Origin: Paramagnetospirillum marisnigri | GTDB taxonomy: Bacteria; Pseudomonadota; Alphaproteobacteria; Rhodospirillales; Magnetospirillaceae | DNA: 64,000 nucleotides | NCBI RefSeq assembly: GCF_001650715.1 | Contig: NZ_LWQT01000055.1 | Coordinates: 186,001-250,000 of the forward strand | Reading direction: 5' to 3' | Part shown: positions 1-64,000 of the stretch, in pieces | Layout of the letters: each line of letters starts with the position of its first letter | How positions within the stretch are numbered: the stretch's first letter is position 1 | The notes under the pieces: model-generated | The model's database searches: none | Told to the model about the DNA's origin: nothing | Seen by the model: only the letters and a program-made list of their open reading frames with translations | Translations under genes and position numbers: made by a program

Positions 1-258
1 GGTGCGGCAGCCCAGGCCGATACCCTCGATGGCGGAATAGGGCATCAGCAGGGCGCGGCCCTGGCGGAAGCCCACCACCTCGCAGATCACCTTGCGGCCG
101 TCGCGGGCCACCACGTTGCAGCGGTCGCCCACCGACAGGGTGCGCTGCACCCCGCCCGCTTCCAGCAGCATGCCCTGGACCGCCGCCACCCGGCCATAGA
201 CCTGGATGTTGGAGACCCGTTCGATGTCGTTGATCAGGTTGCGGACCAGGAATTTCAC
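1..258 (-). CDS. fliI: Flagellum-specific ATP synthase FliI, N-terminal part (3' end outside window)
   Basis: Only the first 86 codons are inside the window; the gene runs off the left edge. FliI is the ATPase that energises export of flagellar subunits through the type III apparatus at the base of the basal body. The visible part is the N-terminal beta-barrel domain: the stretch VYGRVAAVQGMLLEAGG, then CEVVGFRQGRALLMP and GIGLGCRT, which match the FliI/F1-beta-like N-domain in order and spacing. Walker motifs would lie outside the window. Start taken as GTG at 258 because GAGAGG lies about 6 bases upstream. It is divergent from ctrA, which controls flagellar genes in relatives. An F1 or type III secretion ATPase is less likely given the GVQRTLSVGDR segment. 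Confidence 0.85.
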   Translation of the reverse strand, partial: MKFLVRNLINDIERVSNIQVYGRVAAVQGMLLEAGGVQRTLSVGDRCNVVARDGRKVICEVVGFRQGRALLMPYSAIEGIGLGCRT

Positions 259-369
259 GAAAAACGCCTCTCGACTTTCGACTGGTAAAAGTCTAGCCGC
301 CTTGAACTGGCCAGAATACCCCCTTATGGTTAAGATATGGTGGAGACAGAATGGTCCGGGAACCGAGTC

Positions 370-1080
<711 letters not shown>

Positions 1081-1169
1081 TATTGCGCCTGTTTTTCGTG
1101 AAACCACGAAATATGGTTTGATCCTGGACTCCGCTTGCGTCAGAATCCCGCGATTCCAAGGGGTTCGGC

Positions 1170-1877
1170 ATGGACGTTCAAAAACTCGCCAAGGTACTGG
1201 CCATGGCCGCCTCGGACAATGACGCCGAGGCGCTGCACGCGGTCCGTACCGCCAAGCGTCTGCTCGACAATGCCGGGCTCGATTTCGTCGCCCTGGCGTC
1301 GCGATTGTCGGACTCGGGGCCGGTGGTGCCTCCCACCCGCCTGGAAGATCTGGAAGACACCGTCTTCGACCTGCGCAACGAAATCCGCCATTTGCGCTCC
1401 GAGAACGAACGCCTGCGCCAGGGTCAGCCCGTGGCCGCCGCCGTCGCCCAGCCCAATCTGGCCGACACCGCCGCCATGCTGCGCCTGCAGGTGGAGCTGG
1501 ACGCCACCCAGCGGGAATTGCAGCGGACCCTGGCCGGAGCCGAAGCCGCCGAGATGGCGTTGCGCTCGGACCTGACCCAGGCCATCACCGCGCTGGACAA
1601 GCTGAACGGCCAGTTCGGCGAAATCAAGGCCCGCAACGACCGGCTGGAGGCGGAGAACCGCCGTCTCACCCTGGTGGCCACCGCGCTGAAGACCGAGCTG
1701 GACGAGCGCCTGGCCGACGCCAGCCATCCGCTGCCCACCCCCACCCAGCGCCCCGAGACCATCGCCCGGCCCGAACCCATGGCCCGGGTCGAGTCTGGCC
1801 CCCGCCGCGCCGCGCCCCACAGCGCCGCCCGCCGGGTGGGCAAGCCGGTCCCCGCCAATCAGTACGCGCTGTTCTGA
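1170..1877 (+). CDS. DUF2786-like, coiled-coil protein of unknown function
   Basis: A 235-aa protein that I cannot assign a function. The first 40 residues (KLAKVLAMAASDNDAEAL, then TAKRLLDNAGLDF) resemble the DUF2786 helical motif. Residues about 60-170 are heptad-rich and charged (LEDLEDTVFDLRNEIRHLR, EIKARNDRLEAENRRL), so a long coiled coil is likely. The tail is Pro/Arg-rich and probably disordered, ending in QYALF. No signal peptide or membrane segment. Start ATG 1170 has AAGGGG about 6 bases upstream. It follows ctrA in the same direction, separated by 89 bases, so its own promoter is possible. Confidence 0.75.
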   Translation: MDVQKLAKVLAMAASDNDAEALHAVRTAKRLLDNAGLDFVALASRLSDSGPVVPPTRLEDLEDTVFDLRNEIRHLRSENERLRQGQPVAAAVAQPNLADTAAMLRLQVELDATQRELQRTLAGAEAAEMALRSDLTQAITALDKLNGQFGEIKARNDRLEAENRRLTLVATALKTELDERLADASHPLPTPTQRPETIARPEPMARVESGPRRAAPHSAARRVGKPVPANQYALF

Positions 1878-1932
1878 GAGTCCCAAGCGGCTTGTGGGCA
1901 TGATATCATCCGGATCGTCGGGATTTTTCTGG

Positions 1933-2142
1933 ATGCAGGCCATGCATGTGAACGCCGAAGCCCTTCTCGCCAAGATCGCGTCGCTGTCGCCGGAACGCAT
2001 GGCCGAGGTCGAGGACTTCGTCGATTTCATCCGCCAGCGGGAGAAGGATGCCGCCCTTTCCCGTGCCGCCGCCGCCGCCAGCGGCCCCGCCTTCGCCCGG
2101 GTCTGGAGCAATCCAGAGGACGATGCCTACGATGCCCTTTGA
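1933..2142 (+). CDS. VapB/DUF2281-type antitoxin-like protein
   Basis: A small acidic protein of about 69 aa. Its core, LLAKIASLSPERMAEVEDFVDFIRQRE, matches the short helical motif shared by DUF2281 and many VapB/MazE-like antitoxins. The C-terminus FARVWSNPEDDAYDAL has the aspartate-rich end typical of an antitoxin tail that inserts into a MazF dimer. The stop overlaps the start of the broken MazF-like gene by 11 bases, the usual translationally coupled antitoxin-toxin layout. ATG 1942 is an equally possible start. With the toxin inactivated, this may be an orphan antitoxin. Confidence 0.65.
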   Translation: MQAMHVNAEALLAKIASLSPERMAEVEDFVDFIRQREKDAALSRAAAAASGPAFARVWSNPEDDAYDAL

Positions 2143-2467
2143 CTTCGGCGATATCGTCCTGGTTCCTTTTCCCTTCACCAGCCATGCCGCGTCCAAGAAG
2201 TGACCCGCCGTGGTGGTCAGTTCCCTGGCATACAATTCGGCACGTCCCGATCTGGTGGTGATGGCGGTGACGAGCCAAATCCGGGCAATCCCGGATTATC
2301 GCGAAACCGCCGTCACGGATTGGGCCAGAGCGGGGCTGCTTAAGCCTTCGGTGATCAAACCGGTCTTCGCCACCTTGGAACAACAGCTGGTGCTGCGAAT
2401 CCTGGGTCGCTTGGGCAACGCAGACACGCTGTCCCTGCGTGCGAGCATCTCCGAAATCCTGGGATAG
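2132..2467 (+). pseudogene. MazF/PemK-family toxin, interrupted by an in-frame TGA
   Basis: Reading from ATG 2132, the frame gives MPFDFGDIVLVPFPFT, the signature N-terminus of MazF/PemK endoribonucleases, and reaches KK, where TGA occurs at 2201-2203. The frame then resumes with PAVVVSS and runs intact to 2467. In the family this position reads KxRPAVVVS, so a single C-to-T change (CGA to TGA) explains the stop. The downstream half shows no other lesion, so the mutation is recent or the read is wrong. A functional toxin would cut mRNA at specific sequences and be neutralised by the upstream antitoxin. As written the product would be 23 residues and inactive. Confidence 0.8.
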
Positions 2468-2526
2468 GGGCGCCGTGTCGACGGCAAGGCTGGACTCTTC
2501 CGCCGCCTGCCCCATATAACCCGGTC

Positions 2527-3393
2527 ATGAGCACAGACTGGCCCTTCGTCAAGATGCACGGCCTCGGGAACGATTTCGTCGTTCTCGACGCCCGTTCGCG
2601 TGCCCTCGACCTGACCCCCGAGCGCATCCGCGCCATCGCCGACCGCCGCACCGGCATCGGCTGCGACCAGTTGGTGGTGATCGCGCCGCCCCAAACCGGT
2701 TCTAATGGCAGCTCGGTCAGCGACGCCACCATGCTGATCCATAATTCCGATGGCTCCGAGGTTGCCGCCTGCGGCAACGCCACCCGCTGCGTCGCCGCCC
2801 TGCTGATGGCGGAATCCGGCTCCGACTCGGTAGTGATCGAGACCCGGGCCGGGCTGCTGGACGCCGAAAGCCGGGGCGAGCGGCTGGTGGCGGTGGATAT
2901 GGGGCTGGCGCGGCTGGACTGGCGCGAGATTCCCCTGGCCGAGGCCAAGGACACCCTGCATCTCGGCATCGGTATCGGCCCGCTGGTGGACCCGGTGGGG
3001 ATCAGCATGGGCAATCCCCATGCGGTGTTCTTCGTCGACGACGCCGATTCCGTGGACCTCACCCGTCTCGGCCCGCAGTTGGAACACCATCCCCTGTTCC
3101 CGGAAAAGGCCAATATCGAGGCCGCCCAGATGCTGACGCCGCCGGACGCGCCCCTGGGCCGCATCCGCATGCGGGTGTGGGAGCGCGGCACCGGCATCAC
3201 CATGGCCTGCGGCACCGGCGCCTGCGCCACATTGGTGGCGGCGGCGCGGCGGGGCTTGAGCCCGCGCAAGGCCGAGATCGTGCTGGACGGCGGTTCGCTC
3301 ACCATCGAATGGCTGCCCGACGGCCATGTGCTGATGACCGGGCCGGTGGCCACCGCCTTTTCCGGGGTGCTGGACCCGTCGCTGCTGTCATGA
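2527..3393 (+). CDS. dapF: Diaminopimelate epimerase
   Basis: Converts LL-diaminopimelate to meso-diaminopimelate for peptidoglycan and lysine. At 288 aa it is normal length. The two catalytic cysteines are visible: Cys82 in ACGNATRC and Cys228 in [23 protein letters not shown] at the N-terminus is the family signature. Start ATG 2527 gives this N-terminus directly. The stop overlaps the start of mtaB (ATGA), opening a tight run dapF-mtaB-ftsY. A diaminopimelate-pathway aminotransferase is encoded elsewhere in the window at 32022. Confidence 0.97.
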
Positions 3394-4646
3394 GCGAACC
3401 CAAGGCAACGGTCTTGACCTTCGGCTGTCGGCTCAACGCCTATGAGTCGGAAGTGATGAAGGAACATGCCCGCGCCACCGAGGCGGGGGTCGAGACCGTC
3501 ATCATCAATACCTGCGCCGTCACCGCCGAGGCCGAGCGCCAGGCCCGCCAAGCCATCCGCAAGATCCGGCGCGAACGCCCCGACGCCCGCATCGTGGTGA
3601 CGGGATGCGCCGCCCAGGCCCATCCCGAGAGCTTCGACGCCATGCCCGAAGTCGACCAGATCCTGGGCAATGCCGAGAAGATGCGCCCCGACATCTTCAG
3701 CGCCCCGCCCGCGGACAAGATCGTGGTCGGCGATATCATGCAAGTGCGCGAGGTGGCCAGCCATCTGGTCTCCGGCTTCGAGGGACGGGCGCGGGCCTTC
3801 GTCGAGGTGCAGCAGGGCTGCGACCACCGCTGCACCTTCTGCATCATCCCTTTCGGGCGTGGCCCCAACCGCTCCGTGCCCATGGGACGGGTGGTGGAGC
3901 AGATCAGGGAATTGGTGGCGGGCGGCTATCACGAAGTGGTGCTGACCGGCGTCGACGTCACCGCCTATGGCGCCGACCTGCCCGGCACGCCGGGGCTGGG
4001 TCAGTTGGTGCGACGCCTGCTGGCCGCCGTGCCCGAGCTTCCCCGCCTGCGGCTGTCCTCGCTGGACCCGGTGGAGGTGGATAAGGACCTGCTGGCCGCC
4101 ATCGCTGGGGAAGACCGGCTGATGCCCCATTTCCACCTGTCGGTCCAGGCGGGCGATGACACGATTTTAAAGCGCATGAAGCGCCGCCACCTGCGCGCCG
4201 ACGTCATTACGCTTGCGAAAGCAATTCGCGAGCGCCGCCCCGACGCCGCCCTGGGGGCCGATATCATCGCCGGTTTCCCCACCGAGGACGACGCGATGTT
4301 CCAGCAATCCCTCGATCTGGTGGACGAGGTCGGCCTAAGCCACCTGCACGTCTTTCCGTTCTCGGCCCGGCCGGGCACCCCCGCCGCCCGCATGCCCAAG
4401 GTCAAGGGCGACGTGGTCAAGGGCCGGGCCGCCGCCTTGCGCACCAAGGGCGAGGCCGCCCTGGCCGGATTCATGGCGGGACGCATCGGCGCGGAGGCAT
4501 CGGTGCTGATCGAGCGAGACGGCCAGGGCCATTGCGGGCATTATCTGCCGGTTCGGATTCCCGGTCTGACGGTGGAACCCGGGACCATCGTCCAAGCCCG
4601 GATCATCGGACTGTCCGATGGCGTGTTGCTGGGGGAACAGGCATGA
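3390..4646 (+). CDS. mtaB: tRNA t6A37 methylthiotransferase MtaB (radical SAM)
   Basis: Adds the methylthio group to N6-threonylcarbamoyladenosine 37 in ANN-decoding tRNAs. The order of domains is that of the MiaB/MtaB family: an N-terminal UPF0004 domain with Cys13, the Cys in [11 protein letters not shown] and the Cys in VVTGCAAQ that bind the auxiliary cluster; then the radical-SAM motif CDHRCTFC (Cys144, 148, 151); then a TRAM-like end. The sequence [16 protein letters not shown] favours MtaB over MiaB or RimO. At 418 aa the length is typical. ATG 3390 overlaps the dapF stop by 4 bases; a longer frame back to 3177 lies inside dapF and is an artefact. Confidence 0.93.
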
Positions 4647-5626
4647 GTCTTTTTGGTTTCGGCAAGAAGAAGACCCCCGAGGCCCCGGCCGCCAAAGAAC
4701 CGGAACAGACCGGCTGGTTCGGCAAGCTGAAATCGGGCTTGGCCAAGTCGTCGTCCAAGCTGACCCAGGGCCTGGGCGACCTTTTCACCAAGCGCAAGCT
4801 GGATGACGAGGCGCTGGAGGACCTGGAAGATCTGCTGATCACCACCGATCTCGGCGTTGCCACCGCCGCCAAGGTCACCCGGCATCTGGCCAAGACCCGC
4901 TTCGGCCAGGATGTCTCGGCCGACGAGATCAAGCAGACCCTGGCCGAGGAAATCATCCGCATCCTGGACCCCGTGGCCCGGCCGCTGGTGATCGACCCTT
5001 CCCGCAAGCCCCATGTGGTGCTGGTGGTCGGCGTCAACGGTTCGGGCAAGACCACCACCATCGGCAAGCTGGCCAAGCAGAACAAGGATGCCGGGCTGTC
5101 GGTGACCCTGGCGGCGGGTGATACCTTCCGCGCGGCGGCGGTCGAGCAGTTGAAGGTCTGGGGGCAACGCACCGGCTGTCCGGTGATTTCCCGCGAGAAC
5201 GGCGCCGACGCCGCCGGTCTGGCCTATGACGCCATCACCGAATCCCGCAATCGCGGCGACGACCTGCTGTTCATCGATACCGCCGGGCGCCTGCAGAACA
5301 AGGCCGACCTGATGGCGGAACTGGCCAAGATCGTGCGCTCCATCAAGAAATGCGACGAGACCGCGCCCCATGACGTGCTGCTGGTGCTTGACGCCACCAC
5401 CGGCCAGAACGCCCATTCCCAGGTGGAGATCTTCAAGGACATGGTCAATGTCACCGGCCTGGTGCTGACCAAGCTGGACGGCACGGCGCGCGGCGGCGTG
5501 CTAGTGGCCCTGGCCGAGAAGTTCGGCCTGCCGGTCCATGCCATCGGCGTCGGCGAGCAGGCCGACGACCTGCGGCCGTTCGAGGCCGAAGCCTTCGCCA
5601 AGTCGCTTGTGGGCATGGATTCATAG
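4643..5626 (+). CDS. ftsY: Signal recognition particle receptor FtsY
   Basis: GTPase that docks SRP-ribosome complexes at the inner membrane. The protein is 327 aa with a short N-terminal extension ([18 protein letters not shown]) in place of the long acidic A-domain of E. coli, as is usual in alphaproteobacteria. The N-domain follows, and then the G-domain with P-loop GVNGSGKT (130-137), [18 protein letters not shown] and [10 protein letters not shown]. The start ATG 4643 overlaps the mtaB stop (ATGA), so the two are translationally coupled. Confidence 0.97.
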
Positions 5627-5678
5627 CCCTCTTCGTGCTTTATTGACGCCCTTGCGCCACCGCCTTGACCGGATTCAG

Positions 5679-6902
5679 ATGCACAGCTTGAACACCTACC
5701 GCGCGGGACCCGACGAGCGCGGCCATTTCGGCATTTTCGGCGGCCGCTACGTGGCCGAGACCCTGATGCCCCTGATCCTCCAGGTGGAGAAGGCCTATGC
5801 CGAGGCCAAGGCCGACCCCGCCTTCCAGGCCGAATTCCGCGACTTGCTGTCCCAATATGTCGGGCGGCCCAATCCGCTGTATTTCGCCCGTCGCCTGACC
5901 GAGGCCTTTGGCGGCGCCAAGGTCTTCCTGAAGCGGGAAGACCTCAACCATACCGGCGCCCACAAGATCAACAACTGCATCGGCCAGATCCTGTTGGCCC
6001 GGCGCATGGGCAAGCAGCGCATCATCGCCGAGACCGGCGCCGGTCAGCACGGCGTCGCCACCGCCACCGTCTGTGCCCTGTTCGGCATGCAATGCGTCAT
6101 CTATATGGGCGCCACCGACATCGAACGGCAGATGCCCAATGTCTACCGCATGAAGCTGCTGGGCGCCGAGGTCAAGCCGGTCACCTCCGGCGCCGCCACC
6201 CTCAAGGACGCCATGAACGACGCGCTGCGCGACTGGGTGTCCAATGTGGAGAGCACCTATTACCTGATCGGCACCGTCGCCGGTCCCCATCCCTATCCCG
6301 CCATGGTCCGCGATTTCCAGTCGGTGATCGGCGAGGAAGTGCGCGCCCAGATCCTGGCCCAGGAAGGCCGCCTGCCCGATAGTCTGGTGGCCTGTATCGG
6401 CGGCGGCTCCAACGCCATGGGCCTGTTCCATCCCTTCCTGGACGAGCCGAGCGTCCGCATCATCGGGGTCGAGGCCGCCGGACACGGGCTGGACAAGCTG
6501 CATGCCGCCTCGCTCACCGGGGGCAAGCCCGGCGTGCTGCACGGCAACCGCACCTATCTGCTGCAGGACGCCGACGGCCAGATCGCCGAGGCCCATTCCA
6601 TCTCGGCCGGGCTGGACTATCCCGGCATCGGGCCGGAACATTCCTGGCTGCACGAGACCGGCCGGGTCGAATACGTCTCCATCAAGGACGACGAGGCGGT
6701 TGTCGCCTTCCAGCAATGCACCCGCCTGGAAGGCATCATTCCGGCGCTGGAATCCAGCCACGCCATCGCCCATGCCGCCAAGATCGCGCCCTCGCTGCCC
6801 AAGGATCACCTGATGGTGATCAATCTGTCGGGCCGTGGCGACAAGGATGTCTCCACCATCGCCAAGGCACTGGGCGACGAACATCTGGGGGGACTCGTCT
6901 GA
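5679..6902 (+). CDS. trpB: Tryptophan synthase beta chain
   Basis: Catalyses the PLP-dependent condensation of indole with serine. At 407 aa it is full length. The PLP lysine is Lys96 in GAHKINN; the phosphate-binding loop GGGSNAMG and the catalytic-region sequence [12 protein letters not shown] are present. Start ATG 5679 gives [15 protein letters not shown], the usual N-terminus; the frame is open back into ftsY but that part is not conserved. It lies 52 bases after ftsY with no trpF immediately upstream in the window, so trpB may have its own promoter or share the upstream one. The stop overlaps the trpA start by one base (TGATG). Confidence 0.97.
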
Positions 6903-7702
6903 TGAGCAAGCGTCTGGACGCCCGCTTCGCCAAGCTGAAATCCGAGAATCGCGCCGCCCTGGTGACCTTCATCACCGCCAGCGATCCCGACCGCGCCACC
7001 AGCCAGGTGGTGCTGAACGGTTTACCCGGCGCGGGCGCCGATATCATCGAGCTGGGCATGCCCTTCACCGATCCCATGGCCGATGGCCCCGCCATCCAGC
7101 TAGCGGCGCAACGCGCCCTGGCGGCGGGCGGCTCGCTGAAGGTCACCCTGGAGATGGTGGCCGAGTTCCGCAAGACCGACAAGGACACCCCCATCATCCT
7201 GATGGGCTATTACAATCCCATCTATGCCTGGGGGCCGGAAAAGTTCGCGGGTGACGCCGCCCTGGCCGGGGTGGACGGGCTGATTATCGTCGACCTGCCG
7301 CCCGAGGAAGCCGACGAGCTGGTGCCCTTCCTCAAATCCGCCGCCATCGACTTCATCGTGCTGACCACGCCCACCAGTGACGATGCCCGCCTGCCGGTGG
7401 TGCTGGCCAATGCCTCGGGTTTTGTCTACTACGTCTCCATCGCCGGAGTGACCGGGACCAGTTCGGCCACCGGCGCCGCCATCGAAGAGGCGGTGAGCCG
7501 CATCCGCCGCCATACCGATCTGCCGGTCTGCGTCGGCTTCGGCATCAAGACCGCCGATCAGGCCGCCGAGGTTGCCCGGCTGGCCGAAGGCGCCGTGGTG
7601 GGTTCCGCCATCGTCTCCGTCCTGGCCGAGACCCGCTCGGCCGAGGCGCCGCTGGCCCTGGTCAAGGACCTGGCCAAGGGTGTGCGGGAAGCACGGCTTT
7701 AG
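6902..7702 (+). CDS. trpA: Tryptophan synthase alpha chain
   Basis: Cleaves indole-3-glycerol phosphate to indole, which is channelled to the beta subunit. The protein is a 266-aa TIM barrel. The catalytic Glu is in [15 protein letters not shown], Asp in the same motif, and the GVTG loop ([11 protein letters not shown]) and the phosphate-binding GFGIKTADQ are all visible. ATG 6902 shares a base with the trpB stop, ensuring stoichiometric expression. The upstream open frame inside trpB is a shadow. Confidence 0.97.
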
Positions 7703-7739
7703 AGTCTAATTTCACAGCCTTCGACCGAGGAAATTGCTC

Positions 7740-8660
7740 ATGAACTGGCTGACCAACTTCGTCCGTCCCTCGCTGAAGGAAAAGCTGAAGGGGCTGGTGA
7801 CCCAGAAGGAAGTGCCCGACAATCTGTGGCACAAATGCCCGGGCTGCGGTCACATGATCTTCCACCGCGACCTGGAAAAGGCGTTGAATGTCTGCCAGCA
7901 CTGCGGCCATCACATGCGCCTGTCGGTGAAGAAGCGCCTGGGCATGCTGTTCGACGAGGGCCATTACCAGCGCATCGAGCTGCCCAAGGTCGCCGACGAC
8001 CCGCTGAAGTTCAAGGACCAGAAGCGCTATACCGACCGGCTGAAGGACACCCGCTCCAAGACCGGCGAGCATGACGCCATCGTGGTCGCCCATGGCAAGA
8101 TGGGTGGCATGAACGTGGTGGTCGCCGCCTTCAATTTCGACTTCCAGGGCGGCTCCATGGGCATCGCCGTGGGCGAGGGCATCGTCGCCGCCGCCGAACT
8201 GGCGGTGTTGCAGGACGCGCCGCTGATCGTGGTGCCCGCCTCGGGCGGGGCGCGCATGCAGGAAGGCATCCTGTCGCTGATGCAGATGGCCCGCACCACC
8301 GTGGCGGTGGACAAGGTCAAGGAACGCCGCCTGCCCTATATCGTGCTGCTGACCGATCCCACCACCGGCGGCGTCTCGGCCAGCTTCGCCATGCTGGGCG
8401 ATATCGCCCTCGCCGAGCCCGGCGCGGTGATCGGCTTCGCCGGGGCCCGCGTCATCGAATCCACCATCCGCGAAAAGCTGCCCGAGGGCTTCCAGAAGGC
8501 GGAATACCTGCTGGAACACGGCATGATCGACATGGTGGTGCCGCGCCGCGACCTGCGCGCCACCCTGGTGCGCATCCTGTCGCTGCTGAAAAACCGGGCA
8601 CCCGCCGGGGAATTGGTGGCGCTGCCCATCGACACCCCCGACGCGGTGGACGAGGATTGA
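7740..8660 (+). CDS. accD: Acetyl-CoA carboxylase carboxyltransferase beta subunit
   Basis: Forms, with AccA, the carboxyltransferase that makes malonyl-CoA. It is 306 aa. The N-terminal zinc ribbon has Cys33, 36, 52 and 55 (CPGC ... CQHC); the crotonase-fold part includes SGGARMQEG and TDPTTGGVSASFA, typical of the family. I prefer ATG 7740 to the in-frame TTG at 7734 because GAGGA lies at a better distance from the ATG. The stop overlaps the folC start, and the order trpA-accD-folC is a common arrangement in proteobacteria. Confidence 0.97.
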   Translation: MNWLTNFVRPSLKEKLKGLVTQKEVPDNLWHKCPGCGHMIFHRDLEKALNVCQHCGHHMRLSVKKRLGMLFDEGHYQRIELPKVADDPLKFKDQKRYTDRLKDTRSKTGEHDAIVVAHGKMGGMNVVVAAFNFDFQGGSMGIAVGEGIVAAAELAVLQDAPLIVVPASGGARMQEGILSLMQMARTTVAVDKVKERRLPYIVLLTDPTTGGVSASFAMLGDIALAEPGAVIGFAGARVIESTIREKLPEGFQKAEYLLEHGMIDMVVPRRDLRATLVRILSLLKNRAPAGELVALPIDTPDAVDED

Positions 8661-9961
8661 TCGATTCCATCCTGGAGCGCCTGACCCGGCTGCATCCCAA
8701 GGTCATCGACCTGTCCCTGGACCGGGTGTCGCGCCTGCTCGACGCCCTGGGCAATCCCCAGGACCGGCTGCCGCCGGTGGTGCATGTGGCCGGAACCAAC
8801 GGCAAGGGCTCCACCGTCGCCACCCTGCGGGCCCTGGCCGAGGCGGCGGGCCTGCGCGTCCATGTCTATACCTCGCCCCATCTGGTGCGCTTCGCCGAGC
8901 GTATCCGGGTCAACGGCGTCCTGCCCACCGATCCGGAGCTGCTGGCGCTGCTCGAAGAGGTGGAGGCCGCCAATGGCGGCCAGCCCGTCACCTTCTTCGA
9001 GATCACCACGGCGGCCGCCCTGCTGGCCTTCGCCCGGGCTCCGGCCGATCTCTGCATCCTGGAAACCGGGCTGGGGGGACGGCTGGACGCCACCAATGTA
9101 GTCGCGCGGCCCGCCCTGACGGTGCTGACCCCCATCGCCATGGACCACCAGAACTTCCTGGGTGGCCGCATCGAATCCATCGCCGCCGAGAAGGCGGGGA
9201 TCATGAAGCGGGGCGTGCCCTGCGTCATCGCCAAGCAAGGTCGCAAGGTGGTCAAGGTGCTCGAGGCCCGCTCCGGCGAGCTGGGCGTGCCGCTTTACAA
9301 GGAGGGTGAGGATTTCTTCGTCCGCACCCGCCCCGATGGCGGCCTGATCTATCGCGGCAAATCGGTGGAATGGTCGCTGCCCGCCCCCAATCTGGCGGGC
9401 GGTTTCCAGTCGCGCAACGCCGCCCTGGCCCTGGCGGCGGTGGAACGCCTGTCGCGACTGAACGTGCCGCCGGTCTTTCCCGACTTTCCCGACGCCGCCC
9501 TGGGCATGGGCCTGCGCTCCATCGACTGGCCCGCCCGGCTGCAACGGCTGAGCGCCGGACCGCTGGTGGAGCTGCTGCCCGAGGGCTGGGAACTATGGCT
9601 GGATGGCGGTCACAATCCCCATGCCGCCGAAGCCCTGGCCCAGCATACCCGCAATTGGCGGGACAAGCCCCTGGCCGCCGTGTTCGGCATGCTGTCCACC
9701 AAGGATGTGGATGGATATATGGAACCGCTGGCGCCCCGCTTCCATGCGCTGCGCGGTATCGCCATTCCGGGCGAGGACGCCTCGCTGTCGGCCGAGGACG
9801 CCGCTGGCGCCGCCACCCGCCATTTCTGCCTGGACGCCCGACCGGCCGCCGACGCGGCCGATGCCGTTCACCAACTGCTCCGAGTGGTGCCCGGCCCCGC
9901 CCGCATCCTGATCTGCGGCAGCCTTTATCTGGCCGGCACGATCTTATCAGTGCATCGGTAG
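8657..9961 (+). CDS. folC: Bifunctional folylpolyglutamate/dihydrofolate synthase
   Basis: Adds glutamate to dihydropteroate and folates; a Mur-ligase-family ATPase of 434 aa. The P-loop GTNGKGS is at 46-52, followed by TSPHLVRFAERIRVNG, the family signature, and ETGLGGRLDATN and AMDHQNFLG for the Mur-ligase centre. The start is an unusual TTG at 8657 overlapping the accD stop (TTGA); no ATG sits near the conserved N-terminus, so this choice is firm. Probably translationally coupled to accD. Confidence 0.93.
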   Translation: MIDSILERLTRLHPKVIDLSLDRVSRLLDALGNPQDRLPPVVHVAGTNGKGSTVATLRALAEAAGLRVHVYTSPHLVRFAERIRVNGVLPTDPELLALLEEVEAANGGQPVTFFEITTAAALLAFARAPADLCILETGLGGRLDATNVVARPALTVLTPIAMDHQNFLGGRIESIAAEKAGIMKRGVPCVIAKQGRKVVKVLEARSGELGVPLYKEGEDFFVRTRPDGGLIYRGKSVEWSLPAPNLAGGFQSRNAALALAAVERLSRLNVPPVFPDFPDAALGMGLRSIDWPARLQRLSAGPLVELLPEGWELWLDGGHNPHAAEALAQHTRNWRDKPLAAVFGMLSTKDVDGYMEPLAPRFHALRGIAIPGEDASLSAEDAAGAATRHFCLDARPAADAADAVHQLLRVVPGPARILICGSLYLAGTILSVHR

Positions 9962-9980
9962 TATATCCCTTGTTTGGGTG

Positions 9981-10009
9981 TTGACATAACCGCTCTGACT
10001 CGCAATCTG
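9981..10009 (+). promoter_or_regulatory. Candidate sigma-70 promoter upstream of the hemerythrin-fusion gene
   Basis: A perfect TTGACA (9981-9986) lies 71 bases before the next gene. The best -10 at 17-base spacing is AATCTG, which is poor, so this is only a candidate. The gap between folC and the next start (9962-10057) holds nothing else that I can see. Confidence 0.3.
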
Positions 10010-10057
10010 AATGGATTATGCCTTTTGATCGGCATGGGCGGACCGGGAGGGGCTTAG

Positions 10058-11557
10058 ATGATTACATGGCGCGATGCCATGTCCGTGGGCTCGCCAGCCC
10101 TCGACGCGGATCACAAGAAGCTGATCGAACTGCTGAATCTCGCCGAGGAATGGGTCAGCCGCGAGGCCTGGCCCCAGGTGTCGGCGGTGATCGACGATCT
10201 GATGGCTTATGTGCGCGACCACTTCGCGCGCGAGGAAGCGGTGCAGCTCGCCATCAAATATCCCGAGGCCGAGTCCCATAAGAAGCTGCACGAAGCCCTG
10301 TCCATGAAGACCCGGCTTTTGCACGACAAATTCAAGGCGGCCCCCAATGACGAGGCCCGCAAGACCTGCGGCCAGGTGCTGATCAAAGTCCTGAACGAGT
10401 GGCTGATCGACCATATCCTGAAGCAGGACATGAAGTTCAAGGCCTTGATCCCCAAGAAGGCGCCGTCACCGGCCCCGGCGGCCGAGTTGCAGATGGGCAT
10501 GGCCCAGCCCAGCGAGGCCGAGCTGGCCGCCGAGCGGCGTGCCCGCATGGAAGCCCGCCACAAGGATATCGAATACGAGCTGCCGCCCAATCTGGCCCAT
10601 CTGCTGAAGCGGATCGAATACGTCATCCCCGAGCTACCGCCCCCCACCAAGGGGTTCGAGACCTTCGAGAAATTCGTCGAGGCCACCATCTGCCGCCGGG
10701 TGGACAAGGTGCTGGTGTTCTTCCAACGCCATAACCCGGCGCTGAAGCTGGAACTCCCCACCTTCTTCCTGGCCTCGCCGGAATTCGCCGAGAAGTTCCA
10801 TCAGGCCATCGGCAAGTTCATCATTCCGGTGATCTGGGAAAGCCGCCAGATTCGCGTCCTCGCCACCAGCTTCGCCTGGGCCGAGGAGGATACCGACAGC
10901 TTCTGGGAACACGTCACCCGTGGCCTGGAACAATGCATCCTGCAGGGCTGGACCCAGGCCTGGGATGACCTGAAACTGGTCGAAACCAAGAAGGACGGCC
11001 AGAAGGTCTTCCAGGTCAAGGATTCCACCCGGGCGCTGCGCGACATGCTGCTGCCATCGGATCCCATGGTTTACGACATCCCCAAGATCGGCAATCGCGA
11101 GATCGAGGTCTTCAAGTCGCTGCTGGACCCCGCCAATGACTGGTGGAACAGCCTGAACCGCTCGTGGCGCATCTGCCACGACCTCTACGAGCAGGAAAAG
11201 GACCCCCGCATCTTCCAGCAGAAGGCCCGCGACGGTGCTTTCCGCGACGGATTGCTGAGCGCCTTCAACCGCTTCCCGCCGGACTGGGTGGATTTCATGG
11301 TCCTGGCCTGTCACCGGGTCTTCCCCCGGGTCTCGACCCAGTTCCTGGAGAGCTTCGGCACCAATCTGGGGCGCAACGAGATCGAGCGCGAGGCCCATAT
11401 CCCCTACACCATCCGCTATCTGCGCCAGGCGCGCGAGATTCCAGAAATCCGCCACCGCGAGATGGAGGAGGAACGGGAATGGCACGCCAGGGTCAAGGAG
11501 TTGAGCGACTACCTCGCCCACCGGGAAAGCAAGGACAAGGACAAGGCGGCGGGATAG
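10058..11557 (+). CDS. Bacteriohemerythrin domain fused to a long uncharacterised C-terminal domain
   Basis: A 499-aa protein. Residues 1-130 form a bacteriohemerythrin with the whole diiron ligand set: His19, His55, Glu59, His74, His78, His119 and Asp124. It should therefore bind O2 reversibly at a non-haem diiron centre. After a Pro/Ala linker (KKAPSPAPAAELQ), about 350 residues follow that I do not recognise: soluble, Trp- and aromatic-rich, with no membrane segment, HAMP or GGDEF motif. Free bacteriohemerythrins are about 130-150 aa, so this is a real fusion. Possible roles include oxygen sensing or delivery to the C-terminal domain; this is inference. The gene is convergent with manC, the stops being 2 bases apart. 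Confidence 0.85.
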   Translation: MITWRDAMSVGSPALDADHKKLIELLNLAEEWVSREAWPQVSAVIDDLMAYVRDHFAREEAVQLAIKYPEAESHKKLHEALSMKTRLLHDKFKAAPNDEARKTCGQVLIKVLNEWLIDHILKQDMKFKALIPKKAPSPAPAAELQMGMAQPSEAELAAERRARMEARHKDIEYELPPNLAHLLKRIEYVIPELPPPTKGFETFEKFVEATICRRVDKVLVFFQRHNPALKLELPTFFLASPEFAEKFHQAIGKFIIPVIWESRQIRVLATSFAWAEEDTDSFWEHVTRGLEQCILQGWTQAWDDLKLVETKKDGQKVFQVKDSTRALRDMLLPSDPMVYDIPKIGNREIEVFKSLLDPANDWWNSLNRSWRICHDLYEQEKDPRIFQQKARDGAFRDGLLSAFNRFPPDWVDFMVLACHRVFPRVSTQFLESFGTNLGRNEIEREAHIPYTIRYLRQAREIPEIRHREMEEEREWHARVKELSDYLAHRESKDKDKAAG

Positions 11558-11559
11558 GC

Positions 11560-12954
11560 CTATCGCCCGTAGGCGTCCTCCAGGCGCACGATATCATCCT
11601 CGCCCACATATTCGCCCGACTGCACCTCGATCAGGCGCAACGGCACCTTGCCGGGATTTTCCAGCCGATGCGGCGTCCCCGCCGGAATGAAGGTGGATTC
11701 GTTCTCGCGGAGCACGAAGGACGTGTCGCCGCAGGTCACCACGGCGGTGCCCCGCACCACCACCCAATGCTCCGAGCGATGCCAGTGCTTTTGCAGGGAT
11801 AGTTTCGCACCCGGATCGACATGGATGTGCTTGACCTTGAAGCGCTCGCCCTGCTCGATGGTCTGGAACCAGCCCCAGGGACGCCAGCCCCGGCTGCCCT
11901 GGGTGGCCTCGGGACGGCCTTCCCGCTTCAGGGCCTCGACCACCGCCTTGACCTCCTGGTCGCGGGACTTGTCGGCCACCAGCACCGCGTCATCGGTAGC
12001 GATCACCACCAGATCGTGTACGCCCACCGTCGCCACCAGATGATCATGGCTGCGCAGATAGCAATCACTGCTGTCGATGGCCAGGACGTCGCCCTTGATG
12101 ACATTGCCCGAGGCGTCGCGGGTGGATTCCTGCCACAGCGCCGACCACGAGCCGATATCCGACCAGCCCATGTCGACGGGCACCACCGCCACCTGGGTGG
12201 AATGCTCCATCACCGCATAGTCGATGCTCTGGCCCTTCAGCCCGGCGAAGGTCTCGTCATCCAGGCGGAAGAAGAACAGGTCCGAGCGGCCCTTGGCCAG
12301 GGCGGCGCGGCAGGTATCGGCCATGCCCGGGGCATGGGTCTCCAGCTCGGACAGGAACAGCCCCACCGGCAGCAGGAAGATGCCGCTGTTCCAGGTGTAT
12401 TCCCCCGAGGCGAGATAGGATTGGGCGGTGGCGAGGTCGGGCTTCTCCACGAAGCGCTCCACCTCGAAGCCGTCACCCAGCGGGCGCCCCGCCTTGATAT
12501 AGCCATAGCCGGTATTGGGGCCGGTGGGCTGGATGCCGAAGGTGACCAGCCGCCCGCCCTGGGCCAGCGGCACCGCCGCCTCGACGGCGCGGCGGAACGC
12601 CTCGGTGTCGACGATCAGGTGATCGGACGGCATCAGCAGCATCAGGGCGTCCGGATCGGCATCGGCCAGCATCAGCGCCGCCACCGCCGCCGCCGGGGCG
12701 GTATTGCGTCCCACCGGCTCGATCACCACCGCCCTGGGTTCCAGCCCGACCTCGCGCAGTTGCTCGGCGACGATGAAGCGGTGCTCGTGATTGCACACCA
12801 CCACCGGCGGATGGCCGAGGCGCAGCGCGGTCTCCTGCAGCAGAGTGCGTTCGCCCGTCAGCTTCAGCAGCTGCTTGGGCATCAGTTCGCGCGACAGGGG
12901 CCACAGCCGGGTGCCGGCGCCGCCGGACAGGATCACGGGAATGACGGAGCTCAT
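11560..12954 (-). CDS. manC: Mannose-1-phosphate guanylyltransferase / mannose-6-phosphate isomerase
   Basis: Makes GDP-mannose for surface polysaccharide. At 464 aa it has the two expected domains: the nucleotidyltransferase (VILSGGAGTRLWPLSRELMPKQ signature in two parts at the N-terminus, FVEKP further on) and a C-terminal cupin with HWHRSEHWVVVRGTA and GTPHRLENPG. Start ATG 12954 gives MSSVIPVILSGG; a further upstream frame extends into the neighbouring gene. The start overlaps the stop of the preceding epimerase gene, so the minus-strand genes from 14893 to 11560 form one coupled unit. Confidence 0.93.
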   Translation of the reverse strand: MSSVIPVILSGGAGTRLWPLSRELMPKQLLKLTGERTLLQETALRLGHPPVVVCNHEHRFIVAEQLREVGLEPRAVVIEPVGRNTAPAAAVAALMLADADPDALMLLMPSDHLIVDTEAFRRAVEAAVPLAQGGRLVTFGIQPTGPNTGYGYIKAGRPLGDGFEVERFVEKPDLATAQSYLASGEYTWNSGIFLLPVGLFLSELETHAPGMADTCRAALAKGRSDLFFFRLDDETFAGLKGQSIDYAVMEHSTQVAVVPVDMGWSDIGSWSALWQESTRDASGNVIKGDVLAIDSSDCYLRSHDHLVATVGVHDLVVIATDDAVLVADKSRDQEVKAVVEALKREGRPEATQGSRGWRPWGWFQTIEQGERFKVKHIHVDPGAKLSLQKHWHRSEHWVVVRGTAVVTCGDTSFVLRENESTFIPAGTPHRLENPGKVPLRLIEVQSGEYVGEDDIVRLEDAYGR

Positions 12955-13913
12955 GGGTCTTGGCTCTCCCTGTTCCGCCACCAGCGGGCGGTTGCCTCAA
13001 GGCCGTACTCCAGGCCGTCGGGCGCTGTCCAGCCGATTGTGTCGCGGATGGCGGCCGAACTCACCTCCAGCGAGGCGGTCAGGCGCTGCACCGCCGCCGA
13101 ACGGCCGGTCAGGCGCCCACCCAGGCGCAGCAGCGCGGGCGGGACCGGCAGCAGCCGCGCCGGACGGTCCAGGGCGGCGGCGAGACGGCGCACCAGTTCA
13201 GCGGTAGATATGGTCTCGCCATCGGCCAGAGTGAAGACCCGGGTGGCACCGGCGGCGGGCGGCGATTCCAGCACGGCGCGGATGGCATCCACCAAATTGC
13301 CGATGCCGATCAGCGAGCGCCGGTTGTCCACCAGCCCCAGCGGCAGCGGCACGCCCCGGTCCACCAGCCCGATCAGCGAGCGGAAATTGCCCTTCACATG
13401 GGGACCATAGACCAGCGGCGGCCGCAGCACGGTGATGGCGAGACCGGTGCGCCGCGCCAATTGGGCCAGCCCCTGCTCGGCCTCCAGCTTGGAGATGCCA
13501 TAGGGGTCCACCGGGGCGGCGGCCTCTGGCCCGAAGGGAGTGCCGAAGGTCTCCTCGCCATTGGCCTTGATGGAGCTGAGGAACACCAGATGGCGCAGCC
13601 CGGCCGCCACCGCCTGCTCGGCCAGACGCAGGGTCCCGGCCACATTGGCGGCGCGGAACTCCGCCAGGGGATCGGTGGATTGGTCATGCATGACATGGAC
13701 GCGGGCGGCCAGATGCACCACCGCCTCCATGCCCAGCAGGGCGGAAATCCAGTCGCCCTCGGGACCCAGACGGGCGGCCTTGCGCCGCTCGGCGCCCTCG
13801 GGACAGGGAATATCGGGCCGCACCGCCGCCGCCACTTTGTAGTCAAGCTCCGCCAATCGAAGGCAAAGCGGACGGCCAACAAAGCCGTTGGCGCCGGTGA
13901 CCAGGACTTTCAT
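12951..13913 (-). CDS. NAD-dependent epimerase/dehydratase (extended SDR)
   Basis: A 320-aa extended short-chain dehydrogenase acting on nucleotide sugars. The Rossmann motif VTGANGFVGRP is at the N-terminus and the catalytic pair is visible as YGISK with an upstream SSIKANG serine. It resembles UDP-glucose 4-epimerase/WbpV-like enzymes next to a WecA-type transferase, an arrangement seen in O-antigen loci, but substrate cannot be read from sequence. Start ATG 13913 overlaps the stop of the transferase gene upstream by 4 bases; the longer open frame to 14330 is a shadow. Confidence 0.88.
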   Translation of the reverse strand: MKVLVTGANGFVGRPLCLRLAELDYKVAAAVRPDIPCPEGAERRKAARLGPEGDWISALLGMEAVVHLAARVHVMHDQSTDPLAEFRAANVAGTLRLAEQAVAAGLRHLVFLSSIKANGEETFGTPFGPEAAAPVDPYGISKLEAEQGLAQLARRTGLAITVLRPPLVYGPHVKGNFRSLIGLVDRGVPLPLGLVDNRRSLIGIGNLVDAIRAVLESPPAAGATRVFTLADGETISTAELVRRLAAALDRPARLLPVPPALLRLGGRLTGRSAAVQRLTASLEVSSAAIRDTIGWTAPDGLEYGLEATARWWRNRESQDP

Positions 13914-14893
13914 GGCCGCGCCCACCGGGTCAGCAAGGCCAGCAGGCCGCCGACCACGGCCACCGCCAGAGCGGCGCCCAGCCAGGGCTGCGCCCACTCG
14001 GCCAGAGCGGCGCAGGCGATCAACAAGATATTGCCGCCCAGGATGGCGGTGGAAACCTGGGCATGGCTTTTGCCGCCCTGGACCGCGCGCTGGTAGAAGT
14101 GGCGGCGATGGGCCTGCCAGATCTTCTCGCCGTCCTTCAGGCGCCACAGCAGGGTGATGGTGGCATCGGCCAGATAGTATCCGGGTAGGATCAGGGCGGC
14201 GGCCAGATGCCCCCGCCCCGCCAGATGGATCAGCAGCCCGCCCAGGACGAAGCCCAGCGGGATGGATCCGGAATCGCCCAGGAAAATGCGGGCGGGATGC
14301 CAGTTCCACACCAGGAAGCCGAGGCCGCACCCCGCCACCACCAGGGCCTGGGGTTCCAGCCCGTCACCCACCAGGGCGATGCCGAGGCCGATACTGGCGG
14401 TTTCCACCCCGGTGATACCGTCGATGCCGTCCATGAAATTGGTGAGGTTGACGAACCACAGCCAGCCGAAGCCGGTCAGCAGGCGATCGGCCCAGAGCGG
14501 CAGGGCGCCGCCGAATACCAGGGTCTGGGACTCCAACCCCAGCAAGGTGGCGGCGATCACCCCGGCTTGCAGGGCCAGGCGGGGGCCGGGCGGCAGTCCC
14601 TGGCGATCATCCACCCAGGACAGCGCCATCAGCAATAATGCCCCGGCCGCCAGCACCGCCACATAGCCGGGGCTGGCGAAGGCCACCAGCACCAGCCCGG
14701 CGGCCATGACCGGCGTCACCGCCAGCCCGCCACCGCGCGGCGTGGGCAACGAGTGGCTGGAGCGGTCATTGGGATGATCGAGAATCTGCTTGTGACGCAG
14801 CCAAGCCAAAACCCCGCGGGTCGCGGCGGCGGTCGCCGCCAGACTGGCCAGGGCGGCGGGGACGGCGATCATCCAGGCCTGGGCCTTGTCCAA
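13910..14893 (-). CDS. WecA/MraY-family polyprenyl-phosphate sugar-1-phosphate transferase
   Basis: An integral membrane glycosyltransferase (family 4) of 327 aa that starts glycan assembly by loading a sugar phosphate onto undecaprenyl phosphate. About ten hydrophobic segments are visible. Diagnostic motifs: SSHSLPTPRGGG near the N-terminus, the DD pair in WVDDRQG, and NFMDGIDG in the cytoplasmic loop, followed by FLGDSGS. HxxHFYQRA near residue 270 corresponds to the second cytoplasmic His motif. It overlaps the downstream epimerase by 4 bases, so a WecA-epimerase pair is likely. MraY itself is unlikely since the gene is not in a cell-wall cluster. Confidence 0.9.
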   Translation of the reverse strand: MDKAQAWMIAVPAALASLAATAAATRGVLAWLRHKQILDHPNDRSSHSLPTPRGGGLAVTPVMAAGLVLVAFASPGYVAVLAAGALLLMALSWVDDRQGLPPGPRLALQAGVIAATLLGLESQTLVFGGALPLWADRLLTGFGWLWFVNLTNFMDGIDGITGVETASIGLGIALVGDGLEPQALVVAGCGLGFLVWNWHPARIFLGDSGSIPLGFVLGGLLIHLAGRGHLAAALILPGYYLADATITLLWRLKDGEKIWQAHRRHFYQRAVQGGKSHAQVSTAILGGNILLIACAALAEWAQPWLGAALAVAVVGGLLALLTRWARP

Positions 14894-14896
14894 GCG

Positions 14897-17053
14897 CTAC
14901 TCCATCAGATCGACGCGGCGGCCATCGGCCAGGGACTCCAGCACCGCCACGGTAGCCAGCCCGGTTTCCAGCAGTTCCGCCTCGTCCACCGGCGCCGGAC
15001 CGCCGCCGGCGACGGCGCGGACAAAGGCGTCCAACTCGGCGCGATGGCCCTTGTCCTGGCCCAGGGTCTTCTCCACCCGGGTCTTGCCCCCCGAAGTGAT
15101 GGCGAGGCTGAGGAAATTGTCCAGCACCGCCACCGTTCCGCCCGCGAAACACTCGAAGCGTTCCTTGCTGGCGGCGGTGTCGCCCTGGGCGGTATAGATG
15201 ATGGTGGCCAGGGACCCATCGGCGAAGGTCAGGCTGAGCGACAGGTCGTCGCAGACGCCATGGGTGACGCGGGCGGCATCGGCCAGCACGCCACGAATGG
15301 GTGAACCGGCCAGGGCGCGGGCCAGATCGACGAAGTGGCAGACCTCGCCCAGAATGCGGCCGCCGCCCTCTTCCGCCGCGTTGACCCAGCTTTCCGGCGG
15401 CAGCGCCCCGGCATTGACCCGCAGCACCAGCATCTTGGGACCGGCATGGCGGGCGAGATGGTCGCGCAGTTTCAAGGTCAGCGGCGCGAAGCGGCGGTTG
15501 AAGCCGACGGTGAAGAAACCGGCCGAGGCCATGCGCGCCGCCACCACCAGATTCAACTGCGCCCGATCCAGGGCCAGCGGCTTTTCCACCAGCACCGATT
15601 TCCCGGCGGCAAGGGCCCGCGCCACCATCTCGGCATGGTTGCCGTGGCGGGTGGCCACCAGCACCGCGTTGATGGCGGGATCATTCAGCACCAATTCGGC
15701 ATCGGTGACCGCATGGGCGAAGCCGAACGTCTTCTGGCCGTGCTCGGCGGTGGCGCCGCGCTGGGTGCACAGGGTGCGCATCTCGACCCCGGGCAGCCGC
15801 GCCAATTCGGGCAGCAGCACGGTGCGGGCGAAATTCCCGGCGCCGATGACGCCGAGCACGCATGTGCCGGTGCCCGCCTTGGGCTCGGCGAAGACCGGCG
15901 GCGGGGCGGTGGGCGCGGACTCGCCGTAGCGCAGGATGACGCCGAGATGGGGCTCGGCCCCGCCGGTGACCAGCGCATAGGCGGCCTCGGCCTGATCGAA
16001 ATCGAAACGATGGCTGATCAGCGCGGCGACGTCGAGGCGGCGGGCCAGCGACGGGCTCATCAGGCGGACGCATTCGCGCAAGTTTTCCGCCTCGGTCCAG
16101 CGCACCCAACCCGGCGGATATTTCATCCCCCTTCCCTCGAAATCCTCGTCATAGCGCCCCGGACCATAGGAGCGCGACACGGTGAGGGTCAGCTCCTTCT
16201 TCATATAGGCGGCATAATCGAATTCGGTGCCGGTCTTGCCCACCAGCACCACCCGGGCGCGGTCGCGGGCCAGTTCGGCGGCCAGATGCAGCGGATCGGC
16301 GGAATCGGTGGCCGCCGCGATCACCACCGAATCGCAGCCAAGGCCCCCCGACAGGGCGGTAACCGCCTCGGCCAGGCCGGGCTCGCCCAGGCTCCACGCC
16401 AATTCCGCCCCCAGGGCCTTGGCCAGGGCCAGCCGTTGCGGATTGGTATCGATGGCGACGACCCGGGCGCCCTGAAGCGCCAGCAGTTGCACCGCCAGTT
16501 GCCCGATCAGTCCGACCCCCAGAACGGCGACCACATCGCCCAACTGGGCGCAGGCGGTCCGTACCCCGGCGAGCGCGATGGCGCCGCAGGTGCCGAAGGC
16601 GGCTTCCTCGTCGCTCACATCGTCGGGAATGGGGGCGCACAGATTGCGCGGCACAACGTTGAGTTCGGCATGGTTGGCCAGCCCGGCCCCGGCCAGCGCC
16701 ACCCTTTGGCCAACCCGGAACGAGCCTTCCAGCCCGCTTCCCACCGCCACCACCCGGCCGCTGGCGGAATAGCCGAGCGGCAGCGGCTCGTCGAGCCGCG
16801 CCATCACCGCCTTGAAGGTGGAGATCACCCCGTCGCGCCGGGCCTTGTCGATGACCTTGCGCACCAGATCGGGCCGGGCCTGGGCCTTGGCCGCCAGGCT
16901 TTTCTTGGCGAAGTCGATGACCATGCGCTCGGTGCCGGCGCTGATCAGCGAGGCCCTGGTCGCGACCAGCAGATGACCGGCGCGGACCCGGGGGTCCGGA
17001 ACCTCGCGCAAGGCCAGCTTGCCCGACTTGGCGCTTTGAATGACCTGTTTCAT
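14897..17053 (-). CDS. Bidomain oxidoreductase: zinc-type alcohol dehydrogenase plus GFO/IDH/MocA
   Basis: A 718-aa fusion. Residues 1-370 form a medium-chain dehydrogenase/reductase with LGVGLIGQLAVQLLALQG as the nucleotide fold. Residues about 385-718 form a GFO/IDH/MocA oxidoreductase: CVLGVIGAGNFA is the second Rossmann motif and VEKPLALD is the family signature. This fusion is known from capsule, O-antigen and heparinase-type loci, where its substrate is unclear. ATG 17053 starts it; 3 bases separate its stop from the start of the transferase gene, consistent with one transcript. Confidence 0.88.
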   Translation of the reverse strand: MKQVIQSAKSGKLALREVPDPRVRAGHLLVATRASLISAGTERMVIDFAKKSLAAKAQARPDLVRKVIDKARRDGVISTFKAVMARLDEPLPLGYSASGRVVAVGSGLEGSFRVGQRVALAGAGLANHAELNVVPRNLCAPIPDDVSDEEAAFGTCGAIALAGVRTACAQLGDVVAVLGVGLIGQLAVQLLALQGARVVAIDTNPQRLALAKALGAELAWSLGEPGLAEAVTALSGGLGCDSVVIAAATDSADPLHLAAELARDRARVVLVGKTGTEFDYAAYMKKELTLTVSRSYGPGRYDEDFEGRGMKYPPGWVRWTEAENLRECVRLMSPSLARRLDVAALISHRFDFDQAEAAYALVTGGAEPHLGVILRYGESAPTAPPPVFAEPKAGTGTCVLGVIGAGNFARTVLLPELARLPGVEMRTLCTQRGATAEHGQKTFGFAHAVTDAELVLNDPAINAVLVATRHGNHAEMVARALAAGKSVLVEKPLALDRAQLNLVVAARMASAGFFTVGFNRRFAPLTLKLRDHLARHAGPKMLVLRVNAGALPPESWVNAAEEGGGRILGEVCHFVDLARALAGSPIRGVLADAARVTHGVCDDLSLSLTFADGSLATIIYTAQGDTAASKERFECFAGGTVAVLDNFLSLAITSGGKTRVEKTLGQDKGHRAELDAFVRAVAGGGPAPVDEAELLETGLATVAVLESLADGRRVDLME

Positions 17054-17086
17054 GGCACCCTTCTTACGCCAAATCGGAAATCGCGT

Positions 17087-18070
17087 CTAACCCTTCACGG
17101 GCGCCAGATGGGCGTTGGCGTCGTACCACGCCGCCAGCTTGGGCAAGCCCTCGGCCAGCGTCACCTTGGGGGCATAGCCCAAAGCCGACAGCTTGGCGAT
17201 ATCGGGGCAGCGGCGCGGCGTGCCGCCCTTTTGCAGCGGGCCGGGCACCAGTTCCAGTTCGCGGCCGAAATGGCGCGCGGTAAGGCGGGCCACATCGGCC
17301 ACCGAAATCTCCTCCATGGCGCCGATATGGTAGATGCCGAGATGCTCGCCCTTGGCGATGATGGCGGCGACACCGTCGGTGAAGTCGTCGATATAGTTGA
17401 AGCTGCGGGTCTCGGAGCCGTCACCCTGGATGGGAAAGCGCAGCGCGCCCGTGGGCTGGGCCGCCGCCAGCGCCTTCAGGCGCAGCACGAATTGCGGCAG
17501 CACGTGTTCCCAGCCCATATCGGCGCCATAGACGTTGTGGGGGCGGAAAATGGCGACGCGGTCGAAGTCGGTGCGGCCGTAATTGATGGCCATCAGCTCG
17601 CAGATGATCTTGCCGCCGCCATAGGAATAGCGGGGATTGAGGGGATCGGGCACCAGCATGGGCACGCTTTCGTCGGTGGGGACCACCGGCGGGGTCTGGT
17701 AGACCTCGGAGGAAGACGCCAGCACCAGATCGCCCACCCCTTGCGCCCGGCAGGCGTCCAACACCGCCACCATGCCCTTCACCGCCACGTCGAGCACCAG
17801 TTCCGGCTTGGTGTAGAAGAACTCGGTGCCATTGACATAGGCCAGGTGACAGCAGCAGTCGATTCCGGCCATGGCCTTGGCTACCGCGTCCGCGTCGCGG
17901 ATATCGGCCTCCACCATCTCATAGGCGCCTTCGACCTCGGCCAGACGACGCGGCGCACCGCGCGAATTATTGTCCAGAACCCGCACCGAGTGGCCGTCCT
18001 TGAGCAGCCGCTTGACCAGGGCGGCGCCGATGAAGCCGGTGCCGCCGGTAACCAGGAAACGCTTCGCCAC
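17087..18070 (-). CDS. NAD-dependent epimerase/dehydratase (extended SDR)
   Basis: A 327-aa nucleotide-sugar epimerase or dehydratase. VTGGTGFIGAALVKRL is the Rossmann motif; catalytic residues appear as ASSSEVY and YSYGGGK. I start at GTG 18070 since AAGGA sits 9 bases upstream and the protein then begins just before the Rossmann strand; a longer frame to 18193 has no good start. First gene of the minus-strand glycan unit, divergent from the dehydrogenase at 18236. Confidence 0.87.
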   Translation of the reverse strand: MAKRFLVTGGTGFIGAALVKRLLKDGHSVRVLDNNSRGAPRRLAEVEGAYEMVEADIRDADAVAKAMAGIDCCCHLAYVNGTEFFYTKPELVLDVAVKGMVAVLDACRAQGVGDLVLASSSEVYQTPPVVPTDESVPMLVPDPLNPRYSYGGGKIICELMAINYGRTDFDRVAIFRPHNVYGADMGWEHVLPQFVLRLKALAAAQPTGALRFPIQGDGSETRSFNYIDDFTDGVAAIIAKGEHLGIYHIGAMEEISVADVARLTARHFGRELELVPGPLQKGGTPRRCPDIAKLSALGYAPKVTLAEGLPKLAAWYDANAHLAPVKG

Positions 18071-18155
18071 GGCCTTGATCCTTGCGCGGAAGTAAAGGGA
18101 TGCGGGCTGTATGCCCGAAGCCGGGGAGAGAGGCAAGCACGCGGGGACGAGCGCC

Positions 18156-18184
18156 TTGACAATAAAGGACCTTCTGTCCAAAGT
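18156..18184 (+). promoter_or_regulatory. Candidate sigma-70 promoter for the plus-strand glycan genes
   Basis: TTGACA at 18156-18161, a 17-base spacer, then CAAAGT. The -35 is perfect and the -10 weak. It lies in the 165-base divergent region between the two glycan operons and points at the nucleotide-sugar dehydrogenase. Confidence 0.35.
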
Positions 18185-18235
18185 GCACCGCACTTCGGCC
18201 CATGACGGGCAGGGCGTGCCAAAGGATTGATTTCA

Positions 18236-19444
18236 TTGGGCAATAATAAGGTTGCGGACGGTATCGATGTAACCGTCATCGGGGGCGCGGGGCATGTTGG
18301 CCTGCCGCTGGCCCTGTGCTTCGCCGACAAGGGACTGCGGGTCCTGGTCCAAGATATCAATCAGGCGGCGCTGGACGTCATCGCCTCGGGGCGGATGCCC
18401 GCCCTGGAATACGATGCCCAGCCCTATCTGGATCGCGCCCTGGCCTCGGGCCGCTTCCATATGTCATCCCGGCCCGAGGACATCCCCGCCACCGGCGCGG
18501 TGATCATCACCATCGGCACCCCGGTGGACGAATACCTCAATCCGGTGCACAAGGCGGTCAAGGCCTGTCTCGACGCTATCCTGCCCCGTCTGGTGGACGG
18601 CCAGCTGGTGATCCTGCGCTCCACCGTGTTCCCCGGCACCACCGACTGGCTGCATCATTACCTGGAGGAACAGGGCCGCAAGCTGCTGGTGGCCTTCTGC
18701 CCCGAGCGGGTGGTGCAGGGCTTCGCCATCCGCGAGCTGCAGAACATGCCGCAGATCGTTTCGGGCACCACACCAGAAGCGGAAGAGGCGGCGGCCAAGC
18801 TGTTCGGCCTGCTGGCCAGCGATGTGGTGCGGGTGAAGCCCATGGAGGCCGAATTCGCCAAGCTGTTCAACAACGCCTATCGCTACATCCAGTTCGCCGC
18901 CACCAACCAGTTCTTCATGATCGCCAATTCGGCGGGGGTGAACTACCACGCCATCCACGACGCCATGACGCGGGACTATCCCCGCGCCAAGGACATGCCG
19001 CGCCCGGGTTTCTCCGCCGGTCCCTGCCTGTTCAAGGACACCATGCAGCTGGCGGCCTTCTCCAACAACCAGTTCAGCCTGGGCCACATGGCCATGCTGG
19101 TGAACGAGGGCCTGATCCTCTACATCATCCAGCAGGCGGAAAAGCGCTTCGACCTGAAGCGCAGCACCGTCGGCCTGCTGGGCATGGCCTTCAAGGCCGA
19201 GGTGGACGATATCCGCGCCTCGCTGTCCTATAAGCTGAAGAAGATGCTGACGCTCAAGGCCAAGACGGTACTGACCACCGATCCCTTCGTCACCGACGAT
19301 CCCGATCTGGTCGGCCTGGACGAGGTGCTGGACAAGAGCGACGTGCTGATGCTGTGCACGCCCCATTCCGCCTATCGCGGCCTCGACCTCAAGGGCAAGC
19401 CAGTGATCGATGTCTGGGGCATGCTGGACATGGGAGGCATCTGA
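18236..19444 (+). CDS. Nucleotide-sugar dehydrogenase (UDP-glucose/GDP-mannose dehydrogenase family)
   Basis: Oxidises a UDP- or GDP-sugar to the uronic acid (or related) form using NAD; about 402 aa. VIGGAGHVGLPLALCFADKG is the N-terminal NAD fold; STVFPGTTD, CPERVVQG and the catalytic Cys in GFSAGPCLFKDT are family hallmarks, and the C-terminal UDP-binding domain ends with DVWGM. WecC/WbpA-like enzymes acting on UDP-HexNAc are the closest in style. No ATG is available at the N-terminus: TTG 18236 has AAAGGA nine bases upstream and is preferred over TTG 18227. First gene of a plus-strand run of four. Confidence 0.88.
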   Translation: MGNNKVADGIDVTVIGGAGHVGLPLALCFADKGLRVLVQDINQAALDVIASGRMPALEYDAQPYLDRALASGRFHMSSRPEDIPATGAVIITIGTPVDEYLNPVHKAVKACLDAILPRLVDGQLVILRSTVFPGTTDWLHHYLEEQGRKLLVAFCPERVVQGFAIRELQNMPQIVSGTTPEAEEAAAKLFGLLASDVVRVKPMEAEFAKLFNNAYRYIQFAATNQFFMIANSAGVNYHAIHDAMTRDYPRAKDMPRPGFSAGPCLFKDTMQLAAFSNNQFSLGHMAMLVNEGLILYIIQQAEKRFDLKRSTVGLLGMAFKAEVDDIRASLSYKLKKMLTLKAKTVLTTDPFVTDDPDLVGLDEVLDKSDVLMLCTPHSAYRGLDLKGKPVIDVWGMLDMGGI

Positions 19445-19448
19445 GCCC

Positions 19449-20696
19449 ATGGCCGCCTTCTCGGTTCGCCACCGCGATACCTGCCGCATCTGCGGCAGCC
19501 GCAATCTGGTGGAGGTGCTGGACCTCACCGACCAGCCGCCGTCCAACAGCTTCATCGCCCCCGAGGCGGTGGCCGCCGAGCAGCGCTTCCCGCTGAAGAT
19601 GCATCTGTGCCGTGACTGCGGCCTGTCCCAGCTGCTGGACATCGTTTCGGCCGAGGATATTTTCGACGACTACGCCTATCTATCCTCGACCTCGCGTGCT
19701 TTGTGCACCCATTACCAGGGACTGGTGGACGCCGCCATCGAGCGGTTCAAACTGCCCGACGGCGCCGTGGTGGGTGATATCGGCTGCAATGACGGCATCA
19801 TGCTGGCGCGCTATCCGGCGGGCCGCTTTTCCCTGGTGGGGATCGAGCCGTCCAGCGCCGGGGCATACGCCAGGAAGGCCGGATTCACCGTGGTGGAGGA
19901 TTTCTTCGGCCGCGATCTGGCGCCCAGGCTGGTGGAGCGCTTCGGCCGGGTGAAACTGGTCACCTCCACCAATGTCTTCGCCCATGTGGACGATATCGAG
20001 AGCTTCGCGGCGGGCGTTCAGGCCTGGCTGGCCGAGGATGGCGTCTGGATCATCGAATTCCCCTATCTGGTGGATATGGTGGAGCGTTGCTATTTCGATA
20101 CGATCTACCACGAGCATCTGTGCTATCTGGCGCTGACCCCGCTGGCCCATCTGTTCGCCAAGGTCTCCTTGCGCGCCTTCCGGGTGGAAAAGACCGAGGT
20201 CGGCGCTTCCGGCCCGGCACTGCGCCTGTTCGTCTGCCGCGCCGACGCGCCCCATGCCGAGGATTCCTCCATTCCCGCCCTGCTGAGGGCGGAAGCCGAT
20301 TGGGGCATCAAGGACCCCGCCCGCTACCATGATTTCGCCAAGCGGGTAGAGGCGGTGAAGGAATCGCTGCTGGCCACCCTGGCCGATCTCAAGGCGAAGG
20401 GCCACCAGGTGGCGGCGTTCTGCGCCCCCGCCAAGGGCAATACCTTGCTGAACTATCTCGGCGTCGGCCCCGACGATATCGTGGCGGTGTCCGAGAACAA
20501 CGACCTCAAGATCGGCAAGCTGACGCCCGGCAGCCATATCCCGGTGATCTCTGACCAGGCCCTGCTGGATGCCAAGATCCCCTATGCCCTGCTGCTGGCC
20601 TGGAACTATGCCGATTTCTTCGTGGCCAATTCCGATTACGTCAAGCAGGGCGGGCGCTTCATCGTGCCGCTGCCGGAACCGGTCGTGCGTCCATGA
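19449..20696 (+). CDS. C-methyltransferase-type SAM-dependent methyltransferase
   Basis: A 415-aa enzyme with the three-part layout of sugar C-methyltransferases: an N-terminal zinc-binding motif (CRIC ... CRDC), a central SAM domain (VVGDIGCNDGIMLARYP), and the C-terminal C-methyltransferase domain (FCAPAKGNTLLNYLG). YHEHLCYLALTPL contains the Tyr-His-Glu-His pattern typical of the active site. Probably methylates a nucleotide-linked deoxysugar. ATG 19449 lies 4 bases after the dehydrogenase stop, and its stop overlaps the next start (ATGA). Confidence 0.88.
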   Translation: MAAFSVRHRDTCRICGSRNLVEVLDLTDQPPSNSFIAPEAVAAEQRFPLKMHLCRDCGLSQLLDIVSAEDIFDDYAYLSSTSRALCTHYQGLVDAAIERFKLPDGAVVGDIGCNDGIMLARYPAGRFSLVGIEPSSAGAYARKAGFTVVEDFFGRDLAPRLVERFGRVKLVTSTNVFAHVDDIESFAAGVQAWLAEDGVWIIEFPYLVDMVERCYFDTIYHEHLCYLALTPLAHLFAKVSLRAFRVEKTEVGASGPALRLFVCRADAPHAEDSSIPALLRAEADWGIKDPARYHDFAKRVEAVKESLLATLADLKAKGHQVAAFCAPAKGNTLLNYLGVGPDDIVAVSENNDLKIGKLTPGSHIPVISDQALLDAKIPYALLLAWNYADFFVANSDYVKQGGRFIVPLPEPVVRP

Positions 20697-21481
20697 GGAT
20701 GGCGGTGGTCGGCGCCGGGGGCTTCCTGGGCGGTTTCCTCGCCCAAAGCCTGCGTGATGCCGGTCACGAGGTGCTGGCGCTCGGGCGCGGCGATCCCCTG
20801 CCCACTGAACCGGTGGATGTACTGGTGGACTGCAACGGCGATGCGCGGCGGTTCTGGGCCAATGCCAACCCCGCCGCCTCCTTCGCCGCCAATGTCGCCT
20901 CGGTGGCGGCGCGGGCCACCGCCGGACTCGCGGATCGTTACGTCTTCATGTCGACCATGGATGTCTATGGCAAGGGCTGCCGGGCGCCAGCCAGCAGCGG
21001 CGAGGACGCGGTGATCGAGCCTTCCGGCCTCGACGTCTACGCCTTTCACAAATTCCTGGCCGAGCAGCTGGTGGCCCGCCATGCCGCCCGATCCCTGATC
21101 CTGCGGCTCGGCACCCTGATCGGGCCGGGGTTGAAGAAGAATCCGGTGTTCGACGCCATCAACGGCAATCCCATCCGCCAGACGCCCGACAGCACCCTGT
21201 CGCTGGTGGATCTCGCCCATGTGGCCAAGGCCCTTGCGATGCTGCTGGAAATGGGAGACGAGGGCGTCTACAACGTCACCGCCGCCGCTCCCATCACCAT
21301 CCGGCGCATGCTCGATGTGGTGGCCGGGGCACATGGCCGACCCAGCCCGGACTTTCATGCCGAGCTGCTGCATACCGATTACGACATTTCCATCGAGAAG
21401 CTGAGCGCCCTGATGACCATGCCCGACAGCGAGACCATGCTGAAGGCCAGTCTGCCCTTCATCACCGCAGGTGCGGCATGA
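20693..21481 (+). CDS. NAD-dependent epimerase/dehydratase family protein
   Basis: A 262-aa short-chain reductase-type protein. It has VVGAGGFLGGFLAQSL at the N-terminus in place of the usual GxxGxxG, MSTMDVYGKG, and YAFHKFLAE as the Tyr-xxx-Lys motif. Shorter than most sugar epimerases. It sits between the methyltransferase and a glycosyltransferase with 4-base overlaps on both sides, so it most likely reduces or epimerises the sugar made here. The substrate is unknown. Confidence 0.8.
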   Translation: MRMAVVGAGGFLGGFLAQSLRDAGHEVLALGRGDPLPTEPVDVLVDCNGDARRFWANANPAASFAANVASVAARATAGLADRYVFMSTMDVYGKGCRAPASSGEDAVIEPSGLDVYAFHKFLAEQLVARHAARSLILRLGTLIGPGLKKNPVFDAINGNPIRQTPDSTLSLVDLAHVAKALAMLLEMGDEGVYNVTAAAPITIRRMLDVVAGAHGRPSPDFHAELLHTDYDISIEKLSALMTMPDSETMLKASLPFITAGAA

Positions 21482-22221
21482 CCGCCGAGCTGGATATCGT
21501 CATCCCGGTCTATAACGAGGGCGCCAATATCCTGGCGGCCATGACGGCGCTGAAGCGCGAGGTCAGGACCCCGTTCCGGGTGCTGATCTGCTACGACATG
21601 GACGAGGACAACACGCTGCCCGCCCTGGCGACCCTGCCGCCCGGCGAGTTGGACATCGCATATATCAAGAATCCCGAGCGCGGCCCCCATGCGGCGGTGC
21701 GCGCCGGACTGGACGCCAGCACCGCGCCGCTGGTGCTGGTCTACATGGCCGACGACGACTACAACGCCGACATCGTCGACAAGATGGTGGCCAAGGCCCA
21801 CGAGGGCTTCCAGGTGGTGGCCGCCAGCCGCTTCGTCCCCGGCGGCTGCATGGTCGGTTGTTCGCCGGTCAAGGAGATCATCACCAAGGTCGGCGCCTTC
21901 AGCCTGTACCACATCGCGGGCGCCAAGGTGCACGACCCCACCAATGCCTTCCGCCTGTTCACCCGCCAGGTGCTGGACAGCGTGGTGATCGAATCCCGCC
22001 TCGGCTTCACCTTCAGCGTGGAACTGCTGGTCAAATCGGTGCGGCTGGGCTGGCCGGTGACCGAAGTGGCGGCCAAATGGTTCGAGCGCGGCGACAAGCC
22101 GTCGCGATTCCAGGTGTTCCGCTGGCTGCCGCGCTATCTCTACTGGCTGTTCTACGCCATGGAGACCCGCTACCTGTTCAAGGGGCCGGGCTCGGTGCCG
22201 CTCAAGACCGCGAGGCGGTAA
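21478..22221 (+). CDS. Family 2 glycosyltransferase
   Basis: A 247-aa GT-A fold glycosyltransferase: LDIVIPVYNEGANI begins it, and MADDDYNADIVDKM supplies the DXD-type metal site. The layout, a soluble catalytic domain with no added membrane helices, resembles dolichol-phosphate mannose synthase-like enzymes. Last gene of the plus-strand glycan run; starts in the stop of the preceding gene (ATGA). It probably transfers the modified sugar to a lipid carrier or growing glycan. Confidence 0.88.
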   Translation: MTAELDIVIPVYNEGANILAAMTALKREVRTPFRVLICYDMDEDNTLPALATLPPGELDIAYIKNPERGPHAAVRAGLDASTAPLVLVYMADDDYNADIVDKMVAKAHEGFQVVAASRFVPGGCMVGCSPVKEIITKVGAFSLYHIAGAKVHDPTNAFRLFTRQVLDSVVIESRLGFTFSVELLVKSVRLGWPVTEVAAKWFERGDKPSRFQVFRWLPRYLYWLFYAMETRYLFKGPGSVPLKTARR

Positions 22222-22231
22222 GCTCCCCGCC

Positions 22232-22335
22232 GTCATCCCGAGCTTTGGCGAGGGATCTCCGCTTGGACTGTCGCTGCCGATTTTGAAAAGCCGGATCAGG
22301 AAGGGATCCCTCCGCTCAAGGGGCGTCGGGATGAC
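22232..22335. repeat. Inverted-repeat intergenic element, GTCATCCCGA ... TCGGGATGAC
   Basis: A perfect 10-base inverted repeat (22232-22241 and 22326-22335) encloses about 84 bases with further short complementary blocks (GAGGGATC / GGATCCCTC). It fills the convergent gap between the glycosyltransferase and the TPR protein. The same outer motif, in a shorter form, occurs at 30193-30234, suggesting a dispersed family. Confidence 0.6.
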
Positions 22336-22338
22336 ACA

Positions 22339-24375
22339 TCATGGCTCGATCATTCCCTCATAGGCCACTTCCAGGCCACGGGCGAAACCCGCCATGTCGA
22401 AGATGGGCGATGATTCCCGTGCCCGCGCCAGCCTTTGGCGCAAATCCGCCAGCTTGGCCGGATCGCGGGCCAGCTCCAGCGCCTTGGCCTCATAGGCCGC
22501 CAGGCTGGAGGTGACCAGCTCGGGCAGGCCCAAACCCTCCAGCAACCGTCCCGCCACCCGGCCGGGAAAGGTCGCCCCGGCGCAGGACAGTACCGGCAGA
22601 CCCATCCACAGGGCATCGGCGGCCGAGCCATGGGCGTTGTAGGGCAGCACGTCGAGATACAGATCGGCGAGGCGATGCAGCGCCAGATAGTCCTCGACCC
22701 CCACCCGGGGGGCGAAGACCAGCCGGTCGGGATCGACCCCGCGCGCGCCAGCCTCGCGGCGCAGATTAGCGATGGCGGCGGGCACCCCGGCCAGCAGCCA
22801 TAGCACCGAGCCCGGCACGGCGGCCAGCAGCCGCATCCAGACATCGAAGACCGCAGGCGTGATCTTGAAGGCGTTGTGGAAGGCGCAGAACACCAGCCCC
22901 GATTCGGGCAGGCCGCACTCGGCCCGCCCCGCCCGCCTGGCCGCCACGCTCCGGCGGGTATCGAACGGCAGATAACTATGGGGCAGATGCCAGATGCGCT
23001 CGTCGAACCAGGGCTGTTCCGCCAGGGGGGCGATGGCGGCATCGGCCAGGAGATGGTCCATGAACCCGGCCCCCATGGTCCCGGCATAACCCAGCCAGTT
23101 GACCTGCACCGGCGCCGGGCGGGCGGCCAGGATGGCGGTGCGGGCACCGGTGGTATAGCCGGTCAGGTCCACCAGGATGTCGACGGCATCGGCATGGATG
23201 CGCGCCGCCGCCTCGGCGTCGTCGAGACCTCGGATATCGACGAAGGCATCCACCGCCGCCGCCAGCCGCTGCCGGCTCGGACTGCCATCATCGGGGCCGA
23301 AGGAATAGGCGCTGACGCGAAAACGGCTCCGCTCATGGCGTTCCAGCAATTCTCCCATCAGATAACCCACCGGATGGGCCCGCAGATCGCCCGATAGATA
23401 GGCCAGATGAACCGGCCCATCGGACCGGGGCCGGGCGGGCAGCGACAGCCCCGATGGTGGTTTGATCCCGGCGGCCCACCGCCGCGCCGCCGTCTGATGA
23501 TCCGCCTGAGTGGCGGTGGGGGAATGCAGCAGGATGAAGGGCGGAATCCTGAGATTTCCCGCCCGTGCCAGCTCCACCAGCCGGATATCGTCGGATTCGA
23601 AACGATCCCACAGGCATAGCTTGCGGCGCAGATGCACCAGATGGGGCAAGGGGTCCTCGAAGCCCGGATCGAGGCTGAGGGCGGTGAGATGGGCCGAAGC
23701 CGCCTGTTCGATCTCGCCCGCCTCTTCCAGGGCCAGGCCCAGATTGGCATGGGCGCGGGCATGGCGGGGATTGGCGGCCACCGCCCGGCGCAGCGTCTCG
23801 ATCGCCTCGGCGATACGCTCGCGTTTCAACAGGATCAGACCCAGATTGGACAGGGCCTCGGCATGGTCGGGCCGCAGCACCACGGCGCGGCGCAGCACCG
23901 CCAGGGCCTCGTCCATGCGATCCAGCTCACGCAGCGCCAGACCCAGATTGGACAGGGCGTCCACGTAATCGGGACGCAGCGCGATGGCTGCCTGGTAGGA
24001 CGCCACCGCCTCGTCCAGCCGCCCCAGCTCGTGCAGCACGCTGCCCCGGTTGAAACGGGGTTCGGGGAAGTCGGGCTTCAAGGCCAGGGCCCGGTCGTAA
24101 TGGGATAGCGCCCGCTCGGGCTGTCCCAGATCCTTCAGGGCATTGCCCAGATTGTTGTGGGCCTCGGGGAAATCGGGGCGCAGCTCCACCGCCCGGCCCA
24201 TGCGTTCGGCGGCCAGCGGCTTGCGCCCGGTCTGATAGGCCACCACCCCGGCCAGGTGCCAGGCCATGGCATGGCCGGGCTCGGTATCCAGGAGGGCGAG
24301 GTAAAGCCGCTCGGCCTCGTCCAGCCGCCCGGCCCGATGCAGGGCAAGCACCTCGTCGATGGCGGGAAGCGGCAC
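22339..24375 (-). CDS. TPR / SPINDLY-type O-GlcNAc transferase-like protein (GT41)
   Basis: A 678-aa protein. Residues 1-240 are six or seven tetratricopeptide repeats (AWHLAGVVAYQTGR, AHNNLGNALKDLGQPERAL, ALSNLGLALRELDRM and so on). Residues about 310-678 are the bacterial GT41 domain: HLAYLSGDLRAHPVGYL, VDILVDLTGYT, RPAPVQVNWLGYAGTMG, DVLPYNAHGSAADALWMGLPVL. Such proteins transfer a sugar to Ser/Thr of target proteins. In flagellated relatives some modify flagellin or secreted proteins, but the target here is unknown. The start is GTG 24375 with AGGAGG 6 bases upstream. It closes the glycan region and has a paralogue at 54757. Confidence 0.9.
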   Translation of the reverse strand: MPLPAIDEVLALHRAGRLDEAERLYLALLDTEPGHAMAWHLAGVVAYQTGRKPLAAERMGRAVELRPDFPEAHNNLGNALKDLGQPERALSHYDRALALKPDFPEPRFNRGSVLHELGRLDEAVASYQAAIALRPDYVDALSNLGLALRELDRMDEALAVLRRAVVLRPDHAEALSNLGLILLKRERIAEAIETLRRAVAANPRHARAHANLGLALEEAGEIEQAASAHLTALSLDPGFEDPLPHLVHLRRKLCLWDRFESDDIRLVELARAGNLRIPPFILLHSPTATQADHQTAARRWAAGIKPPSGLSLPARPRSDGPVHLAYLSGDLRAHPVGYLMGELLERHERSRFRVSAYSFGPDDGSPSRQRLAAAVDAFVDIRGLDDAEAAARIHADAVDILVDLTGYTTGARTAILAARPAPVQVNWLGYAGTMGAGFMDHLLADAAIAPLAEQPWFDERIWHLPHSYLPFDTRRSVAARRAGRAECGLPESGLVFCAFHNAFKITPAVFDVWMRLLAAVPGSVLWLLAGVPAAIANLRREAGARGVDPDRLVFAPRVGVEDYLALHRLADLYLDVLPYNAHGSAADALWMGLPVLSCAGATFPGRVAGRLLEGLGLPELVTSSLAAYEAKALELARDPAKLADLRQRLARARESSPIFDMAGFARGLEVAYEGMIEP

Positions 24376-24577
24376 CGTGACCCTCCTGGTTCGGGCGTGA
24401 ACTCATCGCCAGGGTAGCCGTCCGCCGTCGACCGGGCAATCCCGGCAGATTTTGCCCCTCACCCCCGCCCCCACGGCCGAACTTGCCGGGCGGAGAAATA
24501 TTTTCATCAATGAAATCAATGCCATGAAACTGGCATCAGGGTTGCAGTACTCCTGATGTCGTTTTCCGAGGTGAGTC

Positions 24578-25633
24578 ATGTCCGTCTCAGCCGCATCATC
24601 ATCGCCCGAGCCCTTCGGTTGGGAAGGATCGCTGGTTCCGCGTCTGGCCACCGAGAATGCCGCCACCGCGCCCGGCGCCAATGACCCCGAGCGGCTACAC
24701 ATGTTCGCCGAGGGCGATGATGAGCCCTCGTTCTGGGATTTTCTCGACGTCATCAATCCGCTGCAACACATCCCCCTGGTCAACGATCTCTATCGCGAAG
24801 CCACCGGCGACAAGATCGGCGTCGGTGCCCGCCTGGCGGGTGGTGCCTTGTTCGGCGGCCCCATCGGCCTGATCGGCTCGGCGCTCAATGCCGTGCTGGA
24901 GGAGGCCACCGGCCACGACGCGGGCGGACACCTGATCGCCCTGTTCAAGGATGACAGCCCCACCAAGGATGCGCCCACCACCGCCATCGCCGCCGCCCCG
25001 ACCGACGCCAAGACCAAGCCCGAAGCGCCGCAGCAACTGGCCCAGGCCACCGAGACAACCAAGCCCGGCGTGACCGCCAAGACCGTCACGCCAGAAGCCG
25101 CGCCGGAAGCCCTGGCCGCCGCCGCCAAGCCACTGCTGCTGCCCGATATGCCGGTGGATACGTCCAAGGCCGCCGCCGCGACTCCCGCCGCCCTCGCCGC
25201 CCAGCAGCCGCCGGTCCCCCAGGCCGCCCCCGTCGCCCCGGTGACCAAGACCGCCGCCAATGACGGCGCCATTCGCGCGGTGGACTCGGCCGAGGGCAAG
25301 CCCATGCCGCTGCTGGCCGGTCGCCAGCCCCGGCTGATGCCGGTTCCAGGCCGCACCACTCCCATGGCCACCCAGTCGCCGCCCGCCGTGGGAACCAGCA
25401 TTTCCAACAGCGGCATGCGCTCCAACACCCCGGTGACCGGCGCCCGGCCCAACCGACCGGTGATCACCCCCGCCATGGCCCAGGAAATGGCCGCCAATCA
25501 GAGCGCCGCCAATGCCGCCGGAGCCGCCTCGGGTGACTGGTTCAGCTCGGCCATGATGCAAGGCCTGTCCAAATACGAGCGCAACAGCAAGTTGGGCGCG
25601 GGGTCCACCGGTTCCGTTACCGAGGCGCAATGA
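24578..25633 (+). CDS. Hypothetical Ala/Pro-rich protein with a conserved FWDFLDVINPLQHIP segment
   Basis: 351 aa, function unknown. Residues about 45-125 form a compact conserved-looking block: FWDFLDVINPLQHIPLVNDLYREATGD, then GARLAGGALFGGPIGLIGSALN, which is glycine-rich and may associate with membranes. The rest is Ala/Pro/Thr-rich low-complexity sequence, probably disordered, ending near a helical KYERNSK. I recall similar proteins in other Rhodospirillales without assigned role. Start ATG 24578 has GAGGTGAG upstream. Its stop overlaps the thiE-like start (ATGA). Confidence 0.75.
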   Translation: MSVSAASSSPEPFGWEGSLVPRLATENAATAPGANDPERLHMFAEGDDEPSFWDFLDVINPLQHIPLVNDLYREATGDKIGVGARLAGGALFGGPIGLIGSALNAVLEEATGHDAGGHLIALFKDDSPTKDAPTTAIAAAPTDAKTKPEAPQQLAQATETTKPGVTAKTVTPEAAPEALAAAAKPLLLPDMPVDTSKAAAATPAALAAQQPPVPQAAPVAPVTKTAANDGAIRAVDSAEGKPMPLLAGRQPRLMPVPGRTTPMATQSPPAVGTSISNSGMRSNTPVTGARPNRPVITPAMAQEMAANQSAANAAGAASGDWFSSAMMQGLSKYERNSKLGAGSTGSVTEAQ

Positions 25634-26226
25634 TCCCCCGTCCCCTGGGCCGCGCCCTGGCCCAATGCTGGCCGGGGCCATCCCTGATCCTGGTCACCGA
25701 TCCTTCGCGCCTGCCCGATCCCCTGGCGGCCATGCGCCGTCTGGCGCCTGGCGACGGCGTGTTGCTACGCCACTACGACGCCCCCGATCGCGCCCGGCTG
25801 GCGGTGGCGGTGGCGAGACTCGCCCGCCGCCTGCGGCTGGTGCTGCTGGTGGCGGGGGATTGGCGGCTGGCGGCCCGGCTCAAGGCCCGGGGCCTGCATC
25901 TGCCGGAAGGATTGGCCCGTCATGGCGTACTGTCACCCGCCCTGGGATGGCGGCGCAGATCAGGCGGCCTGCTGAGCGTGGCCTGTCATTCCCCGGCGGC
26001 GCTGGGCCGGGCGAAACGGCTGAAGGCGGATGCCGCCCTGCTGTCGCCCGCCTTTCCCACAAGCAGCCATGTGGGAGCGGTTGTCATCGGTTCGGTTCGG
26101 TTTGGAGTGTGGGCGCGCCGCGCCGGACTGCCGGTCATCGCCCTTGGCGGGATCGACCGCCGCACCGCCCGGCGTCTGCCGCCCACTGCCGCCTGCGGCT
26201 TCGCCGCCATCGGAGCGCTGGCATGA
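25630..26226 (+). CDS. Thiamine phosphate synthase-like (ThiE/TenI family) protein
   Basis: A 198-aa protein with a ThiE/TenI-like pattern: LILVTDPSRLPDP at the start, GLHLPE, and a C-terminal PVIALGGIDRRTARRL which is the family's phosphate-binding signature. The middle is diverged: the expected VSxHS becomes VACHSPAAL, and LLSPAFPTSSH replaces the usual GPxFxTxTK. It may be a divergent ThiE or TenI and not the main thiamine phosphate synthase. Coupled to the upstream hypothetical gene. Confidence 0.7.
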   Translation: MIPRPLGRALAQCWPGPSLILVTDPSRLPDPLAAMRRLAPGDGVLLRHYDAPDRARLAVAVARLARRLRLVLLVAGDWRLAARLKARGLHLPEGLARHGVLSPALGWRRRSGGLLSVACHSPAALGRAKRLKADAALLSPAFPTSSHVGAVVIGSVRFGVWARRAGLPVIALGGIDRRTARRLPPTAACGFAAIGALA

Positions 26227-26235
26227 CGACCGACC

Positions 26236-26376
26236 TAGTGCCTGTCAGAGTTTGGTGGAAGCATTAGCTACACTACCCGTCATGGCCGGGCTCGACCCGG
26301 CCATCCATGGACCCCCGGATCAAGTCCGGGGGTGACGAAAAGGAATATAGATTCCACCAAACTCTGACACAGCCTA
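26236..26376. mobile_element. MITE-like element with 18-bp perfect terminal inverted repeats
   Basis: TGTCAGAGTTTGGTGGAA at 26243-26260 is matched exactly by its reverse complement at 26352-26369. The same CTAG motif flanks both ends (26235-26238 and 26374-26377). The interior has no gene but holds two smaller palindromes (GGCCGGG/CCCGGCC and CCCCCGGA/TCCGGGGG). Size about 140 bases. This is the structure of a non-autonomous transposable element. The right-hand CTAG supplies the stop codon of ribA (TAG on the minus strand, 26374-26376). Confidence 0.65.
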
Positions 26377-27528
26377 GAACAGGTGGCCGCCGCGGGTGGC
26401 CTTGGTCCTGAGATAGCCCTGATTGTGGTCGTTGGACGGAAAGACGTGGGGCACCCGTTCGGTGACCTCGACACCGTGACGGGCCAGGGACTCCACCTTG
26501 CCGGGATTGTTGGTCAGCAGCCGCACCCGCCCGATTCCCAGCAGCCGCAGCATCTGGGCGGCGGGCAGATAGATGCGTTCGTCGTCGTCGAATCCCAGTT
26601 GCAGATTGGCGTCCAGGGTATCGAAGCCCGCATCCTGCAGCTGATAGGCCCGCAGCTTGTTGACCAGCCCGATGCCGCGCCCTTCCTGGGCGAGATAGAG
26701 CAGCACGCCGCTGCCCGCTTGGGCGATCTCGGCGATGGCGCCGCGCAGCTGGTCGCCGCAATCGCAGCGCAAGGAGCCCAGCAGGTCGCCGGTGAAGCAT
26801 TCCGAATGCAGCCGAGCCAGCACCGGCTGGTCGGGATCGGGCTCGCCGATGACGATGGCCAGATGCTCGATGCCGCCATCGGAGGGACGGAAGGCGACGA
26901 TGCGGGCGTTCTCGGCGCCTTCCAGCGGCACCCGGGCCTGGCTGACCTGCACCAGGCTGCGGGCCGCCGTGGTCTGATAGGCGGCGATGTCGTCGGCTTC
27001 CACCTGCACCACGTCGAAGGGCGCATGGCCGCCCAACTCGGCCAGCACCGCCGCGGGCAACAGCCGCGACAGCTTGGCCAGGGCGACACAGGCGGGTTCG
27101 GCCCCGCTCGCCTTGACGACGTCGAGGCGGGACAGATCGAGCGGGCTGTTGCTTTCGGCGCAGGGATCGGTCAGCGCCGCGATGGTTGCGGCATCGAAAC
27201 CACTCTGGGAAGACAGGCGGAATACCCCGTCCTCGGTCTCGGTCAGGCCCAGCACCCCGGCACGCCGCCCCGTGACTGCCAGCACCGGCGGAACACCGGC
27301 ATCGGCTTGCAGCCGGGCCAGGCTTTCATCGCCCACCGCCTCGGCCGCCAGCATCAGAACCCTGAGGCCGGGGGCGCGCACCAGCACGGCGGCGCCGCGC
27401 CGCAGTTCGGCGATGGCGCGGTCGACCGCCACCAGCGGCTTGGGGGCCGGGCTTTCCGGGCGGGGATCGAGGTCGAGCTGCCGGGTCAAGGGCGGATCTT
27501 CGGTCGAGAAAAACAAGGCGCGCACCAT
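26374..27528 (-). CDS. ribA: GTP cyclohydrolase II with degenerate RibB-like N-terminal domain
   Basis: First step of riboflavin synthesis: GTP to diaminohydroxy-phosphoribosylaminopyrimidine. 384 aa. The C-terminal cyclohydrolase has zinc ligands Cys244, Cys255 and Cys257 in HSECFTGDLLGSLRCDC and the GRGIGLVNKLRAY loop with the catalytic Arg. The N-terminal 190 residues are RibB-like in size, but the acidic active-site motif of dihydroxybutanone phosphate synthase is missing, so this half is probably structural. The product ends TKATRGGHLF, directly against the MITE-like element. Confidence 0.92.
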   Translation of the reverse strand: MVRALFFSTEDPPLTRQLDLDPRPESPAPKPLVAVDRAIAELRRGAAVLVRAPGLRVLMLAAEAVGDESLARLQADAGVPPVLAVTGRRAGVLGLTETEDGVFRLSSQSGFDAATIAALTDPCAESNSPLDLSRLDVVKASGAEPACVALAKLSRLLPAAVLAELGGHAPFDVVQVEADDIAAYQTTAARSLVQVSQARVPLEGAENARIVAFRPSDGGIEHLAIVIGEPDPDQPVLARLHSECFTGDLLGSLRCDCGDQLRGAIAEIAQAGSGVLLYLAQEGRGIGLVNKLRAYQLQDAGFDTLDANLQLGFDDDERIYLPAAQMLRLLGIGRVRLLTNNPGKVESLARHGVEVTERVPHVFPSNDHNQGYLRTKATRGGHLF

Positions 27529-27614
27529 ACAGGCTTTCCCTCGGAGGCAAAAGAGGAAGCGGGCAAACGCCTTCGCTTTGCCGCGAAGGGGTGTTCCACT
27601 ATGATCCGCCTACC

Positions 27615-28253
27615 ATGAACGGCCCGCCCTCCATCCTGCTGATCATCGCCGATGCCATGCTGCGGCAAAGCATCGCCGAGCATCTGGCTGATTCCCTGGG
27701 CGCCGCCGTCGCCCAGCTGGCGGAGGACGAGGCCCCGGCCCAGGCGGCCCGCTCCCATCATCTGATCATCCTGGACGCCGAGGCCAATGGCGCGCTTCTG
27801 TGCGGCAGCCTGCGCGACGACGGAATCACGGCACCGCTTCTGCTGCTGGGTGGCGATCACGAGGCCGCCGACGAGGTCATGGCCAAGCCGCTGCGCCTGG
27901 GCACCCTGGCGGCCAAGGCCTCGGAACTGCTGGCCCGCCGCGCCGCCGGTCTGGAGCCGATCCGCATCGGCCCCTGGCGATTGGAGCCGCAGCGCCGCCT
28001 GATGCTGCGCGATGACGGCCGCATGGCACGCCTGACCGACAAGGAGGCCGCCATCCTGGCCCGGCTGGCGCAAGCCGGGGGCGTGGTGGTGGCCCGCGAC
28101 GTGCTGCTGGCGGAAATCTGGGGTTATGGCGATGGTATCGACACCCATACCCTGGAAACCCACATCTACCGGCTGCGGCGCAAGATCGACCCCGGCGGCG
28201 AGCTGCTCCAGGGCGAGGGTGGCGGCTATCGCCTGGCCAGTCCCGCCCTATAG
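27615..28253 (+). CDS. OmpR-family response regulator with a partly degenerate receiver
   Basis: 212 aa. The N-terminal half resembles a receiver: LIILDAEANG keeps a phospho-acceptor-like Asp and MAKPLRL keeps the Lys-Pro, but the acidic pair is reduced to a single Asp in LLIIADAM and the switch Thr is absent. The C-terminal winged helix is normal (LTDKEAAILARLAQAGGVVVARDVLLAEIWG, THTLETHIYRLRRKI, GYRL). Phosphorylation is therefore doubtful. Start ATG 27615 is preferred over a GTG at 27591. It overlaps xthA convergently by 6 bases. Confidence 0.8.
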   Translation: MNGPPSILLIIADAMLRQSIAEHLADSLGAAVAQLAEDEAPAQAARSHHLIILDAEANGALLCGSLRDDGITAPLLLLGGDHEAADEVMAKPLRLGTLAAKASELLARRAAGLEPIRIGPWRLEPQRRLMLRDDGRMARLTDKEAAILARLAQAGGVVVARDVLLAEIWGYGDGIDTHTLETHIYRLRRKIDPGGELLQGEGGGYRLASPAL

Positions 28254-29039
28254 GTCAAGATCCACCATGACCGGCACATGGTCCGAGGGCTGGGTCCAGG
28301 AACGGGCTTCGCGCGCCACCAGGGCCGAGCGCAGGCCGGGCACCAGGGCCGGAGTGACCCAGACATGGTCGAGACGACGGCCGCGGTCATTCCTTTGCCA
28401 ATCATTCGAGCGATAGCTCCACCAGGTGTAAAGCCGCTCGCTGGCGGGAACGAAATGCCGCACCGCGTCCACCAGTCCGGCCGAGGCCTGGAAATCGTTC
28501 AGCAGCTCCACCTCGATGGGGGTATGGCTGATCACCTTCAGCATCTGCTTGTGCGACCAGACATCACTCTCCAGCGGCGCCACGTTGAAGTCGCCGGCCA
28601 GGATGGCGCGGTCACCCGGCGTGAATGCCCCGGCTGCCCAAACCGCGAGCTCGCGCAGAAAGTCTAATTTATGGGCAAACTTGTCGTTGGCCTCGGGATC
28701 GGGGATATCGCCACCCGCCGGAATATAGAGGCAGTGGACCTGAACCCCGCCCTCGAGCCGCACCATCAGGTGGCGGCGGTCGTCACGGCCACAGCGCGAC
28801 AAGGGTTCTGCCACTTCGATAGGCCGCTTGGACAGCACGGCGACGCCGTTATAGCCCTTCATGCCGTGGAAGGCGACGTGGGGATAGCCCAGCGCCTGAC
28901 AATCGGCCAGGGGAAACAGCGGGTCGTCCACCTTGATCTCCTGCAGACAGATCACGTCGGGCGCCATCACCATCGCCACCTGGCGCAGCAGGTCGAAGCG
29001 AAGCCGGATGGAATTGATGTTCCAGGTGACGAGACGCAC
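28248..29039 (-). CDS. xthA: Exodeoxyribonuclease III
   Basis: AP endonuclease and 3'-5' exonuclease of base-excision repair; 263 aa, a standard length. Family motifs in order: TWNINSIRLR, ICLQEIKVDD (metal-binding Glu), YNGVAVLSK, ILAGDFNVAP, a region with YTWWSYR, RLDHVWVT and SDHVPVMVDL (catalytic His). The start is GTG 29039, directly before the conserved RLVTWN. Convergent with the response regulator. Confidence 0.95.
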   Translation of the reverse strand: MRLVTWNINSIRLRFDLLRQVAMVMAPDVICLQEIKVDDPLFPLADCQALGYPHVAFHGMKGYNGVAVLSKRPIEVAEPLSRCGRDDRRHLMVRLEGGVQVHCLYIPAGGDIPDPEANDKFAHKLDFLRELAVWAAGAFTPGDRAILAGDFNVAPLESDVWSHKQMLKVISHTPIEVELLNDFQASAGLVDAVRHFVPASERLYTWWSYRSNDWQRNDRGRRLDHVWVTPALVPGLRSALVAREARSWTQPSDHVPVMVDLDL

Positions 29040-29079
29040 GGGCGGGACCCCCTAGGATCATGGTGAAACCGACGAACCG

Positions 29080-29220
29080 ATGGCCTTGGCCATTGGCGAG
29101 AAGTTGCGGGCAAAGCCCGGCGCGCCCCATGGCGCGAAAGCCAAGCCCACGGAGGTGGGCGCCCGGCCCATAGGTCCGGGCGGCGTATGCGCCGCAGGAC
29201 GCTTGAAGGACAATTCTTAA
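29080..29220 (+). CDS. Possible 46-aa ORF in the xthA-glnK gap
   Basis: ATG 29080 to TAA 29220 encodes a basic 46-residue peptide ending GRLKDNS, followed 13 bases later by a strong hairpin. No good ribosome binding site. The DNA contains a run of short hairpins (GCCCAC/GTGGGC, GCCCGG/CCGGGC, GGCG/CGCC), so it may instead be a structured non-coding RNA or repeat. I do not recognise either form. Confidence 0.25.
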   Translation: MALAIGEKLRAKPGAPHGAKAKPTEVGARPIGPGGVCAAGRLKDNS

Positions 29221-29233
29221 GAAAGCACGAAAA

Positions 29234-29265
29234 GAGCGCCCGGTCAGGGGGGTAACCGGGCGCTC
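29234..29265. terminator. Strong hairpin, terminator-like on the minus strand
   Basis: A perfect 11-base stem GAGCGCCCGGT / ACCGGGCGCTC with a 10-base loop. On the minus strand it is followed by TTTTCGTGCTTTC, a fair U-tract; on the plus strand by TATTGG, a poor one. No annotated minus-strand gene lies upstream, so it either ends an unseen leftward transcript or belongs to the region's RNA structure. Confidence 0.55.
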
Positions 29266-29551
29266 TATTGGCTCCGTGAGGAGCGTGGGGCTGGCAGGGG
29301 AGACCGCCCCACCGGCAGGACCGTTGCAGTCCTCGCCGTCCTTGAAAGGATTTGGGGTGCGGCTGGACGGTTCACAGGCAAGTGATTCGCAATCCAGCCA
29401 TGCGCTTTACGCATGGCTGGTGGGGCAGCGCAGGAAACAGGCAATCCTGCTGCCTTCCAGCCCAGAATTCGGGCAGAACCTCGGGACGGGACTACCCTCA
29501 ACTGCTTGGCTTTCCGAGATTTTGCCGCGATTTCGCTGTTGGGCTCGATTC

Positions 29552-29552
<1 letters not shown>
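29266..29552. other. Gene-free stretch upstream of glnK with one strong hairpin
   Basis: No convincing ORF. A perfect 11-base stem CCAGCCATGCG / CGCATGGCTGG lies at about 29395-29421. On the minus strand, 29266-29460 ends at the terminator-like hairpin and could be a small RNA gene; there is no recognisable family motif. Confidence 0.3.
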
Positions 29553-30034
<482 letters not shown>

Positions 30035-30058
30035 ACCCTTTTCTTCGGTGCAAGCCCC

Positions 30059-30092
30059 AGCCCGGAAGACCAAAGCCTTGGTCTTCCGGGCT
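30059..30092 (+). terminator. Hairpin downstream of glnK
   Basis: A perfect 15-base stem beginning AGCCCGGAAGACCAA with a 4-base loop, 24 bases after the glnK stop. The following GTTGC is not a strong U-tract, so it may be a partial terminator or mRNA-stabilising stem. Confidence 0.6.
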
Positions 30093-30192
30093 GTTGCATG
30101 TCTGGTATCGGTCGATGAAAGAACAGTCCTGCCATCCCCACGACCACGGGGAGGTGGGATCTCTGTCTGGAATGCTGGTTTCAGGCCGGAAG

Positions 30193-30234
30193 CGTCATTC
30201 CAGGGCGGGATCCCTTGCTGCCGCTCGGGATGAC
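30193..30234. repeat. Short copy of the GTCATTCC ... GGGATGAC intergenic repeat
   Basis: Outer ends form a near-palindrome like that at 22232-22335, enclosing GGGCGGGATCCCTT. Probably the same dispersed family. Confidence 0.45.
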
Positions 30235-30428
30235 AGGACTATCGCGGCGCTTGAGACAGCTTCGGTCTCAGCAGCGGACATGCGCTCATTCCAATGAAAC
30301 TTCTGTGCCTATTAATTGCTCATAGCCCTCAAACGCTGATTAATTTTCGGTCACCTGTGTGCATCCTCCCCTTGACACCCTTGGGAAGCAACCGGCGGAC
30401 CCATGGGAATCCCTGAGAATTCCCCGGT

Positions 30429-30444
30429 TGGCACGGTTCTTGTT
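30429..30444 (+). promoter_or_regulatory. Sigma-54 promoter of amtB
   Basis: TGGCACG-GTTC-TTGTT at 30429-30444. The -24 GG and -12 G are 11 bases apart as required; the -24 element is a perfect consensus and the -12 has T for C. It lies 66 bases upstream of the amtB start, so transcription would begin at about 30456. Confidence 0.75.
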
Positions 30445-30510
30445 ACTGGAACGGCAAGCCGACCCCGATGGGTTGGTACGTCCTCTCGCTGAGCCGCTTC
30501 GGGGGTAAAT

Positions 30511-31872
30511 ATGAGCAATCGTTTGAAGTCCGTCCTTTCCAGCGTAAGCCCGGCGCTCGGCCTTGCGCTCGCCGCCACGGCGGCCTGGGCCGAGGAAGCC
30601 GCCGCGCCGGCCGCCGCCGCCGCCGCGCCCGCCGCCCCGCTGGTGGTCGATACCGGCATCACCGCCTGGATGCTCACCTCCACCGCCCTGGTGCTGTTGA
30701 TGACCATCCCCGGCCTCGCCCTGTTCTACGGCGGCATGGTTCGCAAGAAGAACCTTCTGGCCACCATGATGCAGAGCTTCGCCATCACCGCCCTGGTCAC
30801 CGTCTTGTGGATGGTCGCGGGCTACTCTCTCGCCTTCACCGGTGAGGGCGCCTTCGTCGGCGGCCTGGACCGCTTCCTGCTCAACGGGCTGGAAAAGGGC
30901 TCCATGGCGGTGCCGAACCCGGTTCCCGAAGTCGTCTTCATGATGTTCCAGATGACTTTCGCCATCATCACCCCGGCCCTGATCACCGGTGCCTTCGCCG
31001 ACCGCATGAAGTTCTCCTCCATGCTGGTGTTCATCACCTTGTGGCTGCTGGTGGTCTATGCCCCCATCTGCCATTGGGTCTGGATGCTGGACGAGAAGGG
31101 CGGCGCCGTCGGCTTCCTCGCCAAGATGGGCGTTCTGGACTTCGCTGGTGGCACCGTGGTGCACATCAATGCCGGCGTGGCCGGTCTGGTGGCCGCCATC
31201 GTGCTGGGCCCGCGCAAGGGCTATGGCACCGACAACATGGCTCCCCATAACCTGAGCCTGTCCATCATCGGCGCCTCGCTGCTGTGGGTTGGCTGGTTCG
31301 GCTTCAACGCCGGTTCCGCGGTCAATGCCGACGGCCGTGCGGGCATGGCCATGGCCGTGACCCAGATCGCCGCCGCCGCCGCCGCCCTGTCGTGGATGTT
31401 CGCCGAGTGGATGCTGCGCAAGAAGCCGTCGGCTCTCGGCATCATCTCCGGCGCCGTCGCCGGTCTGGTGGCCATCACCCCGGCCTCGGGCTTCGTCGAT
31501 CCCAAGGGCGCCCTGGTCATCGGCCTGGTGGCCGGCGTGATCTGCTACTGGGGCGCCACTGGCCTCAAGCACACCCTCAAGTATGACGACTCGCTGGACG
31601 CCTTCGGCGTGCACGGCGTGGGCGGCATCGTCGGCGCCATCCTGACCGGTGTCTTCGCGGTGGAAGCCATCGGCGGCACCGCCGGCATGCTGGAAGGCAA
31701 TGGCGGCCAGGTCATGACCCAGGTCTATGGCGTCCTGATCACCCTGGTCTATACCGGCGTCGTGTCCTTCATCCTGCTGAAGGCCATCGACATGGTCATG
31801 GGCCTGCGCGTCACCGCCGAGGAAGAGCGCGAGGGTCTCGACCTCGCCCTGCACGGCGAAACGGTCCACTGA
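30511..31872 (+). CDS. amtB: Ammonium transporter AmtB
   Basis: Trimeric ammonia/ammonium channel of the inner membrane; 453 aa. An N-terminal signal peptide (LGLALAATAAWAEEA) and an Ala/Pro linker precede eleven membrane segments. Diagnostic motifs: GLALFYGGMVRKKN, ICHWVWM, DFAGGTVVHINAGVAGLVAA (first pore His) and DAFGVHGVGGIVGAILTG (second pore His). A strong terminator follows. Expression should respond to nitrogen limitation through the sigma-54 promoter, with GlnK gating its activity. Confidence 0.96.
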   Translation: MSNRLKSVLSSVSPALGLALAATAAWAEEAAAPAAAAAAPAAPLVVDTGITAWMLTSTALVLLMTIPGLALFYGGMVRKKNLLATMMQSFAITALVTVLWMVAGYSLAFTGEGAFVGGLDRFLLNGLEKGSMAVPNPVPEVVFMMFQMTFAIITPALITGAFADRMKFSSMLVFITLWLLVVYAPICHWVWMLDEKGGAVGFLAKMGVLDFAGGTVVHINAGVAGLVAAIVLGPRKGYGTDNMAPHNLSLSIIGASLLWVGWFGFNAGSAVNADGRAGMAMAVTQIAAAAAALSWMFAEWMLRKKPSALGIISGAVAGLVAITPASGFVDPKGALVIGLVAGVICYWGATGLKHTLKYDDSLDAFGVHGVGGIVGAILTGVFAVEAIGGTAGMLEGNGGQVMTQVYGVLITLVYTGVVSFILLKAIDMVMGLRVTAEEEREGLDLALHGETVH

Positions 31873-31904
31873 TCCTCACCTCCCCGCCCAGCGGGGGACG
31901 GATG

Positions 31905-31939
31905 GGGGCGCCGGGGAAACCCGGCGCCCCTTTTCCTTT
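31905..31939 (+). terminator. Rho-independent terminator of amtB
   Basis: Perfect 11-base stem GGGGCGCCGGG / CCCGGCGCCCC with a GAAA loop, followed by TTTTCCTTT. It lies 32 bases after the amtB stop. Confidence 0.9.
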
Positions 31940-32021
31940 CAACTTCACCCTGGGGCCGGACCGGGGAATGGAGTAAAAGGTCAGGGGTCCCGATCCGCAT
32001 CACGAGCCACCGCCCAAAGAC

Positions 32022-33224
32022 ATGATCATCCGTCCCGGCCTCGACGCCCGCCTCGATACCCTGCCAGACTATCCCTTCGCCCGGCTGGCCAAGCTGCTGG
32101 GAGCGCCGCCCAACGACGAGTCCATCGTCATGTCCATCGGCGAACCCCAGCACACCCCACCCGCCATGGTGGCCGAGATCATCGCCGCCAATGCGAGCCT
32201 GTGGGGCAAGTATCCGCCCGCCAATGGCCCGTTGGAGCTGCGCCGGGCCGTCACCGACTGGGCCAAGTCCCGCTACGGCCTGCCCGATGGCCTGATCGAC
32301 CCCGAGACCGCCGTATTGCCCGCCGCCGGTACCCGCGAGGCCCTCTACCTGATTGCCCAGGCGGTCTGCGGCGACCGCGAGGGTGGACGGCCATTGGTGC
32401 TGCTGCCCAACCCCTTCTATCAGGTCTATGCCGGGGCCGCCGTCATGGCCGGGGCCGAGCCGGTCTTCGTGCCCGGAGCGGATGGCCCCACCAGCCAGCC
32501 CGATTTTTCCACCCTGCCCCCCGAGCTGCTGGACCGGGTCGCCCTGGCCTATCTTTGCACCCCGGCCAATCCCCAGGGCAGCGTCGCCGATCTCGGCCTG
32601 TTGGACCGCCAGGTCGCCACCGCCCGGCGCCACGGTTTCGTGCTCGCCTCCGACGAATGCTATTCCGAGATCTGGGACAAGTCCCCGCCCCCCGGCGTTC
32701 TGGAGGCCTGTGCCCGCGCCGGACAGGGTCTCGCCAATGTCCTGGTGTTCAATTCGCTGTCGAAACGGTCCAGCGTGCCCGGCCTGCGCTCCGGCGTGGT
32801 GATCGGCGATGAAGGCGTGATCAAGGCGTTTTCCCGCCTGCGCTCCTATGGCGGTGCCGCCACGCCGCTGCCCATCGCCGCCGCCGCCGCCGCCCTGTGG
32901 CGCGACGAGGCCCATGTGGTCGCCAGCCGCGACCTCTATCGTGCCAAGCTGGACATCGCCCAGCGCATATTCGGGACCCGCTTCGGCTTCCGCCGCCCGG
33001 AAGGTGGCTTCTTCCTATGGCTGGAGGTCGGCAACGGCGAGGAAGCCGCTATCCGGCTGTGGCGCGAGGCCAATATCCGGGTATTGCCCGGCGCCTATCT
33101 GGCGGCCGAGGACAGCGAGGACGGCAATCCGGGAAGCCGCTTCATCCGCGTCGCCCTGGTCCACGACCTTGCCACCACCGAAACGGCCTTGGGCCGGATC
33201 GCCGCGATCCTGGGAGGCGCGTAG
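32022..33224 (+). CDS. dapC: N-succinyldiaminopimelate aminotransferase-like class I aminotransferase
   Basis: 400-aa fold-type I PLP enzyme. The PLP lysine is in NSLSKRSSVPGLRSG; PNPFYQVYAGAA and CTPANPQGS are cofactor-binding motifs. The N-terminus, with DYPFARLAKLL and SIGEPQHTPP, is characteristic of alphaproteobacterial DapC, which aminates N-succinyl-2-amino-6-ketopimelate in lysine and peptidoglycan synthesis. A generic aspartate aminotransferase is the alternative. It precedes ftsK by 6 bases and probably shares its transcript. Confidence 0.83.
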   Translation: MIIRPGLDARLDTLPDYPFARLAKLLGAPPNDESIVMSIGEPQHTPPAMVAEIIAANASLWGKYPPANGPLELRRAVTDWAKSRYGLPDGLIDPETAVLPAAGTREALYLIAQAVCGDREGGRPLVLLPNPFYQVYAGAAVMAGAEPVFVPGADGPTSQPDFSTLPPELLDRVALAYLCTPANPQGSVADLGLLDRQVATARRHGFVLASDECYSEIWDKSPPPGVLEACARAGQGLANVLVFNSLSKRSSVPGLRSGVVIGDEGVIKAFSRLRSYGGAATPLPIAAAAAALWRDEAHVVASRDLYRAKLDIAQRIFGTRFGFRRPEGGFFLWLEVGNGEEAAIRLWREANIRVLPGAYLAAEDSEDGNPGSRFIRVALVHDLATTETALGRIAAILGGA

Positions 33225-33230
33225 CACCCC

Positions 33231-35654
33231 ATGGCGGCTCCGTCGCGCAAGACTCGGATGAATAGCGGTTTCCTGCCCCGCGGAACCCTTGAGTTCCTGC
33301 GCAGGCGGTTGATCCAGACCGGTGGGGTGGTGCTTCTCGGTATTGGCGCGGCGGCAACACTGGCGCTTGGCACCGCCGATCCTCATGACCCCAGCTTCAA
33401 CACCGCCGCCGATGGCCCGGTGGCCAACGCCCTGGGCCTGCCCGGTGCCTATCTGGCCGACTTCCTGTTCCAGGCGGTGGGCGGCGGCGGCGGGCTGCCG
33501 GTCCTGACGGCGATGGTCTGGGGCTTGGCGCTGATGATCCGGGCCAGTCTGCCCGGCCTGTGGCCCTGGCGCCTCGCGGTATTGCCGCCCGCCATGGTGC
33601 TGTGGGGCATGGCGCTGGCCGGGCTGCCCCTGCCCGATCTCGCCGCCCTGCCCGCCGGACCCGGCGGCGCCCTGGGCCGCCTGATCATGGACGGGCTCGC
33701 CCTGGCGCTGCCGCCGGAAATCACCTGGATCGCCGGGCCGGGCGCCTTGGTGCTGGCCGTAGCCGCCACGGTCTTCGTGCTGGGCCTGAGCGGCGGTGAA
33801 TGGGCCGGGCTGGGCCGTCGCTCGGCGGACTGGGCCGCCGCCACCCTGGACGCCGCCTCGTCCCTGCGCCCCTCTTCCCTGTCCCGTGACAGCGCCTTCG
33901 ACGACCATCCGCCGGATATTCGCCGCGTCGACCCGGTCCTGCGCCGCACTCCGGTGGAGCCAAGCCTGACGCACGGACAGGACCAGGACGATGACGACGA
34001 AGAGGACGTCTTCACCCCGCCGCCGCTGCTGCCTGAAGATCCCGTTCCACCCCAGGGGTCCCTGGTCCAGCCCAAGCGCCCCCCGGCGACACCGGGAAAG
34101 CGCGAGCGCGCCGCCCGCCAGGGCACCCTGGACCTCGGCCCCCAGCCCGGTCAGGGATACCAATTGCCGCCGCTGGCGCTGCTGGCACCCACGCCCGAAC
34201 AGGGCGGCATCCGTCTCAATCAGGATGCCCTGGCGCAGAACGCCAAGATGCTGGAATCGGTGCTGGAGGATTTCGGGGTCAACGGCAAGGTCCTGAAGGT
34301 GCGGCCCGGCCCGGTGGTGACGCTCTACGAGCTGGAACCGGCGCCCGGCACCAAGACCAGCCGGGTCATTGGCCTGGCCGACGACATCGCCCGGTCCATG
34401 AGCGCGCTGTCGGTGCGCATCGCCACCATTCCCGGCCGCTCGGTCATCGGCATCGAGCTGCCCAATTCGCGGCGCGAGACCGTTTACCTGCGCGAGCTGC
34501 TGGCCGCCGAGCAGTTCGAGAAGGCCCCGGCCAAGCTGACCCTGGTACTGGGCAAGGATATCGGCGGCGGGCCGGTGATGGTCGATCTTGCCCGCATGCC
34601 GCATCTGCTGATCGCGGGCACCACCGGCTCGGGCAAGTCGGTGGCCATCAACACCATGATCCTGTCGCTGCTCTACCGCCTGACCCCGGAAGAGTGCCGC
34701 ATCATCATGATCGACCCCAAGATGCTGGAACTGTCGGTCTATGACGGCATTCCCCATCTGCTGGCCCCGGTGGTGACCGAGCCGGGCAAGGCGGTGGTCG
34801 CCCTGAAATGGGCGGTGCGCGAGATGGAAGACCGCTATCGCGCCATGAGCCAGCTCGGCGTGCGCAATATCGCGGGCTATAACCAGCGCCTGCTGGAGGC
34901 GCGCGGCCGCGGCGAGGTCCTGACCCGGACGGTGCAGACCGGTTTCGATCCCGATACCGGCAAGCCGCTCTACGAGGACCAGACCCTGGCGCTGGAGCCC
35001 CTGCCCTTCATCGTGGTCATCGTCGACGAGATGGCCGACCTGATGCTGGTGGCGGGCAAGGACATCGAGGCCGCCGTGCAGCGGCTGGCCCAGATGGCCC
35101 GCGCCGCCGGCATCCATATCCTGATGGCGACCCAACGCCCCTCGGTGGATGTGATCACCGGCACCATCAAGGCCAATTTCCCCACCCGCATCTCGTTCCA
35201 GGTCACCAGCAAGATCGATTCCCGCACCATCCTGGGCGAGCAGGGCGCCGAGCAGCTGCTGGGCCAGGGCGACATGCTCTACATGGCCGCCGGTGGCCGC
35301 ATCACCCGCGTTCACGGCCCCTTCGTCTCCGACGAGGAGGTGGAGAAGGTGGTGGAGCATCTGCGCGGCCAGGGCGAACCCTCCTATGTGGAGGCGGTCA
35401 CCGAGGAAGAGGGCGGCGAGTTCGGCCAGCCCGGCTCGGATAGCGGTGGTTCCGGCGACGATCTCTACGACCAGGCGGTGGCGCTGGTGCTGCGGGAAGG
35501 CAAGGCCTCCACCAGTTTCGTGCAACGCCACCTCCAGATCGGGTATAACCGCGCCGCCAGGATGGTGGAGCGCATGGAGTCCGAAGGTGTGGTGGGCAAG
35601 CCCAACCATGTGGGCAAACGCGAGGTTCTGGGCCGCACCGGCGCGGAGTATTGA
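33231..35654 (+). CDS. ftsK: DNA translocase FtsK
   Basis: Septum-anchored motor that pumps DNA towards dif and activates XerCD. 807 aa. The N-terminal ~190 residues contain four hydrophobic segments; a Pro/acidic linker follows ([16 protein letters not shown]). The motor has P-loop GTTGSGKS (463-470), [24 protein letters not shown] (Walker B) and [27 protein letters not shown]. The C-terminal gamma winged helix ([27 protein letters not shown]) reads KOPS-like polarity signals. ATG 33231 is used; ATG 33258 is possible. Confidence 0.96.
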
Positions 35655-35662
35655 GGTCTCAA

Positions 35663-35734
35663 CACCAAGACACCAAGTCACCAAGATGGCTCACCCTTAT
35701 TCCGTCACAATCTTGGTGTCTTAGTGCCTTGGTG
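35663..35734. repeat. Palindromic CACCAAGACACCAAG element between ftsK and lolA
   Basis: 24 bases at 35663-35686 pair with 35711-35734 with three mismatches, enclosing 24 bases. The arms consist of iterated CACCAAG units. It could fold as a long hairpin in RNA after the ftsK stop and serve as a terminator-like or REP-type element. Confidence 0.6.
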
Positions 35735-35758
35735 GTTCATGAATGGAAATCCGAGGCG

Positions 35759-36400
35759 ATGCGATATTTAAAAATCCTGGCGATCCTGTCCCTTGCCCTT
35801 TGGGCCAACCTCGCCCAGGCGGCCGAGCCCAAGCGCGCCGCCCTGTCCGACGCCGAGCGGGCCGAGGTGGAGCGGGCCGAGGCCTATCTCAATTCCATCA
35901 CCACGCTCAAGGCCCGCTTTCTCCAGGTCTCGCCCAACGGCGCCTCGGTGGAAGGCGACGCCTATCTGTCGCGCCCCGGCCGGTTGCGGCTGCAATACGA
36001 TCCGCCCAGCCCGCTGCTGGTGGTGGCCGATGGCAGTTTCCTCATCGTCCATGACCAGCAATTGGGCGAACCCAGCTGGATTCCGCTCAATTCAACCCCG
36101 GCGGGCATCCTGGTGCGGCCCAATGTCCGGCTGAACGGCGCCGATGTGGCGGTGACCCGGGTGGTGCGCCAACCCGGGGTGGTGCGGGTCTCGATGGTGG
36201 AAGCCAGCGAACCGGCGGCGGGCGAGATCACCCTGGTGTTCTCGGACCGGCCGTTCATGCTGCGCCAATGGCAGGTCAAGGATGCCCAGAACCAGGTCAC
36301 CACCGTGTCGCTGTTCGAGGCGCAAAGCGGCCTGACCCTTGATCCCAAGCTGTTCGAGTTCCGAGACCCCAAATTCACCAAGCCCAAGCTGAATCTCTAG
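35759..36400 (+). CDS. lolA: Outer-membrane lipoprotein carrier protein LolA
   Basis: Periplasmic chaperone carrying lipoproteins from LolCDE to the outer membrane. 213 aa with a clear signal peptide (YLKILAILSLALWANLAQAAEP, cleavage after QA-A). The mature part has the LolA pattern: LNSITTLKARFLQ, GDAYLSRPGRLRLQYDPPSP and LRQWQVKDAQNQVTTVSL. ATG 35759 is chosen because it begins the signal peptide; the open frame upstream overlaps the palindromic repeat. The order ftsK-lolA is conserved in many proteobacteria. Confidence 0.93.
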   Translation: MRYLKILAILSLALWANLAQAAEPKRAALSDAERAEVERAEAYLNSITTLKARFLQVSPNGASVEGDAYLSRPGRLRLQYDPPSPLLVVADGSFLIVHDQQLGEPSWIPLNSTPAGILVRPNVRLNGADVAVTRVVRQPGVVRVSMVEASEPAAGEITLVFSDRPFMLRQWQVKDAQNQVTTVSLFEAQSGLTLDPKLFEFRDPKFTKPKLNL

Positions 36401-36402
36401 CC

Positions 36403-37620
36403 ATGGCGGAAGCGCTGTCCTTCGACGTCCTGATCATCGGCGGCGGGCCGGTGGGTGGATTGCTCGCCACGGTGCTGGCCCAGGCCGGGGTGACGGTGGC
36501 GGTGGTGGAAGCCGCGTCGCCCGAGGCGCTGGCCCGGCCCGATTCCGACGCCCGCGCCATCGCCGTGGCTTATTCCGCCCAGAAGCTGATCCGGGCCAGC
36601 GGCGCCTGGGAGCAGATGGCCCCCGAGGCCGGAGCCATCTTGGAAATCCGCGTCACCGACGCTGGCTCGCCGCTCTGCTTGCATTACGACCACCAGGATA
36701 TCGGGGACGAACCCTTGGGTTGGATCGTGCCCAATCCCGCCATCCGTCGCGCCGTCACCGCCCGATTGGTCGCCGCCCCCGCCGCGCGGCTGTTCGCGCC
36801 CACCCGCCTCAAACGGCTGGAACGCCTGGCCGGTCGGGTGGAGGCCGAGTTGGAGGACGGCCGTATTTTGCGCGCCTCGCTGGTGGTGGGCGCCGACGGC
36901 CGGGGCTCCAAGACCCGCCAGGCCGCCGGTCTGGGCCTGGTCCGGCGCGATTACCGGGTTTCGGGGATCGTCTGCACCATCGAGCATGCCGAGCGCCATC
37001 ACGGCATCGCCCATGAGCGGTTCCTGCCCGGGGGCCCCTTCGCCATCCTGCCCCTGGCGGGCCAGTGTAGCGGCATCGTCTGGACCGAGGCCAATGCCGT
37101 CGCCGCCGCCATCTGCGGCCAGGACGACGACGCCTTTCGCGCCGAGCTGGCGGCCAAGATCGGCGGATTCCTTGGGGATATCACTCTGGTCGGCCCCCGC
37201 TTCCACCATCCGCTGACGCTTCAGTTCGTCAACGAAATGATCTCCCACCGCCTCGCTTTGGTGGGCGACGCCGCCCATGGCATGCATCCCATCGCGGGCC
37301 AGGGCATGAATATGGGCATCCGCGACGTCGCCGCCCTGGCCGAGGTCATCGTCGATGCCCGCCGCCTGGGCCTCGACCCCGGCACCCCCCAGGTGCTGGA
37401 GCGTTACCAGCGCTGGCGCCGCTTCGACAATCTGCTGATGCTGGGCCTGACCGACGGGCTCGACCGGCTGTTCTCCAACGGCATCGAGCCGTTGCGCCTC
37501 GCCCGCCGTCTTGGCTTGGCCACCGTCGACCGCCTGGATCACACCAAGCGCTTCTTCATGCGCCATGCCATGGGAGTGGTGGGCGACCTGCCCCGCCTGC
37601 TCAAGGGCGAACGGCTTTAG
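36403..37620 (+). CDS. UbiH/UbiF-family FAD-dependent ring hydroxylase
   Basis: 405 aa. Flavoprotein monooxygenase with the dinucleotide motif LIIGGGPVGGLLATVLAQ, the second FAD motif VVGADGRGSKTR and the C-terminal LVGDAAHGMHPIAGQGMNMGIRD. It should hydroxylate the ubiquinone ring (C5, C6 or C1); which position cannot be told, since alphaproteobacteria use UbiL/UbiM/UbiH variants. It begins 2 bases after lolA and overlaps ybaK convergently by 4 bases. Confidence 0.87.
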   Translation: MAEALSFDVLIIGGGPVGGLLATVLAQAGVTVAVVEAASPEALARPDSDARAIAVAYSAQKLIRASGAWEQMAPEAGAILEIRVTDAGSPLCLHYDHQDIGDEPLGWIVPNPAIRRAVTARLVAAPAARLFAPTRLKRLERLAGRVEAELEDGRILRASLVVGADGRGSKTRQAAGLGLVRRDYRVSGIVCTIEHAERHHGIAHERFLPGGPFAILPLAGQCSGIVWTEANAVAAAICGQDDDAFRAELAAKIGGFLGDITLVGPRFHHPLTLQFVNEMISHRLALVGDAAHGMHPIAGQGMNMGIRDVAALAEVIVDARRLGLDPGTPQVLERYQRWRRFDNLLMLGLTDGLDRLFSNGIEPLRLARRLGLATVDRLDHTKRFFMRHAMGVVGDLPRLLKGERL

Positions 37621-38090
37621 CCGAGGATATCCGCCGCCTTGGCCTTCAGGGCGGCCAGGAAGTCCTTGGGATCGCCTTCCACCTGCAAGCCCCGCTGGCC
37701 GCCATTGAGGAACACCCGGGGATGGTCCAGGGCGGTGATCTCCATCACCGTGGGCACCGCCTTCTTCTGGCCGAAGGGAGAAATGCCGCCCACCACATAG
37801 CCGGTCAGGCGCTCGGCATCGGCCGGCTTCATCATCTGGGCCGATTTTCCCCCCACCGCCGCCGCCAGCTTCTTCATGGAGACCTCGCGATCCGACGGCA
37901 GCACGGCACAGACCGGCTTGGAATCCACCAGGGTCATCAAGGTCTTCAGCACGATGGCGGCCGAGACCCCCAGTCCCTCGGCCGCCTGCATCCCCACCTT
38001 CTCGGCATTGGGGTCATAGTCGTAGCTGTGGACGGCATAGGCCAGCCTGGCCTTGTCCAGGGCCTGGGTGGCGCGGGTGGTCCGCGACAT
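37617..38090 (-). CDS. ybaK: Cys-tRNA(Pro) deacylase YbaK/EbsC
   Basis: 157-aa trans-editing enzyme removing cysteine misloaded on tRNA-Pro. The family Lys is in VLKTLM; VVGGISPFGQKKAVPTVMEI is the characteristic substrate loop. Last gene of a minus-strand run beginning with ybbN at 40319. Confidence 0.9.
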   Translation of the reverse strand: MSRTTRATQALDKARLAYAVHSYDYDPNAEKVGMQAAEGLGVSAAIVLKTLMTLVDSKPVCAVLPSDREVSMKKLAAAVGGKSAQMMKPADAERLTGYVVGGISPFGQKKAVPTVMEITALDHPRVFLNGGQRGLQVEGDPKDFLAALKAKAADILG

Positions 38091-38093
38091 GGC

Positions 38094-38537
38094 TCAGGAA
38101 CAGCCGCAGCTGCCCGCTGCCTTGCCCGAGCCGCAACCGCCCGGTTTGGGCGCGGGCGCCGGGGACAGCGCCGGGTCGCGCGACAGGCCCGCCGAGTCCA
38201 ACTCAGCCAGGTAGTTGGCCCAGATGGCATCCTGCTGCTCCCCCAGGGCATAGAGGTAGTCCCAGGAGTAGATGCCGGAATCGTGCAGGTCGTCGAACAC
38301 CAGCTTGACGGCATAGTTGCCCACCGGCTCGACGCCGATGATGCCCACATGCATGCGGCCGGACACCAGTTTCTTTTCCGACGGGCTGTGGCCCTGGACC
38401 TCGGCCGAGGGGCTTTCCACCCGCAACAGCTCGGCGGGCAGCACGAAGCGTTTGCCATCGGAGAACAGCACGCTGAGGGTGCGCGCCACCTTGTCGACCT
38501 TGATTTCCTCGGGCCAGGGCTTCTCGATGGCGCTCAT
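38094..38537 (-). CDS. DUF971-domain protein with Cys-rich tail
   Basis: 147 aa. Residues 8-95 form a DUF971 domain (also the N-terminal domain of gamma-butyrobetaine hydroxylase): [37 protein letters not shown] and [25 protein letters not shown] are diagnostic. The C-terminus [15 protein letters not shown] has three cysteines and could bind metal. DUF971 proteins are linked to iron-sulphur cofactor handling in some studies; that role is not shown here. Start overlaps the stop of Trm112-like gene by 4 bases. Confidence 0.85.
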
Positions 38538-38728
38538 TTCGCCTGCTCCAGGCTGCGGGCCTCATCGGCCAGCATGATGGGAATGCCGTCGCGGATGGGA
38601 TAGGCCAGGCCCGCCTTGTCGTCGATCAGCTCCTGGGCCTCGGCATCATAGCGCAGCGGCGCATGGGTGCCCGGCGCCACCAGGATTTCCAGCAGCTTGG
38701 TATCGAAAGTGCCGCTCCGTTCGGCCAT
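38534..38728 (-). CDS. Trm112-family protein
   Basis: 64 aa. [49 protein letters not shown] is the Trm112/YcaR pattern; the cysteines found in zinc-binding members are absent here. In bacteria the role is unclear, perhaps as a methyltransferase partner. ATG 38728 has AGGAGG upstream. Confidence 0.88.
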
Positions 38729-38737
38729 CAAAGCCTC

Positions 38738-39391
38738 CTAATGGATGGACGAGCCGCTGCTTTCCATCAGCAGCTCCTTCTGGATCATGGCGGTCATCAG
38801 GCGACAACGCTCGGCATGGTTCACGGCCTCCAGCAGCACCTGCTTCTCGTCGGGCGAGAACGGGCAGGCCATGGCCAGCCGGGTGGTCAGGTCGGCGTCA
38901 TCGGCCTTTTCCAATTGGGCAAGGTCGGTGGCCATTCCAAGCCCCGCCAGATAGGTATGGACGATGGCCAGCAGGGCGCGACGGTCCACCGGACCCTTGT
39001 CGCCCCCGGCCAGATCGTCGAGATAGGCCAGGAAATCGGGCCGCACCCGCCGGTAACCGGCACGGCCCTCGGCCTCGGCCTTGACCCGGAAGCGGCAGAC
39101 ACCCGCCACGGTGATGAGATAGCGGCCGTCGCCGGTCTCGCCGAAGGCGGTGATGCGGCCCAGGGTTCCCACCTCGTGCAGGCCCGGCACGGTGCCGCCC
39201 TCGTCTTCCCTCGGCTGTACCAGCGCCAGCAATCGCCCGGCGCCCAGGGCATCATCCACCAAAGCGAGGTAACGCGGCTCGAACACCATCAGCGGCATGG
39301 AGCCGCCGGGCAGCAGGATGGCGCCCGCCACCGCGAAGACCGGCACCGCTCCCGGCAAGTCCTGGCTTTGCATTCCGCGCGGCAGGGTCAT
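38738..39391 (-). CDS. LON peptidase substrate-binding domain protein
   Basis: 217 aa, containing only the N-terminal domain of Lon (PVFAVAGAILLPGGSMPLMVFEPRYLALVDDAL), with no ATPase or protease part. GRYLITVAGVCRFRV continues the pattern. Function unknown; such stand-alone LON proteins commonly lie beside ybbN and Trm112 genes as here. ATG 39391 starts 10 bases after the ybbN stop. Confidence 0.9.
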   Translation of the reverse strand: MTLPRGMQSQDLPGAVPVFAVAGAILLPGGSMPLMVFEPRYLALVDDALGAGRLLALVQPREDEGGTVPGLHEVGTLGRITAFGETGDGRYLITVAGVCRFRVKAEAEGRAGYRRVRPDFLAYLDDLAGGDKGPVDRRALLAIVHTYLAGLGMATDLAQLEKADDADLTTRLAMACPFSPDEKQVLLEAVNHAERCRLMTAMIQKELLMESSGSSIH

Positions 39392-39401
39392 GGGCGGCCC
39401 G

Positions 39402-40319
39402 TCACGCGAACATCATGGTGGACAGGCGCGAGCGGCCCGATTTGGCCAGGGGATGGGCGAAGCCCAAGACCTCGAAAATCTTGACCAGTTGCTTGCGCGC
39501 CGCGTCCTCGTTCCAGGCCCGGTTGCGGCGGTACAGCTCCAGCAGTTCGTCCACCGCCGCCTCGGTCTCGTTGGCGGCGTAATAGGCCAGGGCCAGATCA
39601 AAGCGAGCCTGATGGTCGTCGGCATCCTGGGCCAGCCTGCGACGCAGATTGGCGGTCTCGCCCGAGGCCGTCGCCGCGGTCTTGGCCAATTCCAAGGCGG
39701 TGCGCACCGCCTGGATATCGGCATGCTTGGCCAGGGCGGGCGGCACCCGGGCCAGCATCTGCTCGGCCTGTTCGGCATCGCCCAGCGCCATCAGACAGCG
39801 CAGCAGTCCGGCCAGGGCGGGCGCATTGTCGGGATCGTGCTGCAACACCTGCTGGAAGATCCCGGCGGCGGTCTGGGCATCGCCCTCGGCCAGGATCTGC
39901 TTGGCCTCGGCCACATAGTCGTCCAGGCTGGGACCGGCACCCGCCGTCAGCTTGGCGATGAACGCCTTGATCTCGCTTTCGGGAATGGCTCCGGCGAAGG
40001 CGTCCACCGGGCGGCCATCCTTGAAGGCATAGACGGTGGGAACCGATTGCACCCGCAACTGCGCCGCCAGCTCCTGATTGCGGTCGACGTCGATCTTGAC
40101 CATGCGCACCGCCCCCTTGGCGGCCAGCACGGCCTTTTCCAGCATGGGGCCAAGCTGCTTGCAGGGGCCGCACCAGGTGGCCCAGAAATCCACGATCACC
40201 GGCGCGGCGCGGCTGGCCTCGATCACATCGGTAACAAAGGTGGCGGCGCTGCCGTCCTTGATCAGATCCTTGGCGGCCCCGGCAGCGGGTTTGGCTCCGG
40301 AATTGAAGATCATGTCCAT
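39402..40319 (-). CDS. ybbN: Thioredoxin-like co-chaperone CnoX/YbbN
   Basis: 305 aa. The N-terminal thioredoxin domain has an intact CGPC (Cys50-Cys53 in FWATWCGPCKQ) and VRMVKIDVDRNQELAAQLRVQSVPTVYAF. The C-terminal half is TPR-like (ALAGLLRCLMALGDAEQAEQML). In alphaproteobacteria with intact CGPC the protein can reduce disulfides as well as hold unfolded clients for GroEL. ATG 40319 (MDMIFNSG) is preferred to the longer frame to 40439. Confidence 0.9.
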   Translation of the reverse strand: MDMIFNSGAKPAAGAAKDLIKDGSAATFVTDVIEASRAAPVIVDFWATWCGPCKQLGPMLEKAVLAAKGAVRMVKIDVDRNQELAAQLRVQSVPTVYAFKDGRPVDAFAGAIPESEIKAFIAKLTAGAGPSLDDYVAEAKQILAEGDAQTAAGIFQQVLQHDPDNAPALAGLLRCLMALGDAEQAEQMLARVPPALAKHADIQAVRTALELAKTAATASGETANLRRRLAQDADDHQARFDLALAYYAANETEAAVDELLELYRRNRAWNEDAARKQLVKIFEVLGFAHPLAKSGRSRLSTMMFA

Positions 40320-40517
40320 GGCGAGGGCTCGTCCAATATCGGCGTTTCGTCCCGCAATAGATGGACCGAAGCCCGGCGGCTGGCAAGTGCAAACCCCCTT
40401 TGTGGACAGCGTCGGACAGCGTCTGTGAAATTCCTGCAAAAAAGGGCTTGCGTCACTCGCGGCTTTTCGTATTATCCGGGCCTCCGAACGCGCTGGCGCG
40501 GTCGGGACGCCGATAGA

Positions 40518-40592
40518 GCGGGCGTAGCTCAGGGGTAGAGCACAACCTTGCCAAGGTTGGGGTCGAGGGTTCGAATCCCTTCGCCCGCTCCA
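40518..40592 (+). tRNA. tRNA-Gly (anticodon GCC), integration target
   Basis: Acceptor arm GCGGGCG pairs with CGCCCGC, followed by discriminator T and an encoded CCA. D-arm GCTCAGGGGTAGAGC, anticodon stem-loop AACCTTGCCAAGGTT with GCC at the centre, and T-loop GGTTCGAATCC are all standard. The 3' half (from 40548) is duplicated at 54654, marking it as the attB of the island; the island has restored the tRNA sequence exactly. Confidence 0.96.
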
Positions 40593-40599
40593 ATCGGAC
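40548..40599. repeat. attL, 52-bp direct repeat
   Basis: Begins TTGCCAAGGTTGGGGTCGAG inside the tRNA anticodon arm and ends CCAATCGGAC past the CCA. Identical to 54654-54705 over all 52 bases; the next base differs (C versus T). Confidence 0.95.
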
Positions 40600-40622
40600 C
40601 AATAAAATCAATGAGTTAGTGA

Positions 40623-40648
40623 AGCCGCCTTCGGGCGGCTTTTCGCTT
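40623..40648 (+). terminator. Island-supplied terminator of tRNA-Gly
   Basis: AGCCGCC-TTCG-GGCGGCT followed by TTTCGCTTTTT. It lies just inside the island; the chromosome's own equivalent is at 54712. Confidence 0.85.
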
Positions 40649-40655
40649 TTTGGCG

Positions 40656-40731
40656 TATACGGATTATAAACGGTTCTGCCCCTGTATAGACGGAATTATG
40701 ATGCTCTCAATGGGTTGCGAGAGAGCAGGGT
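40656..40731 (+). promoter_or_regulatory. Integrase leader, copy 1
   Basis: Contains TATACGG, TATAAACGG and TATAGACGG motifs, then GGAATTATGATGCTCTCAAT and a GCTCTC ... GAGAGAGC inverted repeat just before the start codon. Nearly identical to the leader at 41331-41398 and related to that before the long integrase gene. Confidence 0.7.
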
Positions 40732-40815
40732 ATGGCGCAGGACAACGATAATCCGGTCAGGATTCAATGGTGCGCCAAATCAAAATTTGTGGTCTGCATG
40801 CCCCCGGATTGGTAG
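40732..40815 (+). pseudogene. Truncated integrase 5' end, copy 1
   Basis: ATG 40732 opens with MAQDNDNP, the same start as the integrase at 42353, then diverges and stops at 40815 (27 codons). A remnant of a duplicated integrase start. Downstream lies the block TTCAATGGTGCG (40763-40774), which recurs after copy 2. Confidence 0.7.
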
Positions 40816-40873
40816 CATGTCCGCCATATGTCGAACGTTTTATCCCGCAACAACCTGATTGGGAGCCGCTGAG

Positions 40874-41302
40874 ATGTTGCACCCCAAAAATCAGCCATTT
40901 CCCGCACATCTTTTAGATTTTTCTATATTGGTCGTCGAGGATTGTACGACGACCAATAAAATTATTAAGAAGTTGTTATTAGTAGATGGGTTTAAAAACA
41001 TTCACTCTGTAAATAATGGTCAAGAGGCAATCAAATACCTCGATTCTGTCGAGAGAGTACCTGATATAATCCTTGCGGACTGGTTAATGCCAAATATTGA
41101 TGGATTGCAACTTTTGGAACATGTAAGAAATATTAGTCCACATTGCATTTATATTATGGTTACGGTTCTAGATAATCAAGAAGACGTTATGTTAGCAAAG
41201 GCTCACCATGTCGATGGTTATATTGTTAAGCCTGTAACCAGACGTAAGCTTATCGATGAAATTGAATTGTCTGTATCAAGACTATCTATTGCTCATGATT
41301 GA
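40874..41302 (+). CDS. Receiver-only response regulator (CheY/Spo0F type)
   Basis: 142 aa with a single receiver domain and no output domain. Acidic pair in LVVEDC (Glu22, Asp23), phospho-acceptor Asp69 in IILADWLMPNIDG, switch Thr in MVTVLD and Lys in IVKPV are all present, so it should be phosphorylatable. Strikingly AT-rich against the chromosome. ATG 40874 has GGGAG upstream. It stands alone between two truncated integrase leaders. Its partner kinase could be the island kinase at 53026; that is inference. Confidence 0.88.
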   Translation: MLHPKNQPFPAHLLDFSILVVEDCTTTNKIIKKLLLVDGFKNIHSVNNGQEAIKYLDSVERVPDIILADWLMPNIDGLQLLEHVRNISPHCIYIMVTVLDNQEDVMLAKAHHVDGYIVKPVTRRKLIDEIELSVSRLSIAHD

Positions 41303-41330
41303 GTAATAGATTTTAATTTACTGAGCGTTG

Positions 41331-41398
41331 CCATAAACGGTTTTGCCCCGACTTAGACGGAATTATGATGCTCTCAATGGGTTGCGGGAGAGCAGGGT
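41331..41398 (+). promoter_or_regulatory. Integrase leader, copy 2
   Basis: Matches copy 1 from CATAAACGGTT through TAGACGGAATTATGATGCTC to AGAGCAGGGT with a few differences. Same position relative to the start codon. Confidence 0.7.
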
Positions 41399-41524
41399 AT
41401 GGCGCAGGACAACGACGATCCCGGCAAGAAACCCACGAAATTGGGACGAGAGCCAAAGGACACCCTCGTTGCTATCAACGTGCTGAGTGATCGCAAGCAT
41501 TATCGCCCATCCAATTCCCCCTGA
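41399..41524 (+). pseudogene. Truncated integrase 5' end, copy 2
   Basis: MAQDNDDPGKKPTKLGREPK then DTL, matching the first 23 residues of the long integrase (MAQDNENPGKKPTTMEREPKGTL) before diverging and stopping at 41524. Longer than copy 1. The 12-base block TTCAATGGTGCG follows at 41566-41577, as after copy 1. Confidence 0.75.
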
Positions 41525-41615
41525 CCGGGAATCCACCACCCCATCAGCCAGCCCAGTCATCTCTGTTCAATGGTGCGAGCGGGTGGCTAATATCTGCCGT
41601 AACCAGAGGTGCTGC

Positions 41616-42269
41616 ATGAGTCTTCAATTTAGATATGGGTTTCGGGCAGTTTCCGCCATCACCGTTCTGGTGGTGTTTGCGTTGTCGCTGATTCGCTACA
41701 ATGAATTTTTAACAATGCGTGAAGATGCACAATCTAAACGATCAAATTTTGAGGTACAGATTCAAAGACGAAATAATCTATTTGGCAATCTAATTAACTT
41801 GACACTAAACCATGCCGCACTTGAAAGTTCTGTTTTTAATCATGGCGCAGATAAGCGCACTGAAGGCTTGGCAAATAGCTCTATTAAACATGAAATTTTT
41901 GGAATAGAACAAATTTTAGCTAAAAATGGATTTAGTTCTGCTTACGGTAAAATCATGGCTTATTCCGAAAGCTATCCAGACATCAAATCAGTAAAATCAT
42001 ATAAATCAACCATGTCTTCCTTGGTTGAAATGGAAGAGAGAATAGCAAATAATAGAGTGTTGTATAATGAATCTGCTTCAAAATTTAATTCTGAAATTAG
42101 AAAATTACCATGGAAGTACCTTGCAATAATTACTGGATTCACAGAGAGAGAATATTTCCACCAAGGACAGGAAAATACTGCTATTATCAACGCCCCAATT
42201 GTTGCTCCTGAGATGTATAAACAATTGATCCCTTTAGATAATTCTCATGCGCCTCATAAGTCTCAATAA
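41616..42269 (+). CDS. LemA-family membrane-anchored protein
   Basis: 217 aa. A single N-terminal membrane segment (AVSAITVLVVFALSLI) precedes the LemA pattern: YNEFLTMREDAQSKRSNFEVQIQRRNNLFGNLI, ESYPDIKSVKSYKSTMSSLVEMEERIANNRVLYNESASKFN and IRKLPWKYLAIITGF. The RRxxLxxNL and YPDxK blocks are reliable family marks. LemA has no settled biochemical role; the magnetosome protein MamQ belongs to this family. AT-rich. ATG 41616 is used; it follows the truncated integrase copy 2 by 91 bases. Confidence 0.82.
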   Translation: MSLQFRYGFRAVSAITVLVVFALSLIRYNEFLTMREDAQSKRSNFEVQIQRRNNLFGNLINLTLNHAALESSVFNHGADKRTEGLANSSIKHEIFGIEQILAKNGFSSAYGKIMAYSESYPDIKSVKSYKSTMSSLVEMEERIANNRVLYNESASKFNSEIRKLPWKYLAIITGFTEREYFHQGQENTAIINAPIVAPEMYKQLIPLDNSHAPHKSQ

Positions 42270-42284
42270 TTATTTATATATATT

Positions 42285-42352
42285 ATTCTAAAAGGTTCTC
42301 CGGATTATAGACGGAAGTATAATGTTCTCGCTAATTTACGGGAGAGCAGTGT
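42285..42352 (+). promoter_or_regulatory. Integrase leader, copy 3 (in front of the long integrase)
   Basis: Shares ATTATAGACGGAAGTATAATG and GGGAGAGCAGTGT with copies 1 and 2 but is more diverged upstream. TATAATG could be a -10. The GTTCTC ... GAGAGC pairing overlaps the ribosome binding site. Confidence 0.6.
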
Positions 42353-43627
42353 ATGGCGCAGGACAACGAGAACCCCGGCAAAAAACCCACGACAATGGAA
42401 AGAGAGCCGAAGGGCACCCTCGATAGCCGGACATTCCGAGACGGGCAAATCTACCTGTTCCGCCGTCAGGACTACGTAAAGCCGATCTGGTTTTGCCGGA
42501 TCAAGGTTCCGTCTATTTCCGGTTATGTCTCCCGCAGCACCCGAACGACCAACGAACACGAGGCATTTCGGTTCGCCGAAGACCTCTATAACCGGATGCT
42601 GGTCAAATCGATCCAGGGGCACGACATCAACGGTAAGAGAGTGTCGGCTGCGATCACGGAATACGTTGAGGCTCAGACCGCCACCGCCTCCCAGAAACTC
42701 TCGACCAAGCTTCGGTGCCAGTATCTCGAACGGATCAAGCCGTTCTTCGGGACGCTCCAACTCAATGAGATGACGACCGCCACCGTGGTTGATCTGCTGG
42801 CTTGGATGGAGAAGCACTCCAGGACCAATGAACTGTCGCCGAACACGATCAAGAGGTATGCGACAGACCTGAAGCAGTTCCTCAATTGGGCGCTTGAGAA
42901 GGACTACATCGCCAAGATTCCCTCATTCCCCAAACTGCGGATCGGTCACAATCGCCGCCCTCACTTCGACCAGCGGGACTACGCCAAACTGACTCGGTAT
43001 CTGAGGGAGTTCGTGAAACACGAAAACTCGAAGACCGTCCGGGATCGAACGATGCTGGCGAATTACGTCCTTATCCTCGCTAATACCGGGATTCGGGTTG
43101 GGGAGGCTCGGACGCTCAAGTGGAGAGACATTCGGGATATTCCGGCGTCAAAAGCTGGAGAATCGGCAAATATCGCCCTCTATGTAACCGGCAAGACGGG
43201 TCCGAGAGAGGTTGTCGCCAGGACGCCTGACGTGAAGACGTATCTCAAGCGGCTGCTCTAGCTTCGGATCGATGAACTGGAGGGGGTCAAGCCCAAGCCT
43301 GACGGCTTCGTCTTCTGCAATCGGGATGGCGAGGCTATCGGGTCATTCAAGAAGTCGTTTGCCACCCTGATCAAGGATGCCGGTGTGGAATTTGACAGCC
43401 ACGGTGCCCGCCGGTCGATCTATTCCCTCCGTCACACGTATGCGACGTTCCGCCTCCAAGAAGGTGTCCACCAGTTCATTCTTGCCAAGAACATGGGGAC
43501 CAGCACGGCGATGTTGGAGCGCCACTACGGGCACACGTCCAACATCGCCTCTGCCGATGAACTGACCAAAGGCGGCAGCTTCAAGGGTGGGAAAAAGTCC
43601 CAGGCGGTCGATTGGCTGCTGGACTAG
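42353..43627 (+). pseudogene. Tyrosine recombinase (island integrase) interrupted by an amber codon
   Basis: Starts MAQDNENPGKKP. Residues about 75-180 are a SAM-like core-binding domain; the catalytic domain begins near 210 with the first Arg in TGIRVGEARTLKW. TAG at 43259-43261 ends the frame after YLKRLL. The same frame then continues without a gap (LRIDELEGVKPKPDGF) to TAG 43625, carrying YSLRHTYAT (catalytic Arg and His) and MLERHYGHTS with the nucleophilic Tyr. The intact protein would be about 424 aa, normal for a tRNA-targeting integrase. As read, the first product lacks the nucleophile and cannot recombine; a one-base change or suppression would restore it. Confidence 0.87.
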
Positions 43628-44049
43628 GACTTCCGCTTCCGACCAAGACCTTTAGCCAGAGCCGCTTGAGAATCCTTGGCGGCTCGCTCATTGATCAAGC
43701 TGATCAGGCGTTGATCACCGCTTTTCACGTCGTGAACCAGCGACTGGTAGATCCCTTTCAGGGCGTCCAGAGACTCCGCTTCATAGAAGCCTTTATCGTT
43801 AGGTTCAGCCGTGAAAATCAGCGGCGACCTGAGAACCTTGAACGACACAAGGTTGGTTCCAAATTCCTTTGTAATAAGCTCGAACCAATCAGACCGACCG
43901 TTAATCGGATCACCAGCAAGAACCTCATCGATACGTTTAATCTGCTGATTAACCTTTTCGATAAAGCGGCTCTCTGGAGTGCTTTTGCTGACGCCGGGCT
44001 TGGCTGGCTTGGTTTGGGTGGCTACCTTCAGCTTATCAAAAAAAGACAT
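43624..44049 (-). CDS. Hypothetical protein, basic C-terminus
   Basis: 141 aa, not recognised. Starts FFDKLKVATQTKPAKPG; the middle is predicted alpha/beta with WFELITKEFGTNLVSFKVLRSPLIF; ends LGRKRKS. Overlaps the last codons of the integrase frame convergently by 4 bases. Plausible start ATG 44049. Confidence 0.6.
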   Translation of the reverse strand: MSFFDKLKVATQTKPAKPGVSKSTPESRFIEKVNQQIKRIDEVLAGDPINGRSDWFELITKEFGTNLVSFKVLRSPLIFTAEPNDKGFYEAESLDALKGIYQSLVHDVKSGDQRLISLINERAAKDSQAALAKGLGRKRKS

Positions 44050-44225
44050 TTTTAATCCCTCACGCCCATTATGTCGCTAGATTTGATAGCAACAAATTTT
44101 ACTGGTTTCAACATATTAATAAAATGTATTATTATGACATATAAATTGTAAATTTCTGCTCTCCCCGTTGTCTCCCACCGAGTCTTTCCGGACGCTCTTC
44201 ATATTGGTTATGAAGGGCTTCCGTG
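44050..44225. other. AT-rich divergent intergenic region
   Basis: Between two divergent genes. 44090-44155 is almost all A/T with TATTAATAAAATGTATTATTATGAC. It may hold promoters or a replication origin for the island; no iterons are evident. Confidence 0.35.
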
Positions 44226-44726
44226 ATGTACGACCTCACCACCGATCAGAAGCAGGCGTTGCTGGAAATCGTCAGCGATTCCATCCCTGCCCCGATCATG
44301 TATGGCGACTTCACCGATCTCCTCCATGACCTCCTCGACGATATCGCCGGATTCGAGACTGTCTCGGATGCCGAGCGGATCGAATTGATCAACGAGTTAT
44401 GGAGACAGCACGACATGTCCAAGAAATCCGATAAGCCGGTTGAGCCGGATCAGACCGAAGCCACCCAGGATGATGCCGCCGTTGCCGAAGCTATTGCCAT
44501 GGCGGTCTCAGTGGGGAAGGACCTTATCGCTGGAGGGGCGACCAAGGCTTTCACAGCATGGTCAATGTTCGAGTCGATCAACCACCTCCCCAGAGAGATC
44601 GTGGTCAAGGCATTCATCGACGGTGCCGGTCTGACCGAGAAGGGTGCGATGACGTACTGGTATAATTGTCGCCGGAAGGCTGGTCGGGTGAAGCTTTTAG
44701 GAGACCCAAACGGGGTAACAGATTGA
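44226..44726 (+). CDS. Hypothetical island protein, acidic
   Basis: 166 aa, not recognised. Highly acidic N-terminal half (DFTDLLHDLLDDIAGFE), an acidic linker (KPVEPDQTEATQDDAAVAEA), then a C-terminal region KAFIDGAGLTEKGAMTYWYNCRRKAG that resembles a helix-turn-helix-like module seen in some phage regulators; this is only an impression. ATG 44226 with AAGGG upstream. A two-way terminator follows. Confidence 0.6.
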   Translation: MYDLTTDQKQALLEIVSDSIPAPIMYGDFTDLLHDLLDDIAGFETVSDAERIELINELWRQHDMSKKSDKPVEPDQTEATQDDAAVAEAIAMAVSVGKDLIAGGATKAFTAWSMFESINHLPREIVVKAFIDGAGLTEKGAMTYWYNCRRKAGRVKLLGDPNGVTD

Positions 44727-44783
44727 TGGAAGGGAAGGGGTTGTTTTTGAAAATTTCTTTATATCTCACGTATAAAAAAGAGA

Positions 44784-44813
44784 GGGGTGAAGGGATAATA
44801 ACCCCTTCACCCC
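44784..44813. terminator. Bidirectional terminator between convergent genes
   Basis: 11-base stem GGGGTGAAGGG / CCCTTCACCCC. T-rich flank on both sides: TTCCCTTTT to the right and, on the minus strand, TCTCTTTTTTATA. Confidence 0.8.
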
Positions 44814-44820
44814 TTCCCTT

Positions 44821-46260
44821 TTACGCAGCTTCCTCATCATCTATGAAACTTGATAAGTCTAGCTGTTGCAAAAACCTATATGTAGACCTTCTAGTTTTAG
44901 AATCCAGCTTGTGTTCATATAGATACAAACCTTCTGGTGCATCAATAAGGATTCTCTTAAGCTGGATCGGAAAACTTCCCAGGCTTGTTTTTGTTTCTGG
45001 GAATCTGTCTTTTTTCCATTCCACATAATTATAGTACAGCCTATCTATCCCCATAAAATCTCGATATCCTCCTGTCTCATAGATTGAAGCAAGCCATGCT
45101 TCCATTGCTGTAGAGGCTTTTTGCTCCTTCTGAAAACTCATCAGGATTTGAAGAATCTCAGAGCCTTCAAGCGGTGATGCAGCGTTCTCATCCACAGACC
45201 GCCACAGGTCCAACGGATCGACCTTTTCCTGCAACTCGCTCATCACCAGGTACAGATCCTGTCTCACCTCAATCTGGAAGAACCGTCGTAACCCGGTCGG
45301 ATCATGAAAAACCTCTGCTAGATCCAGATTTCCGGCACCGAAGAACGTAGACATGATCCGTCCCTTCGTTGCCTCCCCGTATAGCTTCCTGAACATGGCG
45401 GTTTCGCTGGTCATCAGATTTTTGACCTTGGCGTAATCCGCCTTGTCAGCCCGAGCTACCTCGTCGAACAAGATGATCGGTGTGTCCCTGAGAAAGATCG
45501 TCTTTTCATCGTGTTCGAACATCTCGAACGTCGTGCTGGTGACGCCCTCCTGAACCGGCTCAAAAAACCACTTCAGAAAGGTTGACTTGCCACACCCTTG
45601 ACGCCCCCGGAGGTACGACATGATGTGCTGACTGACGGGCTTGCCGTTGAGCTTGTTCTTAACCCGCCAGACTGCCCCTCTCAGGACCGCAGACGCTGCT
45701 GCCACATAATCGGGATCATCGACCCTGCGCAGAAGCTTTCTAACGATGAAATCCCATTGATCTGGGGCATCCTCGGTAAAGGCGATCTTCGCCTTAAACA
45801 CGCCCAGATGCTCCTCCAAGGTTTCTTGCTTCCAGTTTTTCCACCCAGCCATCATCAAGTCTCTGCGGACTTTATCAATATGGTTGGAGCAAAGAAGGAA
45901 AATCTTGTTGAACATATAGTCGTCTGATACATCCACGCCATTAACGGTCAGCCTGTGGTCTAGTGAGTAATGAACATTGTTGGCTTTTGCCCACTTGTTT
46001 ACATAATCAGCGTAACCGTTAAAAACGCCTCCAAGCTCAATCTTCATGGTCATTGATTTGCACAATGCGTCAATGTCTTTCCCTAACATTTGGGTGTGAT
46101 TCAGCAGAGCGCTTTTCAAATTTTCTACCGTGGCAATGTCTGTTCCACTCCATTCTTTGGCTAGATAAATGATGGATTTAAGCTTGTCCTTATCAGTTAG
46201 CTTAGCATCGGCAGGATAGGAATTCAGTTGTTCGATATATTCTTCTAGTGCCATAATCAT
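44821..46260 (-). CDS. VapE/D5-like SF3 helicase (virulence-associated E family)
   Basis: 479 aa. P-loop GRQGCGKS at 219-226, Walker B in TPIILFDEVAR, and sensor-like FFGAGNLDLAEVFHDPTGLRRFFQIEV are the pattern of VapE/primase-C-type helicases of phages, satellites and plasmids. These form rings that unwind DNA at a replication origin and usually work with a primase, here encoded directly upstream. ATG 46260 has AGGAG 7 bases upstream; the frame's longer start is rejected. A palindrome at 46285-46303 lies in front and may be an operator. Confidence 0.85.
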   Translation of the reverse strand: MIMALEEYIEQLNSYPADAKLTDKDKLKSIIYLAKEWSGTDIATVENLKSALLNHTQMLGKDIDALCKSMTMKIELGGVFNGYADYVNKWAKANNVHYSLDHRLTVNGVDVSDDYMFNKIFLLCSNHIDKVRRDLMMAGWKNWKQETLEEHLGVFKAKIAFTEDAPDQWDFIVRKLLRRVDDPDYVAAASAVLRGAVWRVKNKLNGKPVSQHIMSYLRGRQGCGKSTFLKWFFEPVQEGVTSTTFEMFEHDEKTIFLRDTPIILFDEVARADKADYAKVKNLMTSETAMFRKLYGEATKGRIMSTFFGAGNLDLAEVFHDPTGLRRFFQIEVRQDLYLVMSELQEKVDPLDLWRSVDENAASPLEGSEILQILMSFQKEQKASTAMEAWLASIYETGGYRDFMGIDRLYYNYVEWKKDRFPETKTSLGSFPIQLKRILIDAPEGLYLYEHKLDSKTRRSTYRFLQQLDLSSFIDDEEAA

Positions 46261-46284
46261 ATAATTTCTCCTAAAATGAGATGC

Positions 46285-46303
46285 CGAAAGAACCGTTCTT
46301 TCG
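46285..46303. promoter_or_regulatory. Palindromic operator-like site before the helicase gene
   Basis: CGAAAGAA-CCG-TTCTTTCG, perfect 8-base arms, centred about 34 bases upstream of the start codon. A related palindrome lies before the gene at 47691. Confidence 0.5.
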
Positions 46304-46338
46304 ATTATTAATTCTCTCACATTAGGCTATTTTAAAAT

Positions 46339-46370
46339 CGGGCAGGGTTCCTTGTTTTGAACCCTGCCCG
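46339..46370 (-). terminator. Terminator downstream of the primase gene
   Basis: Perfect 12-base stem CGGGCAGGGTTC / GAACCCTGCCCG; on the minus strand followed by ATTTTAAAATAG. It separates primase and helicase transcription. Confidence 0.8.
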
Positions 46371-46378
46371 GTATCCGC

Positions 46379-47176
46379 TTAGTGGTTATTGATGTAGTGA
46401 ATCAAAGAGCCGAACCGAGGGCTCTTATCGTGGTCATAGCCTCTGAACAGAGCGTCATATTCTCCAGACCTCTCTGCTGGGAAATGTCTCTGCATTAGGC
46501 TTTTCGCAATCTCCACCCCACATTCGCTCGCACATGCGAATGCAATCAGTCGCCAATCGTCATAGGTCGGTCTGGAATCCCTCTTGGCAGCCTCCATCAA
46601 CGCCTTTTCCAGCTTGTTCGGGGTGACATTGCTGACCGTGAATTCTTCACCCCGAGTCACTGCTTTGGACCGTTGCGGTTGAGGTGGAGAGCATTTCTCT
46701 AGCCAGAAATCCATGAGGTATTTCGGGATGGTCTTGAGGTCATCAGAGCAGGTTGGCTGGTTGATCCAGCGGTATCTCCCGGTCTCTGGGTGAGGGCTTG
46801 GGGGAATAACTGACTGAGACCCAGCCCAGCGGAATTCTAGTTTCTTACCGGGTCCAACCTTAATGGTTTTAAGTGAAGCCCAATATTCTTCTGGAACTGA
46901 ATAGGCAATCTGTGCCCGTCCAGGCTTTCCGCTGGTCCACATGACGCTGTTGGTTGGTTTCTTTTGAAACTGCTGTTGATAGAATTCAATTGCCTCAGTT
47001 CCATCAAAGTCTAAAGCCATAACCCCACTTGATAGTGGACCTAGGAGCAAGCCATAGCCATATTTTGTAAAGTCAATTTGTTCATAGGCAAGAGGCTTAT
47101 TTGTCCAGTCTTTTGTGACTGGGCTTTTCTCAAGAACTGGTGTAAAACGCCAATTTTCCATAACCAAAACCGTCAT
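46379..47176 (-). CDS. Bifunctional primase/polymerase (prim-pol) domain protein
   Basis: 265 aa. An archaeo-eukaryotic primase superfamily domain: GYGLLLGPLSSGVMALDFDG carries the catalytic Asp pair (Asp56, Asp58), RAQIAYSVPEE a conserved strand, and LEFRWAGSQSVIPPSPHPETG the basic/histidine region. The C-terminal part (YDDWRLIAFACASECG) resembles a primase C-terminal helical domain. It should prime island DNA replication and partners the SF3 helicase. ATG 47176 with GGAG upstream. Confidence 0.85.
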   Translation of the reverse strand: MTVLVMENWRFTPVLEKSPVTKDWTNKPLAYEQIDFTKYGYGLLLGPLSSGVMALDFDGTEAIEFYQQQFQKKPTNSVMWTSGKPGRAQIAYSVPEEYWASLKTIKVGPGKKLEFRWAGSQSVIPPSPHPETGRYRWINQPTCSDDLKTIPKYLMDFWLEKCSPPQPQRSKAVTRGEEFTVSNVTPNKLEKALMEAAKRDSRPTYDDWRLIAFACASECGVEIAKSLMQRHFPAERSGEYDALFRGYDHDKSPRFGSLIHYINNH

Positions 47177-47198
47177 TATTTTATCTCCATAAAACTAT

Positions 47199-47222
47199 GG
47201 CGCCCGCTATCGTGCGGGCGCC
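47199..47222 (-). terminator. Hairpin between the 139-aa gene and the primase gene
   Basis: 9-base stem GGCGCCCGC / GCGGGCGCC with a 6-base loop, 49 bases after the upstream gene's stop; minus-strand flank ATAGTTTTATGG. Confidence 0.65.
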
Positions 47223-47271
47223 AACCTAGTTATCGCACTTGTTTATTTTTTGCATTCTCTGCAATAACATC

Positions 47272-47691
47272 TCATACATAACTCTGATGACCCTTTAAAA
47301 ATTCTTTCCACACACTTTTAATCATTTCCTTATGAGCCTTTCCGCTCCAACCGCTATCATTAATAAGACATTCTACTATTTCACTTTCATTGTGATATTC
47401 TACATCAAGCATAATGATCGATGTCCCTCTAGTTGCAAATGAGGCATTATATAGCCACAATTCAACAAAGTACGTATATCCATCTTTTAAATATGAAAAT
47501 GCTTCATCAAAGTTATTTTTGCGAATGGCAGTAATTATGTTTTTATAGTCGATGCACCTATTAAAGTCTACCTCAATATCATCATACACTGTAGCCTCGC
47601 TTGTAAGTTCGCTGATAATCTCGATAACCACCCTCTCATTATTGCTGTTACAATTGTCGATATCGACGATAAAGCGTGAATTATTAGACAT
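47272..47691 (-). CDS. Hypothetical AT-rich island protein
   Basis: 139 aa, acidic, not recognised (DIDNCNSNNERVVIEIISEL near the start, SGWSGKAHKEMIKSVWKEFLKGHQSYV at the end). No membrane segment. ATG 47691 has GGAG 7 bases upstream, and a palindrome lies at 47712-47728. Composition much more AT-rich than the adjoining primase, suggesting a separate origin. Confidence 0.65.
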   Translation of the reverse strand: MSNNSRFIVDIDNCNSNNERVVIEIISELTSEATVYDDIEVDFNRCIDYKNIITAIRKNNFDEAFSYLKDGYTYFVELWLYNASFATRGTSIIMLDVEYHNESEIVECLINDSGWSGKAHKEMIKSVWKEFLKGHQSYV

Positions 47692-47711
47692 TGTGTTTCT
47701 CCAAATTATAG

Positions 47712-47728
47712 TGAGAGAGACGTTCTCT
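47712..47728. promoter_or_regulatory. Palindromic operator-like site before the 139-aa gene
   Basis: GAGAGA-CGT-TCTCTC, similar in position and core to CGAAAGAACCGTTCTTTCG before the helicase gene. Confidence 0.4.
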
Positions 47729-47861
47729 CTTTCTGTTTTTTGATTATATGAAAATGACCATACAATAACTCGGGCATATCTTTATTAAATGAACTTTGCC
47801 CGACTTGCAGAACATCACATCACGGGATACCGTTTAAGTTCACTAATTGGTGGGGGTGGAT

Positions 47862-48599
47862 ATGGGGCAAAGAGCTTTTGGAGGAGATGCGACCCATCGG
47901 CTGCCCAAGCCGAAGATGGAGCCATACAGGCTGTGGTTTGAGTTCCTGAAGCTGGCGCTCAGAGACCCCACCATCACGGTCAAGCCGGGTTTCTATGCCG
48001 ATTGGGGAGATGTCGCCGGGTCGAACTTTGACCAGTGGTGGGGTGACAACTGGCGGCGTTTGTTCGCCGAACCCGCCCCAACCCACCGCCTGACCACGGC
48101 ACTGGAGTTCCGGGACGCAATCAGCGATCCAGACAGCATAGTCGTCCGCATCTCGTTGACGGAAAACCACTCGCAGCGGATGGAGGGGATTAAATCTGCC
48201 GTTGCTGCTGCCGGTGAAGCTCGGAAACCTCGCACGGGCGGGAAAGCTCCGTTCAGCCTGACCGCCAATCGCAGCATGAACCTCAGCTCACTTCGGGTAT
48301 TCCTGAGATTCTATGGGTTCTGGCTGGAGTCCAACGGCGACCTGGAATCCACATGCCGCTCGTATTACGCCTGGGCGAGGGCGTGGAACGATCAGGTCAA
48401 AGGCAAAGGGTGGAAACGGAATCAGGTCGCCATACCACCGTATTTGCCGACCTATATCGACCACCTTGATCTCAAAGCCGCTGGGAAGGCAAAAGCCACC
48501 GATGGTGATGCAATGAGAGCAGATATGCGTCGGTATGTTCGGAGGGCTAAGAAGATCGTTCAGAACGTGGCAAAGGGTGTTTTTCCAGGCGAGTTTTAA
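47862..48599 (+). CDS. Hypothetical island protein, Trp-rich, basic
   Basis: 245 aa, not recognised. MEPYRLWFEFLKLALRDP and GDVAGSNFDQWWGDNWRRLFAEP are conspicuous aromatic blocks; the C-terminal half is basic (RADMRRYVRRAKKIVQNVAK) and may bind nucleic acid. GC-rich unlike its neighbours. ATG 47862 follows GGTGGGGGTGGAT; TTG 47847 is an alternative. The same start context recurs just after its stop. Confidence 0.6.
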   Translation: MGQRAFGGDATHRLPKPKMEPYRLWFEFLKLALRDPTITVKPGFYADWGDVAGSNFDQWWGDNWRRLFAEPAPTHRLTTALEFRDAISDPDSIVVRISLTENHSQRMEGIKSAVAAAGEARKPRTGGKAPFSLTANRSMNLSSLRVFLRFYGFWLESNGDLESTCRSYYAWARAWNDQVKGKGWKRNQVAIPPYLPTYIDHLDLKAAGKAKATDGDAMRADMRRYVRRAKKIVQNVAKGVFPGEF

Positions 48600-48603
48600 A
48601 AGT

Positions 48604-48622
48604 TATTGGTGGATATGGGGCT
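48604..48622 (+). repeat. Partial duplicate of the 47862 gene's start region
   Basis: ATTGGTGGATATGGGGC recurs 5 bases after the stop of the 245-aa gene, matching its own start region except for a missing GGGTGG. It is followed by a 9-codon frame and then the AT-rich gene at 48743. Confidence 0.5.
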
Positions 48623-48742
48623 AACTAAAAATAGCTCTATCTGATAAAAGCATTTTCCAGAATGCCCAACTCTGCCGGATTAAAGCGCTCAGTCATATAT
48701 TATATTGAACACATCAAATAAACATTGATGTGGGAGTCCACC

Positions 48743-49057
48743 ATGTATTCCGATCAATTTATGTCTTTTCTTAAAGAAGCACACATGAATGATGATATAA
48801 ATTGTATGTTTGTAGCTAATAACTTTCTACACGACTACAATGAAGAAATTTGTTCTCTGCCAAATAACATTATATATGATGTAACAGATGAAATTATAGA
48901 GTCCTTTAGCAGCTACGACCAAATTAAGCATTATTTTGATAAAAAGATCACCGAGGATTTTGGTGTATTAGTAATAGATTTTGCGCTTTCACTTATTATT
49001 GAGCCAACTTTTGATAGTTTCCATAATGACGATATAGTCAATTATTATTCTAACTAG
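48743..49057 (+). CDS. Hypothetical AT-rich, acidic island protein
   Basis: 104 aa, not recognised: FMSFLKEAHMNDDINCMFVANNFLHDYNEE, ending IEPTFDSFHNDDIVNYYSN. Very acidic. ATG 48743 with GGGAG upstream. Composition like the other cargo genes. Confidence 0.65.
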   Translation: MYSDQFMSFLKEAHMNDDINCMFVANNFLHDYNEEICSLPNNIIYDVTDEIIESFSSYDQIKHYFDKKITEDFGVLVIDFALSLIIEPTFDSFHNDDIVNYYSN

Positions 49058-49183
49058 AATTTCTGTGAAATTTTTATTAAACCATTACATTCTTCTTCCA
49101 TTTGTGTTTTACCTGACACAATGGGACAAAAATTTAATGCCAACCTCGTCGTAGGATGACCCATTTTTCCGAGTGCCATACCC

Positions 49184-49507
49184 ATGGATACCACCACAAT
49201 CCATATCTCTGTCCTGAACGTGATCCCTCTGAGGGGATCAGGGAACCTCTTGGGATTGGCGGATGTCGAGGTATTGCTCGACGGGGTAGAGATCATCCTC
49301 CATGGCGTCCAGATTTGTGCGACGGCAGACAGGACTGAGGTTCGGCTCCCCAAATACCGTGCACCTGATGGAAACTGGAAACCGGCGATCACCCTCCCGG
49401 ACGAGGTGAAGGGTCCAATGGGTGATGCTGTGATCGCCGCCGGAATCGAAGCCGGTATTCTCCGCCAGCGTGAGGCTCAATCAGGTGCCGAGGGAGTAGA
49501 GCGATGA
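49184..49507 (+). CDS. Hypothetical protein with a SpoVG-like pattern
   Basis: 107 aa. LADVEVLLDGVEIILHGVQI, VRLPKYRAPDGNWKPAITLPDEV and DAVIAAGIEAGIL follow the order of SpoVG-like small nucleic-acid-binding proteins, but similarity is weak and I would not rely on it. Overlaps the next gene (ATGA). Confidence 0.55.
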   Translation: MDTTTIHISVLNVIPLRGSGNLLGLADVEVLLDGVEIILHGVQICATADRTEVRLPKYRAPDGNWKPAITLPDEVKGPMGDAVIAAGIEAGILRQREAQSGAEGVER

Positions 49508-49809
49508 GGTGTTGGATCACAGCGGTGGGAGTGGTTTGCCTGCTTATCCCGTTTCATGGATACGCAGAACAGCCTTTGCCGAAGACAGGGGCTTGTCCGT
49601 CCGGCTATCACGTCAGCGGCAACTACTGCATTCCGAGTACCGGCAACGCTCTCCCCGCCATCCACAAGGATGGGGCTTGCCCATCGGGATATCATGTCAG
49701 CGGCGATTATTGCCTCGCCAACGACCACAACGCCAAACCAGCGATCAGCAAGCGAGGGTCATGCCCCACCGGCTATCACGTCAGTGGGAACTACTGCCTG
49801 ATGAACTGA
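49504..49809 (+). CDS. Small secreted protein with three Cys-containing repeats
   Basis: 101 aa. A signal peptide (CWITAVGVVCLLIPFHGYAEQ) precedes three tandem units on a 28-residue period, each with the core CPSGYHVSGNYC (CPSGYHVSGDYC in the second and CPTGYHVSGNYC in the third). Two cysteines per unit suggest local disulfides in the periplasm or outside. Function unknown. Coupled by a 4-base overlap to the gene upstream. Confidence 0.75.
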   Translation: MRCWITAVGVVCLLIPFHGYAEQPLPKTGACPSGYHVSGNYCIPSTGNALPAIHKDGACPSGYHVSGDYCLANDHNAKPAISKRGSCPTGYHVSGNYCLMN

Positions 49810-49872
49810 TCGGCACCCCCCCCCGTTGTCCTCCGTTCACGTCTTGCCTGACGTTGATTAGGCGAGAGATGA

Positions 49873-50544
49873 ATGGCGAGGGCAGTGATGCGATGCGTGG
49901 CGTATTACCGGGTCAGTACGGTGAAACAGGGTGCTTCTGGTCTCGGACTGGAGGCGCAGCAAATGTCGGTTTCGGAATATGTCGGTCGCCAGGGGTGGGA
50001 ACTGGTCGGCTCGTTCACCGAGATCGAGAGTGGGAAGAAGGCTGATCGTCCCCAGCTGCTCAAGGCACTGGAACATTGCCGCCGGTACAAGGCGACTCTG
50101 GTGATTGCCAAGCTCGACCGGCTCGCCCGAAATGTCGCCTTCGTCTCCAACCTGATGGAAGCCGGGACCGATTTCGTCGCAGTGGACTTCCCCCATGCGA
50201 ATCGGCTGACGATCCATATCCTGGCGGCTGTTGCCGAGCATGAGAGGGAGGCAATCTCGGCGAGGACCAAGGCAGCATTAGCGGCTGCCAAGGCAAGAGG
50301 GGTCAAGTTGGGAAATCCTAACGGAGCCGCTGCCCTCGCTGGGCTCGGCAATCAAGCCGCTGTGGCAGCAAACCGAATCAAGACCGAACAGCGGAGGATG
50401 GAATACGCCAGGCTGTTCGCTGAGATCAAATCTGAAGGTTTCTCAACGATTTCCAGCATCGTTCTGGAACTCAACCGAAGAGGAGTCCCGTCCCCAAGGG
50501 GTGGGAAATGGCATCTGGCGACGGTCCATAGACATCTCAAATGA
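49873..50544 (+). CDS. Serine recombinase (resolvase/invertase family)
   Basis: 223 aa. The catalytic Ser is in AYYRVSTVKQ; LVIAKLDRLARNVAFVSNLMEAG with the DRxxR arginines and EREAISARTKAALAAAKARGVKLG at the start of helix E are typical. A C-terminal helix-turn-helix (EGFSTISSIVLELNRRGVPSPRGGKWHLATVHRHLK) binds DNA. The size fits a small resolvase and not a large integrase. It could resolve or invert DNA within the island, or derive from a transposon. Confidence 0.9.
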   Translation: MARAVMRCVAYYRVSTVKQGASGLGLEAQQMSVSEYVGRQGWELVGSFTEIESGKKADRPQLLKALEHCRRYKATLVIAKLDRLARNVAFVSNLMEAGTDFVAVDFPHANRLTIHILAAVAEHEREAISARTKAALAAAKARGVKLGNPNGAAALAGLGNQAAVAANRIKTEQRRMEYARLFAEIKSEGFSTISSIVLELNRRGVPSPRGGKWHLATVHRHLK

Positions 50545-50614
50545 GAGCGGATCTCAATGGAAAAAATGTCACATTTAGATTAAGGATAATTTAGCGAAAC
50601 TAGGTATTACCACG

Positions 50615-50869
50615 ATGCTGAAGCCGCAAAAATCACCTGAACAGAATCCCAAAGCCCCAAATTTTCAGCGTCAAATACGACTCGGTGATCTTTATGAAAT
50701 GAGTGGGAGAGAGCGGACAATTTGGACGGTTGGGAAGCTGATAAATGCCCGAAACCTTCCTCCTCAGGCTGAAATGTCTCAGGTCGATTGACTGGGACGT
50801 GTAACTGTCAGACTTGATGACCTGATAACCGAGGTCCTGTTCAAGCGGATTTCCGAAGCTTTCATCTAA
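50615..50869 (+). pseudogene. Small ORF interrupted by an in-frame TGA
   Basis: ATG 50615 encodes 58 residues (core IRLGDLYEMSGRERTIWTVGKLINARNLPP) to TGA 50789-50791; the frame continues LGRVTVRLDDLITEVLF to TAA 50869. The two parts together, about 84 residues, read as one small protein, so a nonsense mutation is likely. Family unknown. Confidence 0.4.
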
Positions 50870-50893
50870 AGATTTCACGTAGGAAAATCAGCA

Positions 50894-51319
50894 ATGATCA
50901 AATTGACGCCTGATTTGCTAATTGGCAATGCAACAATCGACCATGATCATGAAAAACTTGTAAAAATAATAAATGAATTTTTAGAACACTCAAAATCTAT
51001 TAGCAATGTTGAATTAATGAGTGAGACTTTAAAGTCATTGCTAGATTATACAAAGTTTCATTTTGAGCGTGAAGAAAAAATACAAAAAGAATGCATGTAT
51101 CCGTATTATAATATGCATCACCACGAGCATAAAGCTCTCGTCATGCAAATTCAGGAAATGGCACGAACCTACTTTATTGAAAAAACAAAGCCGGTTGATA
51201 AAAATTCTATTAACATGTTAAATCAACTTCTAAAGACATGGCTTTTTGACCATATAAAGAAATTTGACACCAATATGAGACAATGGGTTAATCCCGATTG
51301 GCAACCTCCACAGCCATAG
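50894..51319 (+). CDS. Bacteriohemerythrin (island copy)
   Basis: 141 aa, single domain. Ligands His19, His56, Glu60, His75, His79, His120 and Asp125 give the complete diiron site. Very AT-rich and distinct from the chromosomal fusion at 10058. Stand-alone bacteriohemerythrins bind O2 and have been linked to oxygen supply or sensing in microaerophiles. ATG 50894 with AGGA upstream. Confidence 0.9.
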   Translation: MIKLTPDLLIGNATIDHDHEKLVKIINEFLEHSKSISNVELMSETLKSLLDYTKFHFEREEKIQKECMYPYYNMHHHEHKALVMQIQEMARTYFIEKTKPVDKNSINMLNQLLKTWLFDHIKKFDTNMRQWVNPDWQPPQP

Positions 51320-51320
51320 T

Positions 51321-51354
51321 GGCGAAGGGATAAAAAACCCTTCACCCCTTCGCC
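51321..51354. terminator. Hairpin after the hemerythrin gene
   Basis: GGCGAAGGG pairs with CCCTTCGCC (9 bases), with an alternative inner pairing GAAGGG / CCCTTC. Lies between convergent genes, similar in sequence to the terminator at 44784. Confidence 0.6.
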
Positions 51355-51366
51355 TGAGTGTCCGGC

Positions 51367-51657
51367 TCAACACGCAACAAGCTGTGGGTCGTAATTCAGC
51401 ATGCAGTGACGAACGTACCCAGAGATGTGATATTTAATCTGTTCAAGTAGGTCTTCCTCCCGCTCGTTCAGTTCTAAATCGCCATCTTGATTGATTTCTT
51501 GAAATAGTTGGTCAATTGCATTCAATAGTGTTTCATTAACAGGTCCGTCAGTTTCCGTTTTAGCATCTGGATCTTCAATAAGAAGAGATATGTCATATCT
51601 TTTATAACAAATACCATCCCGCTTTTCAGTATATTCATGTTTTTCGATAAGCGCCAT
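51367..51657 (-). CDS. Hypothetical acidic protein
   Basis: 96 aa, not recognised: ALIEKHEYTEKRDGICYKRYDISLLIEDPD, then an acidic helical part (QEINQDGDLELNEREEDLLEQI). ATG 51657 has GGAG 6 bases upstream. Follows the 62-aa gene on the same strand with a 14-base gap. Confidence 0.6.
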   Translation of the reverse strand: MALIEKHEYTEKRDGICYKRYDISLLIEDPDAKTETDGPVNETLLNAIDQLFQEINQDGDLELNEREEDLLEQIKYHISGYVRHCMLNYDPQLVAC

Positions 51658-51671
51658 TCTAAGCTCCAATC

Positions 51672-51860
51672 CTAATTAAATTTATATACAACAACTAAGT
51701 GATTTGCTGACTGAATGTTCTTAATTGACTTTTTAATATCATCAAGCTTATTTAAGTCATTTACGGTTTCTATTTCTACTAATCCAGCTATCTTAGCTTT
51801 CTTAATGTAACTATCTAATGCTCTTGCTTCTTTGCCTATGAACGAATCTCTTAATCCCAT
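51672..51860 (-). CDS. Hypothetical small protein
   Basis: 62 aa, not recognised. GLRDSFIGKEARALDSYIKKAKIAGLVEIETVNDL; charged, no membrane segment. Probably co-transcribed with the gene at 51657. Confidence 0.5.
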   Translation of the reverse strand: MGLRDSFIGKEARALDSYIKKAKIAGLVEIETVNDLNKLDDIKKSIKNIQSANHLVVVYKFN

Positions 51861-52410
51861 TTGCTTATTCCTTTTGTTCCTCTAGGGCATTTATTGCTTC
51901 AGTTGATCTTAATGGATCTAATCGCCACTGGCTTGCCTTCGGTAAGCTCACTCGCTTCGCTCGTTCGTTTGGCTTATTTCTTTGTCCGAGATCATTGCGG
52001 AAGTGGCTTTTGAACACACTTCGGCTATCCGCAGCCGAAGCATGTTCAGGATTTGCGTGTAGCACCCCGTCGCACACTCTGGATTAGACAACTCCCGTTA
52101 TTCGGAGCAAGGAGCGGTTGAGCGATCTCCCTTTTACGTCCAGTTCTTCAACGCCAGCTTTCACAGAGCCATCCAGACGGCTTCCATGTGCTCGAGGGTT
52201 GCAAGTGTGTCAGCAGTGCCCCCATCGTACTTCCTGAGATTTCTCCCATTCCGCTTGTGACTCGACCTGATGATGTAGAAGGCTGCGCCCTCACTGCATT
52301 CTGACGGCAACGCTCTCACGGCAGTCGCAGCAGGTTTGGCGCTCAAATGTAGGCGGTCTGTCAGGGATATTTATCAAACTAAAAATGGTTTGATAGTGAT
52401 TATCTTGTTT
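51861..52410. other. Low-content stretch with two doubtful short ORFs
   Basis: About 550 bases between minus-strand genes. Frames 51865-52077 (70 codons) and 52161-52346 (61 codons, ending EHMEAVWMAL) are open on the minus strand but lack clear ribosome binding sites. A CTTCGGCT/AGCCGAAG hairpin lies near 52020. It may be decayed coding DNA. Confidence 0.4.
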
Positions 52411-52839
52411 TTATGTGATTCTACTTAGTCTTTTTTGAGACATGCGAACCGCTTCTTCTGAAAACATTTCCTTATTTTCTATTACAATCGCTTCACATGT
52501 TAGATTAGCCAATTTATTATCAACAAGTAAATTAAACCCACTTGTGCGATTATTTAATTTTACAAGATACTCAATGCATACAACAGCGCCATCCTTATGG
52601 TACTTAGGTCTGAGTCTTGTCGCTCTGGTTGCTTTGCCATTCTTAAGGCTCAGCAGTTCCTCGTATTTTTGCAGCATTTTCCTGAATGCAATTTCAATGG
52701 GACTGTTTTCTTTTATGAATTCAATTCTTTTTCCGATAACGTGTATAACTTCTTGATTTTGATGTGCTTTCGCATTTTCCAGCCCTTGCTGAAGCAATGA
52801 TAGGTTATCGCACTTTGCAATCCAATCCGGCACACTCAT
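52411..52839 (-). CDS. Hypothetical AT-rich protein
   Basis: 142 aa, helical and charged (WIAKCDNLSLLQQGLENAKAHQNQEVIHVIGKRIEFI); not recognised. ATG 52839 with GGAGG upstream. The opposite-strand ORFs here are shadows. Confidence 0.6.
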   Translation of the reverse strand: MSVPDWIAKCDNLSLLQQGLENAKAHQNQEVIHVIGKRIEFIKENSPIEIAFRKMLQKYEELLSLKNGKATRATRLRPKYHKDGAVVCIEYLVKLNNRTSGFNLLVDNKLANLTCEAIVIENKEMFSEEAVRMSQKRLSRIT

Positions 52840-53025
52840 CTAAACCTCCCCACCCACTGGAATTTCCCATTTTTACCACATGGGGCTTCTGGTGTTGAGG
52901 GGAGGATTCACGTCCTCGAGATCGGTCTGAAGTTTGATATCCTGCTATTACCAGTGCGCCAGGACCCGGTTGCCATCACCGACCAGCTGTGGGGTCTGGG
53001 TCCGTCCGAGCTTGGCAGCCACAGA
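52840..53025. other. Possible gene remnant
   Basis: No complete gene. A GC-rich open stretch on the plus strand reads DPVAITDQLWGLGPSELG without a start, and may be a decayed fragment; no family recognised. Confidence 0.2.
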
Positions 53026-54417
53026 TCAGGTTGAGACTGACCCGTCCTTGAGCGTGAAGAAAAATGTCGTGCCAATGCCCGGTTCCGACTTCAACCAGAT
53101 GGCTCCCCCAAAACGATGTACAATTCGCCGACATAGGGTAAGTCCGATCCCCGTGCCTTCCGCATTGGAAACAGGGTCCAGTCGCTGGAATATCTCGAAA
53201 ATCTTGTCGTGGTATTGCGGTTCAATCCCGATACCATTATCCGCAACGGCAAAGACCCAATGATCAGATAAATCTCGCTTTGCCGTGACCGAAAGTCGAA
53301 GTTTTCGATCCGGATAGCGGTATTTCAGGCTGTTTCCAAACAAGTTCTGAAACAAGCTCGTAAGAAGGGATGGTTCAGCAATTACCAGCGGCATTTCCCC
53401 AACCTCTATTTCTGCACCTGCCTCTTCCAGTTCCACTTTCAGATTGCCCAATGCATGCTCGATTGCTTCATTGGCTCGGACTGGATGTGGTGGGAAAGGT
53501 TGTTTGGTGATCCGAGCGTATTGGAGAAGGTCATCAATCAGCTCACTCATGTGCTTACCGCCATGCACGATGAAGCCAATAAATTCATCTGCATCTTTAT
53601 CAAGACGACCTTTGTAGCGGCTCTCAAGCAATTGTGAAAACCGGACGATGTTTCGCAGTGGCGTTTGAAGATCATGAGATGAAATATAAGCAAACTGCTC
53701 AAGATCTAAATTCGACCTTTCAAGCTCATTGTTTTTGTCTATTAGTGCCAGTTCAGCATTTTTTCGCTCCAATAACAGTCTCTCATTGACCATCAACGTA
53801 AATGATATGAGCCACCCAATTACAAAAATAATTTGTTCATAAAGAACAAGCGCATTAATTGACGTTTTTGAAAATATGTCTTTTACACCTTCGCTTGGAA
53901 TAGATATAGCTGCGCAGATCAAGAATGATGCTGCAAGAATTGTCAAAAATATAGACGCTGCTATATATGACCGGAAACGGTTTTTTTGATAATCATTAAT
54001 TATTATTGCCAATGCGATAGTGCAAATTACCGCATAAACGGTGAGGTAGCAAACAAGTCTAATAATATAATTATCTTCAATAAAATAATAATAGATATAC
54101 TCGGCGCCGTATGCCGCTCCGCATAGTATTAATAATTTAACATTTGCTTTTTTACCTGAAAATACCAAAACACCATAAAGGACAAGGGCATAACCGTAAA
54201 AAATAGCTATATTTGCAGCGGCAAATGACAACCAAGCAGGCAAGAATGCACGCAATGCAATTGCGCTAAATCCGATAGCAAAGAATGAGCTAGAGAGGGC
54301 AACTGCCTTTACGCCTCTGATGTGCCTGTTATTAAAATAAAGAAACCACGCAAACCCGCATGCTAGAATCGACACTCCGCCGAGCACAAAAAATAAGGTT
54401 GATATGTCGAGTTGCAT
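53026..54417 (-). CDS. Membrane histidine kinase (island copy)
   Basis: 463 aa. Residues 1-210 contain about seven hydrophobic segments (LDISTLFFVLGG, CGFAWFLYFNN, SFAAANIAIFYGYAL, IFVIGWLISFTLMV). A short coiled linker leads to the HisKA domain with His248 in SSHDLQTPLRNI, then an ATPase domain with QNLFGNSLKY (N box), VADNGIGI (G1) and GTGIGL (G2). No HAMP, PAS or receiver domain. Its sensor half aligns without gaps to the kinase at 57830. ATG 54417 with GGGGGAG upstream. The receiver-only protein at 40874 is a possible partner. Confidence 0.92.
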   Translation of the reverse strand: MQLDISTLFFVLGGVSILACGFAWFLYFNNRHIRGVKAVALSSSFFAIGFSAIALRAFLPAWLSFAAANIAIFYGYALVLYGVLVFSGKKANVKLLILCGAAYGAEYIYYYFIEDNYIIRLVCYLTVYAVICTIALAIIINDYQKNRFRSYIAASIFLTILAASFLICAAISIPSEGVKDIFSKTSINALVLYEQIIFVIGWLISFTLMVNERLLLERKNAELALIDKNNELERSNLDLEQFAYISSHDLQTPLRNIVRFSQLLESRYKGRLDKDADEFIGFIVHGGKHMSELIDDLLQYARITKQPFPPHPVRANEAIEHALGNLKVELEEAGAEIEVGEMPLVIAEPSLLTSLFQNLFGNSLKYRYPDRKLRLSVTAKRDLSDHWVFAVADNGIGIEPQYHDKIFEIFQRLDPVSNAEGTGIGLTLCRRIVHRFGGAIWLKSEPGIGTTFFFTLKDGSVST

Positions 54418-54653
54418 GGTCTCCCCCACAACTTTATTCCAAAGCAGGTTACGCTTTTCGAGGAAGCGTGAGAAGGGCGCATGAATTAACCACCACGGTC
54501 CAGGTCACCGTCCAGAACCTTGCCTCGATGCGTTGTAGGGGGCTTTCTGGCTTTAGCTGGACTTCCTGACGCCTCTCATATACGGTTTATCTACGGATTT
54601 ATTCCAGCGCTAATACAGCATTGTAAATCAATTAGTTAGCTGCGATGCGCCGT
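54418..54653. other. Island right end with integrase arm-type motifs
   Basis: No gene. TATACGG (54579-54585) and TCTACGG (54590-54596) echo motifs at the left end (40656-40693). AAATCAATTAGTTAG (54625-54639) matches 14 of 15 bases with 40605-40619 just inside attL. These are candidate integrase or excisionase binding sites. Confidence 0.5.
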
Positions 54654-54705
54654 TTGCCAAGGTTGGGGTCGAGGGTTCGAATCCCTTCGCCCGCTCCAAT
54701 CGGAC
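54654..54705. repeat. attR, 52-bp direct repeat
   Basis: Exact copy of 40548-40599. It holds only the 3' half of tRNA-Gly and is not a functional tRNA. Confidence 0.95.
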
Positions 54706-54711
54706 TAAACG

Positions 54712-54736
54712 AAAGCCGCGGGTCACCGCGGCTTTT
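54712..54736 (+). terminator. Original chromosomal terminator of tRNA-Gly
   Basis: AAGCCGCGG-GTCA-CCGCGGCTT followed by TTCG. Displaced 14 kb from the tRNA by the island. Confidence 0.8.
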
Positions 54737-54756
54737 CGTCTTTCGGGGCGAGGGTC

Positions 54757-57072
54757 ATGGCCGGATCGACCACGCTGCGCGATATCATCGCCGAAGGTGT
54801 CGCCCACCACCGGGCCGGGCGGTTGGCCGAGGCCGACCGTATCTATCGCGCCGCCCTCGACCTCGACCCCAACCATCCCGAAGCCAACCATAATCTGGGC
54901 ATGGTGGTGCTGCAGGTGGGGCGGCCCGACCTCGCCCTGCCCCGCCTGCGGGCCGCGCTGCAGGCCAAGCCCTCGGATGGGCGGTTCTGGCTGAGTCTGG
55001 CCGAGGCCCTGGTCCTGGCCGGACAGCCCGCCGAGGCCGTCGCCCTGATCGACCAGGGCCGCCGCAACGGGCTGGCGGGGGTGGCCGTGGACCAGATGGC
55101 GGCACGGGCCGACACCGCCCTCGCCGCCGACCAACTGTTCACCCAGGCCCTGGACCACCATACCGGCGGCCGGGCCGCCGAGGCCGAGGCCGACTACCGT
55201 CGCGCCCTGGCCGCCTATCCCGATCACGCCGCCTCCCTGGCCAATCTCGGCGCCTTGCTCAAGGATCTGGGCCGCGCCCGGGAAGCGGAAGCGCCCTGCC
55301 GCCGCGCCGTGGCGCTTCGCCCCGGTCTGGCCGAGGGTCACAACAATCTGGGCGCCGTCCTGCTGGATCTCGGGCGGCCGGACGAGGCCGAGGCCTGCTT
55401 CCGCCAGGCTTTGGCCCTCAATCCCGATTATCCCCGCGCCCAGCGCAATCTCGGCAATGCCCTCAAGCGCCAGGGCCGTCGCGACGAGGCCGCGGATGCC
55501 TACCGACGGCTGGTCGAGCTGACGCCCGGCCAGTCCGAGCCCCTGGTCCTGCTGGGCATGGCGCTCCGGGAAGCCGGACACCTGACCGAGGCAGCCGCCA
55601 GCCTGGGCCGGGCCGAGGCCCTGCGACCCGATCAGCCCGGTCTGGCTGCCGAACTGGGAATGATCCTGATCGCCGCTGGGCGCCTGGACGAGGCCGAGGC
55701 CGCCTTGAGCCGCGCCCTGGCCCTGGCCCCCGACCAGGCCGACATTTCATGCGCCCTGGCGGGGGTGCTGCTGCCCCTGGGCCGGTTCAACGAGGCCGTG
55801 GCCCTGCTGGAGGATGTGGTCACCCGCCATCCCCGCCATGTCCGGGCGCATAAGAACCTGCTGCTGGCCCTGGCCTATGGGGATCAGCCCGATCCGGAAG
55901 CCGCCTTCGCCGCCCCCCGGCGCTTCGGAACCATCTTCGCCGCCGCCACGGCGCCCCACACCAATAGCCGCGACCCCGAGCGACGGCTGCGCATCGGCTA
56001 TCTGTCCTCGGACTTTCGCGCCCATTCGGTGGCGCGCAATCTGGTGCCGCAGTTCCTCGCCCATGACCACGACAGGTTTGCCATCCATGGCTATGCCGAT
56101 GTGGAGCGGCCGGACGAGGCCACCGCCAGCTTCCGCGCGCTTTGCGATGGCTGGCGCTCCATCACCGGCCTGGATGACGACGAGGCCGCCTGGCTGATCC
56201 GCGACGACGGCATCGACATCCTGGTCAGCCTGGCCGGTCGTTTCGACAAGAACCGTCCCGCCATCTGCGCCCAACGCCCCGCCCCCCTCCAGATCAGCTT
56301 CCACGACATCGCCACCAGCGGTCTGGAGGCCATGGACTATCTGCTGGCCGATCGGGTCCTGGCGCCGCCCAACTCGCCCGAGCGCTTCACCGAGCGCATC
56401 CTGCGCCTGCCCCATTTCTATATGGCGGAGGCGCCGCAATATCCGCCCGCCATCCATCCGCCCTCGGGACCGGTGGTGTTCGGCTGCTTCAACAATCCCG
56501 CCAAGCTCACTCCTGCGGTGTTGGGGCTTTGGGCGGAGTTGTTGTCCCGCTGCCCGGAGTCTCGGCTTTTCCTAAAATATTTCAATTGGTTCGAGTCGGG
56601 AGCCCTGCGGGCGCGGGTGGTGGACGCCCTGGCTACGCGCGGCGTGGCGGCCGAGCGACTGATGATCCACACCCAGGTGGGCGATACCGGCCATCATCTC
56701 GATCTCTACAACGCCGTCGACATCGCCCTGGATCCCTTCCCCTTCGCGGGGTCCACCACCAGTTTCGAGGCCCTGGTGATGGGGGTGCCGGTGGTCACCC
56801 TGCGTGGCGCCACCATGGCCGGGCGCTGGGGCGCCAGCATGCTGACCAGCCTGGGCCTGCCCGAGCTGATCGCCGAATCTCCCGCCCATTACGTGGAAAT
56901 CGCCCTGGCCCTGGCCGCCGATGGCAACCGCAATCCGGCGCGGCGCCACGGGTTGCGTCACAAGCTGCTGCACTCGCCCCTGTGCGACGGCGTCGGCCGC
57001 ACCCGCCAGATCGAGCGATTGTACCGTGCCGTCTGGCGCCGCTGGTGTAAGGACAGGCCGTCAAACGCCTGA
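54757..57072 (+). CDS. TPR / GT41 O-GlcNAc transferase-like protein
   Basis: 771 aa. TPR units fill residues 1-370 (AEANHNLGMVVLQVGRPDLA, SLANLGALLKDLGRAREAE, GHNNLGAVLLDLGRPDEAE). The GT41 domain follows: RIGYLSSDFRAHSVARNLV, DDGIDILVSLAGRFDKNRP, FGCFNNPAKLTPAVLGLW, DIALDPFPFAGSTTSFEALVMGVPVVTL. Paralogue of 22339-24375. The protein target is unknown. ATG 54757 has GAGGG upstream; it lies just after the displaced tRNA terminator. Confidence 0.88.
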   Translation: MAGSTTLRDIIAEGVAHHRAGRLAEADRIYRAALDLDPNHPEANHNLGMVVLQVGRPDLALPRLRAALQAKPSDGRFWLSLAEALVLAGQPAEAVALIDQGRRNGLAGVAVDQMAARADTALAADQLFTQALDHHTGGRAAEAEADYRRALAAYPDHAASLANLGALLKDLGRAREAEAPCRRAVALRPGLAEGHNNLGAVLLDLGRPDEAEACFRQALALNPDYPRAQRNLGNALKRQGRRDEAADAYRRLVELTPGQSEPLVLLGMALREAGHLTEAAASLGRAEALRPDQPGLAAELGMILIAAGRLDEAEAALSRALALAPDQADISCALAGVLLPLGRFNEAVALLEDVVTRHPRHVRAHKNLLLALAYGDQPDPEAAFAAPRRFGTIFAAATAPHTNSRDPERRLRIGYLSSDFRAHSVARNLVPQFLAHDHDRFAIHGYADVERPDEATASFRALCDGWRSITGLDDDEAAWLIRDDGIDILVSLAGRFDKNRPAICAQRPAPLQISFHDIATSGLEAMDYLLADRVLAPPNSPERFTERILRLPHFYMAEAPQYPPAIHPPSGPVVFGCFNNPAKLTPAVLGLWAELLSRCPESRLFLKYFNWFESGALRARVVDALATRGVAAERLMIHTQVGDTGHHLDLYNAVDIALDPFPFAGSTTSFEALVMGVPVVTLRGATMAGRWGASMLTSLGLPELIAESPAHYVEIALALAADGNRNPARRHGLRHKLLHSPLCDGVGRTRQIERLYRAVWRRWCKDRPSNA

Positions 57073-57717
57073 ATCGGCGGCGTCGGAGCTTCTGATCAAG
57101 GCACGGGCGGCGCGGGTCTTCCAGCCGAAGCGAACCGAGGCCAACCGGATCAGCAAAACCAGGCCGATCCCGCCCAAGGCCGCCCATTGGGCGGTTACAC
57201 CCAGCCCCACCACCAGGGCGGCGAACAGGGCGGCCCCGGCAAAGGCGGCGGCGGCGTAGAACTCGCCGGGCCGGAACACCAGCGGCTCCTCGCGGGTGAT
57301 CAGGTCGCGGATGACCCCGCCGCCCACCGCGTTGATGACACCGATCAGCAGGGCGGGCACCCAGGACAGCCCGGCCAGCAGCGCCTTTTGCGTTCCCACC
57401 ATGGCGTAGAGGCCGAGGCCCAGGGCATCCACCACCAGGAACACCATGGCCAGGCGGTTCAGCCGTTCCCCCAGCAGCAGGCTGACCGCCATGGCCGCCA
57501 ACACCGTCGCCAGATAATGGGGTTCCATCACCGTGGGCATCTGCTGCAGGAACAGGCCGTCGCGCAGCAATCCCCCACCCAATCCGACCACCAGGGCCAG
57601 GAAGAACACGCCGACGAAGTCGTAGCCCTTGCGCATGGCGGTCAAGCCGCCGGTCACGGCGAAGAAGAAGGTGGCGGCCAGATCGAAGGCCAGCGGCAGG
57701 GTGAAGTGTCCTGTCAT
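57061..57717 (-). CDS. Trimeric intracellular cation (TRIC)-type channel, UPF0126
   Basis: 218 aa with seven hydrophobic segments in two repeated halves, each with a glycine-rich motif: VGLGGGLLRDGL and NAVGGGVIRDLI. This duplicated GGGxxRD pattern defines the family, whose structures show a K+ channel. Overlaps the GT41 gene convergently by 12 bases. Confidence 0.88.
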   Translation of the reverse strand: MTGHFTLPLAFDLAATFFFAVTGGLTAMRKGYDFVGVFFLALVVGLGGGLLRDGLFLQQMPTVMEPHYLATVLAAMAVSLLLGERLNRLAMVFLVVDALGLGLYAMVGTQKALLAGLSWVPALLIGVINAVGGGVIRDLITREEPLVFRPGEFYAAAAFAGAALFAALVVGLGVTAQWAALGGIGLVLLIRLASVRFGWKTRAARALIRSSDAADSGV

Positions 57718-57829
57718 GATGCGGCTGCCCTTTCCGTTTCCGATGGGATCCCCCGGGCTTGGAAGCGTGGTCCCGTTACGGTATCGTCTGAATTCCCATT
57801 AGTCTTCAACGCTCTGAAGAACAAATTTT

Positions 57830-59215
57830 ATGAATTTAGACATATCCACCCTGTTTCTTGTCCTGGTCGCGATCTCTGCCATGGCCATGGCATTTGTGTG
57901 GTTTCTATACGTCGGTCACCGTTCTATTCCAGGTATAAAGTTGATCGCCCTGTCGAACAGCTTCCTGTTCGTCGGATTTTTGATGATCCTGCTGCGAGGC
58001 AACCTTCATCCCGTCATTTCCTTCGTCGCCGCCAACATCCTGGTCTGCATCGGCTATACACTGATCCTGGCGGGGATCGGCAAGCTGTGCGGCAAGGAAA
58101 TCGCCTGGAAATGGTTGGTGCTTTCCTGCGTCGTCTACAGCCTGGAATTCGCTTACTTCTTCCTGGTCGACGACTCGTTCAAGGTGCGGCTTTTCTTCTA
58201 CCTTGTCTACTACGCCGCCGTGATGATGGCTTCCATGTGGATTGTCATCCATGCCTACCGGCGGATCCGGCTGTTGTCGCATCTGGTGGCCGCCCTGTTC
58301 TTCGGCCTGCTGTCCTTGTCCTTCCTGGTCATCGCCGTCCTGTCCCAGTCCCAGAGCGGCGTGACCCAGATCATGTCGCCCAGTGCCATCAACGCCGCCG
58401 TGGTGCTGGAACAGACCATCTTCGTGGTGGGGTGGACCTTCGCCTTCACCCTGATCGTCAGCGAACGCCTGAGCGCCGAACGGCTGCGGGCCGAAGCCAC
58501 CAGCCGCGAGAAATCTGACGCCCTGGCCAATATGAGCCACGAACTCCGTACCCCCTTGAACGCCATCATCGGCTTCGCCGATGTGATCGACAAGGAAGCG
58601 CTGGGCGCCAACCATCCGCGCTATCGGGAATATGTCCAGGACATCCTGGCCTCGGGCCGCCATCTGTTGCTGCTGATCGAGGATATCCTGGATATTTCCA
58701 AGATCGAGGCGGGCAAGCTGGAACTGGATGAAACCACCTTCCCGGTTTCATCCACCATCGAGATCGTCCACACCATGGTCATGCTGAAGGCCGCGACCAA
58801 GAAAGTCGACATGGTGCTGGAAATCGACCGTCATTTCGATCGGATGCGGGGTGACGAGCGGCGAGTCAGGCAGATCCTGCTCAACCTCGTGACCAACGCC
58901 ATCAAATTCACTCCGGCCGGGGGACGGGTCACCCTGTCCGCCCGCCTGGCACCCGACGGAGGTGGCGTGTTCACCGTCGCCGATACCGGCATCGGCATGG
59001 ACGAGGCGGGGCAGCGCCGCGCCTTGACCAAATACTGTCAGGTCACCGACAGCAGCATTCGCCAGCAGGAGGGTATCGGTCTCGGCTTGCCCCTGGCAGT
59101 GGCGCTGACCCTGGCCCATGGCGGCGACCTGAAAATCGACAGCATCCCGGGAAAAGGCACCACCATCACCGTCACATTCCCGGCGGAACGGTGCCGACAG
59201 GAGATGCCCGCCTGA
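57830..59215 (+). CDS. Membrane histidine kinase (chromosomal paralogue)
   Basis: 461 aa. Residues 1-210 carry seven hydrophobic segments and align gap-free with the island kinase (both have LDISTLF at 3-9, WFLY at 24-27, AANI at 67-70, EQ at 194-195). HisKA with His237 in NMSHELRTPLNAIIGF; ATPase domain with NLVTNAIKF, VADTGIGMD and GIGLGLPLA. The catalytic half is a different subtype from the island kinase. No cognate regulator adjacent. Confidence 0.92.
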   Translation: MNLDISTLFLVLVAISAMAMAFVWFLYVGHRSIPGIKLIALSNSFLFVGFLMILLRGNLHPVISFVAANILVCIGYTLILAGIGKLCGKEIAWKWLVLSCVVYSLEFAYFFLVDDSFKVRLFFYLVYYAAVMMASMWIVIHAYRRIRLLSHLVAALFFGLLSLSFLVIAVLSQSQSGVTQIMSPSAINAAVVLEQTIFVVGWTFAFTLIVSERLSAERLRAEATSREKSDALANMSHELRTPLNAIIGFADVIDKEALGANHPRYREYVQDILASGRHLLLLIEDILDISKIEAGKLELDETTFPVSSTIEIVHTMVMLKAATKKVDMVLEIDRHFDRMRGDERRVRQILLNLVTNAIKFTPAGGRVTLSARLAPDGGGVFTVADTGIGMDEAGQRRALTKYCQVTDSSIRQQEGIGLGLPLAVALTLAHGGDLKIDSIPGKGTTITVTFPAERCRQEMPA

Positions 59216-59238
59216 CCTCCGCTCCACCTGTCAGGGGA

Positions 59239-59730
59239 TCAGGCGCCGCAGCACTTCTTGAACTTCTTGCCCGAACCGCAGGGGCAGGGATCGTTGCGCC
59301 CGGCTTTCACCGCAACCCGGCGCTGTTCCTGCTTCGGCCCACCGATGCGGCCGTCCACATAGTACCAGCGGCCGTCCTCCTTGCGGAATGTCGAGATTTC
59401 CCGATGGGCCTCGGCCTTGCCGCCCAGCTTGAAACGGGCGGTGAAATCCACCGTGCCCTCGTCCTCGTCGGGACCGCCGCCGGTGGTGGCATGGATGTCG
59501 AGGCCCAGCCATTTGGAGTCCCGCGCCCATTTCTCGGCATCGGCGCGCACGAAGTCATGGCGCTGGTCCACCGCCAGGGTGTCGTGGAGGTAATCGATAT
59601 TCACCACGGTGAAGGCGGAGTAGCGGGACCGCATCAGGGCTTCCGGCGTGGGCGGAATCGCCGCGCCGGTGATGAAGGGTTCGCAGCAATCGGCATAGCT
59701 CCGGCCGGAGCCGCAGGGACAATCAGTCAT
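59239..59730 (-). CDS. YchJ-family protein with two SEC-C zinc motifs
   Basis: 163 aa. SEC-C motifs at both ends: [13 protein letters not shown] (N) and [15 protein letters not shown] (C). The middle is the NTF2-like YchJ domain ([42 protein letters not shown]). Function not established. 6 bases after the stop of the next upstream gene on this strand. Confidence 0.9.
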
Positions 59731-59736
59731 GATGGA

Positions 59737-60093
59737 TCAGAACTCGATGAGATTGGAGAAGGCGAACATGCCGAGCACGGCGGCGAGATAGAAGGCGCCG
59801 CCGACGCCCAGCATGAACAGGATGTTTCCGGCGGTCCTGAGCGGATGCATCTTGCGATCGCGCACGATGCGGTCCAGCCCCCGGCGTTCCATGCCGCCGA
59901 CCACGGTGACGAAATAGCGGTCGCCGAGAAAGGGAAAGGTGATGCGGATATTGATGGGATGCTTGCGCCAGCTCACCGGCTTGGCGGCGTTCCACAGGGC
60001 GGCGCGCTGTTCCGGCGTGAAGCTGTCGATCACCGGCTGCGGTATATTGGCCAGCAGCTCGTCGAGCGGCCCGTTTCCTTCCTGTCCCGACAT
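59737..60093 (-). CDS. Small membrane protein of unknown function
   Basis: 118 aa. A soluble N-terminal part (DELLANIPQPVIDSFTPEQRAALWNAAKPVSWRKHPINIRITFPFLGDRYFVTVVGG) and one C-terminal membrane segment (AGNILFMLGVGGAFYLAAVLGMFAF). Not recognised by family. ATG 60093 with AAAGAG upstream; the longer frame to 60168 has no support. Confidence 0.7.
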   Translation of the reverse strand: MSGQEGNGPLDELLANIPQPVIDSFTPEQRAALWNAAKPVSWRKHPINIRITFPFLGDRYFVTVVGGMERRGLDRIVRDRKMHPLRTAGNILFMLGVGGAFYLAAVLGMFAFSNLIEF

Positions 60094-60185
60094 GGCTCTT
60101 TCATCCCCCGGTCCGTCCCGCCGGTATTGTACAAAGCCGGGGGCCGCCTTCATAGCCCGCAAATGCACGCCATGAAGGCGGGCGA

Positions 60186-61130
60186 CTATACCGCGTCCAA
60201 CTCGTCGGCCTCGGACCTCGGCGCCTGGGCCAGCCGGGCCAGGATGTCGTCGAGCTGTTCCAGCGAGCCGTAGGAAATGGTGATCTCGCCGCCCTTGCCC
60301 AGGGAGCGGATTTCCACCTTGCAGCCCAGGCCGTTGGTCAGGTCGCGTTCCAGCGCCGCGATATCGGCGTCCTTGCCCGGCTTGGCCGGCCGTCCGCCCA
60401 GGCTAGGCTTGGCCTTGCCCTCGTCATTGACCAGCTTTTCGGTCTGGCGGACGTTGAGCGCCCGGCCCACCACGTCGCGGGCCAGACGCAGCGGATCGGC
60501 CGCCGTCAGCAGGGCGCGGGCATGGCCCGCCGTCAGCTCGCCCTTTTCCAGCATGGTCTTGACCGGATCGGGCAGCGCCAGCAGACGGATCATGTTGGCC
60601 ACATGCGAGCGGCTCTTGCCCACCGCCTTGGCCAGTTCCTCCTGAGTATGGGAAAATTCGTCCATCAGACGGCGATAGCCGTCGGCTTCCTCCAGCGGCG
60701 ACAGGTCCTGGCGCTGCAGGTTTTCCACCAGGGCCACTTCCAGGGCTTCCCGGTCGGACAGGTCGCGGACGATGACCGGCACTTCGTGCAGCTTGGCGCC
60801 TTGGGCGGCGCGCCAGCGGCGTTCACCGGCGATGATCTCGAAGCGGTCGGTCTGGCCGGGCAGCGGGCGCACCAGCAGCGGCTGCAAGATGCCCTTCTCG
60901 CGCACCGATTCCACCAGATCGGCAATGCGGTCCTCGTCGAAGCTGCGGCGTGGCTGGAACTTGCCCGGCTGCAGCTTCTCCACCGCCAGGGTGCGCAGGC
61001 CCTTGATGGCCGCCGCGCCTTCCGGACCGGCCGCCGCTGCGCTGCTCACCGCCTGAATGGCCGAAGCCGCGTGATCCCCCAACAGGGCGGACAGGCCGCG
61101 CCCCAGACCCTTCTTCTTTTCTTCTGCCAA
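60186..61130 (-). CDS. parB: Chromosome partitioning protein ParB
   Basis: 314 aa. Binds parS and spreads as a CTP-dependent clamp. KKGLGRGLSALLGD is the N-terminal ParA-contact motif; IAGERRWRAA is the CTP-binding GERRxRA box; DLSPLEEADGYRRLMDEFSHTQEELAKAVGKSRSHVANMIRLLALP contains the HTH. No ATG fits: the start is TTG 61130, 3 bases after the parA stop, with GAGGG upstream. Its target parS is in rsmG at 62481. Confidence 0.95.
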   Translation of the reverse strand: MAEEKKKGLGRGLSALLGDHAASAIQAVSSAAAAGPEGAAAIKGLRTLAVEKLQPGKFQPRRSFDEDRIADLVESVREKGILQPLLVRPLPGQTDRFEIIAGERRWRAAQGAKLHEVPVIVRDLSDREALEVALVENLQRQDLSPLEEADGYRRLMDEFSHTQEELAKAVGKSRSHVANMIRLLALPDPVKTMLEKGELTAGHARALLTAADPLRLARDVVGRALNVRQTEKLVNDEGKAKPSLGGRPAKPGKDADIAALERDLTNGLGCKVEIRSLGKGGEITISYGSLEQLDDILARLAQAPRSEADELDAV

Positions 61131-61132
61131 TT

Positions 61133-61930
61133 TTATGCCCTCAACTCGCGTTCGCGCTTCAACACTTCCGAGGCCAGATGGATATAGGCCTCGGCCCCGC
61201 TGCACTTCATGTCGTAGAGCAGCACCGGCTTGCCGTGGCTGGGCGCTTCCGACACCCGCACATTGCGCGGAATCACCGTCTTGTAGACCTTGTCGCCGAA
61301 ATAGTCGCGCACATCCGCCGCCACCTGGTCGGACAGGTTGTTGCGCTTGTCGAACATGGTCAGGATGATGCCCTGCAGTTCGAGACCGGGATTGAAGGCC
61401 TGGCGCACCCGCTCGATGGTCTTGATCAGATGGCTGACGCCTTCCAGGGCGAAGAACTCGCATTGCAGCGGTACCATCACCGCCTGGGCCGCCACCAGGG
61501 CATTCAGCGTCAGCAGGTTCAGCGACGGCGGGCAATCGATCAGCACATAATCATAGGCCGACAGGGTTCCGGCCAGGGCCTCGGCGAGGCGATGCTCGCG
61601 CCGCTCGAAGGTGACCAGCTCGATCTCGGCGCCCGACAGGTCGACGCCCGAGGGGACCAGATGCAGGCGGGGAATGGCGGTTTCGATCACCGCGTCGGCC
61701 AGGGCGGCTTCACCGATCATCACATGATAGGAATTGACTTCGCGAGCGCCGCGATCGACCCCCAGGCCGGTGCTGGCATTGCCCTGGGGGTCCAGGTCGA
61801 TGATCAGCACGCTTTTCTTGGTCGCCGCCATGGCGGTGGCCAGATTGATGGCGGTGGTGGTCTTGCCCACGCCGCCCTTCTGGTTGGCGACGGCAATGAC
61901 GCGGGCACTCTTACGGCTCGGCTCGGCCAC
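61133..61930 (-). CDS. parA: Chromosome partitioning ATPase ParA
   Basis: 265 aa. Deviant Walker A KGGVGKT (18-24), LIIDLDPQGNASTGLG and YVLIDCPPSLNLLTLNAL are diagnostic. Drives movement of the ParB-parS complex along the nucleoid. Start taken as GTG 61930, with AGAGG 6 bases upstream, overlapping the end of rsmG by 20 bases. Confidence 0.94.
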   Translation of the reverse strand: MAEPSRKSARVIAVANQKGGVGKTTTAINLATAMAATKKSVLIIDLDPQGNASTGLGVDRGAREVNSYHVMIGEAALADAVIETAIPRLHLVPSGVDLSGAEIELVTFERREHRLAEALAGTLSAYDYVLIDCPPSLNLLTLNALVAAQAVMVPLQCEFFALEGVSHLIKTIERVRQAFNPGLELQGIILTMFDKRNNLSDQVAADVRDYFGDKVYKTVIPRNVRVSEAPSHGKPVLLYDMKCSGAEAYIHLASEVLKRERELRA

Positions 61931-62528
61931 GACGCACCTCTTCAATCTGAAGGACAAGACCGGCCGGATCGGTCACGGAGGAAACCCGGCGCGGGGTGAT
62001 ATTCCATTCTTTCGCAGTTGCGGTCAATTCGTCTTCCGCTCCCCTGCCCTTCAGGAACAGGCAGCACCCCCCCGGCGCCAGATGGGGTTCCGCCCAGTCC
62101 AACAGCTTGGCCAGCGGCGCCAGGGCACGGGCGGTGACCACATCGGCGCCCAGGCCGGGCACCTGCTCGATGCGCTTGTTATGGAGGGTGACCGGGGTGG
62201 CGGTGACGCGGGCGACCTCCCGCAGGAAGGCGCATTTGCGGGAATCGCTCTCCACCAGATGCACATCCGGCGCTCCCATCACCGCCAGTACCAGGCCGGG
62301 AAATCCGGCACCGCTGCCCAGATCGACCACGCGTCGCGCCGAGGCCGGGATCAGCGGCAACAGCTGGGCGGAATCGAGGAAATGCCGTGACCACAGGTCA
62401 GGCAAGGTATCGGGGCCCACCAGATTGATGCGGGCCTGCCATTTGACCAGCAGATCGGCATAGAGCCGCAGCCGCTCCTGTGTTTCACGTGAAACACCAG
62501 ATTTCGTATTGAACTCTTCAGGAGTCAC
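61911..62528 (-). CDS. rsmG: 16S rRNA (guanine-527-N7) methyltransferase RsmG
   Basis: 205 aa. SAM motif [37 protein letters not shown] and [10 protein letters not shown] are family marks. GTG 62528 starts it, overlapping the mnmG stop (GTGA). The parS site lies within its first 16 codons, encoding SRET. Confidence 0.95.
62481..62496. promoter_or_regulatory. parS centromere site
   Basis: TGTTTCACGTGAAACA, the perfect 16-base palindromic ParB-binding consensus, embedded in the rsmG coding sequence about 1.35 kb from the parB start. Marks the origin-proximal region. Confidence 0.96.
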
Positions 62529-64000
62529 ACAACCTCCCCCAACCGCTTCACATGCCCCAGCAAGGCGGTCACCGCCGCCGGGGTCATGCCGGGAATGCGG
62601 GCCGCCGCCGCCAGGGTTTCGGGCCTTGAGACCTTCAGCTTGAGGCGCACCTCGGTGGACAGCGATCCAATGGCGTCATAGTCCAAGCCGGAGGGAATCA
62701 CCAGCCCCTCCTCGCGGCGATAGGCCCGGATATCAGCGTCTTGGCGATCCAGGTATCCGGCATATTTGCCCTCGATCTCCAGTTGCTCGGCCACCGCCCC
62801 CGAGAGGGCGGCAAGCTCGGGCCAGACCTGGGCGAGGCGGTCCAGGCTCATCTCGGGATAGGCCAGCAGATCCATGGCCGAGCGCACCACGCCGTCCTGG
62901 TTGACCTCCAGCCCCTGACGCCGCAGCACATTGGGCGAGGCCTTGAGTGAGCCCAGCAGCTCCCTGCCCCGGGCGATGGAATCGGCCTTGGCGGCGAAGG
63001 CGGCGGCGCGGGCCGAGCCGACGCAGCCCGCCGCCACGCCCTTGGGGGTCAGGCGCAGATCGGCATTGTCGGAGCGCAGCAGCAGCCGGTATTCCGCCCG
63101 CGAGGTGAACATGCGATAGGGTTCCGAGGTGCCCAGCCCCACCAGATCATCCACCATCACCCCGGCATAGCCGTCGGCGCGGTCGAGGATGACCGGCGCC
63201 GATCCGCCGCAGGCCCGGGCGGCATTGAGCCCGGCCAGCAGGCCTTGCGCCGCCGCTTCCTCGTAACCGGTGGTGCCGTTGATCTGCCCCGCCAGATAGA
63301 GCCCGCCCACCGAGCGGGTCTCCAGCGAGCGGTGCAGGGCACGGGGGTCGACGAAATCATATTCGATGGCATAGCCGGGCCGGATCACCCGGCAGTGTTC
63401 CAAGCCGGGAATGGTGGCGATCATGGCCCGCTGCACATCCTCGGGCAGCGAGGTGCTGATGCCGTTGGGATAGACGGTGTCGTCGTCGAGACCTTCCGGC
63501 TCCAGGAAGATCTGGTGACGCTCGCGCTCGGCGAAGCGCACCACCTTGTCCTCGATGCTGGGGCAATAGCGCGGCCCGGTGCTCTGGATCTGGCCGGAAT
63601 ACATGGGGGCGCGGCTCAGATTGGCGCGGATGATGGCATGGGTCTCAGGCGTGGTGGCGGTGATGCCGCATTTGACCTGGGGCGTGGTGATGGACTCGGT
63701 CAGATACGAGAACGGCACCGGCGGATCGTCGCCCGCCTGCATGTCCAAGGCGGCCCAGTCGATGGTACGGCCGTCGAGCCGGGCGGGGGTGCCGGTCTTG
63801 AGCCGACCCAGCGGCAGGCCCAGGCGGTCCAGCGCCAGCGACAGACCCAGCGATGGGGCATCCCCCACCCGCCCAGCGGGCCAGGTGGTCTCGCCCAGAT
63901 GGATCAGACCGCGCAGGAAGGTGCCGGTGGTCACCACCACCGCGCCGCAGGCGATGGTGCTTCCGTCGCCCAGCACCACGCCGGTCACCCGCCCGGCGGC
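62525..64000 (-). CDS. mnmG: tRNA uridine 5-carboxymethylaminomethyl modification enzyme MnmG (5' end outside window)
   Basis: The C-terminal 491 codons are present; the N-terminal FAD motif lies beyond the right edge. With MnmE it builds cmnm5U34 in tRNA. Visible signatures: [70 protein letters not shown] and the C-terminal [13 protein letters not shown]. The gene order mnmG-rsmG-parA-parB is conserved near origins. Confidence 0.96.

Follow-up and report, generated by a model that had tools for sequence, protein, structure and literature searches.

A tRNA-Gly gene of Paramagnetospirillum marisnigri is followed by three copies of one integrase leader, and the question raised by this locus is how a single element came to hold three integrase beginnings with one AT-rich gene after each of the first two. 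In the earlier note this arrangement was read as an iterated cassette (integrase start, shared 12-base block, cargo gene), with nested integrations of related elements offered as another origin. The arrangement was examined in a stretch of 64,000 nucleotides, referred to here as the window, which derives from a draft genome of 4.62 Mb (131 contigs, 99.99% complete). The account that we consider fairly probable is that the left end of the element is what remains of three or more related integrative elements, which entered serially at the same att site and then underwent deletions.

The integrative element at the tRNA-Gly gene

The region from 40548 to 54705 is a tRNA-targeted integrative element, in which a tyrosine integrase adjoins the 3' end of the tRNA and a direct repeat is present at the far end. 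The element in tRNA-Gly(GCC) is 14.1 kb long, it begins at the tRNA gene and ends at attR, and its G+C content is 46% as against 66–67% in the flanks. The leaders and cargo genes form its left end. The other main features are as follows.

40518..40592, + strand: tRNA-Gly (gcc), the integration target (ARAGORN)
40548..40599, + strand: attL core, 52-bp exact repeat of attR
42353..43627, + strand: tyrosine integrase, stop codon at 43259–43261, 302 codons before the stop
44821..46320, − strand: VapE-like helicase (PF05272, 1e-16)
46379..47176, − strand: primase-polymerase, Prim-Pol (PF09250, 8e-16)
49873..50544, + strand: serine resolvase (PF00239, 1e-30)
50894..51319, + strand: hemerythrin (PF01814, 6e-14); a 60% relative (tblastn) adjoins mamQ in locus L083
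53026..54429, − strand: histidine kinase adjoining attR (PF02518 and PF00512)
54579..54597, + strand: right arm-site doublet (probable)
54654..54705, + strand: attR core, 52-bp exact repeat of attL and copy of the tRNA 3' part

The integrase is not intact, as it is interrupted by the in-frame stop codon at 43259–43261, and in a relative with 55% identity (L145) a single frame spans both parts. Relatives of the histidine kinase were found by tblastn at other islands (61% identical in L085 and 43% in L155).

Three leaders and the genes between them

The features of the left end, from the first arm sites to the third leader, are listed below.

40656..40675, + strand: left arm-site doublet (probable arms I and II), the sole full doublet on the left side
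40667..40731, + strand: integrase leader copy 1, with arms II and III and a ribosome site
40732..40758, + strand: integrase fragment 1, 9 codons
40763..40774, + strand: first copy of TTCAATGGTGCG, on the border of the response-regulator segment
40874..41302, + strand: response regulator, receiver domain only (Pfam PF00072, 1e-21)
41331..41398, + strand: integrase leader copy 2, without arm I
41399..41467, + strand: integrase fragment 2, 23 codons
41466..41615, + strand: tail of a small ORF and mamQ upstream region, aligned with L085, holding the second TTCAATGGTGCG
41566..41577, + strand: second copy of TTCAATGGTGCG, in the mamQ upstream region
41616..42269, + strand: short-form mamQ, the 'LemA-like' gene (NCBIfam NF040966, 300.3 bits, cut-off 250)
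42285..42352, + strand: integrase leader copy 3, without arm I, opening into the interrupted integrase

The three leader copies are in register over 115 nt (40687, 41354, and 42308), the other two being 70% and 83% identical to the middle copy. In a search of the whole genome with copy 1, the other two (copies 2 and 3) were recovered with E values of 8e-30 and 6e-14, and since the next match had an E value of only 0.05, chance is excluded and the leaders described in the earlier note are real. Each opens into an integrase start reading ATG GCG CAG GAC AAC GA. (at 40732, 41399, and 42353), and the first two integrases break off after 9 and 23 codons, as had been reported. Within the 45 nt preceding the ATG, copies 1 and 2 are alike at 44 positions and copy 3 is alike with them at 34 and 35 positions, respectively, which marks copy 3 as the diverged leader. 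In the coding part, the stubs of copies 1 and 2 are alike at 23 of 27 positions, and copies 2 and 3 differ at 10 of 69. The three leaders open into distinct coding starts, which indicates that more than one element-derived integrase region is found at this one att site. Additionally, leaders 1 and 2 are almost identical (44/45), more so than their coding stubs (23/27), which suggests conversion or duplication between these copies.

Between the leaders neither an att remnant nor a tRNA was found, the longest att match there being 10 nt. The cargo genes each stop within about 30 nt of the leader that follows them, at the same arm, and hence the unit proposed earlier, in which a leader precedes its cargo, is out of phase. 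The regulator segment ends in a terminator-like hairpin (41284–41311) immediately ahead of leader 2.

The leader contains TAnACGG repeats near the integrase start. Judging from their position, the TAnACGG doublets are probably arm-type integrase sites, and TACGGATTATAAACGG would be the arm-site sequence present in both the leader and the right-end doublet. The doublet motif has four + strand matches in the window, of which two lie within the element, at its ends (40658 and 54581), and it precedes 23 of 33 related integrases (L186 was skipped), as against a presence in 6 of 554 control windows. The full doublet is present only in copy 1, copies 2 and 3 starting at its second half; this lack of arm I agrees with copy 1 being the true left end. 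The leader, with its probable arm-type sites and its ribosome site, looks like the integrase's own control region. Two other roles were considered. A hairpin regulator was rejected as a special feature: a stem folds in all three copies, yet not clearly better than in shuffled sequences (z of −0.86, −1.56, and −2.32, with −0.55 and −0.35 for two leaders of the rpsD type described below). A cargo promoter found no support in a scan for promoters of the sigma-70 type, which gave seven matches where 4.3 were expected, none of them within a leader.

Both cargo genes (Response_reg and LemA by Pfam) have a G+C content of 36% as against 66–67% in the flanks, and their description as single AT-rich genes, the first a response regulator, holds. 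Relatives of the regulator with 76–82% identity are present at five loci, distributed over four genomes of the genus. No leader lies within about 1.5 kb of any of these relatives, and the DNA likeness of the loci to the element is limited to the regulator region, save for one weak match elsewhere in L093. In L092 the similarity begins at about 40775, immediately past the 12-mer. The relative with 82% identity (G143) is flanked on either side by the same tRNA-Gly att sequence, the two copies being about 19 kb from each other, and for this reason the regulator gene had probably already travelled on an element at the tRNA-Gly site.

For the second gene the term 'LemA-like' proved too general, as its profile score of 300 bits identifies the product as MamQ in its short form. 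This MamQ is 217 aa long and is without the long N-terminal part of the canonical protein (272 aa); it is 78, 75, 74, 70, and 69% identical to five short forms and 47–50% identical to two long ones, and a tree separates the two long forms from the six short ones with 100/100 support. Neither a long-form MamQ nor MamP was found in the source draft genome. At the six loci with mamQ relatives no leader was detected within about 1.5 kb, and L068 gave no DNA match in the comparison of cargo relatives. In one of these relatives (L085) mamQ comes after a whole ORF of 92 aa, with guaA (Pfam) and an integrase adjacent, and in another (L083) it adjoins a hemerythrin-receiver protein (Pfam). Past integrase codon 23, the window continues with the last approximately 18 codons of the 92-aa ORF of L085 followed by the mamQ upstream region. 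The segment 41466–41556 matches L085 from the first base tested, none of 2000 shuffles scoring as high, and the 23-codon integrase stub has no match with the 92-aa ORF. As read from this alignment, the copy-2 junction is a fusion scar inside a gene. The L085 locus is itself only a putative element, because no att repeat of at least 14 nt was found for its guaA side in the 14 kb of sequence examined.

The 12-base block is shared as reported, with TTCAATGGTGCG at 40763 and 41566, and two of its three occurrences in 4.62 Mb are at this locus. A shared 12-mer arose in 2 of 3000 shuffles of the two segments, by a test picked after the match was noticed. The 12-mer was nevertheless rejected as a module, despite two of three genome copies being here, since relatives of the mamQ upstream region align with it without conserving the 12-mer.

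In 317 genomes of the order, leader DNA outside this locus was matched in seven other genomes at E ≤ 0.01, and these matches were weak (best E value 0.001, at most 50 nt). The iterated cassette found no support in this search. Uniqueness to this locus, which the earlier note named as a refutation, holds for the sequence, but not for the layout, as described next.

Related integrases and tandem units

The search for the window's integrase family yielded 43 relatives, of which 34 were examined (nine loci, L190–L198, were left out of the survey). No phage relatives were found, the two plasmid matches were distant, and scans of viral contigs and the first scan of genome contigs gave none. In 23 of the 34, the integrase frame opens 23–241 nt past a tRNA (14 tRNA-Gly gcc, five Val, three Thr, and one Arg), a distance that leaves no room for an ordinary gene. 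Among the remainder one sits 867 nt off, seven are without a tRNA in the DNA examined, and three have another layout. Arm-site repeats are present upstream in four of the 34 (L171, L172, L181, and L189). The only upstream repeat covering integrase codons was the whole integrase A of L189, and stubs like those in the window were not found in the other relatives examined, by a self-search on one strand (E ≤ 0.01) which a stub of a few codons could escape, and which started inside a gene in L186 and had only 392 nt of upstream sequence in L169. The order in L189, a Phenylobacterium MAG, is tRNA-Arg, integrase A, arm doublet, 28 nt repeated from the 3' part of the tRNA, arm doublet, and integrase B; these integrases are 34% (A) and 43% (B) identical to that of the window and 30% identical to each other.

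A second comparison is provided by units at rpsD, a gene present in seven of the eight loci of this type (Pfam Ribosomal_S4 in L041) and absent from L049, a contig of 3.9 kb. Like the left end of the window's element, these units (L041, L043, and L045) have an att-side repeat, a response regulator, a leader, and an integrase, they occur in tandem, and one of them has a damaged integrase; they differ in that their integrases are only 31–35% identical to that of the window, their repeats are kept, and the site adjoins rpsD rather than a tRNA. In L043, from the same genus, there are three tandem units with att-side repeats at 6463, 11285, and 13449, and the integrase of the middle unit is internally deleted. 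The nested integrations envisaged earlier are hence supported by two precedents, viz. the L043 array and the tandem integrases of L189.

Origin of the left end and its relation to known systems

Under serial entry, each incoming element would have carried the integrase arm-site and leader region together with its own integrase. Deletions would then have shortened two of these integrases to stubs (9 and 23 codons), taking out the element bodies along with the internal att sites, and one gene per lost element, the response regulator in one case and short-form mamQ in the other, may have been left before the next leader. The leader would thereby be an integrase regulatory region and neither a cargo promoter nor a recombination cassette. 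As the longest att match between the leaders is 10 nt, and the repeats in L043 survive, serial entry must assume two clean losses of att sites, which would have lain in the deleted DNA. By one route, a deletion could have run from the stub through att to the cargo, if the cargo was placed as it is in the rpsD units, with att on one side and the leader on the other; by another, recombination may have occurred between arm doublets flanking an att site, in a layout like that of L189. Other observations also run counter to serial entry, in that the joints between cargo and leader look more exact than random deletion would suggest, leaders 1 and 2 are almost identical, the shared 12-mer is left unexplained, and none of the other relatives examined has comparable integrase stubs.

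A second explanation, compatible with serial entry, is a one-gene exchange slot, in which the gap between att and leader would be a preferred site for swapping a single cargo gene through recombination in the conserved flanks (att side and leader/integrase side), and the stubs would be imperfect swaps. The rpsD units speak for it: among 12 leaders of this type, taken from seven genomes (five belonging to the genus, one to the family, and one to the order), 11 are preceded at 1–71 nt by the end of a response regulator, the regulators falling into at least three dissimilar classes, and the twelfth by a 75-aa ORF instead. In a Pfam scan of five regulators, four exceed the cut-off, three of these being slot genes, and the fifth, downstream of an integrase, fails. 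In the two units of L041 the flanks are 91–95% identical, whereas the regulators are 21.6% identical to each other, and both cargo genes of the window likewise end just before a leader. However, these 12 units are not independent, as they represent seven genomes and one integrase clade, with seven of the 11 regulators in one class. In addition, members of the window's own integrase family usually have no gene in the slot (23/34), and exchange alone does not produce integrase stubs. For the window we hold this explanation to be unlikely. A broader proposal, likewise doubtful, is that unrelated integrase families of this genus and its close relatives share a docking slot for one gene in the gap between att and leader, through which signalling and magnetosome genes would be swapped from element to element. 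The rpsD arrays suggest that single response regulators recurrently stand next to integrases.

It is still less likely that the integrase 5' region was duplicated internally and unrelated genes were then inserted between the copies. Such a duplication would fit the 44/45 match between leaders 1 and 2, as well as the absence of att remnants between copies, but copy 3 differs at about one quarter of leader sites, and this, together with the 10 of 69 coding differences between copies 2 and 3, makes the copies look like different integrase alleles; duplication also leaves unexplained why the cargo is known from loci elsewhere, in one case flanked by att copies of this tRNA. Lastly, the iterated cassette, by which leader and shared block would act as a module for the repeated capture of single genes by recombination, is very improbable, for while the two cargo genes do each lie between leader copies, the 12-mer is reached in just 2/3000 shuffles, and L181 shows the order arm-site copy, 429-aa ORF, arm sites, and integrase, the cargo relatives examined have no leader, the copy-2 12-mer is mamQ upstream sequence unconserved in relatives, the copy-2 junction lies inside a gene, and the other 316 genomes of the order gave short, weak leader matches only.

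Tandem accretion of integrative elements, with decayed derivatives such as CIME-type remnants, is a known process, and these remnants retain their flanking att sites. Serial entry in the window would resemble such accretion in that related elements at one tRNA would have had integrase modules deleted and cargo left, but unlike CIME-type remnants the window has no internal att site and integrase stubs persist. Superficially, the single genes in line beside an integrase also recall integron gene cassettes, from which they differ in that neither the leader nor the 12-mer accompanies the window genes in the relatives examined, which excludes both as a recombination site attached to each gene, and in that one junction is within a gene.

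Stacked decayed elements are familiar; a member of the MamQ family on one of them without other recognised mam-type genes is less so. A known counterpart is the magnetotaxis islet of M. magneticum AMB-1 (PMC2818848), which is AT-rich, lies outside the magnetosome island, and holds a short-form mamQ 75% identical to that of the window. From the agreement of coordinates, G139 would be AMB-1, and its short form at 446429–447052 the mamQ-like gene of this islet, published at 446504–447079 (PMC2818848). The islet is about 22 kb long with seven mam-like genes (PMC2818848), whereas mamQ is the sole mam-type gene recognised among the ORFs scanned in the window element. Short mamQ genes outside the island were already known (PMC2818848), and magnetosome paralogues beyond the clusters have been noted in another report (PMC6819731). 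The requirement for MamQ in magnetosome formation, as reported in a further study, concerns the AMB-1 MamQ and not the short form (PMC3905215). In the literature searched, some of it accessible in part, no description was found of rpsD regulator arrays or of a tRNA-Gly element carrying mamQ.

The presence of MamQ on an element provides a testable route for the one-at-a-time movement of magnetosome genes outside the main island. If the docking slot were true, the rpsD and tRNA-Gly arrays would be trial sites at which regulators, and now mamQ, spread singly and not as islands. Sister copies of mamQ are themselves found beside an integrase, in L085 near guaA, and beside the hemerythrin-receiver protein in L083.

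Integrase of the window element

The reading frame of the integrase in the window is broken by a stop codon at 43259–43261, which is not present in L145, a 55% relative of this integrase. Because this stop interrupts the integrase and is not shared by the relative, the window element may be stranded.

Magnetosome genes in the genome

In whole-genome searches of the draft genome from which the window derives, neither long-form MamQ nor MamP was detected at E ≤ 1e-10. One short mamQ gene was observed in the window and another on contig C79, where it is adjoined by mamE-, mamM-, mamO-, and mamB-type genes (the mamO-type gene scoring below its own cut-off). The main magnetosome island of this genome may have been lost, or it may be absent from the assembly.

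Surroundings of the cargo genes here and at other loci

The 12-mer TTCAATGGTGCG is common to both cargo segments (window 40763 and 41566), and the third copy of it in this genome is found on contig C109. A terminator-like hairpin of 12 pairs (window 41284–41311) sits right where the response regulator gene ends, ahead of leader 2.

Among other loci, guaA and an integrase adjoin a short mamQ, a kinase and the o250 gene in L085 (6735–12644), the kinase being 61% like that of the window, and in L123 guaA is directly adjoined by the response regulator. In L083 (2640–4407), short mamQ precedes a hemerythrin-receiver protein; the hemerythrin portion of this protein and the window hemerythrin are 60% alike. 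Lastly, in three loci of the same genus (L041, L043, and L045) rpsD is adjoined by tandem units, in which differing response regulators are located between the att side and the integrase; in L041 the regulators of the units are only 21.6% identical to each other and the flanks 91–95% identical.
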